Shown piece by piece: positions 1 through 44,901 of a stretch of DNA of 44,901 nucleotides (within the stretch, counting starts at the first letter, position 1; every line of letters starts with the position of its first letter). The stretch covers positions 1 through 44,901 of the IMG/VR virus record IMGVR_UViG_3300022745_000056; one strand, 5' to 3'. The position numbers and the translations under genes are program-made. The notes below the pieces were generated by a model. The model searched no databases, had not been told where the DNA came from, and saw only the letters and a program-made list of their open reading frames with translations. Source of the stretch: a virus.

Positions 1-6
1 GCCGTC

Positions 7-483
7 ATGCAAGGCATGCAGACGGAATACAGCGCCAGCTCTCAGTACCGCTGTCAGCAGGGAGGTCAACGCCACACAACCCTCGCTTGGCAAGCCACGC
101 TCAAGGACCAGTTGGACTCCATCAACACCAAGCTCGACAAGGTGCTGTGTCAACAAGAAGAACAACCGGCTGCCCAACAGCCGCAAGCTCAGCCCACTGC
201 CGAGTCGTCCAATGCCGAGCTGCGCCACGAGAGCCGTTTCGATCTCTCGCAACCGTGCGTGGACAAGCCTACGGCTGTCAAGCAAATGCACTCTTTGGTG
301 AGCGCCATGGTTGCCGATGGCGCAGCGCAGATCAAGATCTGCAGCTACGAGCTCACCAACGAGCAAGAAGCCACGCAGTCGCCTATGCCCACCGACACGG
401 CCAGTGAAGAGCCGAGCAAGCCCGATGAGACGGCCGCCTGCGCTCAAAAACTGCTGAACGCATTGGGCCCTTTGGAATCCTGA
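7..483 (+). CDS. Unrecognised Gln/Ala-rich protein at the window edge
   Basis: No family is recognised in this 158-residue protein. Residues about 30-50 (LKDQLDSINTKLDKVL) have a heptad pattern suggesting a short coiled coil. A Gln/Pro/Ala-rich linker follows (about 50-68), then a mixed second half. The frame is open to base 1, so the start is uncertain: ATG at 7 or 16, or further upstream. The first bases (GCCGTCATG) match the bases after the terminator tail at 624-632, so the window may begin just inside a similar intergenic tail, which would favour a start at 7. Two short perfect hairpins lie inside it (CGGCTG/CAGCCG near 171-187 and GCGCCAT/ATGGCGC near 302-323), continuing the hairpin-rich character of the next 1.6 kb. 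Confidence 0.5.
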   Translation: MQGMQTEYSASSQYRCQQGGQRHTTLAWQATLKDQLDSINTKLDKVLCQQEEQPAAQQPQAQPTAESSNAELRHESRFDLSQPCVDKPTAVKQMHSLVSAMVADGAAQIKICSYELTNEQEATQSPMPTDTASEEPSKPDETAACAQKLLNALGPLES

Positions 484-663
484 TCCTGCCGTGAGGCGCT
501 ATCAGTTCACCGCCTCGTGACAGGCGCCTCTCACCGCAAACACTCTAACAGCACCAGCAGCCGACTGTGAAGTCCGCCAGCTGTGCTGCTAGAGCCTCTT
601 TGTGGTGAGGGGTTTTCTTTTTTATGCCGTCATGTAGAACATGAATCTAAAAATCTATACTCA

Positions 664-671
664 CATATTAC
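664..671 (+). promoter_or_regulatory. CATATTAC early-promoter-like motif
   Basis: CATATTAC lies 131 bases upstream of the membrane-protein start. The same octamer occurs at 34146 and 41741, both upstream of RNAP-related genes. It resembles the TATATTAC element reported for phiKZ early promoters. It sits in a local hairpin, so a structural role is an alternative. Confidence 0.35.
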
Positions 672-742
672 CATGGTGAGTCTACTGCAACAATTACTTC
701 ATCACTACACCCTGAAGTAACCTGCAGCTCGACAACGCTACT

Positions 743-777
743 CACAACTCAACCAAAACAGTTGTGGGTGGTTTTTT
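743..777 (+). terminator. Hairpin plus T-tract before the membrane-protein gene
   Basis: CACAAC (743-748) pairs with GTTGTG (761-766) and is followed by GGTGG and a T6 run at 772-777. The ribosome site of the next gene (AAGGAG at 789-794) follows immediately. It may therefore act as an attenuator for that gene as well as a terminator for upstream transcription. Confidence 0.55.
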
Positions 778-801
778 AGTTACTATTTAAGGAGAGCTAA
801 C

Positions 802-1518
802 ATGCTCGAATGGATCAAGACAAAGGCCGTACAGGCCTACGACGCGGCGGCTTCGGCCGTCGCGTTCGTTGCACAGGGCCTCAAGGCCCTGTGCGACCGC
901 GTCGTTGAAGCGGTCAAGAATGTCATCAGTGGCGCCGGCAGCGTCGCTGATTGGGCCATCACCGGCATCGCCGGCGGCCTGATTGGCGGGCTGCTCTACG
1001 CAGCCGCTGTGGCGATCGCGGCCATGACAGTGGCGGCGTTGGTGGTCAGCGCACTGACCACCGGCTCGGCCTATCTGGACCTGCTGGTCCTGATGGCCGC
1101 CGGTGCTGGCGTGCTGGGGGCAGGCTACGTCTTCATGTTCACCGGTATCAAGACCGGTGATTGGGGCGTCGCCTTCAAGGCAATGACGGCATACGTGCTG
1201 AATGCCCCGCGCATTCTGCTCGAGTGGTTGACCACTGCTGCTGGCGTCTTGGTCACGGCGCTCTGCGTCACCATCATGGTGGTGACGGGCGCGCCGCTGG
1301 TTGAGGTCATCGGTGTTCCGTTGGTCGCAGCATTCCTTGGGCTGCAAATCGACATGTGTGTGAATTACACATGTCTGCTAAATGCAGTTAGCATAGAACT
1401 CGCGGCCGCGCCTCAACGCGGCATTAACGGCGAGATGTGCGCAGCCGGCAACCGTGCCGGCCAGGACAGCTACACTGACGTGACCCCGCTGAACGCAGCG
1501 GCCATGGCCGCCGCCTGA
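802..1518 (+). CDS. Small multi-pass membrane protein, unrecognised
   Basis: This 238-residue protein has an amphipathic N-terminal segment (MLEWIKTKAVQAYDAAAS) and about four Gly/Ala/Val-rich hydrophobic stretches: roughly 50-85, 92-114, 140-162 and 163-185. The C-terminal 50 residues are polar. It should sit in a membrane, most simply the host inner membrane. No holin, spanin or transporter signature is recognised; four helices in a phage protein of this size would allow a holin-like or envelope role, but that is a guess. The start follows a strong AAGGAG site at 789-794 with good spacing. The coding sequence is unusual: it contains many perfect inverted repeats, for example 871-880 with 885-894, 1041-1049 with 1054-1062, and 1351-1359 with 1367-1375. 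G/C-ending codons dominate. Confidence 0.7.
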   Translation: MLEWIKTKAVQAYDAAASAVAFVAQGLKALCDRVVEAVKNVISGAGSVADWAITGIAGGLIGGLLYAAAVAIAAMTVAALVVSALTTGSAYLDLLVLMAAGAGVLGAGYVFMFTGIKTGDWGVAFKAMTAYVLNAPRILLEWLTTAAGVLVTALCVTIMVVTGAPLVEVIGVPLVAAFLGLQIDMCVNYTCLLNAVSIELAAAPQRGINGEMCAAGNRAGQDSYTDVTPLNAAAMAAA

Positions 1519-1543
1519 TGTAAAGTCAGGCCCGCCGCCATCA

Positions 1544-1576
1544 ATTGGCAACAGTGAGTTCGCAACTGTTGCCAAT
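1544..1576 (+). promoter_or_regulatory. 12-bp perfect stem-loop in an intergenic leader
   Basis: ATTGGCAACAGT (1544-1555) pairs perfectly with ACTGTTGCCAAT (1565-1576) around a 9-base loop. No T-tract follows, so it is not a classical terminator. It lies between the membrane-protein gene and the AGGAGG ribosome site at 1596-1601, where it could be an RNA processing or stability element. Confidence 0.6.
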
Positions 1577-1605
1577 CCTTCAAAGCGAACGAAACAGGAG
1601 GCCCC

Positions 1606-2061
1606 ATGGCCAAGAAAGTCCATGAACTGTTCGAGCGGGTGAAGGCCGCGCTCGAACCCCACGCCGTCATCGCAGACGGCGTAGTCGTGGTCGGCGATGC
1701 CGACCGCTACTACCAGACCGGCGCAGAAGTCGCCGGTCTGGAACGCCCCGTCCTGGACGGGGTCCACCGATACGACGCTGCGTACGACGCGGCAGTCGTA
1801 TCGGTCTCGGGCCAGCTTGCGCTGGCCCAATTGCAGGAACAGCCGGAGATGGAAGAAATTCCCTTCTCCGGCGAGGCCGGTGACCGCCAGGTCACCGGCC
1901 TGGTGCAGCGGGTTCGGGAGTTCCCGAACCCCAAAGGCGGTGACCCGATAGTGAAGCACGGTCACACGACCGTGTCAATCATCGGGAACAAGTCGCCAGC
2001 CATGGTCGATGCTCGCAAGAGCATCGCCGACCTGGCCAAGCAGATGTTCGGCGAGAGCTGA
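1606..2061 (+). CDS. Unrecognised 151-residue protein encoded by tandem hairpins
   Basis: The product starts MAKKVHELFERVKAALEPH, a likely helix, and continues as a mixed sequence with no recognised domain, signal peptide or membrane segment. The ATG follows a strong AGGAGG site. The DNA is remarkable: almost the whole frame consists of consecutive perfect stem-loops, with arms of 7-12 bp and one near-17-bp stem at 1767-1804. The last stem (2038-2049 with 2060-2071) spans the stop codon. The reading frame and ribosome site argue that it is translated, but the RNA structure may be the main selected trait, and a dual coding/structural RNA cannot be excluded. The opposite strand is also open for long stretches, as expected of such symmetric DNA. 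Confidence 0.55.
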   Translation: MAKKVHELFERVKAALEPHAVIADGVVVVGDADRYYQTGAEVAGLERPVLDGVHRYDAAYDAAVVSVSGQLALAQLQEQPEMEEIPFSGEAGDRQVTGLVQRVREFPNPKGGDPIVKHGHTTVSIIGNKSPAMVDARKSIADLAKQMFGES

Positions 2062-2138
2062 ACATCTGCTTACTCCAAACAGGCTGCCGGGAGGCGCCTT
2101 GAGTCATGCCCGCTGGGATAGCGCGCTCTAGTTACAGG

Positions 2139-2200
2139 CGGCATAAAAGCCCTCACCTCCAACCTGTCACGGGGTTGGAGGTGAGGTCACTTCTATGCCG
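2139..2200. terminator. Bidirectional terminator with symmetric GGCATA/TATGCC arms
   Basis: CCTCACCTCCAACC (2151-2164) pairs with GGTTGGAGGTGAGG (2173-2186), 14 bp. It is flanked by CGGCATAAA (2139-2147) on the left and TATGCCG (2194-2200) on the right, which can extend the stem. It lies between the converging 151-residue gene and the tail tube gene, so it probably stops transcription from both sides. Confidence 0.8.
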
Positions 2201-2212
2201 ACCTTTTCTTTT

Positions 2213-3085
2213 TTAGGTCGCAGCCAGGGCGTCAGCGCCCAGGTTGTTGATGTTGTCGATCACGCCGCCCAGACCGAAGTTGGACGCCACGTCCGGCGAC
2301 ATCTCTTCTTGGAAGGCGCGGCGCAGCAGCGGGTTGGCGTTGGTCTTGTTCATCAGGTCGAAGTACTTCTGCGCGAGCAGCAGCACGCCGTAGCCCGACT
2401 GCGTCACCGCGGAGAAATTCAGCGAGATCTCCAGCGTGTCGCGCGAGGCCGTGGGGTCCTTGCGGCCTTCGATCGGACCCGTGGTGTCCGGCATGACGTT
2501 GGCGCACAGCCACGCCTTGGCCACGCGCTTGAACGTCGGATCCGGCTCGAACGCCAGGATGACCATGGAGGCCATGTCGTTGAGGTAGTCGCCCAGGCTC
2601 ACGCCGTCGATGGCGTTGATCATCGGATAGCCCGTGTCCGGGTCACCGATGAGGTAGGTGATGTAGTCCTGCAAGAGGTTCTGGAAGGGGCGACCCGCCA
2701 GATCCACCAGCGTCAGCGTGGGCGTGGTGCGCTCACGCGTGACGTTGACCACGTCTTGGAACTGCTCGCCCGCACGCCCCACGGGCGTCTCGGTGAATTC
2801 CACCTTGAGGTCCGACTTGAAGCCGTCCCAGTTGCGGGCATGGGTTTCCACCATGGCGCGCAGGCCCGAGACATAGTAGTCGGAGTCCGGCAGGTACTGC
2901 AGGCCACGCGGCACATCGAACAGCATGACGATGAGGTTGGGGCGCGTGTAGTGGGTCATGCTGGCCCACTGCGACAGGTCGGGCGCCACGCCATACGAGC
3001 CGCCATACTGCGGATCGGACATGGCGCTGCCACGGCCAAAGCTCTGGGCTTGGCCTGTCAAGATCGCATCTGCGACACGAGTCAT
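2213..3085 (-). CDS. Tail tube protein, phiKZ gp30-like
   Basis: This 290-residue protein lies just downstream of the tail sheath gene on the same strand, the arrangement of sheath (gp29) and tube (gp30) in phiKZ-related myoviruses. Tube subunits stack as hexameric rings inside the contractile sheath and conduct DNA during injection. Features seen: an early motif TRPNLIVMLFDVPRG (about 45-60), a central stretch with conserved-looking LVDLAGRPF (about 130), and a Gly/Asn/Leu-rich C-terminus. The ATG at 3085 follows AAGGA with normal spacing; an upstream in-frame start would add 34 residues without a ribosome site. Codon use is GC-rich, as expected of an abundant structural protein. The tube call rests mainly on position and size. 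Confidence 0.7.
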   Translation of the reverse strand: MTRVADAILTGQAQSFGRGSAMSDPQYGGSYGVAPDLSQWASMTHYTRPNLIVMLFDVPRGLQYLPDSDYYVSGLRAMVETHARNWDGFKSDLKVEFTETPVGRAGEQFQDVVNVTRERTTPTLTLVDLAGRPFQNLLQDYITYLIGDPDTGYPMINAIDGVSLGDYLNDMASMVILAFEPDPTFKRVAKAWLCANVMPDTTGPIEGRKDPTASRDTLEISLNFSAVTQSGYGVLLLAQKYFDLMNKTNANPLLRRAFQEEMSPDVASNFGLGGVIDNINNLGADALAAT

Positions 3086-3254
3086 GATGCATTCCTTTCG
3101 AGAGAGATGAGTAGAGGATAGGTGGCTGATGAGTGCGCTGACAGCGCTCCACCCAACCCTGCTAGAGTGATTCAACGCCAGACTCAAGACTGCAAGAACT
3201 GCTCTGGAGTCAAATCACGCCGTGAGTGTTAGGTCAGAGCTGCTGGCCTGATTG

Positions 3255-5399
3255 TCAGGCCGTCATGCGCATGGCCTTGACGTCGAGCGTCATGACCGTC
3301 TTCATGTTGTTGGCTTCCAGCGTGATGGGCAGCGTCCACTTGTAGCCCAGCAGCGCATCGCCTTCGGAGATGTAGGCCGCCGGCGTGATCTTGAACAGAT
3401 CAGCAAAACGCCCTTGCGTCTTGGCGAGCACCGACTGGTTGACGCGGTCGCACAGCACGGCTTCGGTGTAGCGCACCGCGCCCGTGAACTCGCGCCACAC
3501 GCGTTGGCCGACCTTCTGCAGCTCGACCGCACCCATCACGACGAACAGGCTGTTGAGCACGCTCGTGTCGTTGTCGTAGACCGACTTGATGGCCGGGAAG
3601 AAGACTTGCGTCTCGCTGAAGGACTGCGCCCAGTTCATGCCCAGCGCCCAGTTCTTGGCACGGGTGGCCACCGGCACGGACGTGTTGTTCACTTCGGTGA
3701 ACAGATCCACGATGTTGTTGGGCGCGATGTCGAAGAGCCGGTCGCGCTTCCAGATGCCGTTGGCCGCGCCCATCATGCTGGCGCACCACTTGGCGATCTG
3801 CAGCGTCAGCGGCAGGCGCTGCGTCCAGCTCGAGCCCACCAGTCGGCCCGACTGGCCGACAATGAAGGCGCGCATGGTGGCCGTGCCGTAGTAGTCCGAC
3901 TCGGGGTAGAGCTGCGCATAGGTGCGCAGCAGCGTGGCGACCGAACGTTCTTGCTCCGTCGTCATGGCCGGCTCACCGGCCACGTGCACGCCGCCCACCA
4001 CGACGGTGTCCTTGCGCAGCGCCATGAACTGGAACAGGTCGCGCTTGGACGCCAGCGGGAAGCCCGTGTCGTAGAAGATCGACACCGGGTACAGCGCATC
4101 GTCTTGGTAGCGATGCAGCGGGTCTGCCCAGTGGGCGATGTCGGCTGTGACGGCGTCAGCAAACGCCTGGTCGCTCATCGTGCCGTTGGCGCCGCCGCCG
4201 GCGTACAGGTTGGTGGTCTCGCTCAGGCGGATGGCACCGGCACCGGCCGTGTCAAACTGCAGGCTGTAGTACGGCTCGTTGCCCGAGTTCACACCCGTGA
4301 GGATGTTGATCAGGAACTTCTGAGTCGCATCACCCGTGACGAAGTCCTTGGTCACCGGCAGGCCATTGCCCGCCGTGGTGGCCGCGTCGATGTAGGCCGA
4401 CTCGCTCGTGTAGAACTGCGTGAGCAGCTGAGCGATCACCGCGTCATAGACGTAGACCTGCTCGAAGTCGCCGTAGTTGATGGGGCCTTGCGACTTGTCG
4501 GTGTTGCGGTACTTCTTGCTGAAGCGCTCGCCCAGATAGTAGGGGATGTTGTAGGTGGTGTACATCGCGCCCGGCTTGAGGGCAAAGTCGATGAACTTGT
4601 CACCGTCGAGCGAGTCGACGATCACCGGTGTGCTCTTGGCATTGGCACGGCGGATCACTTGCAGGCGCATCGGGTAGGCGCCCGTGTCAGCCATGGCTTT
4701 GGCGTCCAGCGGCGAAGCGCCAGCCGAGATCGGAGCAGACAGACGGATGCCCGAGTTGTTGCCGGCTTCGCCGTAGCTGGAGGCGACCCACTGCAGGATC
4801 GGGTAGCGCTGCGATTGCACCGCCACGCCACCGACGGTGGAGGTCTGGTCACCGGCTTTGGCGGTGAGGGTGCCGAACTTGGTCTCGTCAGCCAGGGCGC
4901 TGATGCGTTCGACCACGACCTTGATCTTGTAGCCAGCAAAAGCTGTCACGGCTTGCGCGTCAGCGACTTGCGGTGCGCCCGTGCCATCGAGCATGATGGC
5001 GCCCGTCAGGACGTTGCGCTTGTACTGGGGCATCTCGGCCACCGGCAGCACGTCCAGGTAGAGTGCGAAGTTGGCGCGCGGGCCCACGTCGGCCGGCACG
5101 ATGCGGGCGAGCATGTGCGCGTTGGCTTCAGCAGCCAGGATGTTGCTCAGGGACGTGGCGTGGTTGAAGTACACGCCGCGCGGATCGAACGAGTCGATAC
5201 CAAACAGGTTGGTGCGGTCAGCGTCGGAGACGCGCTGTGCCACCACCTCGCCCGGCTTGCCGGGGCCCTTGGCGGCGTAGATGTAGACCCAGGGCATGTG
5301 GGTCGGTTGCGGATCAGCCACCGCCAGCGGCGTGGTGGTAGAGCCGTCCTGAACGCCTCGGGAGTCCAGTTGCGGGGCGGCATTGACGAATGTGTTCAT
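3255..5399 (-). CDS. Contractile tail sheath protein, phiKZ gp29-like
   Basis: The 714-residue size and layout fit the large sheath proteins of phiKZ-type phages. The N-terminal region contains MPWVYIYAAKGPGKPGEVV (about 35-55) and FGIDSFDPRGVYFNHAT (about 65-85), and the C-terminal part has WKRDRLFDIAPNNIVDLF and a long helix-rich end, the usual site of the conserved sheath domain that contacts the tube. Sheath subunits form the outer helical cylinder that contracts to drive the tube through the host envelope. The ATG at 5399 has GAGG upstream; a start at 5453 would add 18 residues but has no ribosome site. A strong antisense frame over the whole gene is a composition artefact. The tail tube gene follows 169 bases downstream. 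Confidence 0.85.
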   Translation of the reverse strand: MNTFVNAAPQLDSRGVQDGSTTTPLAVADPQPTHMPWVYIYAAKGPGKPGEVVAQRVSDADRTNLFGIDSFDPRGVYFNHATSLSNILAAEANAHMLARIVPADVGPRANFALYLDVLPVAEMPQYKRNVLTGAIMLDGTGAPQVADAQAVTAFAGYKIKVVVERISALADETKFGTLTAKAGDQTSTVGGVAVQSQRYPILQWVASSYGEAGNNSGIRLSAPISAGASPLDAKAMADTGAYPMRLQVIRRANAKSTPVIVDSLDGDKFIDFALKPGAMYTTYNIPYYLGERFSKKYRNTDKSQGPINYGDFEQVYVYDAVIAQLLTQFYTSESAYIDAATTAGNGLPVTKDFVTGDATQKFLINILTGVNSGNEPYYSLQFDTAGAGAIRLSETTNLYAGGGANGTMSDQAFADAVTADIAHWADPLHRYQDDALYPVSIFYDTGFPLASKRDLFQFMALRKDTVVVGGVHVAGEPAMTTEQERSVATLLRTYAQLYPESDYYGTATMRAFIVGQSGRLVGSSWTQRLPLTLQIAKWCASMMGAANGIWKRDRLFDIAPNNIVDLFTEVNNTSVPVATRAKNWALGMNWAQSFSETQVFFPAIKSVYDNDTSVLNSLFVVMGAVELQKVGQRVWREFTGAVRYTEAVLCDRVNQSVLAKTQGRFADLFKITPAAYISEGDALLGYKWTLPITLEANNMKTVMTLDVKAMRMTA

Positions 5400-5823
5400 G
5401 TTGGCCTCGATGTTAAAGAAAGAGGAATCCTCGTGAATAGAAACAGGAAACATGGTGCCATCAGTGCAGCGGCTGCCTTACTGATGGCCACTAGGCGACC
5501 TAATGATAAATCATGCCTTGATACCTGACATAAAAACAGATCATCCCATACAGCACTGACAGCATACTCCTGCCAATGCTGCTGGGACTCTAGGCAAGCT
5601 GTTTTGACGTCCAGTATCACAGTCAGCGTTACCACCCAGGGTAGGCACTCACGCACCATACGACTGTCACGTCTCCCCCTAGACTATTGTGAATTGAGGG
5701 AGTGCTGCATTTTAAGCATACGATGATCTGAGGGGACTATTGAGTCCCTTGTGCAGTGCAGAGGTTTTTGCAGTCCACACGAACGTCATCATTTCTTCAT
5801 TTAGCCTTTGGAGCTTTTTCACC
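5400..5823. other. 424-base divergent intergenic region
   Basis: This region separates the leftward sheath gene from the rightward virion-protein block and must hold promoters for both. It contains GCCATCAGT/ACTGATGGC (5457-5465 with 5480-5488) enclosing a GCAG/CTGC hairpin, in the leader of the sheath mRNA, and GGGACT/AGTCCC (about 5733-5748) in the leader of the rightward gene. Read leftward, TTTATCATTAG near 5500 and TTTTTATGTC near 5535 resemble the TTATC and TATG motifs seen elsewhere. No gene is apparent. Confidence 0.5.
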
Positions 5824-6807
5824 ATGTCTGTTTTTCACAGTGCTTACGACACCCTGGCATGCTTGGGTTTTGCCAACGCCCAGGTTCAGGTCAAGAAGAG
5901 CCTTCTGAGCGTGCTCATGAGCCGGGGCGATAACCCCGACTACACTGCAGACACGCCAGCGCTCAACACCCCCATCCCGCTGGTCACCATCAATGGTGCG
6001 TCCTGGCATGCGGATGTGGGCTATTTTGCTCACCCCATCACGATGGAGATCCCCAGCTCGCTCTCGCCTCGCTACAAGCACGTCACGTTTGTGGACGCGC
6101 GCAACTACGGCTACTGGCGCTCGGATCGCTGGCTGGTGAACAACCTGCCCGAGGTCGAACTTCAGACCGTGCGAGCTTGCCTCAACCACATCTTCACGCT
6201 GGCGCAGCCGTCCTTCTTGAAGGACGTGCATGTCATGCCGGGCCAGGTCTACGCTCTGCTGGTGGCGCAGAGCCTGCAGCGTGCCTACATGCTCAACCCT
6301 TCCGAGATGGTGGTGGTGAGCGTGGTGGCGGCGTACTTCTACTGCTGCTTGTTCGAAGAGGACGACGGCTTTGAAGAGGTGCGTGAGCGCGTCTTGCTCA
6401 AGGCGGCCATGTACAGCAAGGCCCCTGCCAGCGATGTGGCGCGCATCATGGACGGCGTGGGCATGATCGGTACGCTCGAAGAGCTGGCTGAGCAGATCAA
6501 GCTGCGCACCGGCAGCGTGCGCCTGCAGCACTTCAACTACGTGGCATTGCTGCAGTTCACGGCCGGCAACTGGATTGGCCACGGCTCGCGCGAGATGCTG
6601 GGCGCCGCGCTCGAGCATCCGCCGAGCTGGATTGCCATGGTCTACGGCGCTGTGCAAGAAGCCACGTATCGTCGTACCAACATGGGCAAGATCGTCGAGT
6701 CCTGCTCACGTGGCAGTGCCGACGAGCAGTTCATCAAGAACGTCAACATGCTGACCGGGTTTGCCACGCTGCGCAAGCAAATGGCTGAAGACCTGCAACG
6801 CAAGTGA
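5824..6807 (+). CDS. Unrecognised protein, probably virion-associated
   Basis: This 327-residue protein is not recognised with certainty. It is mainly alpha-helical by composition in its second half (for example EVRERVLLKAAMYSKAPASDVARIMDGVG), with an aromatic-rich first half (SPRYKHVTFVDARNYGYWRSDRW). No catalytic motif or signal peptide is visible; one hydrophobic stretch (MVVVSVVAAYFYCCLF, about 180-196) could be a buried helix. The ATG at 5824 is preceded by GGAG at 5812. It is first in a rightward run with two large genes that have the size and beta-rich look of tail proteins, so a structural or assembly role is inferred from context. Confidence 0.5.
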   Translation: MSVFHSAYDTLACLGFANAQVQVKKSLLSVLMSRGDNPDYTADTPALNTPIPLVTINGASWHADVGYFAHPITMEIPSSLSPRYKHVTFVDARNYGYWRSDRWLVNNLPEVELQTVRACLNHIFTLAQPSFLKDVHVMPGQVYALLVAQSLQRAYMLNPSEMVVVSVVAAYFYCCLFEEDDGFEEVRERVLLKAAMYSKAPASDVARIMDGVGMIGTLEELAEQIKLRTGSVRLQHFNYVALLQFTAGNWIGHGSREMLGAALEHPPSWIAMVYGAVQEATYRRTNMGKIVESCSRGSADEQFIKNVNMLTGFATLRKQMAEDLQRK

Positions 6808-6839
6808 CCTCCTTTACCGCCTGATGAAAGGAGAACTCC

Positions 6840-9467
6840 ATGGGAGTCCTCGCGACCTATGGCGTCAAGTCGATTTGGTGTTCGCCCACGCAAGACAAGC
6901 CCTACATCTTTCAGCTGGCGCGGCTGAGTGGGCATAATGGCGTCACCTCGTCATGGAAGATTGATTTTGACTCAGGCACCTTGCCGGTGCTGGGTAAAAA
7001 GTTTCACCTCTTCCAGATTGGCTTGATCAGCAGCAACCAGCTCAACTTGCCGGAGCTCAATTCCGGCGAATGGCGCCAGCTCTCCGAGCTGTGCATGAAC
7101 ACCAAGCTGTTCATGGATGTCTACACGGACAGCGGCATTCGCTTCAACCTGAGCAACGTGTGGATGCAAGTCACGTATGACCGCAACTTAATCGTAGCGG
7201 TCGAGCATGATGACAAGCTGGGCAGGCCGACTGCCCAGAGCGCATCCGTCATTGACCAAGCGGTCGATGACATCTATCTGCGATTTTACTCCAACGCGTT
7301 CTTTCGCTCATCGCGTTGGGCTGATCTGCAGACACAAGCCGGTTTGACCATCGCGCAGCCGATTGTGGTGGTGGGCTATCGGCAAGTAACGCAAGCTCAG
7401 ATCCTGGCGATGCAAGACCAGATCGCTCAGGTCTACGCAACTCAGCCTGGTGCTGTACAGAGCTACTGCAACGGCTACTGTGTCTCCACCATCAACTTGC
7501 TGACATGCGCGCCAGGTGATACGGTGGAGTTCATTTACGATGCGTCAATTCGAAGCATCGTGGAGTGGGATGTGCAAGATTTACTGACCTTTGATTCCGA
7601 GCTGGATCAGGTGGGCAAGTACGTGCTTCACACGCCCGGTCACACCGAAGCCACCATCCGCTACCATGACGATGTGGACTTCTGCGTGATCGACCGCGTC
7701 ACGCAGCGTGGAGTGTACTTGCACAAGAATGCGCGCAACGCCTGCCGCATGCTCACGCATTGCGACTACGCCATCCCGACGCACATCGTCAACGCCATTT
7801 CACAGGTCAACAGCGCCGTCTTTGCGCTGAGTAACGCCAGAATCCGTATGCTGGTACGTCATGCGGGCTTTGAGCGAGCGCTGGTGTACGAGTCCAGCCG
7901 AATCACGGAGCTCTACAAGCTGAACGACACGCAAATCGTCCAGGCCATGAGCGGCACGCATGCCACAGCGCCCTGCTGGAAGGCAGAGAACTTGGAGAAG
8001 GCCGCGTACCCTGCATTGATGGGGCTGCGCTACATGCAGATCACTGACGCCGTTGTGCGTGACGCTGTGGGCTACCACGGCTGCGCCAAGCTGGTGGGCG
8101 ACCCCATTCTACCCGTCTTTTCTTTGTCAGGTCAGAAGACGGTGGAAGTGCCTGCGGCCTACCAGATCAAGAGCACCGTCTTCGAGTACGACATCAACGG
8201 CTTGCTGCTGGGCTGGCAAGAGCACAACGGTGGCATCATCTACGTGGCACAAAACCAGCTGTATTGCCACCACGTGGAGTTCGTCTACGGCGCATGCTCG
8301 CAGTACCTGGACGAGAGCTTCAACACAGCGTCTGTCACGGTCAGTGCCGATGTGGACTACCGCTGCTACGTGCGGCAAAAGTCCACCAATCCGCAAGACA
8401 ATGTCTGGCAAGACATCACAGGCGACAGCAACCACTACAACGTGGTAGGTGGTGCCATCACGTGGAACGGGCTGACTCGTCAGCTCTTCGATACGCTGGT
8501 GCGCACCAATGGCAAAGCGCTGCTTATCCAGGCGCAAAGTGCTGCAACCGACGGCCTGATGATCGTGCACCTGACAGCGTACCGCAACGTGAATGGCACC
8601 AGCACACTGTTTGATCTGGATGTACCTATGGGCGAGCTGGATGTGTGGCTCAACGGCCACGCCCTCATCCGCCATCTGGGCTATCGGATGGACTTTCCCG
8701 TCCTCTACATCTTCGACAAGCAGTACATGCGCCCCAGTGGGCTGCAGCAGATCACCATCCGCATGAAGGGCTTGTGCAACGTCGATCACAGCTTGGTCGA
8801 TGAAGTCGAGTACGGCTTTGTGCGCTCTGGCGTGCTCTCAGCCGATCAGCGCTACCAGGTGAGAGATGACAAGGTCTGCCGTGTGGTGGCCAATGGCGGG
8901 GTCTTCCCCGCCAGCAACTTCACGTTCGATGAGCAGCAGTTGGCGCTCAACGCCAACAGCAGCTTCAACCATCAGCCCTATGAGGTCAAGGACATGCTGG
9001 TGCCCATCAAGGGCTACACCGGCATGGATACCTATGAGCTCCACGCCCGGGCGGTAGAGGTCGATCAGCAAGTGGGTGACTACCTCTCAGTGCACTACCA
9101 GCTCACCGAGCCGCCTGCGGATACGACGCCGCCTGCCTACCACGTCTTCTCGCCGTTCCTGTGCAAGATCATCTCGGACCTCAAGCAAAACGTGCTGGTG
9201 AGTCTGGTGATCCGTCGCAGCTATACGGATGCAGAGATGGCTGCGCTGCTGGCGCCGTACCTGTACCTGTACGCCATCGATCCGATCCATCCCAGCCAGA
9301 GGCCTGACCTCAGCCGAGTGAAGATCCTGATGCATCCATTTCCGACCCTGGTGGAGCTTGACATCTACGGTGTCAATTTCATCAAGCGCGTGGTGCAAGC
9401 CTACGCCGTGGGGGTGTGGACGGCGGCGGACGTGAACGACTACGTCTTTTACCAAGAGGTGATCTGA
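6840..9467 (+). CDS. Large beta-rich protein, probable tail/virion structural
   Basis: This 875-residue protein has a mainly beta-strand composition with many aromatic residues and few long helices, typical of baseplate, fibre or other virion proteins. No enzymatic motif is seen. Segments such as GKYVLHTPGHTEATIRYHDD (about 258-277), FDLDVPMGELDVWLNGHAL (about 592-610) and SLVDEVEYGFVRSGVL (about 642-657) look like repeated domain edges. The start follows AAAGGAGA with ideal spacing, 32 bases after the preceding gene. The next gene starts one base after its stop, so the two are translationally coupled and probably assemble together. The virion role is inferred. Confidence 0.55.
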   Translation: MGVLATYGVKSIWCSPTQDKPYIFQLARLSGHNGVTSSWKIDFDSGTLPVLGKKFHLFQIGLISSNQLNLPELNSGEWRQLSELCMNTKLFMDVYTDSGIRFNLSNVWMQVTYDRNLIVAVEHDDKLGRPTAQSASVIDQAVDDIYLRFYSNAFFRSSRWADLQTQAGLTIAQPIVVVGYRQVTQAQILAMQDQIAQVYATQPGAVQSYCNGYCVSTINLLTCAPGDTVEFIYDASIRSIVEWDVQDLLTFDSELDQVGKYVLHTPGHTEATIRYHDDVDFCVIDRVTQRGVYLHKNARNACRMLTHCDYAIPTHIVNAISQVNSAVFALSNARIRMLVRHAGFERALVYESSRITELYKLNDTQIVQAMSGTHATAPCWKAENLEKAAYPALMGLRYMQITDAVVRDAVGYHGCAKLVGDPILPVFSLSGQKTVEVPAAYQIKSTVFEYDINGLLLGWQEHNGGIIYVAQNQLYCHHVEFVYGACSQYLDESFNTASVTVSADVDYRCYVRQKSTNPQDNVWQDITGDSNHYNVVGGAITWNGLTRQLFDTLVRTNGKALLIQAQSAATDGLMIVHLTAYRNVNGTSTLFDLDVPMGELDVWLNGHALIRHLGYRMDFPVLYIFDKQYMRPSGLQQITIRMKGLCNVDHSLVDEVEYGFVRSGVLSADQRYQVRDDKVCRVVANGGVFPASNFTFDEQQLALNANSSFNHQPYEVKDMLVPIKGYTGMDTYELHARAVEVDQQVGDYLSVHYQLTEPPADTTPPAYHVFSPFLCKIISDLKQNVLVSLVIRRSYTDAEMAALLAPYLYLYAIDPIHPSQRPDLSRVKILMHPFPTLVELDIYGVNFIKRVVQAYAVGVWTAADVNDYVFYQEVI

Positions 9468-9468
9468 C

Positions 9469-11178
9469 ATGCCTGACATGCTCTCATTGACCGGGATTGT
9501 GGGGGTGGACAACGTCGCTCCGGAATACGATCCCAACCGACTCTTTCATGTCTGGCACATGAACGAAGTCTATACCGGCGTGCAAGGCACGGGCAAGCAC
9601 GTGCCGCGTGTGAACGACTTGGTGATCGACACCAATGGCGGGCGCATCGAGCGCTATGTGGTGATGGATTTCAATCAAGCCACAGCCGTGCCCGTGCTGC
9701 AGGCCGAGGTCAAAGACCTCGCGCCCACCTTCTACGAGCCCAACGATGTGCTGCTCTCGCCAGGCTATCTGGCGCAGTCGCACATGTGCTATGTGGACAA
9801 GTCCGTGCGACCCTACCGCGTGCAGGTGGACGCGGCCTACAGCGTGAAAGCATCACTGGCCAAGTCCTACAAGCTCTTTCTGGGTGTGGACACCAGCGCC
9901 AATGGCATCGTCGTCTCGCGCGTCTTTGACGCCGGCGGTGACTTTGTCACTGACCAAATCCCGCTGGAGCTGGCGGCAATCGTGGGCTCGACCAACTACA
10001 CCATCAAGGTGCCAGCAGCGTGCTCCACCAACTACGAGCTCCAGTCGGGCGAGCTCCTCACCTGCGTCGTCTATGGCGACAACGGTGTGCCGCTGAGCAA
10101 GACTTACTTGCGCGTGGAAGAATCCAGCTTCATCCACACCAACATGCAAGACAAGCGCTATGTGAGCCACGTCTCGCTGGAGAGCACGTTCATGTCCAAG
10201 ACGGATCCGAACGTGCTCGAGTACCCGATGAACTTGCCGGTGAGCAGCATGCAGCTCTTTGGTGTGGTGCACTACACGGACGGCTCCAGCGCGCGCTATC
10301 CGGTGGATGGCACCAAGTTCAGCGCACTCAATCTGAACGAGTACGTCTCGTCGCAAATCGGCCTCATCGACGACTTTGACTTGAAGTACCAACTCAGTGT
10401 GGATGAGAGCACGGTAGCAGGTGTGAATGCGGTCAACAACGCAGTCATCGCCCACTATCAGGTCAAGACCATGGCACCTGACACGGTGCTGGGTGTCAAG
10501 CTCTTTGTCTACCCGGTGTGGAACAACGCGGCTCGCAGCTATTCACTCAAGTGGTATCTGCTGTCTCTGAGCCGCGGCCTATTGGCAGACGTCACGGGCC
10601 TCGTCTATGTGACACTCAACTCATCCACCCCGGCCTTTGGCAGTGTGAACTACCAGCCGCAGGTGCTGCAAGTGGGTATTCGCTTGTCGGACGTGAGTCC
10701 GACACTGCCGGACTACATCCACACGCAAGTGGTCAAGATTTGGCTGCAGCGCCCGGGTGATGACCATACTGCGACCAACTGGGTGGTCTACAACCCGGTG
10801 GATCAAGCCACCTATGGTGAAGGTATCTGGATCAAGGCAGTCGTCAATGGCGCCAACGCCTACCGACTGGATCTGAGCTGTGGCGCGCTCAACATGAGCG
10901 ACTGGCTCACGCGCCTGTACACCAACACCAAGCCACTCTACGCACCTAACTCGGAGTTTGCGCCGCCTGCTCCGACGCATGTGCTTGTGACCATCGGCAG
11001 CTGGAGCCGCGAGTTCACGGTGGATGAGTACGCCGCTATCCAGGACTATACGGGTACGGTGGATAACAACACCACGGCGCAGATCGTCTTCTACCGCCGT
11101 GTGGGGGCTCAGAACTTGATTCTGAGCACCAGCATCATGCCGGTGTGGAAGTACGACGCGCTGGGCAATACGCTCTGA
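9469..11178 (+). CDS. Beta-rich protein, probable tail/virion structural
   Basis: This 569-residue protein is beta-rich and aromatic. The opening region contains EYDPNRLFHVWHMNEVYTG (about 19-37) and a segment with VNDLVIDTNGGRIERYVVMDF (about 47-68). It lacks catalytic motifs. The ATG sits one base after the upstream stop, so translation is probably coupled to the 875-residue protein. A strong hairpin at 11191-11220 ends the run. Taken with its neighbour it suggests a two-protein tail or baseplate component; no specific homologue is recognised. Confidence 0.55.
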   Translation: MPDMLSLTGIVGVDNVAPEYDPNRLFHVWHMNEVYTGVQGTGKHVPRVNDLVIDTNGGRIERYVVMDFNQATAVPVLQAEVKDLAPTFYEPNDVLLSPGYLAQSHMCYVDKSVRPYRVQVDAAYSVKASLAKSYKLFLGVDTSANGIVVSRVFDAGGDFVTDQIPLELAAIVGSTNYTIKVPAACSTNYELQSGELLTCVVYGDNGVPLSKTYLRVEESSFIHTNMQDKRYVSHVSLESTFMSKTDPNVLEYPMNLPVSSMQLFGVVHYTDGSSARYPVDGTKFSALNLNEYVSSQIGLIDDFDLKYQLSVDESTVAGVNAVNNAVIAHYQVKTMAPDTVLGVKLFVYPVWNNAARSYSLKWYLLSLSRGLLADVTGLVYVTLNSSTPAFGSVNYQPQVLQVGIRLSDVSPTLPDYIHTQVVKIWLQRPGDDHTATNWVVYNPVDQATYGEGIWIKAVVNGANAYRLDLSCGALNMSDWLTRLYTNTKPLYAPNSEFAPPAPTHVLVTIGSWSREFTVDEYAAIQDYTGTVDNNTTAQIVFYRRVGAQNLILSTSIMPVWKYDALGNTL

Positions 11179-11189
11179 TGAGCACGGAT

Positions 11190-11229
11190 CCCCCTAGAGA
11201 GCTGCAAGGCTCTCTAGGGGCTCTATGAC
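11190..11229 (+). terminator. 12-bp terminator with CTCTATGAC tail
   Basis: CCCCTAGAGAGC (11191-11202) pairs perfectly with GCTCTCTAGGGG (11209-11220) around a 6-base loop, followed by CTCTATGAC, a variant of the TTTATGCCG tail found at other hairpins here. It closes the three-gene virion run. Confidence 0.75.
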
Positions 11230-11325
11230 TATTTACCAGGTAAAACGGATGATGTGACGCTGTCCTCTGCTTGACCTGGGACGTAGGTAAGACAGACGTT
11301 AACCCCATCCAACCTTCCATTCACC

Positions 11326-11682
11326 ATGGCCAAATCCAAGCGCAACACTCACACCACCCTGGCTGAGCTTAAGCAAGCCATCCCCAAGACGTGGAATTGC
11401 CAGAATGCTGTCCCGCCTGACGGCCCTGTCGCCGAAGAAAAACTTGAGGTGGTCATCCGGACCGTTGTCCCCACGCACTACAAGCTCTGGGGTTGTGAGG
11501 GGTTGGGCAAACCCCACACCGTGCTGTGGAGTGGCAAAGCCCTTGAGGGTGGTGACTATGTGAAAGCCGTCTGTGAAGCGGCTCGGCTCTACCGCTGGCA
11601 CATCGCCGGCTACGATGACCACGGGGCCAGCAAGATCATCCCCAGAGAAGACGAGGTCTTCAAGCTCTTTGTTCCGGCATAA
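11326..11682 (+). CDS. Unrecognised small protein
   Basis: This 118-residue protein starts MAKSKRNTHTTLAELKQAI and ends EDEVFKLFVPA. It has two Cys (CQNAV and WGCEG) and one more (VCEAA), and a likely alpha/beta fold, but no recognised family. It stands alone between a terminator and the converging terminase gene. The ATG lacks a Shine-Dalgarno sequence; the preceding bases are CCATTCACC, a type of leader also seen before the terminase, DNA polymerase and RNAP beta' starts. Its stop codon forms part of the left arm of the next terminator (CGGCATAA). Confidence 0.55.
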   Translation: MAKSKRNTHTTLAELKQAIPKTWNCQNAVPPDGPVAEEKLEVVIRTVVPTHYKLWGCEGLGKPHTVLWSGKALEGGDYVKAVCEAARLYRWHIAGYDDHGASKIIPREDEVFKLFVPA

Positions 11683-11736
11683 AGCCGCCTGCACCTCCCA
11701 CTCGTGATGAGTGAGGGGTGCAGGGGTCTTATGCCG
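11675..11736. terminator. Bidirectional terminator with CGGCATAAAG / CTTATGCCG arms
   Basis: CTGCACCTCCCACT (11689-11702) pairs with AGTGAGGGGTGCAG (11710-11723) with few mismatches. CGGCATAAAG (11675-11684) and CTTATGCCG (11728-11736) flank it. It sits between converging genes and overlaps the stop of the upstream one, so both TATGCCG tails point outward into antisense of the converging genes. Confidence 0.75.
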
Positions 11737-11743
11737 CTATAGA

Positions 11744-13897
11744 TCAGCGCTTCATGATGCGTCTGAGTCGACGTTCCTTCTTGAGCTGCTCGAGCACAGC
11801 ATCAATGGAGAACTGCTCATGCGAGGTCACGACCAGACGAGAGTACATGGAGCGCAGCTTGCCTTCCAAGCGCATGATGATGAACTCATCATTGGTGGCT
11901 TTAAGCTTCTCCGTGACGTCGGCGATCTCGGCTTGGAGTCGGTCTTGCTCGCGCTTTTCCCATGCGGATTCAGGCGTCATGGCAGCATGATTTTCCGCCG
12001 TCTTGACTCGAAGCACATTGAGCGGGTCAATGCCGTAGTCCTTCAAGTTCTTGCTGCGCAGCAAGAACCAGTGCGTGAGCAAGAACGCAATCACCAAGTC
12101 ATCGTGCTCGCCCTCAGCATGGTCCAGTCGCCCATTGCGATAGGTCAAGCCTAAGAGCTGCTGAGTGATCAGCTTGTCATAGACGCAGTCGCCGAAATGC
12201 TTGACGGCGTGAACCAGCGTCTCTGAGTAGAGATTGGAGCGCGCGGCTTTACCAGAACCCGATGTCACGTAGCCAAACAAGCTCTTACACTTGACGTACA
12301 CGTACGGATCACGCCGGTTCATGGGCAGGCGGTATTGCTCATGGAACGCTTTATACTCCATGGGCTCACTCACCACCCAGTTGAAGATGCGCTTGAACGG
12401 ATCGATGCCTCGCTCGACCATGTGATCGATCAGGTAATCGATCATCATGGGCGCTGATGACTGACGCTCAGGCACCAGCACCGTGTTAGGAAACATCATC
12501 AGCAGATCGAAGAGGAACTTGACGAAATGCGTGAGATTGGTTTCGTTGAATGAGCCACGTGCCACCACGTGGCCGTCTTCAGCATTGCGAAAGACGAGTG
12601 TAGTCTCATCCTTACCACTGGCGTTGGATGTGTCCATGCCGATGATGACAGAGTGCGTGGCCATGTAGGAGGCGACTTCATGGGCTTCCAGCTTGGTCCA
12701 GAAAATCACGTAGTTGTAGGGTGCGACAATCTGGCTGTGAGCCGGCTCGAGGGCGCTGCGCTTGAGCAGCGTGAGTTGCTCGATGGTGAAGGGTGAGTTA
12801 GCACCACCGGCAGTCCACACACCAAAGAAGTCCCGGTTAGCATCATCTGGTGACTGGTTGGATTCTTCCAGCATATCCAACAGCCACGCATCGGTCTTGC
12901 CGCACTGCCGGTGGCTGAAGCTGCCGTAGATGCGCAGCACGCCGCGCCCTGCATCGTTGACCTTGGCGTTGGTACGCACCATCTCGTGCAATGTGTCAAT
13001 GTTTTTGGCGTCGTAGTAATGCTCAGACCAGTGGGCTGCAGCCATGGCTAGGTCATAGACATACTTACCACTAGGGTCGTCTTGCTTGCCGGCGGTGGTG
13101 GTCCAGCTCACGCCGTAAGGCTCTCCCTTGGCTTTAGCTTGCAGCATTGCGTCACCCATGGCGGCAATGGCTGAGCCCGCAGAGATGTTGATGTGCGGCT
13201 GGAATGGGCCTTCATCGATCTTCATGATCGAAGAGGTCAGACCCCGACCCAGCTTGTATGCATCGGTGACCGATGCACGCGGCACGTGCGCCAAGTAAAT
13301 GTTGCCGTGACGGTTGACGGTGAAGTTCTCCATGTTGTTGGAGTCGCGTTTATCGCGAAACTTCAGGTAGTCAGGCAGCGTATTGTAGATCTTTCTCAGT
13401 CGCTCGATGTTTTGCTGGCGCAGCACGTCGTCCTTGGTGAGCAGGTTGATCTGTGTGGAGCGACAGATGAAGTTGAGCAGTGCAATGTCCAGCGTGTCAG
13501 AGGCAAACGATTTGCCGCACTGACGCGGGATGACCAGGATGTACTGGATGTGGTTGAAAAAGCTCCACCAGAACGACAAGTTGGCTCGGTTGAGGGTGAT
13601 GTGGCCAATGCCTTCACCTGAGTTGGAGGGCACTTTGAGCACGTTGCGCGCCACGTACCAGAAGTTTTGAGTGCACTCGATGGCGATCATCGCCATCTGC
13701 TTAGGGGTGAGGTCGGGCGAATGGGGGTCGATCCCCAAGAGAGAGGGGTTGTGCAATGCCAAGAAGAAAGCATGGTTCTTGTAGCCCATCTTCTTGAACT
13801 TGAGTGCCAGCTCGACCCACGTGCGGTTGGGTGTCACGGTGTCGAGCACAGCGCCTGGGAACTTGGCCCAGTCTTCGAGGAACAAAATGGCAGCCAT
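11744..13897 (-). CDS. terL: Large terminase subunit (TerL)
   Basis: This 717-residue protein is the DNA-packaging motor. The N-terminal ATPase carries Walker A PRQCGKS (124-130) and Walker B IMKIDEG (224-230), with the catalytic Glu next to the Asp. The C-terminal RNase H-like nuclease has GMDTSNASGKDETT (D422), VPERQS (E477) and GEHDDLVIAF (D599/D600), the acidic residues that bind the metals. A charged coiled-coil-like tail (about 650-717) follows. The ATG at 13897 was chosen because the protein domain begins there; it has no Shine-Dalgarno. An upstream ATG at 13960 is in frame but falls within the GGCATAAAG/TTTATGCCG motif pair. It corresponds to phiKZ gp25, and as in that phage it shares a strand with the sheath and tube genes. 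Confidence 0.93.
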   Translation of the reverse strand: MAAILFLEDWAKFPGAVLDTVTPNRTWVELALKFKKMGYKNHAFFLALHNPSLLGIDPHSPDLTPKQMAMIAIECTQNFWYVARNVLKVPSNSGEGIGHITLNRANLSFWWSFFNHIQYILVIPRQCGKSFASDTLDIALLNFICRSTQINLLTKDDVLRQQNIERLRKIYNTLPDYLKFRDKRDSNNMENFTVNRHGNIYLAHVPRASVTDAYKLGRGLTSSIMKIDEGPFQPHINISAGSAIAAMGDAMLQAKAKGEPYGVSWTTTAGKQDDPSGKYVYDLAMAAAHWSEHYYDAKNIDTLHEMVRTNAKVNDAGRGVLRIYGSFSHRQCGKTDAWLLDMLEESNQSPDDANRDFFGVWTAGGANSPFTIEQLTLLKRSALEPAHSQIVAPYNYVIFWTKLEAHEVASYMATHSVIIGMDTSNASGKDETTLVFRNAEDGHVVARGSFNETNLTHFVKFLFDLLMMFPNTVLVPERQSSAPMMIDYLIDHMVERGIDPFKRIFNWVVSEPMEYKAFHEQYRLPMNRRDPYVYVKCKSLFGYVTSGSGKAARSNLYSETLVHAVKHFGDCVYDKLITQQLLGLTYRNGRLDHAEGEHDDLVIAFLLTHWFLLRSKNLKDYGIDPLNVLRVKTAENHAAMTPESAWEKREQDRLQAEIADVTEKLKATNDEFIIMRLEGKLRSMYSRLVVTSHEQFSIDAVLEQLKKERRLRRIMKR

Positions 13898-13931
13898 AGG
13901 TGGTATAGGCGTGAGGAGTGGATGGATTTGG

Positions 13932-14036
13932 CGGCATAAAGCCATCACAACATACGGCATAAAGGCCCCATACCTCGCTAGGAGCGCTCCAAACGGAGTC
14001 TGCTCTAGCGAGGTATGGGAGGTGCGTTTTACGCCG
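13932..14036 (-). terminator. 15-bp terminator followed by two TTTATGCCG copies, upstream of terL
   Basis: CCCATACCTCGCTAG (13967-13981) pairs perfectly with CTAGCGAGGTATGGG (14005-14019) around a 23-base loop that itself holds a GGAGC/GCTCC repeat. Read on the minus strand, the hairpin follows the stop of the 133-residue gene and is succeeded by TTTATGCCG twice (complements at 13955-13963 and 13932-13940), the second copy 35 bases before the terL start. The opposite arm has the variant TTTTACGCCG. This site could end one transcript and start the terL transcript. Confidence 0.7.
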
Positions 14037-14430
14037 CTCTACGGGCCTTCAATTCGGTACGCACCAAATCAAAGTAGGCCTGCACCGCTTCACGCCGACG
14101 AGCCTCAGCACCCACGCTGCGACCCGACAAGCATGGCACCACACGGTCTTTTTCCAAGACCATGCGCAGCTCTTCATGGAGCTCTTCGCTGCACTCACAG
14201 CGGATCATGTACTGGCTGGTCTCGCTGACCACGCGCTGTGTGCGTTCGTCCACCTTGGCGTAGCGCACTTCCGTGCACACCACCTCCATGCGCCCATCGT
14301 TGTCGGTGGTCACCACGTAACGAGAATCAGAATACTCGTTCGTGTCGTGTTGGACTGTGACGTTATTGCCCACGCGCTTGCGCCATTGCTGGACCAGCCG
14401 CTGCCACAGTGAGCCCTGCTTCTCACTCAT
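14029..14430 (-). CDS. Unrecognised small charged protein
   Basis: This 133-residue protein is rich in Arg and Glu, with a likely helical C-terminus (RREAVQAYFDLVRTELKARRAA) and three Cys (VCTEV, RCECSEE). No family is recognised. The start follows GAGGTGA, and the gene is last in a leftward run of five genes ending in terL, so a role in head assembly or packaging is possible from context only. Confidence 0.5.
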   Translation of the reverse strand: MSEKQGSLWQRLVQQWRKRVGNNVTVQHDTNEYSDSRYVVTTDNDGRMEVVCTEVRYAKVDERTQRVVSETSQYMIRCECSEELHEELRMVLEKDRVVPCLSGRSVGAEARRREAVQAYFDLVRTELKARRAA

Positions 14431-14541
14431 AATTCACCTCATCTTGCAGTTGGATCAAAAGCAAACGAAGTCAAAGAACCGTTCTTAGTGACGGTGTTGA
14501 CATAGCCGCAGATGGACTGTTGTGCCCATTTGCGGCCACAT

Positions 14542-15786
14542 TCAATTGCTGGAAGGTCCAGCGTTGGTATAGTGGTGCATGGTGAATGCGCGAATGATGA
14601 CGTACAGGCAGTAGGCGGTACGCAGGGCAGCCACAGCTGCCTCATTCTTCACTTTGGTGCCTTGACGCACAATCTTTTCCACTTGATCCTTGATCTCCAT
14701 GAGCTTGGGGTCCGACGCTCTGGAGCTCGTGTAGGTGCCACGCATGCGCACCATGACATCTGTCAGATCGAAGTGGTTGGCCAGCTGCTGTCGGTTGGCC
14801 TGCATGTAAGCAAACGCATGCTCCATGATGGCGTCGATAGATTGTTCCAGCTCACCCGTGCGATGATGCACAAAGTTATCACTCACCCATTGCAAGAGCT
14901 CTTCAAGACGATGCGGTGGTGCGGTGGGCACCACATCTGTCACAATGTCCAAGAGCTCTTGCTTGATGAACGCGTTGCGATGGATGATCGTGTCCTTGAT
15001 GTATCGCACGTACACCTCCAGACCAGAGGTGCGCTCGCGCACAATCACTTCACCGTCTATCTCCACCATGGCCGAGCTAGAACGAATCTTGGTGCCGTGG
15101 TTGTGCACGTCCACAAAGACGTCGTAGATGGCCTTGAGCATCTCACGCACACGGTTTTGAATGTCGTTGAGCATCTCCACCACCTGGCGGTCTGAGTCGA
15201 GCTTTTCGATCTCATGCTTCCAGATGGAGTGATCTGCCAACAGCTCAGACGCACGGTAGTTGAGTGCCCCAGCCCAGCTGCCTTCGCGCTTCAAGATGAA
15301 GCGATAAGACAGCGCTGCGTAGGTCGCAGCAGCCGTTTCCGGATTGGCTGGATAGCGAAAGTAGCGGTTAAGCAGTGAGGTCAGCAGCTTGTAGTTGAGG
15401 TAGAGCGCAATGGCCATCTGGCCTGCTTTCTTCTCTTCTGCTGAGAGGTAGCGGCTCACATGCAGGGCATGGATGATCCAGGCACAGGTGATGTTGAAGA
15501 CATCACTGGAGACCGCAAACTCCGGATTGATGTCCGGCAGATTGTGGATAGGGCCCACAATCTCAGCTTCATCCACACCCAAGATGTCAATGAAGAGCCG
15601 ATCACGGTCCGCATCCATGAAGACGACCTTCTCCACCCCCGTGAGTGTGCCGCCAAAGAAGCTCATGTGGGCTTCATTGCGGTTGACAAAGCCCGTCTGC
15701 ATTTTCTGCAACTGCTTGACAAACTCACGGTTGATGGGCAGGTTGGCAAAGCGCTGGTTGAAGTACGCACGGATGCCTGAGTTCAT
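14542..15786 (-). CDS. Unrecognised helical protein of the terminase-tail gene block
   Basis: This 414-residue protein is largely helical in its second half (long stretches such as EMLNDIQNRVREMLKAIYDVF and ELLQWVSDNFVHHRTGELEQ). The first 110 residues are mixed, including VEKVVFMDADRDRLFIDILG. No catalytic motif, membrane segment or signal peptide is seen. Its start overlaps the upstream stop (ATGA at 15783-15786), so it is translationally coupled. Position just before terL matches the phiKZ gp26-gp28 neighbourhood, where virion or assembly proteins are encoded; this is a synteny inference. Confidence 0.55.
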   Translation of the reverse strand: MNSGIRAYFNQRFANLPINREFVKQLQKMQTGFVNRNEAHMSFFGGTLTGVEKVVFMDADRDRLFIDILGVDEAEIVGPIHNLPDINPEFAVSSDVFNITCAWIIHALHVSRYLSAEEKKAGQMAIALYLNYKLLTSLLNRYFRYPANPETAAATYAALSYRFILKREGSWAGALNYRASELLADHSIWKHEIEKLDSDRQVVEMLNDIQNRVREMLKAIYDVFVDVHNHGTKIRSSSAMVEIDGEVIVRERTSGLEVYVRYIKDTIIHRNAFIKQELLDIVTDVVPTAPPHRLEELLQWVSDNFVHHRTGELEQSIDAIMEHAFAYMQANRQQLANHFDLTDVMVRMRGTYTSSRASDPKLMEIKDQVEKIVRQGTKVKNEAAVAALRTAYCLYVIIRAFTMHHYTNAGPSSN

Positions 15787-16331
15787 ACCTGCTCCAGCTG
15801 CTTCTGGTGGAAGTGGTTGAGCCAGTCTTGCGTGTCACGAAAGACCTGCACACCGTAGTCGCTGGCGGCTTGCACCATGCTTTGCGACCAAGTGTTGAGC
15901 TCGCCTTGCACGTAGAGCGCGCTGGCGCTCGTCTGATGCGGCACCATGCCGTCCAGAGCCGCCTTGAAGCGGATGAAATCCGACGCGCCTGAGCTGGTGC
16001 CACCTGTGGCATAGAACAGCGCCATGCCTTGATCGGCAACTTGGGTGCCATAGACGTGTTGCATGGCTTGCCAAGCGCCTACGGCTTGCTGGAGGTCTTG
16101 CTGCTGCGTCTCCGCAGCATAGCTCTCGAGGCCGAGCGCCATGTCGTCATCGGCCAGCTGCTCAGCAAGCACCTTGGCGCACTGGTTGGCCAAGCCACCA
16201 TCGAACACCACCGTCTGGTTCTTGTCCTTCATGGTGAGGAGATAGGTGGCCAGATCGCCTGCTTCAGGCGACTGCTCTTGGGTTTGCTGTTTATCCTGAT
16301 GGGGCTGTGTGTTGTCAGTAGGGGCGCTCAT
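15783..16331 (-). CDS. Unrecognised protein with Gln-rich N-terminus
   Basis: This 182-residue protein begins with a polar, probably disordered segment (DNTQPHQDKQQTQEQSPE) and continues as a mainly helical domain with many Gln and Ala. AAGGA precedes the start. The stop overlaps the next start by four bases, coupling it to the 414-residue protein. No homologue is recognised; the context suggests a structural or assembly component. Confidence 0.5.
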   Translation of the reverse strand: MSAPTDNTQPHQDKQQTQEQSPEAGDLATYLLTMKDKNQTVVFDGGLANQCAKVLAEQLADDDMALGLESYAAETQQQDLQQAVGAWQAMQHVYGTQVADQGMALFYATGGTSSGASDFIRFKAALDGMVPHQTSASALYVQGELNTWSQSMVQAASDYGVQVFRDTQDWLNHFHQKQLEQV

Positions 16332-16352
16332 AGAGGATTCCTTGGGTGATGG

Positions 16353-17186
16353 TTAAGGGCGCAGGCCGGAGTTGAGCAGGATGAAGCGGTCATAGCCCGT
16401 GCGATCGTTCATGAACGCAATCTGCTTCCAGGGACCATCCAGAAAGTCCTGGTAGTTCTGCTCAGCGTCCGAATAGCCTTCGATGGTGGACTTGATCACC
16501 CCCAGCTCCCAGCCGGATTGGAGCTGAGCTTGGTCCATCTTCACGATCATCGTGTTGTAGATGTAGCTCTTGACCGCGTACTCCACCAGCTTCTCGAACG
16601 CATGGTAGGACTTGGGGGAGATGTTGTTGAGGTTGGCATCGTTCTCGATCACGCAGCGCATCACCATCTGAGGTGACGGCGTAATGAGTTCAGTGATGCG
16701 AATGGTGTTCTCCGCAATGAGCGACACCGATGAGGTACTCAGGTGCGGGATCTTGTCAACCGAGCGCAGGATGCTGGACTCCAACACGCTCATGATGCCG
16801 CCGTCCATCTGCTGGAGATTGCCCACACCTGCCCAGGTGCTGGCACCGTACCAGTTACCCAGCTGCGTCGGGTTGATGAACATCACGTTGAGGGGTGAGA
16901 GGATGGCGCGACCTTGCGTGCGGGATTTGGGCACGCGTACGATCACAGTACCCATGATGGGGCTCACCTGCTCTAGGCCCGTCAGGTCGACCAGGATCTG
17001 CTGGCCGCCCACCAAGTTGCAGTCCATGCAGACACGGGGGCGGATCACCAGATCTTCGATCTGTTTGTCCACACTGAGGCCTGAAATGCCCCACTGGGAA
17101 TAGTTTTGCCCGACAAAGACCGTGTTGAGGATCTGAGCCGGGATCTTGTAGTGCATCTTGCTGATTGCATTACGAATGGCATCCAT
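16353..17186 (-). CDS. Unrecognised protein heading the leftward terminase block
   Basis: This 277-residue protein is mixed alpha/beta, with VVGQNYSQWGISGLSVDKQ-like and IEDLVIRPRVCMDCNLVGG segments near the N-terminus and a helical C-terminal half. It is not recognised. The start follows GGAG. A TTATGA motif lies 16-21 bases upstream within a 17-base repeat also present at 27869, so it may be the first gene of the leftward transcript that runs to terL. A virion role is inferred from position. Confidence 0.55.
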   Translation of the reverse strand: MDAIRNAISKMHYKIPAQILNTVFVGQNYSQWGISGLSVDKQIEDLVIRPRVCMDCNLVGGQQILVDLTGLEQVSPIMGTVIVRVPKSRTQGRAILSPLNVMFINPTQLGNWYGASTWAGVGNLQQMDGGIMSVLESSILRSVDKIPHLSTSSVSLIAENTIRITELITPSPQMVMRCVIENDANLNNISPKSYHAFEKLVEYAVKSYIYNTMIVKMDQAQLQSGWELGVIKSTIEGYSDAEQNYQDFLDGPWKQIAFMNDRTGYDRFILLNSGLRP

Positions 17187-17201
17187 AAATACTCCAGATT
17201 T

Positions 17202-17218
17202 TCATAAGCCCACATCAT
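17202..17218. repeat. 17-base repeat, copy 1
   Basis: TCATAAGCCCACATCAT is repeated exactly at 27869-27885. Here it lies between divergent genes: 16 bases before the leftward start at 17186 and about 94 before the rightward start at 17312. Read leftward it is ATGATGTGGGCTTATGA, and GGGCTTATATGA at about 17941 is a close relative. A promoter or protein-binding site is likely. Confidence 0.6.
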
Positions 17219-17311
17219 CGTTTAGAGTCCAGAGCAATCGTGCGCTGCACTCATAGGCTCCAAGAGCCTGAGCTTTCAATTGTCAAACCATTCCCCAGGA
17301 GAACTGACCTC

Positions 17312-17824
17312 ATGAACACCTCCCCGACTCAGACCGCTGCTGGCGCCATCACCACCGATGACGCCGATCGTGCTGAGGTTCAGCACATGGCAGATCACAA
17401 CGTGCTGCTGGCCACGCTCACCCCCACTCACACGTTGCTGGTGAGCAACGAGCTGATGCGCGGTCTGCGCCGCAACGAGTCGCTGCTGGACTATGACCGC
17501 GCGTGCACTGAGCTGATGGCTGCTCTGACGGTCAGCCATGCGGTGCCCAACCGTGACGTGGCGGTCAAGTTCCTCAACGTGGGCGATGAGCTGCACATCA
17601 CCGTCTATGCCGCAGCTCTCAATGCCTGTGCTCAGCGTGAAGACGCCGCTCAGCTCACCACCATCAAGCCCAAGAAAGCCTGGATGAAGGCCAGTGAGCT
17701 GTGGTTCACACGTGATGGTCTGGGCACCATCACGTGTCCGGTGGAGTACCAGGTGGACTACGTACAAGACATCCTGATCTACCGAGATCAGGTGCTCTAC
17801 CAGCAAGCCGTCAAGCTCAAGTAA
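17312..17824 (+). CDS. Unrecognised 170-residue protein
   Basis: The protein starts MNTSPTQTAAGAITTDDADR, polar and probably flexible, and then has a compact mixed fold with VAVKFLNVGDELHITVYA and CPVEYQVDYVQDILIYRDQVLY. No family is recognised. AGGAGA precedes the start at normal spacing; an upstream in-frame start lacks one. It is monocistronic between a divergent promoter region and the terminator at 17836. Confidence 0.55.
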   Translation: MNTSPTQTAAGAITTDDADRAEVQHMADHNVLLATLTPTHTLLVSNELMRGLRRNESLLDYDRACTELMAALTVSHAVPNRDVAVKFLNVGDELHITVYAAALNACAQREDAAQLTTIKPKKAWMKASELWFTRDGLGTITCPVEYQVDYVQDILIYRDQVLYQQAVKLK

Positions 17825-17835
17825 GCAGCTGTTGC

Positions 17836-17886
17836 TCTACACACCGATGCTCTCTACAGGGTGTTGGTGTGTAGACTTCTATGCTG
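17836..17886 (+). terminator. 10-bp terminator with CTTCTATGCTG tail
   Basis: TCTACACACC (17836-17845) pairs perfectly with GGTGTGTAGA (17866-17875), followed by CTTCTATGCTG. A second small hairpin, TTGCAC/GTGCAA (17892-17897 with 17901-17906), follows. Confidence 0.75.
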
Positions 17887-17920
17887 TTGATTTGCACTTT
17901 GTGCAATTTCATAAGGAGAA

Positions 17921-17929
17921 TGTATTATC
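17921..17929 (+). promoter_or_regulatory. TGTATTATC early-promoter-like motif
   Basis: TGTATTATCTG lies 80 bases before the first gene of the overlapped cassette and matches GTATATTATC at 39391 and CTTATTATC at 25756. It may drive the cassette at 18010-21110. Confidence 0.4.
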
Positions 17930-18009
17930 TGCGCTCTAGGGGGCTTATATGAAGAAAACACTTTGTATATCACTTCTAGAGAACATCCACCCTCACTCTT
18001 TGCATTCAC

Positions 18010-18933
18010 ATGACCCCCATCGACCCCATTCAGCAGTCTGTCTCTAACGACACAGCGAGTCAACTCGCTGCAGAGTTGAACACACTGATTGAACAACGAA
18101 ACGAGTACTACTCCACACGGTACTACAGCATCACGGCTGAACTCGATCTGATCGAGATGAATCTGACCAAGGTGTTGCAGCCCAATCCTCATGGGCTGTA
18201 CTTGGGTGGTAAGCTCGAGCCTCTGGCTGTGGTGAGCGATGTGCTGTTAGACGCCAATGCCAACCGTCCGGAACACGTGATCTGGCCAGGACTGACTCGG
18301 CCGGAAGACGCTGCCAATGAAGCTGCCCACATGGCTGTCAATGTGAACCGGTCACTGGCCAAGGACCGAGTGCCTGTGCTGTACAAGGCCGCATCGCTGC
18401 ACAGTGCACCGGTGCCGATCTACCATCACATCTACTTGCGCAGCCGTGCACGAATCACGGCTGCAGGAGACCACCTGATCTCTGCCGTCAACTTGGCGGC
18501 CTATTTGGCGCAGGAGTGGTTTGAAGATCACTGCGCTCACACGGAGACGGTGGTGAGCATCAATCCGCTGCACAGCTGCTTCAAGGAGGAGTTCAAGACG
18601 TGGGCATCTGTGCGTGAAGTCTACGAGCTGCAGGTGCAGGGCGTGAACATCCGTTCCATCTCGGAGCCTTTGACTGCGGAGCAAGGCTTCATGGCCAACA
18701 AAGTCTACGAGAAGTACGAAAAGCACGTCTATGACGCACGCTGCATGATGGAGCCGCTGTTCAAGAAACTGCAAGCTGACTACGGTCAGTTTACCCGCTG
18801 GAACTCCTTCACGGTAGGCGCCTCGTCCAGCAGCACGATCATGGTCAAGCATGCGCCTGACGTGAGAGCGCTGCTCTATCTGGACATGCAGATTGAGAGG
18901 GTGCGAAATCACATTTCGCAAGTCTGCGGATGA
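18010..18933 (+). CDS. Unrecognised first gene of a coupled cassette
   Basis: This 307-residue protein has a helical N-terminus (AAELNTLIEQRNEYYSTRYYSITAE, about 18-42), a central mixed part with many His (YHHIYLRSRARI) and a helical C-terminus. No motif of a known enzyme is recognised. The ATG lacks a Shine-Dalgarno (TTTGCATTCAC precedes it), as for several other first genes here. It overlaps the next start as ATGA. Five further genes follow with overlaps, so their products probably act together, but no function can be stated. Confidence 0.5.
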   Translation: MTPIDPIQQSVSNDTASQLAAELNTLIEQRNEYYSTRYYSITAELDLIEMNLTKVLQPNPHGLYLGGKLEPLAVVSDVLLDANANRPEHVIWPGLTRPEDAANEAAHMAVNVNRSLAKDRVPVLYKAASLHSAPVPIYHHIYLRSRARITAAGDHLISAVNLAAYLAQEWFEDHCAHTETVVSINPLHSCFKEEFKTWASVREVYELQVQGVNIRSISEPLTAEQGFMANKVYEKYEKHVYDARCMMEPLFKKLQADYGQFTRWNSFTVGASSSSTIMVKHAPDVRALLYLDMQIERVRNHISQVCG

Positions 18934-19307
18934 ACATTGCTGTCAACGTCCAAGAGATAATGCTCGTCCTCATGCGCTACGTGGACGTCCATCCGGATGT
19001 GCATGGGGATCAAGCCTGGTACCGACTGCTGCAGGTGTGCGGCCGGTACGTGAGTGCGGTGCCTGAGCTCAGTCTCTACCAACTCCAGCAACTCCTGGCT
19101 GATGAGCTGCTGGAGGCCTTCAGCGCCCGTGTGCCGATCAGCCAAATGCATGCCCAAGTGCATGAAGCCGCGTGCCGAGCATTGCTCGCCATCCCTGTGG
19201 ATCAGTATGCCCAGGACATGCACCGCCTCACCGGTGCCTACAGCGCTTCCCATCTTCAATTTCTCGGTATAGGAGTCAACGACAGTGTCATCCTACGAGT
19301 CCATTAA
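18930..19307 (+). CDS. Unrecognised small protein, cassette gene 2
   Basis: This 125-residue protein is mainly helical (LYQLQQLLADELLEAFSARV, about 50-69). It starts within the stop of the upstream gene (ATGA), so it is translated by coupling, and its last 23 bases overlap the next gene. No family is recognised. Confidence 0.5.
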   Translation: MNIAVNVQEIMLVLMRYVDVHPDVHGDQAWYRLLQVCGRYVSAVPELSLYQLQQLLADELLEAFSARVPISQMHAQVHEAACRALLAIPVDQYAQDMHRLTGAYSASHLQFLGIGVNDSVILRVH

Positions 19308-19695
19308 GGCGCGTCGCATTGCCTTAGCCATCAACGTCTACGATCTGATGGAGATCATGCGCGATGTGCCTCGCACAGGCGTGAGACCCATCCAGATTCA
19401 CCGGGTCTTGGAACACATGGGTCAGTGCGTGCTGTGCCGCACACCAGTGTCAATGGAGTATTCGCCGCAAGACCTGGTCATGCAGTTCTTCCGTGACAAC
19501 TTCAGCCAAGACCTGTGCTACCATCCTGTATTTCATGACGTGTATGCGTTTCTCAAGCTGAGGATCATGAGCACGTTGCCTCACTTCAACCCCTACCACA
19601 CTGAAGGGATTCGCATGCATCAAGTCACATGCAGCCCACTGGGCTATCTGCGCATGGAGTTTGACCGCGACGAGCTGTGCTCGCTCGTGCCGTGA
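19285..19695 (+). CDS. Unrecognised small protein with CxxC, cassette gene 3
   Basis: This 136-residue protein contains CVLC (about 51-54) and two further Cys (LCYHP and VTCSPLG), a pattern that could bind a metal ion although no classical zinc finger is complete. It begins at GTG (19285) with AGGAG 9 bases upstream, inside the preceding gene. Its stop overlaps the next GTG start (GTGA). Function unknown. Confidence 0.5.
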   Translation: MSSYESIKARRIALAINVYDLMEIMRDVPRTGVRPIQIHRVLEHMGQCVLCRTPVSMEYSPQDLVMQFFRDNFSQDLCYHPVFHDVYAFLKLRIMSTLPHFNPYHTEGIRMHQVTCSPLGYLRMEFDRDELCSLVP

Positions 19696-20231
19696 ACAAG
19701 GTCTTGCTCCACTTGCCCTGGATGAACCTCATCCAGTACCGGCTGGAAGTTCACCACCCCATCGTGGCCGAGCTCTTTGGAGCTTTGGCTTACCGGGTGG
19801 TGAGTCAAGCGGTAGCTACTCGAGCTGATGAGACGCCTACCATCTGGGACTATGGTGACACCATCCCCGATCAGCTGTTGCTGGAAGCTGAGCAGCTGCA
19901 GCAAGTCCATCAAGACTACAGCTACTTGCAGCGCATGCAAGACGCTGTGGACAACGAGATGGGCGTGCTCATCCAAGAGCTGGCTGACCGAGCCTATCAG
20001 GAGATCATCCGCCCCTATCGGCAGCAGTGCACTTGGCCAGGGGTGCAGCTGCGGCTCACCCCCACCATCTTTGCGGATGATGACGCGTCTTACTGGCTGC
20101 ACGGCGCTGCACATCCTGCGCCGTGCAAACACACCCACCCCATCAGGAGAACACATGCACCAAATTCAATTGACCACAGAGCTGCTGGGAGAAGGCCTTT
20201 AGGCCATCCCAGCATCCGGAGAAACCTATGA
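19692..20231 (+). CDS. Unrecognised protein with odd basic tail, cassette gene 4
   Basis: This frame encodes 179 residues from GTG at 19692. The first ~140 residues look like a normal helical protein (LLLEAEQLQQVHQDYSYLQRMQDAVDNEMGVL). The last ~40 are basic and unlike it. In DNA terms this tail covers a 10-bp hairpin (20098-20107 with 20118-20127), an AGGAG site with a 15-codon frame, and another hairpin (20184-20213), which look like intergenic control DNA. A lost stop codon is possible. As it stands, the stop overlaps the next start as ATGA. Confidence 0.45.
   Translation: MNKVLLHLPWMNLIQYRLEVHHPIVAELFGALAYRVVSQAVATRADETPTIWDYGDTIPDQLLLEAEQLQQVHQDYSYLQRMQDAVDNEMGVLIQELADRAYQEIIRPYRQQCTWPGVQLRLTPTIFADDDASYWLHGAAHPAPCKHTHPIRRTHAPNSIDHRAAGRRPLGHPSIRRNL
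20155..20202 (+). CDS. Possible 15-codon leader peptide
   Basis: An ATG behind AGGAG encodes MHQIQLTTELLGEGL and stops at TAG inside the loop region of a hairpin with arms GCTGGGA (20184-20190) and TCCCAGC (20207-20213) and an inner GGCC pair. The next gene's ribosome site (GGAGAA) follows. This arrangement resembles a translational attenuator, but it lies within the frame of the upstream gene, so it may be chance. Confidence 0.2.
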   Translation: MHQIQLTTELLGEGL

Positions 20232-20809
20232 CACTGAAAATCAGCCGCGACGCCCTCAAGGATGACGAGCGCTACAACTACTTGAACCTGGGCATGGGTG
20301 ACTTTGCTCTCTCGGACTTTCACGAGTTCTTGATGCAGCAGGGCTTGGACACCCAGACCGCTCAGGAGTTGTTTGACTGCATGATGGAAATCTACATGGA
20401 CGAGTGGGTCAACCACAATCGCTATGACCTGGATGACATCGTGGTCAAACTGGCCAGCACTAACAAGATCGTCAGTGACGACCGCTACATGCTGGCTGAA
20501 GCCCAAGCCGAAGCCGATGCTCAAGCAAGCGACAAGCCCGCAGCGGCTTGGCGCAGTCAGCTGGAAATCAGCATCCGGCTGATGCTGGAGCACATCCACT
20601 GCCAAAGCGGCGACATGTGGGGTGCCTGCCTGGATCCGTACGACCATTACGCACCTGATCCCGACTGCCTCATCAGCAAGGGCCAATGGGGTGCCTGCTT
20701 GTACCATCTCAAACCCACCAAGGAGTCTGCGGGTGAACCTCCCACTACCACGGCAGATCGCCATCCAGTGCCAACCACTGGAGCTGCCAGCAATGGAGCT
20801 GGCCAATGA
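20228..20809 (+). CDS. Unrecognised acidic protein, cassette gene 5
   Basis: This 193-residue protein has an acidic helical first half (LSDFHEFLMQQGLDTQTAQELFDCMMEIYMDEWV) and a second part with four Cys and several His and Asp (IHCQSGDMWGACLDPYDHYAPDPDCL), which could hold a metal or disulfides. The last 30 residues are low-complexity Pro/Thr/Ala. GGAGAA precedes the start. The 3' end overlaps the next gene by 77 bases. No family is recognised. Confidence 0.5.
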   Translation: MTLKISRDALKDDERYNYLNLGMGDFALSDFHEFLMQQGLDTQTAQELFDCMMEIYMDEWVNHNRYDLDDIVVKLASTNKIVSDDRYMLAEAQAEADAQASDKPAAAWRSQLEISIRLMLEHIHCQSGDMWGACLDPYDHYAPDPDCLISKGQWGACLYHLKPTKESAGEPPTTTADRHPVPTTGAASNGAGQ

Positions 20810-21110
20810 CTATGGGATAGACGTCAGCTCGGCCGCGTTCCTGGAGCAGCTGTACACGCTGAGCACGTCACGACCCATCGCTTCTAAGTCACCACTGTAT
20901 CTGTGGTTTGAGCAGCACTTCGCCCTGTTCATGCAGCAGCCTCAGACGGTGGCCTCACTGTTTGATTGGATGTGCGAGTGCTGCGCTATTGTGGCCCAGT
21001 ACAAGACATACCAAGGCCGTCGCTATTACCCCAAAGGGTTCAAAGACAACTACCTCATCCTCATCATCGACACTGAAGATGAGCCGATGGATTGGAAGTT
21101 GGGCATGTAG
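20733..21110 (+). CDS. Unrecognised protein, cassette gene 6
   Basis: From GTG at 20733, with a clear AAGGAG 7 bases upstream (20720-20725), the frame encodes 125 residues; ATG at 20793 is the alternative and would give 105. The protein has a helical centre (FALFMQQPQTVASLFDWMCECCAIV) and ends with an acidic segment (DTEDEPMDWKLGM). The upstream part overlaps the low-complexity tail of the previous gene. It closes the cassette, followed by a strong terminator. Function unknown. Confidence 0.45.
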   Translation: MNLPLPRQIAIQCQPLELPAMELANDYGIDVSSAAFLEQLYTLSTSRPIASKSPLYLWFEQHFALFMQQPQTVASLFDWMCECCAIVAQYKTYQGRRYYPKGFKDNYLILIIDTEDEPMDWKLGM

Positions 21111-21123
21111 TGACAACCATTCA

Positions 21124-21183
21124 TGAGCCCCTAGGGCCGTCTCTTCGGGGATGGCCCTAGGGGCTCACCTCTTTTCTTTTTTG
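21124..21183 (+). terminator. 15-bp terminator with long T-tract
   Basis: TGAGCCCCTAGGGCC (21124-21138) pairs perfectly with GGCCCTAGGGGCTCA (21153-21167), followed by CTCTTTTCTTTTTT. It ends the six-gene cassette. Unlike most hairpins here it has a classical T-tract and no TATGCC tail. Confidence 0.85.
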
Positions 21184-21199
21184 TTTGAGGAAACCTCTC

Positions 21200-21604
21200 A
21201 TGGCCTTTACTGTTGAAAAAGGTTTGACCTACAATTTGGTCATGCAAGCGCCTGCGCTGCTGGGCACGGCCTTCAGCAATGTGACGGTGGAAGGCGTGGT
21301 CAACTACTCGCTGGCCAGCATGGTCCAGCCGGATCTGGCGGCGGTGCACCAGCAAGTGCTGCCCTACCTCACCCTCCCTGGTGTGCCTACCGATGCGGCT
21401 CAGCTCAGCTGGATCGTGATCATCACGCCGTCCAATGCGCGGCGAGTGGTGGCGCTGGAATGGCTGGCGGCTCAGCCTGAGCTGGCGACCTATCGCAACA
21501 AAATCATCCGTCTGAACCAGCCCACCCCGGCTCAGGTCAACTTGATCCGTGACATTCTGGTCACGTCTGGTGTCACCAACTTCACGGTGGAGGATGCGCC
21601 GTAA
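21200..21604 (+). CDS. Unrecognised 134-residue protein between two terminators
   Basis: The protein is alpha/beta with LSWIVIITPSNARRVVALEWLAAQPELATYRNKIIRL in its second half, a pattern like a small Rossmann-type or ferredoxin-like domain, but no family is recognised. The ATG at 21200 follows TTTGAGGAAA. It is isolated between the terminators at 21124 and 21625 and just upstream of the structured RNA region. GC-rich codons suggest good expression. Confidence 0.5.
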   Translation: MAFTVEKGLTYNLVMQAPALLGTAFSNVTVEGVVNYSLASMVQPDLAAVHQQVLPYLTLPGVPTDAAQLSWIVIITPSNARRVVALEWLAAQPELATYRNKIIRLNQPTPAQVNLIRDILVTSGVTNFTVEDAP

Positions 21605-21624
21605 GCACCATTATGTGGAAGTAG

Positions 21625-21651
21625 CCGCATCTCACTGGAGATGCGGTCTTT
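21625..21651 (+). terminator. 9-bp terminator ahead of the structured RNA
   Basis: CCGCATCTC (21625-21633) pairs with GAGATGCGG (21638-21646) around ACTG and is followed by TCTTTT. It ends the 134-residue gene and separates it from the structured RNA segment. Confidence 0.75.
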
Positions 21652-21659
21652 TGACACCC

Positions 21660-22119
21660 TAGCAGCATGCGGGCCTATTAGCCCGCTTTAGAGCGGCAGT
21701 GTTTCCCAGCGCAAGGACGCATCGTATCCAGGCATAGGTCGCGGTAGGAGTTTGGTGGTGTCTTCTCACACCGTGACCGCTAGCGAGTGATAGGTGCCTC
21801 TGGGGGAACGCTGTAGCGCAGTATCGCGGTTGTCAGTAGCAGGTCAGTGGCCCGAAAGGCACTTTAGCCGCAGCGGAAGTCGAACAAGACGGTGGGGCCT
21901 CGCAAGGGGAAGATGGCTTGTTTGAGAGGAGCCGCTGCGGCCGGTGTTGGTCACGGACTCAGAGCTGAGAGCATGCGAGCGTCAAGCTCAAGCAGGTAAG
22001 TCAGCCAGCGTGCTGGACGCAAGTGTTGATTGAGCAGACTTGCTGGTGCTTCAGGTGAGCACCATACTTCCCATAAACCCCCGTGACTGGCAGTACCGGT
22101 CACGGGGGTCTTTATGCCG
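21660..22119 (+). ncRNA. Candidate large structured noncoding RNA
   Basis: This 460-base segment has no credible + strand gene but many consistent helices. The core is a nested set: GCCGCAGCGG (21867-21876) with CCGCTGCGGC (21932-21941); inside it AACAAG (21883-21888) with CTTGTT (21917-21922); inside that CCTC-GCAA-GGGG (21898-21909), a GNRA-capped stem with a G-U pair. Others: GCGGT (21741-21745) with ACCGC (21776-21780) enclosing GGTGT/ACACC, itself enclosed by AGGCA (21730-21734) with TGCCT (21795-21799); a CC-GAAA-GG hairpin (21846-21863); GAGCT/AGCTC (21962-21966 with 21985-21989); TGGTGCT/AGCACCA (22044-22050 with 22058-22064); and GCGGGC/GCCCGC (21669-21686). GNRA loops and G-U pairs fit only the + strand. 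It ends in a 14-bp terminator at 22077-22119. No match to tmRNA, RNase P RNA, SRP RNA or tRNA was recognised by eye. Confidence 0.65.
22077..22119 (+). terminator. 14-bp terminator with CTTTATGCCG tail
   Basis: ACCCCCGTGACTGG (22077-22090) pairs with CCGGTCACGGGGGT (22096-22109), one G-U pair, followed by CTTTATGCCG (22110-22119). A matching CATAAA lies on the left side (22072-22077). It ends the structured RNA and precedes the DNA polymerase gene. Confidence 0.85.
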
Positions 22120-22185
22120 CTTTGTTTAGTCATGCACGCCAACCATCACTTAGTCTAGAGCCTACCATCCTCACCATACCCCACC

Positions 22186-24387
22186 ATGACTGACGTTGCA
22201 CACATCCGTCAAGAGGCTAATCCTTTTGCGTACCAGCCGCAGGAGTACTCGCGCCAAATGAACCCGCTGGCCACGTACGTCGACGACGTTGCGCACTATC
22301 TGTCAATAAACACGGGCCGACCTGAAGAGGTGTGCCGTGAGTTTGTCTTACGGCAGATTGGAGAGAAGGGCCAGTTTGCGTTCAAGGACCCAGGCATCCA
22401 ATACTTTCAGCGTAAACCCAACGGAGACCGTGAAAAGAAAACCACCGGCGTGATGGCCTTTCTCAAGGAGATCTTGAATAACCGAGAGATCTTGTCGCCA
22501 TCCTGGGTGGCGTACACGCCACCTGACGTGGAGCGCTCTATCTTGGCCACTGACATGAAGGACAAGATCAAAGAGCGTAGCGCAGCCAAAAAAGAACAGT
22601 TCAAAGCGGAAGCTGCTCGCAATACGCCGGGACTTACACCGATGCAGATTGCTGCGTTTCTCTTTATTGAGAAGCTCAAGAAGGTGGAGCAAGGTGCTCG
22701 TAAGACCGCCAACAATGCCACCAGTGGCGGCACATGTACGCCCAGCACACCTCTATTTAACCCCACCACCCACACGACACTCACGAGCACCTGTCGCACC
22801 ACCAGCGCGTACGGTAATGCCAATAACGAGCGACTCCTAGGCGGTGGTAGGCACTACCGCAGCTACCAGATCACGCTCAACAACATCGTCTCCATCTGCA
22901 AGCACACGGACTATGCGCAGTTGGACGAGTGCATGCGCGTCTATGGGCTGGTCTATCCGACGGCTGAAGACGCGATGCAATGCATCCTGAGGTCGAGCCG
23001 CCTGTACTGGCCCGACACGCGGCTGGAAGGTAAACTCTACGCCTACTTGTGCAAGCTGAGCCCTCGTCAGCTGGCTGCGTTTGTCTACACCGGCGACCTC
23101 TACCACATTAAGAAGCATAACGACGCGTTCATGCGCGGCTTCATTGACGGTCTGTCAACCTACATCACGGGTGAGCATCCTGATCCCATGCGCACTATTC
23201 GTCGCGCCAACGACGAATACGTGAATCTGTGCCATCAGATCTGCACGCCCATCATGGCGGGCAAAGGCAAGGACTACACCAAGCTCACCCTGCAAGAGCA
23301 GTGCGATCTTGCACTGACCATGGAGTATGTGGCCAAGCACGTCGATCAGTACGGCTTGTTCATCCGCACGTTCATCCGCACAGATCACCTGCCGCCGTCG
23401 GTGGCGTATTTTCCGGATGCGGTCAGACGTATCGCCATCATGAGCGATACCGATTCCACCATCTTCACAGCGCAAGACTGGGTGCTGTGGTTCTTGAAGG
23501 ATGAGCACTGGGCAGGTGCCAAGGGCGTGTCCATCCAAGCCGCCATGACGTTCTTGGCTGCCAACAGCATTGTGCATATCCTGGCGACCATGTCGGGCAA
23601 CATCGGTGTCGAGACTGAAGAGATCCACCGCATCGCCATGAAGTCGGAGTATCGCTTTGACGTCTTTTGTCCGACCATGATTGGTAAGACGTACTTTGCC
23701 AACTACGGCGCTCAAGAAGGCAACATCAAGCCGGCAGGTCAGCCGGGTCGTGAGATCAAGGGCGTGCAGCTCAAGAACTCCAATGCGCCTGAGCATATCA
23801 ACAAGGCGGCTGAAAACATGATGTACGACATCATGGACAAAGTACAACGAGGCGAGAAGATCAGCATCGTGCAAGCATTGACGACCGTGGCGGATCTGGA
23901 ACGCACCATTATCTCATCCATTCAAAGCGGTGAGACCACGTATCTGCGGCGCGGCAGTGTGAAGACGAGGGACACCTATCGCAAGGAGATGGAAAAGAGC
24001 CCCTATGCTGCCCACCTGCTGTGGGAGGATGTCTTTGCCCCCAAGTACGGCAACATTGCGCCGCCGCCTTACAGCACGGCCAAAATCAGCTTGAAGACGG
24101 GCACCAAGCCCAAGTTCCAAGAATGGATCTTGGGCCTGGAGGACAAAGCGCTGGCCCAGCGCATCATCAATCACTTTGCCCGTGTGGGACGTGACAAATT
24201 CACCACCTTTCACGCTCCAGTAGAAGTGTTGCAAAGCCGTGGCATTGTGCCGGAGATCTCCCAGATTGTGGACTATCCCAAGATCGCTGGTGAGCTCACC
24301 AACTCGTTCAGACTGATTCTGGGTGTGCTGGGCTTTGATGCTCGCTGGGATCCCAACAACCCCAACCTCATCAGTCAGTACTACTGA
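22186..24387 (+). CDS. Family B DNA polymerase, C-terminal (palm/thumb) half
   Basis: This 733-residue protein carries C-terminal hallmarks of family B replicative polymerases. Motif C is MSDTDSTIF (DTDS 421-424), providing a catalytic Asp pair. A Kx3NSxYG-like motif B is seen as KTANNATSG (173-181), with Ala and Ser replacing the usual Ser and Tyr. The KxY motif is KTYFANY (501-507), and KGVQLKNSNAP (525-535) matches the conserved thumb/palm edge. No motif A (DxxSLYP) is visible in the first 170 residues and there is no 3'-5' exonuclease domain, so the N-terminal half is presumably a separate gene outside the window. The ATG has no Shine-Dalgarno and follows ATACCCCACC. It stands alone between terminators. 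Confidence 0.75.
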   Translation: MTDVAHIRQEANPFAYQPQEYSRQMNPLATYVDDVAHYLSINTGRPEEVCREFVLRQIGEKGQFAFKDPGIQYFQRKPNGDREKKTTGVMAFLKEILNNREILSPSWVAYTPPDVERSILATDMKDKIKERSAAKKEQFKAEAARNTPGLTPMQIAAFLFIEKLKKVEQGARKTANNATSGGTCTPSTPLFNPTTHTTLTSTCRTTSAYGNANNERLLGGGRHYRSYQITLNNIVSICKHTDYAQLDECMRVYGLVYPTAEDAMQCILRSSRLYWPDTRLEGKLYAYLCKLSPRQLAAFVYTGDLYHIKKHNDAFMRGFIDGLSTYITGEHPDPMRTIRRANDEYVNLCHQICTPIMAGKGKDYTKLTLQEQCDLALTMEYVAKHVDQYGLFIRTFIRTDHLPPSVAYFPDAVRRIAIMSDTDSTIFTAQDWVLWFLKDEHWAGAKGVSIQAAMTFLAANSIVHILATMSGNIGVETEEIHRIAMKSEYRFDVFCPTMIGKTYFANYGAQEGNIKPAGQPGREIKGVQLKNSNAPEHINKAAENMMYDIMDKVQRGEKISIVQALTTVADLERTIISSIQSGETTYLRRGSVKTRDTYRKEMEKSPYAAHLLWEDVFAPKYGNIAPPPYSTAKISLKTGTKPKFQEWILGLEDKALAQRIINHFARVGRDKFTTFHAPVEVLQSRGIVPEISQIVDYPKIAGELTNSFRLILGVLGFDARWDPNNPNLISQYY

Positions 24388-24452
24388 GCAGCATAGCTGC
24401 AGCACCTCCTACAGCCCTGATGGGTCGTAGGAGGTGCTGCACGATATGCTGC
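24388..24452. terminator. Symmetric bidirectional terminator with GCAGCATA / TATGCTGC arms
   Basis: GCAGCACCTCCTAC (24399-24412) pairs perfectly with GTAGGAGGTGCTGC (24427-24440). The flanks GCAGCATA (24388-24395) and TATGCTGC (24445-24452) are also exact complements. It separates the converging polymerase gene and leftward gene. Confidence 0.85.
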
Positions 24453-24455
24453 CAT

Positions 24456-25559
24456 TCAGTCCAGCTTTTGACCGACAGCTTCAAAGATGGTGCGGCAATA
24501 GCCTTTCATCTCCTCGAAGACATCTGCGGTGAGTTGTTGCTCCATCATCTCCAGCGCACTCCACGTGCGCATAGACCGATAGGCTTGATTGATCTGCGTC
24601 ATGTTGGGGTTGCCCGGCTGCTTCTGGCTGAGCTGGATCATGAAGCTGAAATACTTGAGCCGCGCGCACATGAGCGCCCAGTCGACTTGCCGAGTGGACA
24701 TCATGGACGGCATCATCAGCGCATGGCGCTGTGTGTCTTTCATGAAGGAGGGCATGTTCATCATGAGCGCATCAAAGTTGTTGTGCACTCGCGTGAGACT
24801 CACCAGCGTGTAATCGATCACGTTGTCGATGTAGTAGAGCAGATCAGGCCGCATCAGGCTGTACTGCGTACATTCCGCTGTAGACACCGGGGTGCTGTTC
24901 TCATAGGCGATGAGTCGGTTGAGCAGTGACAGATCCGCAGTGCTTTGCAGCATGTTGGGAATGACGTAGCGAGACAAAAAGCAGTGCATGCTGTTGTCCG
25001 TCTCATTCTTCTTGGCGTCGATCAGGAATGCACGGTACTGCACAGCCAGCATGCCCACATTGATCAAGATGACGCTCAGGCCTTTCTCATCACCATAGTC
25101 TTTGCCATTGGGGATAGTGAGGCTGAAATCCGTCTTGGGGTGCAGCAACGGCCTGACGGCTACCACGTTCTTCCACTGGGAGTGGATCTTGGCAGCGTTG
25201 AAGCTGCCGTCATGGGCCAGCAAGATTTCAGGATCATTGGCCGAGTAGAACTGCCCGTGAAAGAGCATGCCTTTTTGCAGCGGTGTGGTCATGCGCAGTG
25301 CGCCTGCCACATGCAGGGCATCATCGCCCACCAACTCAGCAAACCGATCCAGCGGCATATGGTACGGCGTCTGGATGGACTTGAGTAGGCGGTTGAGAAT
25401 GTGCTGCGAATTGACCAGCAGGGCTGCACGTTCACGGAAATAGGCCAGCGTGGGTTGCAGCACTCGGGCGTTGAAGTTCTCCTTGGTATAGCCCCATTGT
25501 GGGGCCACCATGATCCCGCCCAGATGCGTGGGCGGCTGCGTGTAAAACGAGATAGCCAT
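24456..25559 (-). CDS. Unrecognised helical protein next to the shell gene
   Basis: This 367-residue protein is rich in Met, Leu and Gln and mainly helical, especially 240-367 (MMNMPSFMKDTQRHALMMPSMMSTRQ and later). The first 100 residues are mixed. No catalytic motif or signal is recognised. It is transcribed leftward away from the long intergenic region at 25560-25955 and ends at the symmetric terminator. A clear Shine-Dalgarno is missing. The context (between replication polymerase and shell gene) does not settle whether it is a virion or an intracellular protein. Confidence 0.5.
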   Translation of the reverse strand: MAISFYTQPPTHLGGIMVAPQWGYTKENFNARVLQPTLAYFRERAALLVNSQHILNRLLKSIQTPYHMPLDRFAELVGDDALHVAGALRMTTPLQKGMLFHGQFYSANDPEILLAHDGSFNAAKIHSQWKNVVAVRPLLHPKTDFSLTIPNGKDYGDEKGLSVILINVGMLAVQYRAFLIDAKKNETDNSMHCFLSRYVIPNMLQSTADLSLLNRLIAYENSTPVSTAECTQYSLMRPDLLYYIDNVIDYTLVSLTRVHNNFDALMMNMPSFMKDTQRHALMMPSMMSTRQVDWALMCARLKYFSFMIQLSQKQPGNPNMTQINQAYRSMRTWSALEMMEQQLTADVFEEMKGYCRTIFEAVGQKLD

Positions 25560-25955
25560 GAGCGTGTCCGTGTGATGAGGTCAGAGATGAATGATAGACT
25601 CACGTGATTTGTTTAATCATTCGCACGTACATATCTTATGGAGAGCTTCTGACGGAGTTCCCCTCAGGCTACGTGAGTGGTCTGAGAGCATGAAGTATGT
25701 GGGCGCGTTATCTGCACCTGGTTTGAAAAAACAGGATTGCAGTTGAGCATGTCCACTTATTATCTCTGTGGAGTAAGTCGCCTGACTTGACCCTCTCAGG
25801 TCAGTTTGATCATATCTCCGTCATCTCCCATTGGTGTGTGGTACAGCCCACTTTTGAAAAAAGAGCTGTGCCAGTCCTCATTTGAGCAGTAGCAAGCGCG
25901 CTCAAACACACCACCCCATCCTCCAAAGCGCTTCACCCTTTCAAAGGAAATCCCC
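25560..25955. other. 396-base divergent leader before the shell gene
   Basis: No gene is apparent. On the + strand there are two TTATC-type motifs (CGTTATC at 25706-25712 and CTTATTATC at 25756-25764) and an ACATATCTTATGG segment near 25630. The distance to the shell start (about 190-250 bases) implies a long 5' leader, unusual in this otherwise compact genome. Read leftward, TATCATT near 25595 resembles the motif before the sheath gene. Confidence 0.5.
25756..25764 (+). promoter_or_regulatory. CTTATTATC early-promoter-like motif for the shell gene
   Basis: CTTATTATCTCTG shares the TATTATC core with the motifs at 17921 and 39391. It is the best promoter candidate for the strongly codon-biased gene at 25956. 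Confidence 0.4.
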
Positions 25956-27710
25956 ATGCTGCAAGCAACCCACGCCCGACTGCGTCTCGCGCCCGTCTCG
26001 GGCCACTCCATGACCCGCGTCATGGAAGCCATCGAAAAGAACGGTCTCCTCAACGGCGGCGGCGGCGACTTCGAGTCCAAGGTCATCGCCCTTGACCGTA
26101 ACAACTCGTTCTCGGGCATGTACTACGGCGGCATCGCCATCGCCACCCGCTGCAAGGACGATGTCGCGTATTTCGTCTTCCTGATGACGAGCACCAATGG
26201 TGCTCCGCTCCAGAGCCAGACCGTCCCCGGCGCCGGCAACGCCCAGCTGGAGGTCCTGATGATGCCCGAAAAGGTCATCGACCAGGCCATGCACAACGCG
26301 GCCCAGTCGGTCGTGGCCAACGCCTATCGCGACACCCCCACGCTGATGAGCACCGGCGCCGCCGTCGTGCAGAACACCTTCAACTCCGATGACGGTGATG
26401 CCCTGGGCCAGCTGGTCAACATCGCCATCAGCGCGAACCTGATGGAGCTGCACCGCGTCAACAAGGTCGAGCACAGCTTCAAGCTGAGCGACGTGACCGG
26501 AAGCAAGTACAAGATCCAGCTGGGCGTCGAGCCGTGCGACGGCTTCACGCTGCTGGACGGCACGCCGCTGCACGCCACCCAGAAGATCACCATGACCGCG
26601 GCGCCGATCCAGCAGTCGACCAACCAGGACCGCCTGTCGATCAACACGCCCGACCAGGTCTTCCAGCTGGGCGAGGTGTACACCTACGTCGAACTGGTGG
26701 AGCGCGCTCCGACGCTGGTCCCCGGCCCCAACGGCGTGATGATCCCCAGCACCCAGCGCCTGCAGCCGCGCATCCACATCAGCCACGTCAAGCAGATCGA
26801 CCAGTTCGGCCTGACGATCGCACCCCTGGCCATCTGGGCGGCCATGCAGCTGATCCCCAACAAGCTGTGGGCGGTGCCGCTGTGCCCGCAGAAGTCGCAG
26901 CACGGCGACGTGAACATCCGCGACATCGGTGTCACCAACATGATCACCGAGTACGTCCCGGGTGGCGGCATCATCAACACCGATGATCCCAACTTCACCA
27001 TCGCCGAGATGGCCAAGCTGCTGGATGCCACGGTCACGCAAGACCCGTACATCGTCATCGACCTCGCCGGCAGCGCTGCCGAGCAAGCATGGCTGCGCCC
27101 GCTGATCCTGGCCAGCCAGGGCGACCAAGGCGCCATCGACCAGCTGTGGACCGCGGCCGAACTGCTCACCGGCAAGATGAGCGCCGTCACCAACGGCACC
27201 AAGCTCAACCTGACCGTGCAGCAAGGCACCACCACCGGCGCCAACGAAGTCGAGTACGGCGGCTACTATCCGGACAAGTCCGACAAGTCGGGCCGTCTGA
27301 AGAGCCTCGCCAACCTGGACATGCTGGCTGTCGGCGTGCTGTCCAACGGCGACCCGGCCGTCGTGCGCGCCTGGCAGGAGACGACCATGGCCAACGGTGC
27401 TCTGCACCCGCTGGACCGTGCGATCCGCCGTCATCACCTGCGCACCCAGTTCACGCACTCGGCAGTGGCCAACCACTACGTGCGCACCGTCACGGTGTCG
27501 GCTCAGGCCGCTGCTGCGCTGACCGCTGCCGTGGCCGCCTCCGGCGTCGTCGTGGGCATGCACACGCCGCCCAACCCGTTCATGCAGCAGGTGCAACAGT
27601 ATCTGTTTGGCGGGGGCGTGATGGCCAACCACGCCATCGGTGCGGCCAGCGTGCAGACCTTCTACGCGCAGTCGAACCAGGCCGCGGCCTTCAACAACCT
27701 GGTGGTCTGA
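25956..27710 (+). CDS. chmA: Probable phage-nucleus shell protein (chimallin, phiKZ gp54-like)
   Basis: This 584-residue protein sits directly upstream of the RNAP beta' N-terminal subunit, as the shell gene gp54 sits beside gp55 in phiKZ. Chimallin subunits tile into a square lattice enclosing phage DNA and excluding host nucleases. Supporting observations: length near that recalled for known chimallins (about 600 residues), strongly C/G-ending codons unlike its neighbours (high expression), and a one-gene unit with a long leader and two terminators. The N-terminal part has ESKVIALDRNNSFSGMYYGG (about 40-59); the C-terminal tail has a Gly-rich FGGGVMANHAIG segment and ends FNNLVV. AAAGGAAA precedes the start. 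No sequence signature was verified; the main alternative is a major virion protein. Confidence 0.6.
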   Translation: MLQATHARLRLAPVSGHSMTRVMEAIEKNGLLNGGGGDFESKVIALDRNNSFSGMYYGGIAIATRCKDDVAYFVFLMTSTNGAPLQSQTVPGAGNAQLEVLMMPEKVIDQAMHNAAQSVVANAYRDTPTLMSTGAAVVQNTFNSDDGDALGQLVNIAISANLMELHRVNKVEHSFKLSDVTGSKYKIQLGVEPCDGFTLLDGTPLHATQKITMTAAPIQQSTNQDRLSINTPDQVFQLGEVYTYVELVERAPTLVPGPNGVMIPSTQRLQPRIHISHVKQIDQFGLTIAPLAIWAAMQLIPNKLWAVPLCPQKSQHGDVNIRDIGVTNMITEYVPGGGIINTDDPNFTIAEMAKLLDATVTQDPYIVIDLAGSAAEQAWLRPLILASQGDQGAIDQLWTAAELLTGKMSAVTNGTKLNLTVQQGTTTGANEVEYGGYYPDKSDKSGRLKSLANLDMLAVGVLSNGDPAVVRAWQETTMANGALHPLDRAIRRHHLRTQFTHSAVANHYVRTVTVSAQAAAALTAAVAASGVVVGMHTPPNPFMQQVQQYLFGGGVMANHAIGAASVQTFYAQSNQAAAFNNLVV

Positions 27711-27732
27711 TCGGCGCCGGCTGTGAGTGAAT

Positions 27733-27758
27733 CAATGAGGGCTTACCGGCCCTCATTG
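27733..27758 (+). terminator. 10-bp hairpin after the shell gene
   Basis: CAATGAGGGC (27733-27742) pairs with GCCCTCATTG (27749-27758) around TTACCG, followed by AGTTTGCTC. It is the first of two terminators after the shell gene. Confidence 0.7.
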
Positions 27759-27791
27759 AGTTTGCTCTAGTGCTTTCTCGATGGGCATCAT

Positions 27792-27853
27792 AAATCCCCT
27801 CCTGCTGCGCGACTTGCCAAAAGCGAGTCCGTGGCAGGAGGGGATTTTTTCTT
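27792..27853 (+). terminator. 14-bp terminator with T6 after the shell gene
   Basis: AAATCCCCTCCTGC (27792-27805) pairs with GCAGGAGGGGATTT (27834-27847), followed by TTTCTTT. Two strong hairpins in a row suggest heavy transcription of the shell gene that must be kept out of the RNAP gene. Confidence 0.85.
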
Positions 27854-27868
27854 TGCTGACCCAAAAAA

Positions 27869-27885
27869 TCATAAGCCCACATCAT
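27869..27885. repeat. 17-base repeat, copy 2
   Basis: This is an exact copy of TCATAAGCCCACATCAT from 17202-17218. It lies 71 bases before the RNAP beta' start. Its presence upstream of two distant genes suggests a shared promoter or binding site. Confidence 0.6.
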
Positions 27886-27956
27886 ACATTGGTGTAAGGT
27901 CAGTGAAATGATTTTGCCCAGACATTTAATCGCGCACTAACCCAGTAGAGGAATCA

Positions 27957-29495
27957 ATGGGATGTTATATCGGCATCAAGTCGCCCATGGGAGCCATCGC
28001 CAAGATGGCAGGACCCATGACGGTGCTCAACGACATGCCTATCGTCACGGAGGAAGATCGCCAAATGATCGACCGCATGACGACGCGCATGTTCGAGCAC
28101 ACGGACATGTTCAGCAACACGCCGTCATGCCTGTGCGGCGCACTGCGTCGCGGTGATCTGATCGGACAGACGTGTCATTCGTGCGGCACCAAGGTGACCG
28201 AGACCTTTGGTGAGCCGCTCGACTCGATGGTGTACATCCGTGCACCTGAAGGCGTGGAGGATTTGATCTTACCTGGTGTGCTGCAGATGCTGCTGTTGCG
28301 TACCACGGACGCGCACTTTCAATACGTGCGCTGGGTGATCGATCCCAAGTACAACCCCAATCGCTCCAATCACTCCTACATTGCGCAGGAGCTGATCAGC
28401 ATGGGGCTGCAGCGCGGCTACAATTACTTCGTCAAAAACTTTGACGACGTCATGGACAAGATCTGCACGTACATCTGGCGCAAACGCGCTGGTGGCAAAC
28501 GTGCGTTCAATCCGAACGACATCTCCAGTGTAGCTCTGGCTAAGCTGATGCAGGTGATCAAGTACGAGCGCCATCAGCTCTTCAGCAAGTTCTTGCCGCT
28601 GCCCAACCGTGTCATGTTGACCATGGAGACCACCTCCAGCGGCACGTACATGAACAAGTGCGTGCCGTTGATCACGGATGTGATCCGCAGCATGCGCGGC
28701 ATTGACACGCCCATCAGCGAGAAGTCCCCTCGCGTGAAGGAAAACCAGACAGCCACCGCCCTCATCCGTCTGGCCAACTACTACTACAAGATCTACGAAG
28801 AAGATCTGGGCGGCAAGTTTGGCGCGTTTCGCAAACACATCTTCGGCGCACGGGTGGACTACTCAATGCGCTGTGTGATCTCCTCGATCACAGTACCTCA
28901 CCAGTACGATGAGCTGGAGCTGCCGTGGCGAGCATCGGTGGCCATGTTCTCGATCCACCTGATGAACAAGCTGTTCAAGCGCGGCATGATCATGCGGGAG
29001 GTCTTCGAGACCATCTACGCAGCCAGCTACATGCCCACACAGCTGATCAAGGATCTGTTCCAGGAACTGATCAATGAAAGCCGTGATGGCTGCATCTACG
29101 TCTACTTCAACCGCAACCCCTCGCTCAAGCGAGGGTCGTGTCAGCGCTTTCGTGTCAAGTGCATCAAGGACGATCCGGAAGACGTCACCATCGGCCTGCC
29201 GGTGCTGGATACCTCGCCGTTCAACGCCGACTATGATGGCGATGCCATGAACTTGTACCTGGCTGCGGACAACTTCATTGCAGACGCCTTTGCGCGACTG
29301 GATCCGCATCTGAACTTGCCGGACGACAATGCGCCGCTGTCCTTCTCGGCGCTGGCCAACTTGCCCCGCCCGGCCATCTGCACCTTCTCCAACTGGTACA
29401 TGGATGAAGAACCCCTCAACCAAGCGACTGCTGAAACTCAAGCGTTCTTGCAACGCATGATGAGCGGTCAACTCACCAGGAGCCCGAATGCATAG
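27957..29495 (+). CDS. RNA polymerase beta' N-terminal subunit (phiKZ gp55-like)
   Basis: This 512-residue protein contains the catalytic aspartate loop of multisubunit RNAP, FNADYDGDAMNLY (422-434), which binds the active-site magnesium. Just before it, YFNRNPSLKRGSCQRF (382-397) matches the NRAPTLHR region of beta', and FGARVDYSMRCVI (296-308) matches KRVDFSGRxVI. An N-terminal CxC-x12-CxxC set (C58, C60, C73, C76) resembles the beta' zinc finger. Length is close to that recalled for phiKZ gp55, and other RNAP pieces are at 39473 and 41768, so this belongs to a split multisubunit enzyme, most likely the non-virion RNAP that reads later phage genes. AGAGGAA precedes the start, and the next gene overlaps by 8 bases. 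Confidence 0.88.
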   Translation: MGCYIGIKSPMGAIAKMAGPMTVLNDMPIVTEEDRQMIDRMTTRMFEHTDMFSNTPSCLCGALRRGDLIGQTCHSCGTKVTETFGEPLDSMVYIRAPEGVEDLILPGVLQMLLLRTTDAHFQYVRWVIDPKYNPNRSNHSYIAQELISMGLQRGYNYFVKNFDDVMDKICTYIWRKRAGGKRAFNPNDISSVALAKLMQVIKYERHQLFSKFLPLPNRVMLTMETTSSGTYMNKCVPLITDVIRSMRGIDTPISEKSPRVKENQTATALIRLANYYYKIYEEDLGGKFGAFRKHIFGARVDYSMRCVISSITVPHQYDELELPWRASVAMFSIHLMNKLFKRGMIMREVFETIYAASYMPTQLIKDLFQELINESRDGCIYVYFNRNPSLKRGSCQRFRVKCIKDDPEDVTIGLPVLDTSPFNADYDGDAMNLYLAADNFIADAFARLDPHLNLPDDNAPLSFSALANLPRPAICTFSNWYMDEEPLNQATAETQAFLQRMMSGQLTRSPNA

Positions 29496-30075
29496 TCCCA
29501 ACGACATTTTCTCAGCGCTCTTGTTTCCTGGACAGACCAAAGCCAACGCTTCGTTCTTCCAGACCCAGATCGCACAGCTGCAGGCCATGCCCGTGCATGA
29601 CCAGCTGCAGCAGCAGTGGATCGAGCAGGCCACTGCCAACTACAATCACAGCTACGGCGACGAAGCCCTGCGGCGCCAGCGTGAGATCTTGCGTGACTAC
29701 GGCGTGGATTCGGCTGCGCAATACAACGCCATCGTGCAGATCTTGGATCTGCACTTGCTGCAACAAGCCAGCCCAGTCATGCAACACATGATCATGGCCT
29801 GTCCGGAGATCGACAAGCTCTACCAGAACCAGTGCATCGACGGCTACAGCGCGACCTATGTGCGTGACGCCAATTCGGTGCGTGAGCGCCAGTACGCGGT
29901 GCTGGATGGGGTGGTGTTGGAGGACGGTGATTATGTCACCCACCACACAGACATCTTGGAAGATGATGCCAACAAGCTCACCCTCTACGAAAAGAACGAC
30001 ACGCTCCTCACCTGGGAAGCAGCCCTGCTGCTCATCGCTGACGGGTACGACCCCACCAACGTCAGTGGTGACTGA
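29488..30075 (+). CDS. Unrecognised protein coupled to RNAP beta'
   Basis: This 195-residue protein starts 8 bases before the RNAP stop, with CCAGGAG upstream, so it is coupled to the RNAP subunit. It is mostly helical and Gln-rich (QLQAMPVHDQLQQQWIEQATANYN), with a C-terminal part containing GVVLEDGDYVTHHTDILEDDANKL. No family is recognised. Coupling suggests a partner of the transcription machinery, but this is not shown by sequence. Confidence 0.5.
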   Translation: MHSPNDIFSALLFPGQTKANASFFQTQIAQLQAMPVHDQLQQQWIEQATANYNHSYGDEALRRQREILRDYGVDSAAQYNAIVQILDLHLLQQASPVMQHMIMACPEIDKLYQNQCIDGYSATYVRDANSVRERQYAVLDGVVLEDGDYVTHHTDILEDDANKLTLYEKNDTLLTWEAALLLIADGYDPTNVSGD

Positions 30076-30111
30076 CGGTCGGTCTCATGATCTGATTGTT
30101 GGTTGAACTGC

Positions 30112-30169
30112 AAAGGAGCCTGATTGATTCGCTTGACGCGGTCAGACAGGCTCCTTTCTTTTTATGCCG
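30112..30169 (+). terminator. 11-bp terminator with TTTTTATGCCG tail
   Basis: AAAGGAGCCTG (30112-30122) pairs with CAGGCTCCTTT (30147-30157), followed by CTTTTTATGCCG. The TTTATGCCG (30161-30169) lies 31 bases before the next start, a spacing that could also suit a promoter. Confidence 0.8.
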
Positions 30170-30199
30170 ATGCCCATGCCTGATTGGAGATCATTGATC

Positions 30200-30592
30200 A
30201 TGTTGAAGCACCCTGTCCCGTCCGTCAGCACGGATGGCTGGATTCAAGATACGCCTACAGCTGTGCACGCGCTGCTGGCGTACTACGTGACGACGGACGC
30301 GGCTCAAACGCAGTTCTTTCGTCACGACATCTACAGTCTGACCACGGATGGTCAGATCACAGGCCTGAAGAGCTTGGGCTTTGCCGACCGGCTACAAGAG
30401 CAGCTCAAGTCCTATCTGGGACGCTACTTCTCCGAGCTGACCGTGGACGTTTATGACGCTGATGAGTTGTCGCCAGCGTCTGTGCGCACCCTCAAGGTCG
30501 ACATTGTCATTCAGAACGAACCCATCAGCATGGCTATCGATCTGAACAACGGCCGTTTCGGCGCTATCCACCGCTTGTCGATGGGACTTTGA
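30200..30592 (+). CDS. Unrecognised 130-residue protein
   Basis: The product is a mixed alpha/beta protein with SLTTDGQITGLKSLGFADRLQEQLKSYLGRYF in the centre and VRTLKVDIVIQNEPISMAIDLNNGRF near the end. The pattern of strand-turn-strand at the C-terminus recalls small phage baseplate or chaperone proteins, but no family can be named. GGAGA precedes the ATG at 30200. The stop codon is inside the next hairpin. Confidence 0.5.
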   Translation: MLKHPVPSVSTDGWIQDTPTAVHALLAYYVTTDAAQTQFFRHDIYSLTTDGQITGLKSLGFADRLQEQLKSYLGRYFSELTVDVYDADELSPASVRTLKVDIVIQNEPISMAIDLNNGRFGAIHRLSMGL

Positions 30593-30621
30593 AGAATCAT
30601 CCCATCGATCGATCTTATGCC
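30578..30621 (+). terminator. 9-bp hairpin over a stop codon, with CTTATGCC tail
   Basis: TCGATGGGA (30578-30586) pairs with TCCCATCGA (30600-30608); the loop contains the stop codon of the upstream gene. CTTATGCC follows at 30614-30621, 27 bases before the next start. Confidence 0.6.
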
Positions 30622-30647
30622 TACACCACTTGCAAAGGACTCTCCTC

Positions 30648-31205
30648 ATGGCTACTTCCCAAGACCCCGTCGTTCAATGGGCCCTCGATCAGAACGCCAA
30701 GCGCATCGCGGTGGATCGTCAGATCCTGGCAGACTCCAAGGCCGAGTCTGACCGCGTGATGCCGGAGAACATCTTTCGTGCGCACTTCTTACCGTTCTGG
30801 CGCGGTGAGAAGACACTGCACGACAAGGACTATCTGCTCAACCTGTGGCTCACCACCGCGGGCGGGCACTTCGGACGCGTGCGTGTGGTCGATCTGAACG
30901 GCGACACCATTGCCACCAGTCCGACCGTCTCCCCCACCGACAAGCTCAACCTGCGCCAAGGCCGCATCGACACCAACCTCATGGTGGAGATGAGCAGCCG
31001 CGCGCCCACGCCGGCACTGCAACAGGCCCAGCTCACCAATGGCCTCATGCAGCGCTTTGGCGAGCAGACCTCCAACCTCAGCCAGGCCATGAGCGAGCAC
31101 ATGGCTGAGTGGGATGCGTTCTTGAACATCTTCAATCCAGCTGCAGCGGCTGCAACGGTTCAGCCTGCGGCGGCACAAGCGCCTGCGTTCGATGGCTTTG
31201 AATAA
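30648..31205 (+). CDS. Unrecognised protein with Ala/Gln-rich tail
   Basis: This 185-residue protein begins MATSQDPVVQWALDQNAKR and is helical at both ends, with a short beta-rich centre (GRVRVVDLNGDTIATSP). The C-terminal 25 residues are Ala/Pro/Gln-rich and probably flexible. CAAAGGA lies 13 bases before the ATG; an upstream TTG at 30630 is less likely. The next gene starts inside its last codons. No family is recognised. Confidence 0.5.
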   Translation: MATSQDPVVQWALDQNAKRIAVDRQILADSKAESDRVMPENIFRAHFLPFWRGEKTLHDKDYLLNLWLTTAGGHFGRVRVVDLNGDTIATSPTVSPTDKLNLRQGRIDTNLMVEMSSRAPTPALQQAQLTNGLMQRFGEQTSNLSQAMSEHMAEWDAFLNIFNPAAAAATVQPAAAQAPAFDGFE

Positions 31206-32325
31206 GCCCCTGCGGGTGCTCGAGCTGGGTGACATCCATCTCGGGCATCCCAACACCCCCACCATCCACATCATCCGCAACCTACACACCTACATCATCA
31301 ACCCTGGCACGCTCTCCAGTGTGGATCTGTTGGTGTTGGCGGGCGATGTGTTTGACAATCTGCTCGACTTGCCGATGGAGTGCGTGACGCCCATTCAGGC
31401 TTGGGCGTTCAGTGTGGTGGCGATGTGTGCAGAAAAGAAAGTGGCCGTGCTGGTGCTGGAGGGCACGCCTTCACACGACCGCAAGCAAAGCGTCATCTTC
31501 TTGCAGCAAAATGAGCGCCTGTTTGAAATGACAGGTCAGCGTGCTGAGCTCTACTACGTGCAAGACTTGAGCGTCCAGCGCATAGAGTCACTGGACATCG
31601 ACGTCTTGTGTGTGCCAGATGAGTGGGGGCATGACGCGCAAGACACCCAGGCGCAAGTGGATGCGCTCCTCAAAGCCAAGGGCATGACACAAGTCGATTT
31701 GGCCGTCATGCATGGCCACTTCGCCTACCAAGTCCCTCAAATTGCATCAAGCAAACACAAGTTTGATGAGCAGTTTTTCCTCGACCGTGTACGGTATCTG
31801 ATCTTCATTGGTCACATCCATCAAGCATCTCAGTATGACCGCATCTTTGCGGCCGGCAGTACGGATCGCTTGTCACACGGCGATGAGAACGACAAGGGTG
31901 CACTGCTGGCCACCATTCACCCCTCAGGTCGCTACACGGTCAAAACGCTGGCCAACCCAGGCGCCATGGTTTACCACACCGTGGTGGCGTATGACATGGA
32001 TTTGGATGAGGCGTTGCTGCGCATCGCCCACCAGATCAGTGGCTTTGACAGGCTCTCCAACATCAACGTGGAGACGCGGCGTGAATGCCCTGTCTTCCAA
32101 GCTGGCGATGTGCTGCGCAAGCGCTGGCCTCACTTCAAATGGAAGATCACCGACAAGACCGTCAAGGACGTGCGTGAAGTCATCCGTCAAGAACAAAAGC
32201 AGTACGTGCCCCTCATCATCAACCCCAACACTATCACGCCGCTGGTGGAGAATGCGCTCAGACATCGAGGTGTCAGCGCCAACACCTTTGAGCTGGCGAT
32301 GGTGAAGCTCAGAGAAGTCTTATGA
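31192..32325 (+). CDS. SbcD/Mre11-like metallophosphoesterase nuclease
   Basis: This 377-residue protein has the metallophosphoesterase motifs in order: GDIHLG (D14, H16), AGDVFD (D52), GTPSHD (91-96), MHGHF (H174, H176) and IGHIH (H208, H210). These bind the two metals used by Mre11/SbcD-type DNA nucleases, which clean or process ends and hairpins, usually with an SbcC/Rad50 ATPase partner not seen in this window. The third motif is GTPSHD rather than the usual GNHD. The C-terminal 130 residues probably form the capping domain. The ATG overlaps the upstream gene, and the next gene overlaps its stop as ATGA. It probably works in phage DNA replication or recombination. Confidence 0.85.
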   Translation: MALNKPLRVLELGDIHLGHPNTPTIHIIRNLHTYIINPGTLSSVDLLVLAGDVFDNLLDLPMECVTPIQAWAFSVVAMCAEKKVAVLVLEGTPSHDRKQSVIFLQQNERLFEMTGQRAELYYVQDLSVQRIESLDIDVLCVPDEWGHDAQDTQAQVDALLKAKGMTQVDLAVMHGHFAYQVPQIASSKHKFDEQFFLDRVRYLIFIGHIHQASQYDRIFAAGSTDRLSHGDENDKGALLATIHPSGRYTVKTLANPGAMVYHTVVAYDMDLDEALLRIAHQISGFDRLSNINVETRRECPVFQAGDVLRKRWPHFKWKITDKTVKDVREVIRQEQKQYVPLIINPNTITPLVENALRHRGVSANTFELAMVKLREVL

Positions 32326-33176
32326 ACAAGTTCCTGAGTGAGCGCACCGTCAGCAGCTACGCCGTGTCCATTGGTACGGCCATGGCGCTGGAGACCTTTG
32401 GCATGGGGCAGCGACCGGCGTATGATCCTGAACGCCAAGTGCAGCACATGCCTCTGTCCAAGTACCAGGAATTCTGGATCAACTTGGTCACGCTCTTTCG
32501 CAACATGGTGAGCTCTGTCAAGTCAGAGCACCGCGATCAGTTGAAGCCTGAAGACCTGGCAGATTGCTTGGCTGAAGAACTCGACGTGATCGATGCCGCC
32601 ATTGCAGCCCTCTCAGGCGGCGCCACACGGGTGGTCTACTACACGTGTGGCTACACGGCCATGAAGAATGCGTTTCAGCATGCTGAGCTCAGAGTGGACC
32701 GCACCGAGAATCAGCGCCAGTACACTGAACTGGCCACCAAGACCATCAACGCGTTTTACAAGAAGTACAAGCACTTGCGAGTGCATCGGCACTTCAGCAC
32801 CATGATCAGCCCCAACGCCAAGACGAAAGCCGTGATGCTGTCGCACTACGCGGTGGATCTGCTCAGCTGGAAGATGTTTGCCAATCTGGAACTCCTGGAG
32901 AGTCATACGGGGCGCATCAAGCCCCGTACGGAATGGTACACCAAGTACGTCAATGGAAAAGAACGATGTGTACGAATACCATGGGACCGGCGCATGCTGC
33001 AAGTCTTTGGTGATCAACATACCTTCTCTCCTCTCAAGAAGGCAGTGATTGACGCTGTCTTGGCTGTGGCCGAAGAACATCAGTGGACGCAAGCGACGAC
33101 GGATGACCGCATCCGTCTGGGTATTGGCTCCATGAAGGACAAGTACGCCGCGGCCATTCTGGCCAGCATGAAGTAA
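32322..33176 (+). CDS. Unrecognised protein coupled to the SbcD-like nuclease
   Basis: This 284-residue protein starts in the stop of the nuclease gene (ATGA), so the two are translated together. It is mainly helical, with basic patches (AFYKKYKHLRVHRHF, about 145-159; NGKERCVRIPWDRRM). No Rad50/SbcC ATPase motif is present, so it is not the usual SbcD partner. The basic surface and coupling suggest a DNA-associated role, which remains inference. Confidence 0.5.
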   Translation: MNKFLSERTVSSYAVSIGTAMALETFGMGQRPAYDPERQVQHMPLSKYQEFWINLVTLFRNMVSSVKSEHRDQLKPEDLADCLAEELDVIDAAIAALSGGATRVVYYTCGYTAMKNAFQHAELRVDRTENQRQYTELATKTINAFYKKYKHLRVHRHFSTMISPNAKTKAVMLSHYAVDLLSWKMFANLELLESHTGRIKPRTEWYTKYVNGKERCVRIPWDRRMLQVFGDQHTFSPLKKAVIDAVLAVAEEHQWTQATTDDRIRLGIGSMKDKYAAAILASMK

Positions 33177-33307
33177 TAGTCTGACCACTACCAACTGCCC
33201 TCACTCGGCTGGTAAGTCGCCCATACTCCAACGAGATGGGCGACCCAGTAGAGGTATGCCGTACTGACCATTTTCCCACCCCTCCAACCTGTAAGGAGCA
33301 CCTTGCT

Positions 33308-34042
33308 GTGAACGCACCCGCACAAAAACCCAAAGACATCACCGCCAATTCCAACATCCGCTTGTCTGCGCCGTGCCCGTCGGCCCGTGGCAAGTGGTCC
33401 AAGCTCAACTTCAGCCAGTGGATGGGCAATCCCCGGCTGGAGGTGATGACTGAAGATCCCAACGATCAGAACAACAACCGCGGCCGCATCACGGCGCCGA
33501 TGGACATCATCACCTTCACGGCGGTGGTCAACAAGATCCGTGAGCTGTGCGACAGCCCGCAAGAGATCAAGTGGGTGTTCGAGTTCGCCAAGCCCCAACG
33601 CAACAACGGCCAAGGCCCGAGCGAGCCGATGAAGGTGGCCAGCGTCATCGTGGGCCGCAACGCCGAAGGCGTGGTGTTCATCTGCGTCAAGGATGACGCC
33701 ATCTCCGGCCGGCCGGTCATTCCGTTCCCCTTTGCGCTGACCAACCGCTACACCAAGCTGCGCAAGGCCAACGGCGAAGAGCTGAGCAAGAGCGAGCTGA
33801 GCGTCATCGCTGCGCGCGCCTGGTGTGATGCGGCCATCCGCATCGTCACCCAGCTGTGCGTCGACCGCTACGAGCACCCGCAACCCCCGCAAGGTGGCTG
33901 GGGCAACCGCGGTGGCGGCGGTGGTGGCGGTGGCGGCTGGAACAACCGTGGTGGCAACGGGGGCGGCAATGGCGGCGGCAACTCGGGCGGTGGCTCGAGT
34001 GGCGGTGACGCTGCTGGCTTCAGCGAAGACATCCCCTACTGA
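33308..34042 (+). CDS. SSB-like single-stranded DNA-binding protein
   Basis: This 244-residue protein has a folded N-terminal region with alternating strands (for example FTAVVNKIRELCDSP and MKVASVIVGRNAEGVVFICV), then a linker of about 50 residues made almost entirely of Gly, Asn and Trp, and an acidic tip ending SEDIPY. That tip matches the DDDIPF-type tail with which bacterial SSBs recruit partner proteins. The fold itself is not provable by eye. It would coat single-stranded DNA during replication. The start is GTG at 33308, with AAGGAG 9 bases upstream. Codon use is GC-rich, in line with an abundant protein. Confidence 0.75.
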   Translation: MNAPAQKPKDITANSNIRLSAPCPSARGKWSKLNFSQWMGNPRLEVMTEDPNDQNNNRGRITAPMDIITFTAVVNKIRELCDSPQEIKWVFEFAKPQRNNGQGPSEPMKVASVIVGRNAEGVVFICVKDDAISGRPVIPFPFALTNRYTKLRKANGEELSKSELSVIAARAWCDAAIRIVTQLCVDRYEHPQPPQGGWGNRGGGGGGGGGWNNRGGNGGGNGGGNSGGGSSGGDAAGFSEDIPY

Positions 34043-34057
34043 TCGCTGTTGCCTTGA

Positions 34058-34119
34058 CGGCATAACGTCCAGACTCTCTCCGGCCGCATAGGCTAGAGAG
34101 AGTCTGGACAACTATGCCG
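34058..34119. terminator. 14-bp terminator with symmetric CGGCATAA / TATGCCG arms
   Basis: GTCCAGACTCTCTC (34067-34080) pairs perfectly with GAGAGAGTCTGGAC (34096-34109). CGGCATAA (34058-34065) and TATGCCG (34113-34119) extend it. It separates the SSB-like gene from the next unit. Confidence 0.85.
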
Positions 34120-34145
34120 ATCAGGATTGCAACGTGTCTGAAGCG

Positions 34146-34153
34146 CATATTAC
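34146..34153 (+). promoter_or_regulatory. CATATTAC early-promoter-like motif
   Basis: CATATTACCTC lies 85 bases before the start at 34239 in a locally AT-rich stretch and right after the terminator. It is one of three exact CATATTAC copies and the best placed as a promoter. Confidence 0.5.
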
Positions 34154-34238
34154 CTCTTAGGAGCTTTGCTCTTTTGAATAATCAGGAAAATAAGCAATAC
34201 AATGTCTGTAACGCTTTCATCAACCCCAAGGAGAATTC

Positions 34239-35777
34239 ATGCAGCTGAGTTATGGCGATGATCCGAAGTTTGCTGCCGTGTGGGTCAACCATGGCGACAA
34301 AACGCCTATCCCGTTCACGGGCACGTTGATTGACCGCTCACGCACACGTGAAGTGTCGACGGACACGACGTTTCAGTTCATCAACGAGTGGCTGAGCACA
34401 CAGCCTACCGCCACTCAGGAATCCATGTTCGAGCTTATGGTGTTAATGCGCCATGCGCTGGAGACGCAATTCGTCACGATCGAATGCATCGGTGTGCTGC
34501 AAGACTACCTTGGCCAGCTCTACAAGCTGGTCGACATGGTCAACCTGCGCCAGTTCGTCACGCAGCACAAGGAGATCCACATCCCCTCCAGCATCATCGT
34601 GACGTTTGACCAGAGCACGCAGATCTCTGGCACGCAGAGCCAAACCTATGACCGCGAGCAGTACCTGGATCTGATCACGCTATCGCTGGCGCTGCGCTTA
34701 GCGTATCCGATCTTCGTGAACTTCATCAGCGCGCATTCGCGCGTGGTGGGTAACACCTACAAGGAGTTTCGAGCGCTCTCGCTGCTCAACCGCAGCAAGC
34801 TCATCAGCGACCGTGCCATGGACAAGCTGCGACTCTACGTCGACACCAGCATGTCACGCAGCCAGATCAAGGATGCTGATTCCATCAATGTCAGCGGCTG
34901 CGGCATGGATGACTTCCCCAAGATGATCCTGGCCGACATCGTGGTGAAGAAGCTCTCTTGCGCGGACGTACGTGGTACGGACTCCAAGGCCACCATGATC
35001 AGTGCCATCTGGCAACTGGTCAAGGGGCGTCTGGACATGCGCAACTTGCCGCCTACGCAGCGAGTCGTCTACAAGTCAGGCACTGAAGGTGGCAATGATG
35101 GCGGCGGTGGCGGCAACTCTGGCATCGAAGAAGTCAAGACGCGAGGGGCTTTTTCCATCGCAGACGGTGCTGTCATTCAGGTGCAGTGCGATCGCTGGCG
35201 TGACCTGGCGTTTCGTTTGGAGCCGCAGCTCAACCCTGAGTTTCTGGAAGCCGTCGTGAGCGCCACAACGGATGCGCTCAGCACCGTCATCATTTCGCGC
35301 TGCCAGCTCGTGCTCTGCGGCTGGGTGATCTCGCCAGTGTTCTCCACACAAGCGCTGGTGGAGATCAACAAAGAGCAGCTCAGCCGCATGATCGGGTTGT
35401 CGAGTGCGGTGCTCTGGCACCGAGGCTACCACTTGCTCTCAGGACTGGTGGGGGCCACGTGTCTGCCGCAAGACGTGGCCATCGGTGGTGCAGCATTCAC
35501 GCCGCGTAACCGCATCACTGATGAGCGAATGCAGAAAATCGAGCTCTTATATTCTCACTTGAAGCCCAAAGAGCGTGCCGATGTGAGAACAAAAAAGCCC
35601 CACATGATCCTGACAGCGATCAACACGCTGGCGGGGCTCTTTGCTTCGGAGAAGTGGCGTTTCAGTCTCCCGGATGATCAGGTCAAGGTCTTGACCGGGT
35701 CTCCGCATATTCGAGTCATCCCCGTGCACTCGGATATCGCCAACGTACTGGCCCAGTACGTGATCGATCATCAGTAA
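34239..35777 (+). CDS. Candidate phiKZ gp68-type RNA polymerase subunit
   Basis: This 512-residue protein is helical with no cellular RNAP motif. It is proposed as the counterpart of phiKZ gp68, a non-virion RNAP subunit that lacks cellular homologues, because its length is close to that recalled for gp68 (about 520) and it sits between the gp55-like and gp71-74-like genes in the same order and strand as in phiKZ. Visible features: AALSLALRLAYPIFVNFI-like helix (about 150-165), SGCGMDDFPKMILADIV (about 220-236) and a flexible Gly/Asn insertion, GGNDGGGGGNSG (about 285-296). AAGGAG precedes the ATG, and a CATATTAC motif lies upstream. Identity is by synteny only. Confidence 0.5.
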   Translation: MQLSYGDDPKFAAVWVNHGDKTPIPFTGTLIDRSRTREVSTDTTFQFINEWLSTQPTATQESMFELMVLMRHALETQFVTIECIGVLQDYLGQLYKLVDMVNLRQFVTQHKEIHIPSSIIVTFDQSTQISGTQSQTYDREQYLDLITLSLALRLAYPIFVNFISAHSRVVGNTYKEFRALSLLNRSKLISDRAMDKLRLYVDTSMSRSQIKDADSINVSGCGMDDFPKMILADIVVKKLSCADVRGTDSKATMISAIWQLVKGRLDMRNLPPTQRVVYKSGTEGGNDGGGGGNSGIEEVKTRGAFSIADGAVIQVQCDRWRDLAFRLEPQLNPEFLEAVVSATTDALSTVIISRCQLVLCGWVISPVFSTQALVEINKEQLSRMIGLSSAVLWHRGYHLLSGLVGATCLPQDVAIGGAAFTPRNRITDERMQKIELLYSHLKPKERADVRTKKPHMILTAINTLAGLFASEKWRFSLPDDQVKVLTGSPHIRVIPVHSDIANVLAQYVIDHQ

Positions 35778-35809
35778 CTTCAATTCCCCAACCCACAGGA
35801 GTGTTTCTC

Positions 35810-37270
35810 ATGCAACAGTTCAATCAGTTCGCCGCCTACACCATCCTCAGCGCGTCGGTGCTGCAGCTCGTGCTGGCGGAAGAAGCCGGCTTGCAGCCGA
35901 TGCACCTGATGCCGTACCAACTGGTGGACTCCACCGACACGCACAGCAACATCATGCAGGCGGTGCAGCGTGATGCGCTGCTCACCCCCACGGTAGTGGC
36001 CGGGGTGATGGGCGAGGCGCTGCGTCCCAACATGAACAGCGGGGTGGTTGCCCCGATCACCAATGGCTGGGGCACTCGGCGCTTTCGCTTCGGCATGAAG
36101 GTGCGCGTGGAAAACGCCATGGGTTCCGTGTTTCTCTACATGATCACGGGCTACACGGACTACTCGGATGTCAGCTTTGCGGGCAGCGTGGATCCGAACA
36201 TGGTGCTCAACATCAACAGCTACCAGAAGATCCACGAGCAGTCGGCCGCAGCCAGCATCACGCTGCCGGTGGGCATCAACGAGATCCAAGCGGGCAGTGA
36301 CGTGCTCAAGAACACCAACGACGCCAGTCAGGTGGCAGGCCTCATGCTGCAGCGCCCCAGCGACATCTACCTGATCTCGCAGGACGCAGCCTTTGCTCAG
36401 GCCAGTGGCAACCAGTTGGGGCTGCATTCGTCGACCATGTGCCCGCTGGGTGCTACGGCTCAGCTGGCCAGCAGCTTCCAGACCAGCCCGTGCCGCTGGG
36501 CCAGTGACTATCTGCTGGCCGCCACTGCGCCCACGGCTGGCCTCAATGGTGATCCGGCCATGGAGCACAGCGAGCGCGCGTCGCGGCTGCAGACTGCCTC
36601 GCTGGTCAAGGAAGATTTCTTCCGCATGCTCACGCAGATGCTGCATGACACGGGCTCTCCGGCTGCAGCACGCCTGACCATCTCGCAGCTGCAAGAAATC
36701 GACCCCACGCTGCTGCAGCGCACGGTGGTCGTGCCTTTTGCGCCGGATGCCAACATGGGCGCGCTGGTGACGGGTGACAACCGACAACTGGCCACCATTG
36801 CAGCCATGTACGCGCAGAGCGTGCCGGCGTACATGAACATGTGCGGCCTCTCGAGCGTGGAGTTCATCCAGATGGCGCGGGGCAATACGCTGGATCAACG
36901 CCCGGGCCACTGCGTGGTGACCAGTGCCATGACCTTCGTGGGCAACCGACCGGTGGAGCAGCTGACCTACGCGTTCCAGCACGCCATGCAGTCCGAGATG
37001 TTCCCGGCCGCGTCGTTCAGCCACAACTATCCGTTCTCGATCCGGATGACGTGTGCTCTGTTCGGCTACGCCCACATCGACATCAGCGACCTGTTTGGTA
37101 CCACGGAGAAGTACTCCTTCCCCATCTACGCCAACAGCCCGTGGAACCCCATGGTGACGGCTGATCCGAACGGCTACATCCAACTGGCCTCGGGCATGAA
37201 TGCTCTGGCCAACACCGCTCAACTGCAGATGCCCAACCACAACTACCAGAACTATGACGTGCTGAGCTGA
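35810..37270 (+). CDS. Abundant-looking unknown, possibly phage-nucleus import factor
   Basis: This 486-residue protein has a beta-rich first half (FRFGMKVRVENAMGSVFLYMITGY, about 85-108) and a mixed second half. Codon use is strongly GC-ending, suggesting high expression. ACAGGAG precedes the ATG at 35810. It directly follows the gp68-type gene; in phiKZ that position is held by gp69, reported as Imp1, a protein-import factor of the phage nucleus (PicA in phiPA3). This is the only ground for the suggestion and no sequence match was checked. A virion structural protein is an equally plausible reading from composition. Confidence 0.4.
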   Translation: MQQFNQFAAYTILSASVLQLVLAEEAGLQPMHLMPYQLVDSTDTHSNIMQAVQRDALLTPTVVAGVMGEALRPNMNSGVVAPITNGWGTRRFRFGMKVRVENAMGSVFLYMITGYTDYSDVSFAGSVDPNMVLNINSYQKIHEQSAAASITLPVGINEIQAGSDVLKNTNDASQVAGLMLQRPSDIYLISQDAAFAQASGNQLGLHSSTMCPLGATAQLASSFQTSPCRWASDYLLAATAPTAGLNGDPAMEHSERASRLQTASLVKEDFFRMLTQMLHDTGSPAAARLTISQLQEIDPTLLQRTVVVPFAPDANMGALVTGDNRQLATIAAMYAQSVPAYMNMCGLSSVEFIQMARGNTLDQRPGHCVVTSAMTFVGNRPVEQLTYAFQHAMQSEMFPAASFSHNYPFSIRMTCALFGYAHIDISDLFGTTEKYSFPIYANSPWNPMVTADPNGYIQLASGMNALANTAQLQMPNHNYQNYDVLS

Positions 37271-37348
37271 TCTCACTCGTCTGACCTGCCTGTTGCTGTA
37301 GCATGACACGTGCTACAGCAGCCTTTCACCCCACTCACAAGGATACTC

Positions 37349-38911
37349 ATGTCGAAACTTGCCAAGCTGTATGAGGACAGCCTGAAGCTGGCCTTCATCA
37401 CGGTCGACCATCAGGGTCGACTGTACCAGAGCTACGGGGACGTCCCGGAGCCGCTCATGAGCGCGGACAAGCCGATCTACCTCAGCTCGGCCAACCGCAT
37501 CGTCACGGACGAGTTCCACGCGTACCATCCGCTGGCCGAGTCCATGGGCCAGCCGGAGCATGCCGTGGCCGCGCTCATCCGGCGCTACTACACCAAGAGC
37601 ACTGCACTGCGCTTGGTCAGTCTCATCGGATCCGTGATCGCGTTTTCCGAGAACGTGGATCAGCATCCGAACGCCAACCCCGAGCAAAGCAACATGCTGC
37701 GTCAGCTGGGGGTGTTCGAACCCAACCTGGGCAGCACGTGGACTGACCTGGTGCGCAAGGTGTCGGCTCAGCCGACGCTCTCCATCATGAACGTCTACTG
37801 CCGTAACGGCGCCAAGATCGCCGGACGCGAATACCTGCGCGGAGCCATCGTCACCTTCGGCATCTACGAGATGCTCAAGACCTGGCTGGGTGGTGGCGAA
37901 AAGCCGGCCAAGCTCGGTGTAGGCAGCAAGAAGAAAGCGGAAAACATCATCCGCGTCTTTGAGTACATTCTGCCGGAAATCACCACCGAATCGCCCGAGA
38001 AGGCCATGGGCTATTCGCGGGGCTGCTCCGATCCGCAGGGTCCTCGCTGGGTGGCGCTCATGCGCTCACTCGGCGCCATTCAAGAGCGCATCAACTCGGT
38101 GGCGCAAGAGCTGGGCGCGTTTTGCTTTGAGCCCGATAAAATCATCGTGGACCTGGACTGGATACCCCAGCTCGATACGCTCGGTGAACTCCGTGCTGAG
38201 ATCCTCAGCTGGAACTCCTCCAAGTCCCTGGCGGCTCCTGCACCGGCCACTGCAGCGCCTGCTGCAGCGCCTGCGGCTCGTGGCGGGCTGCAGACTCGCA
38301 ACGCCTACGCGAGCTCCGCCCCACCTGCCCCGCAGCTGCAAGTGCAAGCGCCTCCGCCACCGGCGCCCGCATTGGAGCCTGCTGCTGCACCGGCACCCAA
38401 CCGCGTGAGCATTGGTGCTCGTCCGAGCGGCCTGATCCAGCAGCAGCCTGGTCAGTACACGGCTTACCAGCCGCCGGCTCCCCCGCCGCCGGCAGGCGCA
38501 CAGTACACGTACTCACCCGACGGGCGGCACATTCTCCTCAATGGCCAGTGGGTGCCGGCACCGCCGCAAGCACCGCCGCAGCCCCAGATGACCTATTCGC
38601 CTGACGGACGGTTCGTCCTTTACAACGGTCAGTGGGTGCCGGCACCGCCGCAACAGCAGCAGCAATATCCTGGCCAGGCGTCTCACCTGCCGGTGCGCGC
38701 CAGTCTCTACCCGCCGGCGGCTCCGGCGTACACGAACGGCTATGCGCCGGTGCAGAACCCCATGGCCAACATGCCTGCCACTGCCTATGCGGCAGCGGTC
38801 AACTCTGGCCAGTACGTGCCGGTGGGCGTGAGCAACAACGCCATCCAGCAACACCAGACCATCAACTACGCCGCACCGGTCAACGCCTTCCACGGCGTAG
38901 GCAGCGTGTAA
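37349..38911 (+). CDS. Two-part protein with Pro/Ala/Gln-rich tail and YSPDGR repeats
   Basis: The first ~285 of 520 residues form a folded, mainly helical domain (AAALIRRYYTKSTALRLVSLIGSVIAF-type segments, ILPEITTESPEKAMGYSRG). The remaining ~235 are low complexity, rich in Pro, Ala, Gln and Tyr, and contain two copies of a 20-residue unit, YSPDGR..L.NGQWVPAPPQ (38510-38569 and 38594-38653). Such tails are usually disordered and can bind partners or phase-separate. AAGGA lies upstream of the ATG at 37349. It follows the 486-residue gene by 78 bases and ends at a strong terminator. Function unknown. Confidence 0.5.
   Translation: MSKLAKLYEDSLKLAFITVDHQGRLYQSYGDVPEPLMSADKPIYLSSANRIVTDEFHAYHPLAESMGQPEHAVAALIRRYYTKSTALRLVSLIGSVIAFSENVDQHPNANPEQSNMLRQLGVFEPNLGSTWTDLVRKVSAQPTLSIMNVYCRNGAKIAGREYLRGAIVTFGIYEMLKTWLGGGEKPAKLGVGSKKKAENIIRVFEYILPEITTESPEKAMGYSRGCSDPQGPRWVALMRSLGAIQERINSVAQELGAFCFEPDKIIVDLDWIPQLDTLGELRAEILSWNSSKSLAAPAPATAAPAAAPAARGGLQTRNAYASSAPPAPQLQVQAPPPPAPALEPAAAPAPNRVSIGARPSGLIQQQPGQYTAYQPPAPPPPAGAQYTYSPDGRHILLNGQWVPAPPQAPPQPQMTYSPDGRFVLYNGQWVPAPPQQQQQYPGQASHLPVRASLYPPAAPAYTNGYAPVQNPMANMPATAYAAAVNSGQYVPVGVSNNAIQQHQTINYAAPVNAFHGVGSV
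38510..38653 (+). repeat. Two 20-codon direct repeats in the Pro-rich tail
   Basis: Codons 38510-38569 and 38594-38653 both encode YSPDGR, two variable residues, L, one variable residue, NGQWVPAPPQ. The DNA differs at many third positions, so the duplication is old or maintained by selection on protein. Confidence 0.85.
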
Positions 38912-38930
38912 GTCGTTCGGTCTTTCACAG

Positions 38931-38981
38931 CGGCATAAAGCCCGCTATCAGGGACTTCCTTGATAGCGGGCTTTTTCTTTT
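38931..38981. terminator. 14-bp terminator with one CGGCATAAAG arm
   Basis: AAAGCCCGCTATCA (38937-38950) pairs with TGATAGCGGGCTTT (38961-38974), followed on the + side by a T-rich tract (CTTTTTCTTTT) and on the - side by CTTTATGCCG (complement of 38931-38940). It serves converging genes. Confidence 0.88.
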
Positions 38982-39003
38982 GCAAGGAATGGCTGAGCAA
39001 GGA

Positions 39004-39345
39004 TCAGGACTTGAGGGTGTTGACCGTGTTGAACTGCGCCAACAGACGATCCACATCGGTGGTGTTGGGCGTTTTGAGGGTGCCAATGCCAGGGCCAAAG
39101 TCACTGGGACTGAGCATGTCGTTGACACGCATCACGAAGTAGTGATACTGCGGTAAAATGCCGACCTTGTAGAGGTAGTCGTAGAAGCGACCCTTGTAGA
39201 GTTCAGCATCCATGGCGGCCACAGGCACGCTTTGATCAGACGCACGGGCCTTGAACAAAGGCAGTTGGTTCTCGAAGAGGTCTCGAAAGTCCTCATCGAA
39301 GTAGGGATCGGGTGCCACAGCAAGTTTCTTGGCTAAAGTGAGCAT
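39004..39345 (-). CDS. Unrecognised small protein, isolated on the minus strand
   Basis: This 113-residue protein has MLTLAKKLAVAPDPYFDEDFRDLFENQLP at the N-terminus, then YKGRFYDYLYKVGILPQYHYFVMRVNDM and a polar C-terminus. The compact aromatic centre suggests a folded structural or tail-associated protein, but no family is recognised. AAGGAA precedes the ATG at 39345; the longer frame to 39378 has no ribosome site. It is the only leftward gene in the RNAP region. Confidence 0.5.
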   Translation of the reverse strand: MLTLAKKLAVAPDPYFDEDFRDLFENQLPLFKARASDQSVPVAAMDAELYKGRFYDYLYKVGILPQYHYFVMRVNDMLSPSDFGPGIGTLKTPNTTDVDRLLAQFNTVNTLKS

Positions 39346-39390
39346 GGTATTCCTTCTAGAGTCAAAGCGGGAATGCAAGTGCTTTCAAAC

Positions 39391-39400
39391 GTATATTATC
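39391..39400 (+). promoter_or_regulatory. GTATATTATC early-promoter-like motif
   Basis: GTATATTATC lies 73 bases before the RNAP beta subunit and is the copy closest to the phiKZ TATATTAC consensus outside the CATATTAC set. It lies between divergent genes, in the right place for a promoter. Confidence 0.5.
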
Positions 39401-39472
39401 TTTACGAGTCTCATATCCTGTACGGATGTTACCTCCCCACCACCCCTTCACTGTTAAGGAGATCCATCAACC

Positions 39473-41689
39473 ATGACCAATCCCAATGCGGACCGCCAGA
39501 AACTGCACCGTCACTTTCGTGACGTCAAGTTTGATGACCCCATTGAAATGGGCAAACGCTACAACCGGCGAAATGCAGTCTTTGAGACCAGCCCTGCGTT
39601 GCTGGGTGCTAATGCCCTGAACTCCTGGGTGGTCAATACCTCGAGCGCACGCTCGCAGATGACCTCTAGCCATTTCGGCCAACTGCCCGTGCTGCTCTAT
39701 CCCACCGACCGACGCATCGTGGCCGGTGTGGAGTTTGAGCATGCCAAGTACACGTACAGTGTCGTGGCACCGTGCGACCTCACGGTGTTGCACGTCATCC
39801 CGTACTATCAGCGGTCTATCGACCGAGACGGCATCAATCACAACCCGGTGACGTACGTCATCTACCAAGATGCTGAAACGCGTGAGCTGGGTGTGTTGGA
39901 GCTGCCGGAGTTCCACAACGAAGGCAGCAAGTTTGGCTTTCGCTTTGAGCGCACGCCGGCGTACCTCAAAGCCACCACACCCATGACGGGACGCCTGACC
40001 AAAGGCGAGGTCATCCTCAGGGCGCCTTGCGTCTCTGCCGAAGGAGACTTGCAAACTGGCATCCAGCTCAACGTGGCCTACATGACGCTGCCGGGCACCG
40101 CAGAGGACTCCATCATCATCTCGGAGGAGGCTGCTCGGCTGCTGAGCACGCGCACCTACATGACGGTGACGGCCGAGTTCGATGACGAGCACATGCCGCG
40201 CATGCTCTATAAAGACGCCATGGGTAACCCCAAACCCTTTCCGGACATCGGTGAGAAAGTGGCTGAGAACGGCCTGCTCATGGCCGTCATGAACCGCAAG
40301 CTCACCGAAAACGATGCCGACCTGATGGCGCCGTTTGAGCGCAGCATGCGGGCACTGCAACAAGTCGATCATATCTTCGATACGCCCTACTACGCTCCTC
40401 CGGGCGGCTTGATCGTCGATCTGCGCGTAGATCACCAACACCGCTACCGCGACTCGAGCCCGCTGGACGCTCAGGCTGAGAAGTACTTCAGCGCTGCGCA
40501 GCGCTTCTCAGAAAACATCACCAACGTCTACAAGACCTATCAGCGCACCTACGGTGTCGCACCGGTGCTCAAGCCTGAGCTCTCCAACCTGATGGTGAAC
40601 TGCCACATTGTCAACCCGCCCAATGCCGATGTGCGCCGAGCCGTGCTTGTGCACAAGCAAGACTCGCTGGCCAAGTGGCGCATCACCTTTGTCATCGAGT
40701 ACGTGCGCCCGGCCTGTATCGGCAGCAAGGGCACCGACGGCCATGCTGGCAAGGGTGTGGTCACCTCCATCTGGCCGACGGAGAACATGCCGGTGGATGC
40801 TGCAGGGGTGCGTGCCCATGTGATTCAAGATCCCCACGGCACCATCAACCGCATGGATCCGGGCCGCAGCATCGAGCAGTACGAGGGCTCAGCCATGGCC
40901 AAGTTTGACATGGACATCTGCACCATGCTCGGCATCAAGTACGGCACCACCGTCATGAAGGCTGAGGCCATGCTGCGAGTCATGGACCCGGCCAAAGTGG
41001 ATGCGGCGTTTGAGTTTGCCAAGGAGTTTTACCGACTCTTCAACGAAGAGACCTACCAAGGTCTCGTGCAAGGCGTCATCGGTGTCGACAAAGCATCCTG
41101 GCTCGCACCGATCGTCTACAACGGCGTGCGTATCTGGCTGCCCACGGACAACCCCAAGTACAGTCCGCACGTGGTGATGGACATCGAGCGCAGCATCTAC
41201 CAGCCCGTCTACGGGCCGGTCAAGTACATTGGTATCACGGGCATTCCTCGTACCACCAAAGGCCGTGTGCGTATCGGCACGGTGTACTTCTACTTGCTGA
41301 GCAAGATCGGCGATGATTGGAACGCCGTCTCGGCTGGCCCGCGCCAAGCGCACGGTGTGCCGGCAGCCATGACCGCGTCGTGCAAGTACGTGCTGCCCTG
41401 GCGGGCTCAGCACACGCGCTGCTTTGGTGAAACTGAGACGCGCGTGGTGGGCGGCAATGCCGGTGGGGAGGTGATGGCTGAGATCATGGACCGCAGTTGC
41501 TCGCCGGCCAGTGCGCGACTGGTTGCGTACACGCTCATGACGCACAACACGCCCACCAACATCCCACGGATCATCGACCGACACGTCCATCCGTTTGGTG
41601 GCAGCAGCCCCCTGGCTATGGCGCATCACGAGATGCACTGTGCCGGTCTGGAGTTCAAGTATCGCCGCACAGGAGTGTTGCCGCGCTGA
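39473..41689 (+). CDS. RNA polymerase beta C-terminal subunit (phiKZ gp71-73-like)
   Basis: This 738-residue protein matches the C-terminal half of RNAP beta. YMTLPGTAEDSIIISEEAAR (203-222) corresponds to the YMPWxGYNFEDAIVISER region, and GSKGTDGHAGKGVV (417-430), followed by PTENMPVDAAG, corresponds to the KxxGRHGNKGVIS...EDMP motif that lines the catalytic site. Later, INRMDPGRSIEQ (458-469) matches the PSRMNIGQxLE segment. The N-terminal part of beta is absent and is presumably a separate gene elsewhere, as in phiKZ (gp123). AAGGAGA precedes the start, and the beta' C-terminal gene follows after 78 bases. Confidence 0.88.
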   Translation: MTNPNADRQKLHRHFRDVKFDDPIEMGKRYNRRNAVFETSPALLGANALNSWVVNTSSARSQMTSSHFGQLPVLLYPTDRRIVAGVEFEHAKYTYSVVAPCDLTVLHVIPYYQRSIDRDGINHNPVTYVIYQDAETRELGVLELPEFHNEGSKFGFRFERTPAYLKATTPMTGRLTKGEVILRAPCVSAEGDLQTGIQLNVAYMTLPGTAEDSIIISEEAARLLSTRTYMTVTAEFDDEHMPRMLYKDAMGNPKPFPDIGEKVAENGLLMAVMNRKLTENDADLMAPFERSMRALQQVDHIFDTPYYAPPGGLIVDLRVDHQHRYRDSSPLDAQAEKYFSAAQRFSENITNVYKTYQRTYGVAPVLKPELSNLMVNCHIVNPPNADVRRAVLVHKQDSLAKWRITFVIEYVRPACIGSKGTDGHAGKGVVTSIWPTENMPVDAAGVRAHVIQDPHGTINRMDPGRSIEQYEGSAMAKFDMDICTMLGIKYGTTVMKAEAMLRVMDPAKVDAAFEFAKEFYRLFNEETYQGLVQGVIGVDKASWLAPIVYNGVRIWLPTDNPKYSPHVVMDIERSIYQPVYGPVKYIGITGIPRTTKGRVRIGTVYFYLLSKIGDDWNAVSAGPRQAHGVPAAMTASCKYVLPWRAQHTRCFGETETRVVGGNAGGEVMAEIMDRSCSPASARLVAYTLMTHNTPTNIPRIIDRHVHPFGGSSPLAMAHHEMHCAGLEFKYRRTGVLPR

Positions 41690-41717
41690 AGGGGCCCCAA
41701 CACCTCCACCAGCGCCC

Positions 41718-41748
41718 GGGACTGCATGTGAATGCAGTCCCATATTAC
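41718..41748 (+). promoter_or_regulatory. GNRA hairpin abutting a CATATTAC motif
   Basis: GGGACTGCAT (41718-41727) pairs perfectly with ATGCAGTCCC (41732-41741) around GTGA. The last C of the stem begins CATATTAC (41741-41748), 20 bases before the beta' start. It could be a terminator after beta with a promoter for beta' fused to it, or a processing site. Confidence 0.55.
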
Positions 41749-41767
41749 TTCTTCGTGTGTGACCACC

Positions 41768-43909
41768 ATGACTGCTATGACCATTTCTCCCATTCCGGTT
41801 CGATCGTTCCTCAACGCCACCTCCAAGGAGCTGCTCGACAACCTCACTGGCACCATCCCAGTGCTATTCGATGACGGCCAAGTCGTCAACATGCGTGACA
41901 AGGAGATCTGCGTCTCCCGCTACGCGTGGGAGCTGTGGAAGTACTACCCCAAGACCCCGCTCACCAGCCAAGTGCGTGCCAGCAAGTACTTCACCAAAGG
42001 GTACTTGTCCAACAACACGCATGTGGGCATGATCCGCGACAGCTACCGCTCCATCGTGGGGACCTACATTTCGCGGGGCATGGACTTCTACAGCATCATG
42101 GAAGACCTCTGGCTCAAGTGCTTGCGCCAGATCAACGCCTATTACAACGACCTCGTCGTGTACTCGGAAGAGTACGTGCAGTCGTTTGACGTGCTCGACA
42201 TGATCGAAATCGCCGACCACCCGGTGATCCGTGAAGCGGTACTGAGCGCACCGCTCACCCAAGAAGGTGTGGACCATGTTTACAACACCGCCAAGAAGAT
42301 CATCGAGTCCGATGAGCTGCGCCACAACCCGCTGGCGCGCGCCATCACGGCAGGCTTTGTCAAGGTGCAGCAAGCCTTGCAAGTGCTCACCGTGCGGGGC
42401 TTTCTGACGGATGTGAACTCTCGCATCTACCAAAAGCCCATCATGACGGGGTTCCTGTACGGCACCACCGTCATGGCGGATCTGTGCATGGAGTCGCGCT
42501 CTGGCACCAAGGCGCTGGCTAACTCGGAATCACCACTGCAGAGCTCCGAGTACTTTGCTCGCCGCATGCACCATGTGGTCTCGGTGGTGGCCAACCTCCA
42601 CCCGGGCGACTGTGGCAGTCAGATGTACTTTCCGTGGTACGTGCGTGACGAGAAGATCAAGGACACAGGTGAGAAGATCGACTCCGATCTGGTGGGCCTG
42701 GAAGGCAAGTTCTACATGGACCATGCCACGGGTCAGCTCAACATCGTGTCGCGCCACGATACGCATCTGATCGGACAGACGATCGATCTGCGCTCTCCGT
42801 GCTATCCTGGTGGGTGCTTGGTGCCGCGCACAGATCCGAACGGCATCTGTGAAGTGTGCTTTGGTGCGCAAGCCCTGAGCGTGCCGAGACACACCAATCT
42901 GGGCATGTACTCCTCGTCGGTGACCGCGGCCGAGATGGGTCAGAAGATCCTCTCCGTCAAACACTACGATGGCTCCAGCGTGGTCGAAGGCATCAGCCTG
43001 AACGGGCTGATGTCGCGCCTGCTCTGGGCTGAGAGCAACGGCAAGGACTATTTCCTCAACAAGAGTATCATGGAGAGCAACGCCAAGGTGAGTTTCACCC
43101 TGGCACCCAATGAAGTCCGCGGCATCACGGACATCAACAACGCGTCCAGCGTCAACATCCTGGACATCACACGCATTAGCGCGTTCAAGAACGTGTGCAT
43201 GCACCTGGTGGATGAAGACGGCATCGACTCCGTCTACAACCTGGAGCTCACACTCAACACTCGTCAGCCCAGCATGACGCGCGAGTTGCTGCAGCACATC
43301 CGCGATCACGGCTATACCGTGACGTCGGCAGGGCACTACAGTTTCGACCTGACCGGTTGGGACTGCGAGCTGCCGCTGTTCAGCTTGCCCATGCGCCACT
43401 TCAACATGAGTGACCACCAAAAGGCAGTGGAAGCGGCCATTGGCGGTGATGCGGTGCCGGCGTCTGAAGGTATTGAGGCTGAAGAGATTGCGGCAGTAGG
43501 CGGCATCCCCAAGCGCAAGCCTCGTCGCAGTCCGTCGGTGGATCTGCCGCTGGAGGCGCAGCTCATTGCGCTCTACGATCTCATCTTTGGCAAGCTCGGC
43601 ACCAAGCTGTGCACCATCGAGGTGATCTTCTTGTCACTGCTGGCCAGTGCGCGTGAGGACCACCCTCACGAGCTCTACAGCGCTTCGCCCATCCCGGGTA
43701 CCGGCACGGTGACGTCCAAGCGCCGCCTGCGTGAAGCCTACGCCGTGGGCTCAGCCTCCACGCAGATGGCCTTCCAAGAGCAAGCGGGAGCGGTGTTCAA
43801 GACACCGGACTCGCTGCTCAACCCGCTGGAAGGCCGGTATCCCAGCGACCACTTCCTGGACTGGATGCTCAATCCGCATGAGGTCTGGCAAGCGGCTCAA
43901 TCAGCCTGA
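41768..43909 (+). CDS. RNA polymerase beta' C-terminal subunit (phiKZ gp74-like)
   Basis: This 713-residue protein carries the C-terminal part of RNAP beta'. The segment MTGFLYGTTVMADLCMESRSGTK and the following LANSESPLQSSEYFARRM (DNA about 42444-42567) match the bridge-helix/trigger-loop region (PITxNFxEGL...STHGARKGLADTAL...GYLTRRL). GGCLVPRTDP then CEVCFGAQ gives Cys pairs in the place of the second beta' zinc site, and TAAEMGQKILSVKHYDG matches the GExVGxxAAQSIGEPGTQ region. It pairs with the beta' N-terminal subunit at 27957 to make a complete beta'. The start is taken as ATG 41768 (or 41777); neither has a Shine-Dalgarno and CGTGTGTGACCACC precedes it. Confidence 0.87.
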   Translation: MTAMTISPIPVRSFLNATSKELLDNLTGTIPVLFDDGQVVNMRDKEICVSRYAWELWKYYPKTPLTSQVRASKYFTKGYLSNNTHVGMIRDSYRSIVGTYISRGMDFYSIMEDLWLKCLRQINAYYNDLVVYSEEYVQSFDVLDMIEIADHPVIREAVLSAPLTQEGVDHVYNTAKKIIESDELRHNPLARAITAGFVKVQQALQVLTVRGFLTDVNSRIYQKPIMTGFLYGTTVMADLCMESRSGTKALANSESPLQSSEYFARRMHHVVSVVANLHPGDCGSQMYFPWYVRDEKIKDTGEKIDSDLVGLEGKFYMDHATGQLNIVSRHDTHLIGQTIDLRSPCYPGGCLVPRTDPNGICEVCFGAQALSVPRHTNLGMYSSSVTAAEMGQKILSVKHYDGSSVVEGISLNGLMSRLLWAESNGKDYFLNKSIMESNAKVSFTLAPNEVRGITDINNASSVNILDITRISAFKNVCMHLVDEDGIDSVYNLELTLNTRQPSMTRELLQHIRDHGYTVTSAGHYSFDLTGWDCELPLFSLPMRHFNMSDHQKAVEAAIGGDAVPASEGIEAEEIAAVGGIPKRKPRRSPSVDLPLEAQLIALYDLIFGKLGTKLCTIEVIFLSLLASAREDHPHELYSASPIPGTGTVTSKRRLREAYAVGSASTQMAFQEQAGAVFKTPDSLLNPLEGRYPSDHFLDWMLNPHEVWQAAQSA

Positions 43910-43920
43910 CAGATGAGGCT

Positions 43921-43967
43921 CCTCCATGGCTCAGCTTCACGGCTGGGCTATGGAGGTCTCTATGCTG
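43921..43967 (+). terminator. 15-bp terminator with TCTCTATGCTG tail
   Basis: CCTCCATGGCTCAGC (43921-43935) pairs with GCTGGGCTATGGAGG (43942-43956), two G-U pairs, followed by TCTCTATGCTG. It ends the beta' gene. A further TATGCCG occurs at 44075 inside the next small gene. Confidence 0.75.
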
Positions 43968-43988
43968 TTTACTCATTGGAGGCAAATA

Positions 43989-44105
43989 TTGAATGAGGTC
44001 CATGGCTGCCAGCATGCATCTCTCGACTGCCTGTGTTGTCTGATCGACAACCCAGCGGTCTATCACAGAAGAGTATGCCGCTGTCGCCATGATTGTTTCA
44101 CCTGA
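43989..44105 (+). CDS. Possible tiny Cys-rich protein before the helicase
   Basis: TTG at 43989, with a GGAGG site 6 bases upstream, opens 38 codons: MNEVHGCQHASLDCLCC then LIDNPAVYHRR and VCRCRHDCFT. Seven Cys and four His in C-x6-C-x-CC and C-x-C-x3-C spacing are suited to zinc binding. It stops 8 bases before the helicase ATG, as a coupled small gene would. An alternative start is ATG 43962 (47 residues). Size alone cannot exclude chance, so it is offered as a candidate. Confidence 0.3.
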   Translation: MNEVHGCQHASLDCLCCLIDNPAVYHRRVCRCRHDCFT

Positions 44106-44113
44106 GGTCATCT

Positions 44114-44901
44114 ATGGAGTTACTCACTCAACCCGCCAATGCCCTCTTTGAGATTGTGCGCTATTCCCACCACTTCACCGTGGAGCCGTTGTCTCAAGGA
44201 CCCAAGCGCATCTTAGAAGAGTTCTGCCGAGGACTCATCAAGTTCAAACTTGTGCCCTCACGCGGCGTGCTCAATCGAGTGCCTGACGTGGTCTTTGCAG
44301 CTGCTGACAAGCAGCGCACGCGTAACCGACTGCACATCAACCAGCTGGGGGAATTCTTGCGGCATGTGGCCGATTGCGGAATCCGCCAAGATCAGATCCG
44401 CGCCTACAGAGCAACCATGTACACACCCGATGTGGTGGAGTGGGAACTCCAACCAGGCTTGTCTGACCGGGAGTACCAGACGGGCTTCATCGAGTACGGC
44501 GCACAGCCTCTGCCGGTGAGCAAGCTCATCGTCTTGCAAACTGGCAAGGGTAAGTCCTACATTGGACTCAAGATCGCTCAAGCTTTAGGTACACGTATCT
44601 TGCTCTTGATCAAGGCAGGCTACGTGGACAAGTGGGTGATTGACTTCATGAAGACGATGCGGGTGGACAAGTCGGACATCTACGTCATCAAGGGAGCAGC
44701 GTCCATCAAGAAAGCCTTTGTCCTGAGGCGCGATGGGCAGTTCAATTTCAAGGCCGTCATCTGCACCATGGAGACGCTGCGCAGTTGGGTGGCTGTCTAT
44801 GAACACATGGGTAAAGAGGCTACGGCTGATCTGGGGTTTGAATGCGCGCCGTATGAGTTCTACGAACACTTTGGCATCGGCTTTAAGCTGATTGACGAGG
44901 T
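44114..44901 (+). CDS. SF2-type helicase, N-terminal part (cut by window end)
   Basis: The first 262 residues are visible. Motif I is LQTGKGKSYIGL (about 142-153), a P-loop of the superfamily 2 type; motif Ia-like LLLIKAGYVDKW follows, then a motif Ib-like AVICTMETLRSW, and the sequence ends in KLIDEV, the start of a DEAH/DExx Walker B. The ~140 residues before motif I form an N-terminal domain with RVPDVVFAAADKQRTRNR. It probably unwinds DNA or remodels protein-DNA complexes in replication; phiKZ is recalled to have a helicase gene (gp75) just after the RNAP subunits. The gene continues beyond the window. Confidence 0.8.
   Translation, partial: MELLTQPANALFEIVRYSHHFTVEPLSQGPKRILEEFCRGLIKFKLVPSRGVLNRVPDVVFAAADKQRTRNRLHINQLGEFLRHVADCGIRQDQIRAYRATMYTPDVVEWELQPGLSDREYQTGFIEYGAQPLPVSKLIVLQTGKGKSYIGLKIAQALGTRILLLIKAGYVDKWVIDFMKTMRVDKSDIYVIKGAASIKKAFVLRRDGQFNFKAVICTMETLRSWVAVYEHMGKEATADLGFECAPYEFYEHFGIGFKLIDE

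Follow-up and report, generated by a model that had tools for sequence, protein, structure and literature searches.

Accessory genes of jumbo phages with coding sequences written as chains of hairpins: possible RNA armour

Can a protein-coding gene also be, almost base for base, a chain of RNA stems, and what would favour such a construction? The question was raised by a 44.9 kb IMG/VR fragment (44,901 nt; "the window" below means this whole stretch), in which an initial annotation had described two neighbouring genes built almost entirely of perfect hairpins. A phiKZ-type tail sheath, tail tube and gp28-type vertex protein are encoded there in conserved order, which identifies the window as part of a phiKZ-like jumbo phage (chimallivirus). 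As in the Chimalliviridae, tail and terminase genes follow the phiKZ order (tail tube, gp29-type sheath, gp28-type vertex protein, gp27-like protein, virion protein, terminase); the phage is nevertheless a distant one, with a best tail-sheath identity of 43% to any cultured phage, and searches found no close relatives of the window. ORF158, ORF238 and ORF151 run convergent to the tail genes, and the features of this region are as follows.

7–483: ORF158, ordinary folding (z about −0.9)
662–671, plus strand: AT-rich motif CACATATTAC, read from the sequence as a candidate phage promoter upstream of ORF238
694–720, plus strand: leader hairpin with 8-bp perfect arms
740–779, plus strand: leader hairpin (10-bp arms) with a T run behind it, resembling a terminator or attenuator, before the ORF238 start
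802–1518, plus strand: ORF238, gene of an orphan membrane-like protein with a hairpin-rich coding sequence (hairpin count and codon-shuffle z)
1544–1576, plus strand: 12-bp perfect hairpin between ORF238 and ORF151
1596–1601, plus strand: AGGAGG ribosome-binding site of ORF151 (from the sequence)
1606–2061, plus strand: ORF151, coding sequence an almost unbroken hairpin chain (hairpin count, folding z and family match)
2038–2071, plus strand: final hairpin of the chain, across the ORF151 stop codon
2151–2186, no strand assigned: 14-bp perfect hairpin with downstream T run, terminator serving both the hairpin operon and the tail genes convergent to it
2213–3121, minus strand: tail tube gene
3255–5453, minus strand: tail sheath gene

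With a perfect hairpin defined as arms ≥7 bp around a loop of 3–20 nt, 24 were found across 694–2186 (13 in ORF151, six in ORF238, the remainder in leader, gap and terminator), and the rest of the window held 0–5 per 500 bp. The initial annotation had counted roughly thirty from position 485; the dense perfect hairpins were confirmed, but the count was too high and the start too early. Since 485–693 contained no perfect hairpin by this definition, the start of the chain was placed near 694, from where it extends past the ORF151 stop codon up to the terminator hairpin. In ORF151, the 13 hairpins (arms 7–12 bp) compare with a mean of 2.00 and a maximum of 7 in 1000 shuffles that kept protein and codons, and folding was equally far from expectation (z −11 to −13.5 against such shuffles; −0.595 kcal/nt, 72% of bases paired). 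The suggestion that this mRNA forms a chain of stems was thus upheld, its structure exceeding what codon-preserving shuffles allow. ORF238 also lay beyond its shuffles (six hairpins versus a mean of 1.68; z about −5 to −8.3), so that both genes share the construction, as had been proposed, albeit ORF238 is clearly the weaker. Dinucleotide shuffles gave z of −8.3 to −9.1 over 1651–2100 (window mean −1.2), and the other genes of the window, rightly set apart in the initial annotation, lay close to the baseline of this phage (median z −2.5). GNRA loops, singled out there, do occur (GCAA, GCCA) and are not the rule.

Rfam covariance models gave only matches below the gathering score in the window, and no leader family could be defined within it. 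Homology searches found no relatives of ORF238, protein searches with ORF151 and ORF238 returned no close relatives, and neither protein matched known profiles of anti-phage defence or counter-defence families. As separate observations, a long open frame lies antisense to the hairpin genes (1378–1965, minus strand), and further windows of low folding energy at 13951, 24301, 27751, 34051 and 38851 are probably intergenic terminators.

ORF151 belongs by profile match to the family phrog_16459 (PhiPA3 gp222, whose annotation notes similarity to phiKZ gp186), which lies beside the tail tube gene on the opposite strand in about 60 relatives. These homologues keep the protein without the hairpins: codon-shuffle z was near 0, with mild structure only in L027 (−6), L078 (−3.7) and L019 (−3), and no conserved pairings were found among the ~60. 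A conserved dual-purpose coding and structural RNA, as entertained in the initial annotation, is therefore not supported, a protein kept while its pairings are lost being the very outcome that the annotation had named as refuting. Nor is there support for a scaffold that binds protein or for a packaged RNA whose architecture is fixed, pairings being lost in homologues and hairpins moving elsewhere. Since the homologous mRNAs are ordinary, the protein does not depend on the hairpins, nor do these represent an ancestral RNA. An AlphaFold model of ORF151 (pLDDT 90) matched uncharacterised jumbo-phage proteins; its best PDB match was HU (Anabaena, 1p71; E 0.014, prob 1.0), weak and below significance, from which fold the family may comprise divergent HU/IHF-like nucleic-acid-binding proteins of chimalliviruses.

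Unrelated genes in related jumbo phages show the same construction. A hairpin-density scan of related contigs yielded G004 (IMGVR 3300021440_000015), where unrelated small hairpin-filled genes are dispersed, each raised in GC (genome GC 0.40). In a folding scan of SD+ATG genes on 12 contigs, with a hairpin-gene cut-off of dE below −0.10 kcal/nt, 22 of 435 genes in six hairpin-bearing contigs fell below the cut-off versus 2 of 791 in the six others, a grouping made post hoc. All hairpin-rich contigs are metagenomic, thresholds and groupings were picked during inspection, and the comparisons are mostly post hoc. An assembly artefact is unlikely because the hairpin genes of G016, a different RNA-polymerase-encoding jumbo phage of 230 kb, were found again in independent contigs.

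Among the few identifiable hairpin genes are type III anti-CRISPR genes. Four matched PF08960: two in G004 (E 4e-8 and 7e-7; 33.8 and 29.8 bits versus a gathering cut-off of 26), one orthologue in G006 and one in G016; on this profile evidence they are predicted AcrIII-1 ring nucleases, a viral anti-type III CRISPR enzyme. Another, at 98075 in G005, matched PADLOC Unk_01 (E 4.5e-14), a Crn4 profile, and weakly the structure of Crn4b; its product has an NxxPH motif with the catalytic His and is a putative Crn4b-like ring nuclease. The Crn4 paper equates Unk01 with Crn4 and proposes an anti-CRISPR role. Several other hairpin genes in related contigs are of no recognised family. The AcrIII-1 paralogues and orthologues are all hairpin-rich, with hairpins in differing positions, and their dE in the jumbo phages (−0.108 to −0.146 kcal/nt) compares with −0.007 to −0.082 for 19 AcrIII-1 genes of other viral contigs and −0.062 for one from a bacterial MAG. 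Among Crn4-like genes, dE was +0.02 in a Pararheinheimera phage, +0.02 in a Paenibacillus phage and −0.08 in a Microcystis phage. As ring-nuclease relatives elsewhere lack the effect, the trait follows the phage and not the protein family.

FLC9 and PhiPA3 had few hairpin genes or none; the latter, a cultured nucleus-forming phage, has one milder case in the small hairpin-rich gene gp109 (HQ630627, 104992–105321; dE −0.114, z −8). Some further observations concern the related contigs. In G004 (L019), about 2 kb of accessory genes at ~83000–85400, including a 97-aa hairpin gene, sit between conserved neighbours, and this block is missing from the close relative G006 (L027). Long open antisense frames lie opposite G004 hairpin genes (4361–4774, 83154–83450). 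Gene ends in L016, L019, L022, L061 and L078 carry perfect 14–17-bp hairpins, with loops mostly of 4 nt and often without a T run, resembling a terminator or processing signal of phage type.

Hairpin genes are also linked to leaders and promoters. In G016, exactly four genes share a full leader of ~130 nt, and they are the four richest in hairpins among about 170. Hairpin genes made up 4/4 of genes behind the full leader versus 5/166 of the others; several hairpin genes of this phage lack it. The leader consists of promoter-like TATAATTATAGTRAATAAGG followed by hairpins, one of which has the loop CTAGTCA on a varying stem. In the G004–G006 clade, a leader with the sequence CATATATTCTATTTGAGCTATCGCTGT... 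lies upstream of many hairpin genes and holds a two-stem RNA with strong covariation (98.4% of cells paired, 27 compensated cells, 0/500 shuffles); 5 of 15 promoter-linked genes were hairpin genes versus 6 of 196 others (p = 3e-4). Other genes behind this leader are unstructured, including a repeat family: G005 encodes tandem "HREDGPA..NGxKxWxxNGxxHR" repeat proteins behind it at 32916, 46164, 68411, 73196, 97185 and 113104, with coding sequences that are not hairpin-rich. In L231 and L226 (G006, contig 3300046313_000168), the leader is followed by the 4-codon ATGGCTGGAGCGTGA and then a terminator hairpin, an arrangement resembling a leader-gene-terminator cassette that has lost its gene. ORF238 of the window has one candidate promoter motif (CACATATTAC) in front of it. 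An early-gene role for leader-linked hairpin genes is plausible because, in jumbo phages encoding RNA polymerase, early promoters are AT-rich and some 10 nt long (PMC7598289).

A mutational origin, also raised in the initial annotation, would have replication- or transcription-associated template switching perfect quasi-palindromes in fast-evolving accessory genes, leaving hairpins without function. Template switching is known to make inverted repeats perfect and can be coupled to transcription (PMC3820800), and perfect coding palindromes are known from nematomorph mtDNA (PMC6649704). Several signatures fit such a process. The arms are near-perfect, symmetric and Watson-Crick, with few G-U pairs. 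The antisense strand is almost as structured as the sense strand (a slight sense bias is present in controls too and does not discriminate), and G-T and A-C interruptions of stems are equal (4:4), without G-T excess; the RNA-strand signature is therefore weak. Hairpins turn over, and third-position divergence in stems is only slightly below that in loops. The genome-wide median folding excess was about −0.034 kcal/nt in the window, G004, G006 and G016 versus about −0.018 in most control jumbo phages, a difference that a phage-wide mutational bias would likewise give. Between hairpin-gene orthologues, specific pairs were kept no better over the whole gene than protein-level expectation; by eye, two 3′ hairpins of G004:115300 and G005:48977 keep perfect pairing through double changes, and covariation is not claimed for coding sequences because the pairs of these two genes, taken whole, followed the same expectation. 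Selection for the amount of structure, not for individual pairs, would also predict turnover. The enrichment of arm codon-phase class 1-3/2-2, found in ORF151 and modestly overall (71/133 versus 43% in shuffles), does not separate selection from mutation, and no convincing depletion of UpA or ACA motifs was seen in hairpin genes.

What weakens template switching is where the hairpins lie. Intergenic DNA, the least constrained, is not enriched: density was 17–19 per kb in hairpin genes of the window, G004 and G005 and 12 per kb in those of G016, versus 4.6–8.6 per kb in terminator-free intergenic DNA of the same phages. Relative to chance, intergenic hairpins stood at 1.7–2.2 in hairpin-gene phages and 2.0–2.3 in control phages, while hairpin genes were 4.6 to 10.7 times above chance (window, G004, G005 and G016; two long genes dilute this ratio in the G006 set). 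Pooled, they held 133 perfect hairpins versus 25 expected, with tetraloops the commonest loop and uninterrupted helices of 7–13 bp, none above 16. Start codons are spared, the paired fraction being 0.44–0.47 in the open start region and 0.6–0.7 in the body. GC is raised in stems only (0.60 paired and 0.37 unpaired in hairpin genes of a 0.40 GC phage; 0.46 and 0.34 in ordinary genes); a foreign GC-rich origin was rejected because unpaired positions retain near host-phage GC. Hairpin genes cluster by leader and promoter, and they do not include the genes for tail sheath and tail tube, which are abundantly expressed. Template switching would need gene specificity together with sparing of intergenic DNA and start codons, and we consider it unlikely, although a serious contender in view of the near-equal strands; we favour selection over mutation roughly threefold.

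If selection acted, its object could still be something other than defence. The main functional rival is selection for stable messages or for controlled translation, for reasons other than immunity, with long-lived early messages of an injected RNA polymerase or slowed ribosomes. It would draw on the same structural facts, on a start codon left open before a closed body, on early-promoter-like AT-rich motifs upstream and on the structured leaders. It would leave unexplained why two unrelated families of type III ring nucleases occur among so few identifiable hairpin genes, and why genes behind the same leader are unstructured, and we hold it somewhat less probable than the mutational account. 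That the hairpins form a specific structural RNA, scaffold or autoregulatory site, with the HU/IHF-resembling ORF151 binding its own mRNA, is suggested by the HU match, which is however below significance; the mRNAs of ORF151 homologues are ordinary, hairpin genes elsewhere encode unrelated proteins, and hairpin positions are not conserved, making this very improbable. Least credible of all is a large structured non-coding RNA with fortuitous reading frames: stem density over about 1.4 kb might suggest one, but no Rfam family reached threshold, the AcrIII-1 genes are genuinely coding, and ORF151, which has an SD and a confident fold, belongs to a protein family that is conserved and keeps its genomic position, so that homology refutes the idea there.

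We regard it as evenly balanced whether these genes form an accessory class in jumbo phages whose coding sequences have been moulded into hairpin chains by selection for double-strandedness, with armour as the most likely benefit. Synonymous and tolerated amino-acid changes would do the moulding, and the transcript would pair with itself locally, one short hairpin following another from right behind the start codon up to the terminator. With its structured leader included, the whole transcript would be such a chain. The selected trait would be general double-strandedness with no fixed structure, such that any protein could be encoded and hairpins could turn over. The nuclei of jumbo phages exclude DNA-targeting defences, but transcripts are still exposed to type III CRISPR and Cas13 (PMC13282480), and in nucleus-forming as well as other RNA-polymerase-encoding jumbo phages they can be reached by these systems, by collateral ssRNases and by other ssRNases. 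Short perfect stems would mask crRNA-complementary and ssRNase-cleavable sites, stems of 7–13 bp would probably be too short for efficient cleavage by RNase III, and the open start codon would keep access for ribosomes. Cas13d was shown to be defeated solely by hairpins of exceptional stability and complete pairing, ordinary structure being insufficient (PMC11364014), and the phage hairpins resemble the former.

Ring-nuclease messages in particular would need translation during active RNA-guided targeting or in the presence of collateral ssRNases. The fuller statement, to which we give somewhat less than an even chance, is that in more than one lineage of jumbo phages the transcripts of accessory genes, ring nucleases included, act as sequence-independent RNA armour, a messenger-borne counter-defence that can still be translated. 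Against the armour reading, not all genes behind the leader are hairpin genes. The nuclease-resistant RNA of the initial annotation comes near to this preferred reading, in which selection on the RNA, and protection as its benefit, are what we infer. By analogy with the ring-nuclease genes, ORF238 and ORF151 may have anti-defence or early roles.

The closest working likeness is the genome-scale ordered RNA structure (GORS) of some persistent RNA viruses, to which the phage hairpin genes do not belong, being gene-specific and in dsDNA phages. The pairings of GORS are not known to be conserved. By our own comparison, RNase L, a second-messenger-activated ssRNase on the GORS side, would be a functional analogue of type III effectors. 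GORS likewise shows pervasive coding-region structure beyond codon-preserving expectation and has been linked to interaction with innate defences (PMC3950689). In the window, coding-RNA energy fell below codon-preserving shuffles in two genes, and not genome-wide in an ssRNA virus; whole RNA genomes are structured in GORS, whereas short perfect local hairpins here occupy selected mRNAs of dsDNA phages, tied to leader and promoter classes. Nematomorph mitochondrial palindromes are the nearest case of perfect inverted repeats inside genes that function, and they too come and go from one species to another, but they are few and long (mean 43 bp, up to 142 bp) and are read as products of conversion or template switching (PMC6649704), unlike the many 7–13-bp tetraloop hairpins that fill selected phage genes. 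AcrIII-1 and Crn4b ring nucleases are the proteins of several relatives' hairpin genes, although most of their relatives examined lack a hairpin-filled coding sequence and the ORFs of the window are not members; excerpts of the papers that describe them (PMC12409355, PMC12830947) do so by protein and do not mention hairpin-filled coding sequences.

A search confined to open-licence papers found no description of hairpin-filled phage coding regions, so earlier work may exist. If it proved mutational instead, it would reveal an unusually strong, gene-specific process of template switching. If the armour reading is true, it would provide a natural case of the structure optimisation along a whole coding sequence that is sought in mRNA design. 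"Hairpin-ness" would then mark anti-defence genes among the many uncharacterised small genes of jumbo phages. RNA-targeting CRISPR is a known weak point of nucleus-forming phages, and theirs would be a folding-based counter-defence, invisible to protein homology searches and visible to a folding scan.

Follow-up and report, generated by a model that had tools for sequence, protein, structure and literature searches.

The subject of this analysis is an open reading frame of 584 residues on the plus strand (25956-27710) of a 44,901-base virus fragment, which in its entirety we call the window; for reasons developed below, we refer to this frame as the shell gene. It opens with an ATG codon, preceded at a distance of 6 nt by the ribosome-binding-site-like AAGGAA, a leader that is also found ahead of the shell genes of two other chimallin-encoding genomes, L021 and L024. 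Between the upstream in-frame stop and the ATG, there are only 21 sense codons, none of which is a start. On the 5' side, the gene is separated from a divergent neighbour by 396 bp of non-coding DNA, and on the 3' side it is followed by two hairpins, the second of which resembles an intrinsic terminator (Table 1). These features support the view that the second hairpin closes the shell transcription unit and that this unit consists of a single gene. Scanning for sigma-70 promoters yielded no hit around the shell gene, and the early-promoter word of phiKZ is absent from the 44.9-kb window.

The codon bias of the shell gene is the strongest among the 33 genes tested (effective number of codons, ENC, of 29.3; GC3 of 0.909). 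The ENC values of the other 32 genes, one of which (ORF 3252-5528, plus strand) is probably a shadow of a minus-strand sheath gene, range from 34.5 to 51, with the second-lowest value belonging to the PicA homologue. Because the shell gene contains not a single TTA, CTA or TCA codon, the antisense frame is freed of stops, and a 563-aa ORF (25941-27632, minus strand) is open across almost the whole gene. The possibility that this ORF is the true gene gains something from the near gene-long open frame and from a similar, 570-aa ORF on the opposite strand of the L021 shell gene, but the profile and structure matches described below belong to the plus-strand frame. We therefore rejected the antisense ORF as a shadow of shell-gene codon usage and consider the chance that it is the actual gene to be negligible.

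Table 1. Features of the shell gene and of its genomic neighbourhood in the window
Feature	Coordinates	Strand	Basis
Divergent family B DNA polymerase (phiKZ gp50-type)	22186..24387	+	PHROG_2927 E 2.5e-218; PF20286 E 2e-215
phiKZ gp52-type protein, divergent from shell gene	24456..25559	-	PHROG_3938 E 3.7e-63, phiKZ gp52 family
Ribosome-binding-site-like AAGGAA, ends 6 nt 5' of shell ATG	25944..25949	+	Sequence
Shell gene, 584 aa: chimallin (ChmA), very probably the major protein of the phage-nucleus shell	25956..27710	+	Profiles, AlphaFold2 fold
Residues 1-13, NTS-like and not preceded by a disordered N-tail	25956..25994	+	Alignment, 201phi2-1 numbering; assigned by position, not by conserved residues
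Predicted two-domain chimallin core: NTD (alpha/beta) residues 13-173, CTD (GNAT-like) 174-536	25992..27563	+	Structural alignment
C-terminal tail, 48 aa, residues 537-584, with CTS1/CTS2-like stretches	27564..27707	+	Alignment
12-pair hairpin 3' of shell gene	27732..27759	+	Terminator scan
Strong hairpin with T6 tract, intrinsic-terminator-like	27785..27860	+	-47.7 kcal/mol, z -9.4, about 25 pairs
nvRNAP beta' N-part (phiKZ gp55-type), 512 aa	27957..29495	+	PHROG_2987 E 6.3e-122; Rpb1_2 E 7e-13
phiKZ gp59 homologue	29488..30075	+	PHROG_3254
phiKZ gp67 / PhiPA3 gp61 homologue, shell-localised protein, presumably ChmC	33236..34042	+	PHROG_3284 E 2.4e-46
phiKZ gp68 / PhiPA3 gp62 homologue, nvRNAP subunit	34239..35777	+	PHROG_3209 E 8.6e-87
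PicA/Imp1 homologue (phiKZ gp69), nuclear protein importer	35801..37270	+	PHROG_3141 E 9.1e-49
phiKZ gp70 / PhiPA3 gp64 homologue, shell-localised protein	37310..38911	+	PHROG_3520 E 1.7e-34; gp70 equated with gp64 from gene order after gp69/gp63
nvRNAP beta N-part, one unsplit ORF (phiKZ gp71-73)	39473..41689	+	PHROG_3295 E 1.1e-166
nvRNAP beta' C-part (phiKZ gp74)	41732..43909	+	PHROG_3015 E 5.3e-126

The gene for the gp55-type RNA polymerase subunit, which carries the catalytic NADYDGD motif, lies on the same strand and begins 246 bp after the end of the shell gene. The succession of DNA polymerase (+), gp52-type (-), shell (+), gp55-type (+) and gp59-type genes matches that of phiKZ, RAY, Goslar and Eowyn, and recurs in SA002, PhiEaH1, Moabite and Proteus phage 10, and in some of these phages it is interrupted by small insertions; the DNA polymerase/gp52(-)/shell/gp55 order is also present in Noxifer, and PhiPA3 is likewise syntenic with the window. 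Further downstream, the colinearity with phiKZ extends through gp62, gp65 (SbcD), gp66-gp70, gp71/73, gp74 and a helicase, and the homologues of gp67, gp68, gp69 and gp70 belong to the same families as the phiKZ proteins. The product of gp69, PicA, is an essential nuclear import factor (PMC11087766), and PhiPA3 gp61, gp63 and gp64, which correspond to phiKZ gp67, gp69 and gp70, localise to the shell; ChmB has been recognised in Pseudomonas phages only (PMC10643120). The locus of ChmB may also fall beyond the ends of this fragment. The initial annotation had described a 584-residue, strongly codon-biased, one-gene unit lying directly upstream of the gp55-type subunit, in the position of the phiKZ shell protein gp54. 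Each element of this description is borne out, and the placement, originally proposed from the neighbouring gene and signs of expression, now agrees with profiles and predicted fold as well as synteny.

At the sequence level, the shell protein is a remote member of its family, with about 17-23% identity to cultured chimallins. Single-sequence searches retrieved no PDB chain at E < 10, one weak match only (LucasX) among phages and no relatives in IMG/VR, and an alignment of all chimallins contained no stretch conserved enough for scanning. Given this low identity and the lack of a single-sequence PDB match, it is the profiles, the fold and the synteny that carry the assignment. The protein matches PHROG_4795, annotated as 'nuclear shell protein', at E 4.5e-36 over positions 130-662 of the 677 in the profile, and Pfam PF25677 (Chimallin_Phikzvirus) with 44.5 bits at a cut-off of 27, a family with matches in 0 of 14 control genomes. 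Relatives were gathered through the DNA polymerase, the alignment of which yielded 244; chimallins were then taken from the flanks of the best 80, and a shell ORF was present, within the flank covered, in 56 of the 80 IMG/VR contigs chosen by DNA polymerase alone. When the window protein and 45 environmental relatives were combined into a profile, this profile matched the solved chimallins (E 1e-91 to 1e-143), a result that is not independent because the shell ORFs of these relatives were picked by a profile of known chimallins together with the window protein, and because one of the relatives (L100) is PhiPA3 itself.

The predicted structure points to the same family. An AlphaFold2 model computed with no templates (pLDDT 82, pTM 0.84) was matched by Foldseek to every solved chimallin at E 1.9e-24 to 5.2e-28, with the next chain at 0.03, so that all PDB matches below E 0.001 were chimallins. 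VIA-align similarly aligned the model with all solved chimallins (Z 30.4-34.4, rmsd 3.0-3.6 over 469-497 residues), and the structural alignment spans model residues 14-543. The next fold in the VIA-align ranking was an AtaT-type acetyltransferase (Z 6.5), in keeping with the reported structural relationship between the AtaT tRNA-acetylating toxin and the chimallin C-terminal domain (PMC9365700). The likeness to the AtaT/TacT tRNA-acetylating toxins, which have the GNAT fold, is weak (Z up to 6.5, about 140 residues) and confined to the C-terminal domain of the shell protein. This comparison with solved chimallins was among the checks proposed in the initial annotation, which had also named two adverse outcomes, an HK97 capsid or other fold and a clear chimallin gene elsewhere in the genome; no HK97 capsid came up among the matches to the model, and the record, a 44.9-kb fragment, holds one chimallin only.

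These results also bear on the idea that the gene encodes a virion structural protein, such as the major capsid protein, misread on the strength of abundance and codon bias. Strong codon bias is indeed typical of capsid genes too, but chimallins top both the Foldseek and the VIA-align lists, from which HK97 capsids are missing, and the gene lies within the block of non-virion RNA polymerase genes rather than among head genes. Although absence from such lists is no strict exclusion, the model lends no support to an HK97 fold, and the predicted chimallin fold accounts for the whole core; we regard a capsid role as extremely improbable. Taken together, family membership, fold, neighbourhood and codon bias leave little doubt that ORF 25956-27710 encodes a chimallin (ChmA), the protein that forms the shell of the phage nucleus in known relatives. 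It is a divergent member of a known family, and in this respect its novelty is modest.

In its core genes, the fragment resembles the Chimalliviridae. This family of nucleus-forming phages is characterised by genomes above 200 kb and by two multisubunit RNA polymerases, one virion and one non-virion. The core block including chimallin is present in the conserved order, colinear with phiKZ, along with a homologue of PicA (gp69). Non-virion RNA polymerase subunits are encoded, and no virion RNA polymerase subunit was identified within the 44.9-kb fragment, nor was any match to PhuZ/tubulin. Roughly two in three phages with a chimallin gene also encode PhuZ, and membership without PhuZ is allowed; environmental Chimalliviridae, IMG/VR contigs included, have been reported earlier, so that the appearance of one more is unsurprising (PMC10299810).

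The nearest relative of the window chimallin is the 580-aa protein of L021 (IMG/VR contig 3300048672_000900), which is 31% identical over 551 residues and lies at a path length of 1.82 changes per column in the tree; the DNA polymerases of the two are 55% identical. L021 shares with the window both the absence of the N-tail and the gene order, with gp52-type, gp55-type, gp59 and SbcD neighbours. In a quick LG+G4 tree of chimallins, in which the deep branches are weak, the two form a clade with an SH-aLRT of 100 and a stem of 0.90 changes per column, and this lineage is without a cultured member. The closest cultured phage is the Chimalliviridae-like Burkholderia phage FLC9 (42.5% identity in DNA polymerase and 34.6% in the gp55-type RNA polymerase subunit), which has the same gene block; its chimallin differs in carrying a 70-residue N-terminal extension and in belonging to a different clade. 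In genome collections, relatives of the DNA polymerase occur in metagenome bins assigned to Sulfuriferula and Rhodoferax, among others, at best a hint of the host. The chimallins of 201phi2-1 (gp105), PhiPA3 (gp53, PhuN), phiKZ (gp54) and Goslar (gp189) share with the window shell protein its predicted two-domain fold, as well as the gene position between the gp52-type and gp55-type genes, at about 18-19% identity in the full alignment. They differ from it at the N-terminus, with 33-61 residues before the folded core compared to 13 in the window.

In 201phi2-1 numbering, the stretch before the folded core amounts to 13 residues in the window, 11 in L021 and 17 in L024, as opposed to 33 to 151 in the other 61 chimallins; if the window protein were translated from directly after the upstream stop, this stretch would reach at most 34. 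The 13 residues occupy the place of the N-terminal segment (NTS) and equal it in length, but the assignment is made by position: none of the seven aligned residues is conserved, and the model has pLDDT below 50 at residues 1-15. At the other end, the tail of 48 residues is of normal length (37-62 among other full-length chimallins), with identity to 201phi2-1 at 4 of 20 positions in the CTS1-like and 1 of 8 in the CTS2-like stretch, and the model is unconfident over this tail. Removal of the N-tail (residues 1-47) from the 201phi2-1 protein left its incorporation into the shell unimpaired (P = 0.41), whereas the protein no longer self-assembled in vitro once the NTS or CTS was deleted (PMC9365700). 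Because the 201phi2-1 N-tail is dispensable, a chimallin that naturally lacks it is compatible with a working shell.

On this evidence, we favour, with some reservation, a reading in which the window and L021 belong to a deep chimallin lineage, so far uncultured, whose members lost the disordered N-tail and build their nucleus from a minimal protomer; nature would then have produced an equivalent of the N-tail deletion engineered in 201phi2-1. The lineage possibly employs other shell partners or another way of starting assembly. The same features could be taken to mean that the protein is a chimallin by descent that no longer makes a closed nucleus and in this lineage instead forms a lattice that stays open or serves a different structural role, given the long branch leading to the window and L021, the absent N-tail and the lack of sequence conservation in the lattice-building NTS and CTS. 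However, the N-tail is expendable for incorporation in 201phi2-1, the C-terminal tail retains its normal length, and the codon bias suggests heavy expression; moreover, the homologues of PicA, gp67 and gp70 are kept in order, which would be surprising if no closed compartment existed. Thus, we consider loss of the closed nucleus to be quite unlikely, and homology and the co-encoded core genes strongly suggest that this phage does build a proteinaceous nucleus.

How the minimal protomer would work can be sketched from the characterised relatives, on which the expected timing of expression, assembly of the lattice and formation of the nucleus are all modelled. By analogy with 201phi2-1 and Goslar, the shell protein would be made early and in large amounts. 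Four protomers would be joined by the NTS to give a tetramer, and contacts through the C-terminal segments would connect the tetramers in a flexible square lattice with the thickness of a single protein; surrounded by this lattice, the phage DNA would replicate out of reach of host nucleases. Inside the nucleus, transcription would be carried out by the phage nvRNAP, subunits of which are encoded adjacent to the shell gene, and the entry of proteins would require the PicA homologue encoded 8 kb downstream. As this chimallin has almost no disordered N-tail, the short NTS and the C-terminal segments would have to suffice for its assembly.

Chimallin is a bacteriophage means of isolating the genome inside the cell, and the missing N-tail is the one feature of specialist interest in the protein described here. 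A natural variant without the tail gives an indication of the parts that the protein can do without, and it broadens the range of sequences available for the study of the shell. The retention, even in this lineage, of the core block with PicA and two other shell-localised proteins supports the status of these proteins as core partners of the shell.

The minus-strand gene at 3255-5453 probably encodes a phiKZ gp29-type tail sheath protein, as judged from its match to the Pfam family PF20961, which scores 132.9 bits where the cut-off is 26 (E 1.7e-38). A plus-strand ORF of 758 aa lies opposite this gene (3252-5528) and has neither a Pfam nor a PHROG match; it is probably a shadow of the sheath gene. 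The N-terminal part of the non-virion RNA polymerase (nvRNAP) beta subunit is undivided in the window, whereas in phiKZ it is split across gp71 and gp73, with gp72 in between.

Related DNA polymerases are encoded on three contigs of more than 200 kb (L103, L106 and L107, from genome collections), which lie in bins of Sulfuriferula, Rhodoferax and one gammaproteobacterial MAG and are probably phage genomes inside bacterial bins.

By raw occurrences in the window, the 8-mer CGGCATAA is chiefly intergenic; of 19 intergenic regions, 8 contain the shorter word CGGCATA. An inverted-repeat-like sequence often follows closely behind the 8-mer, which is possibly a promoter, a processing element or a terminator-linked element.

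Features of the window discussed here
Feature	Position	Strand	Remark
Putative tail sheath protein, phiKZ gp29 type	3255-5453	-	PF20961 phiKZ_gp29PR
Antisense ORF, 563 aa	25941-27632	-	opposite shell gene
gp67 (PhiPA3 gp61) homologue	33236-34042	+	ENC 37.7; zero TTA/CTA/TCA codons
PicA homologue	35801-37270	+	ENC 34.5; zero TTA/CTA/TCA codons
nvRNAP beta N-part	39473-41689	+	single 738-aa ORF, unsplit
8-mer CGGCATAA	2139, 11675, 13932, 13955, 34058, 38931	+	
8-mer CGGCATAA	622, 11729, 22112, 30162	-	

The ORF antisense to the chimallin (shell) gene remains open because the sense gene contains no TTA, CTA or TCA codons; the shell gene of L021, the contig with the nearest chimallin relative, likewise has an antisense ORF (570 aa). 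The absence of these codons, together with low ENC, is common to the shell gene and the homologues of gp67 and of the nuclear protein importer PicA, and this codon usage hints that the shell-associated proteins are highly expressed.
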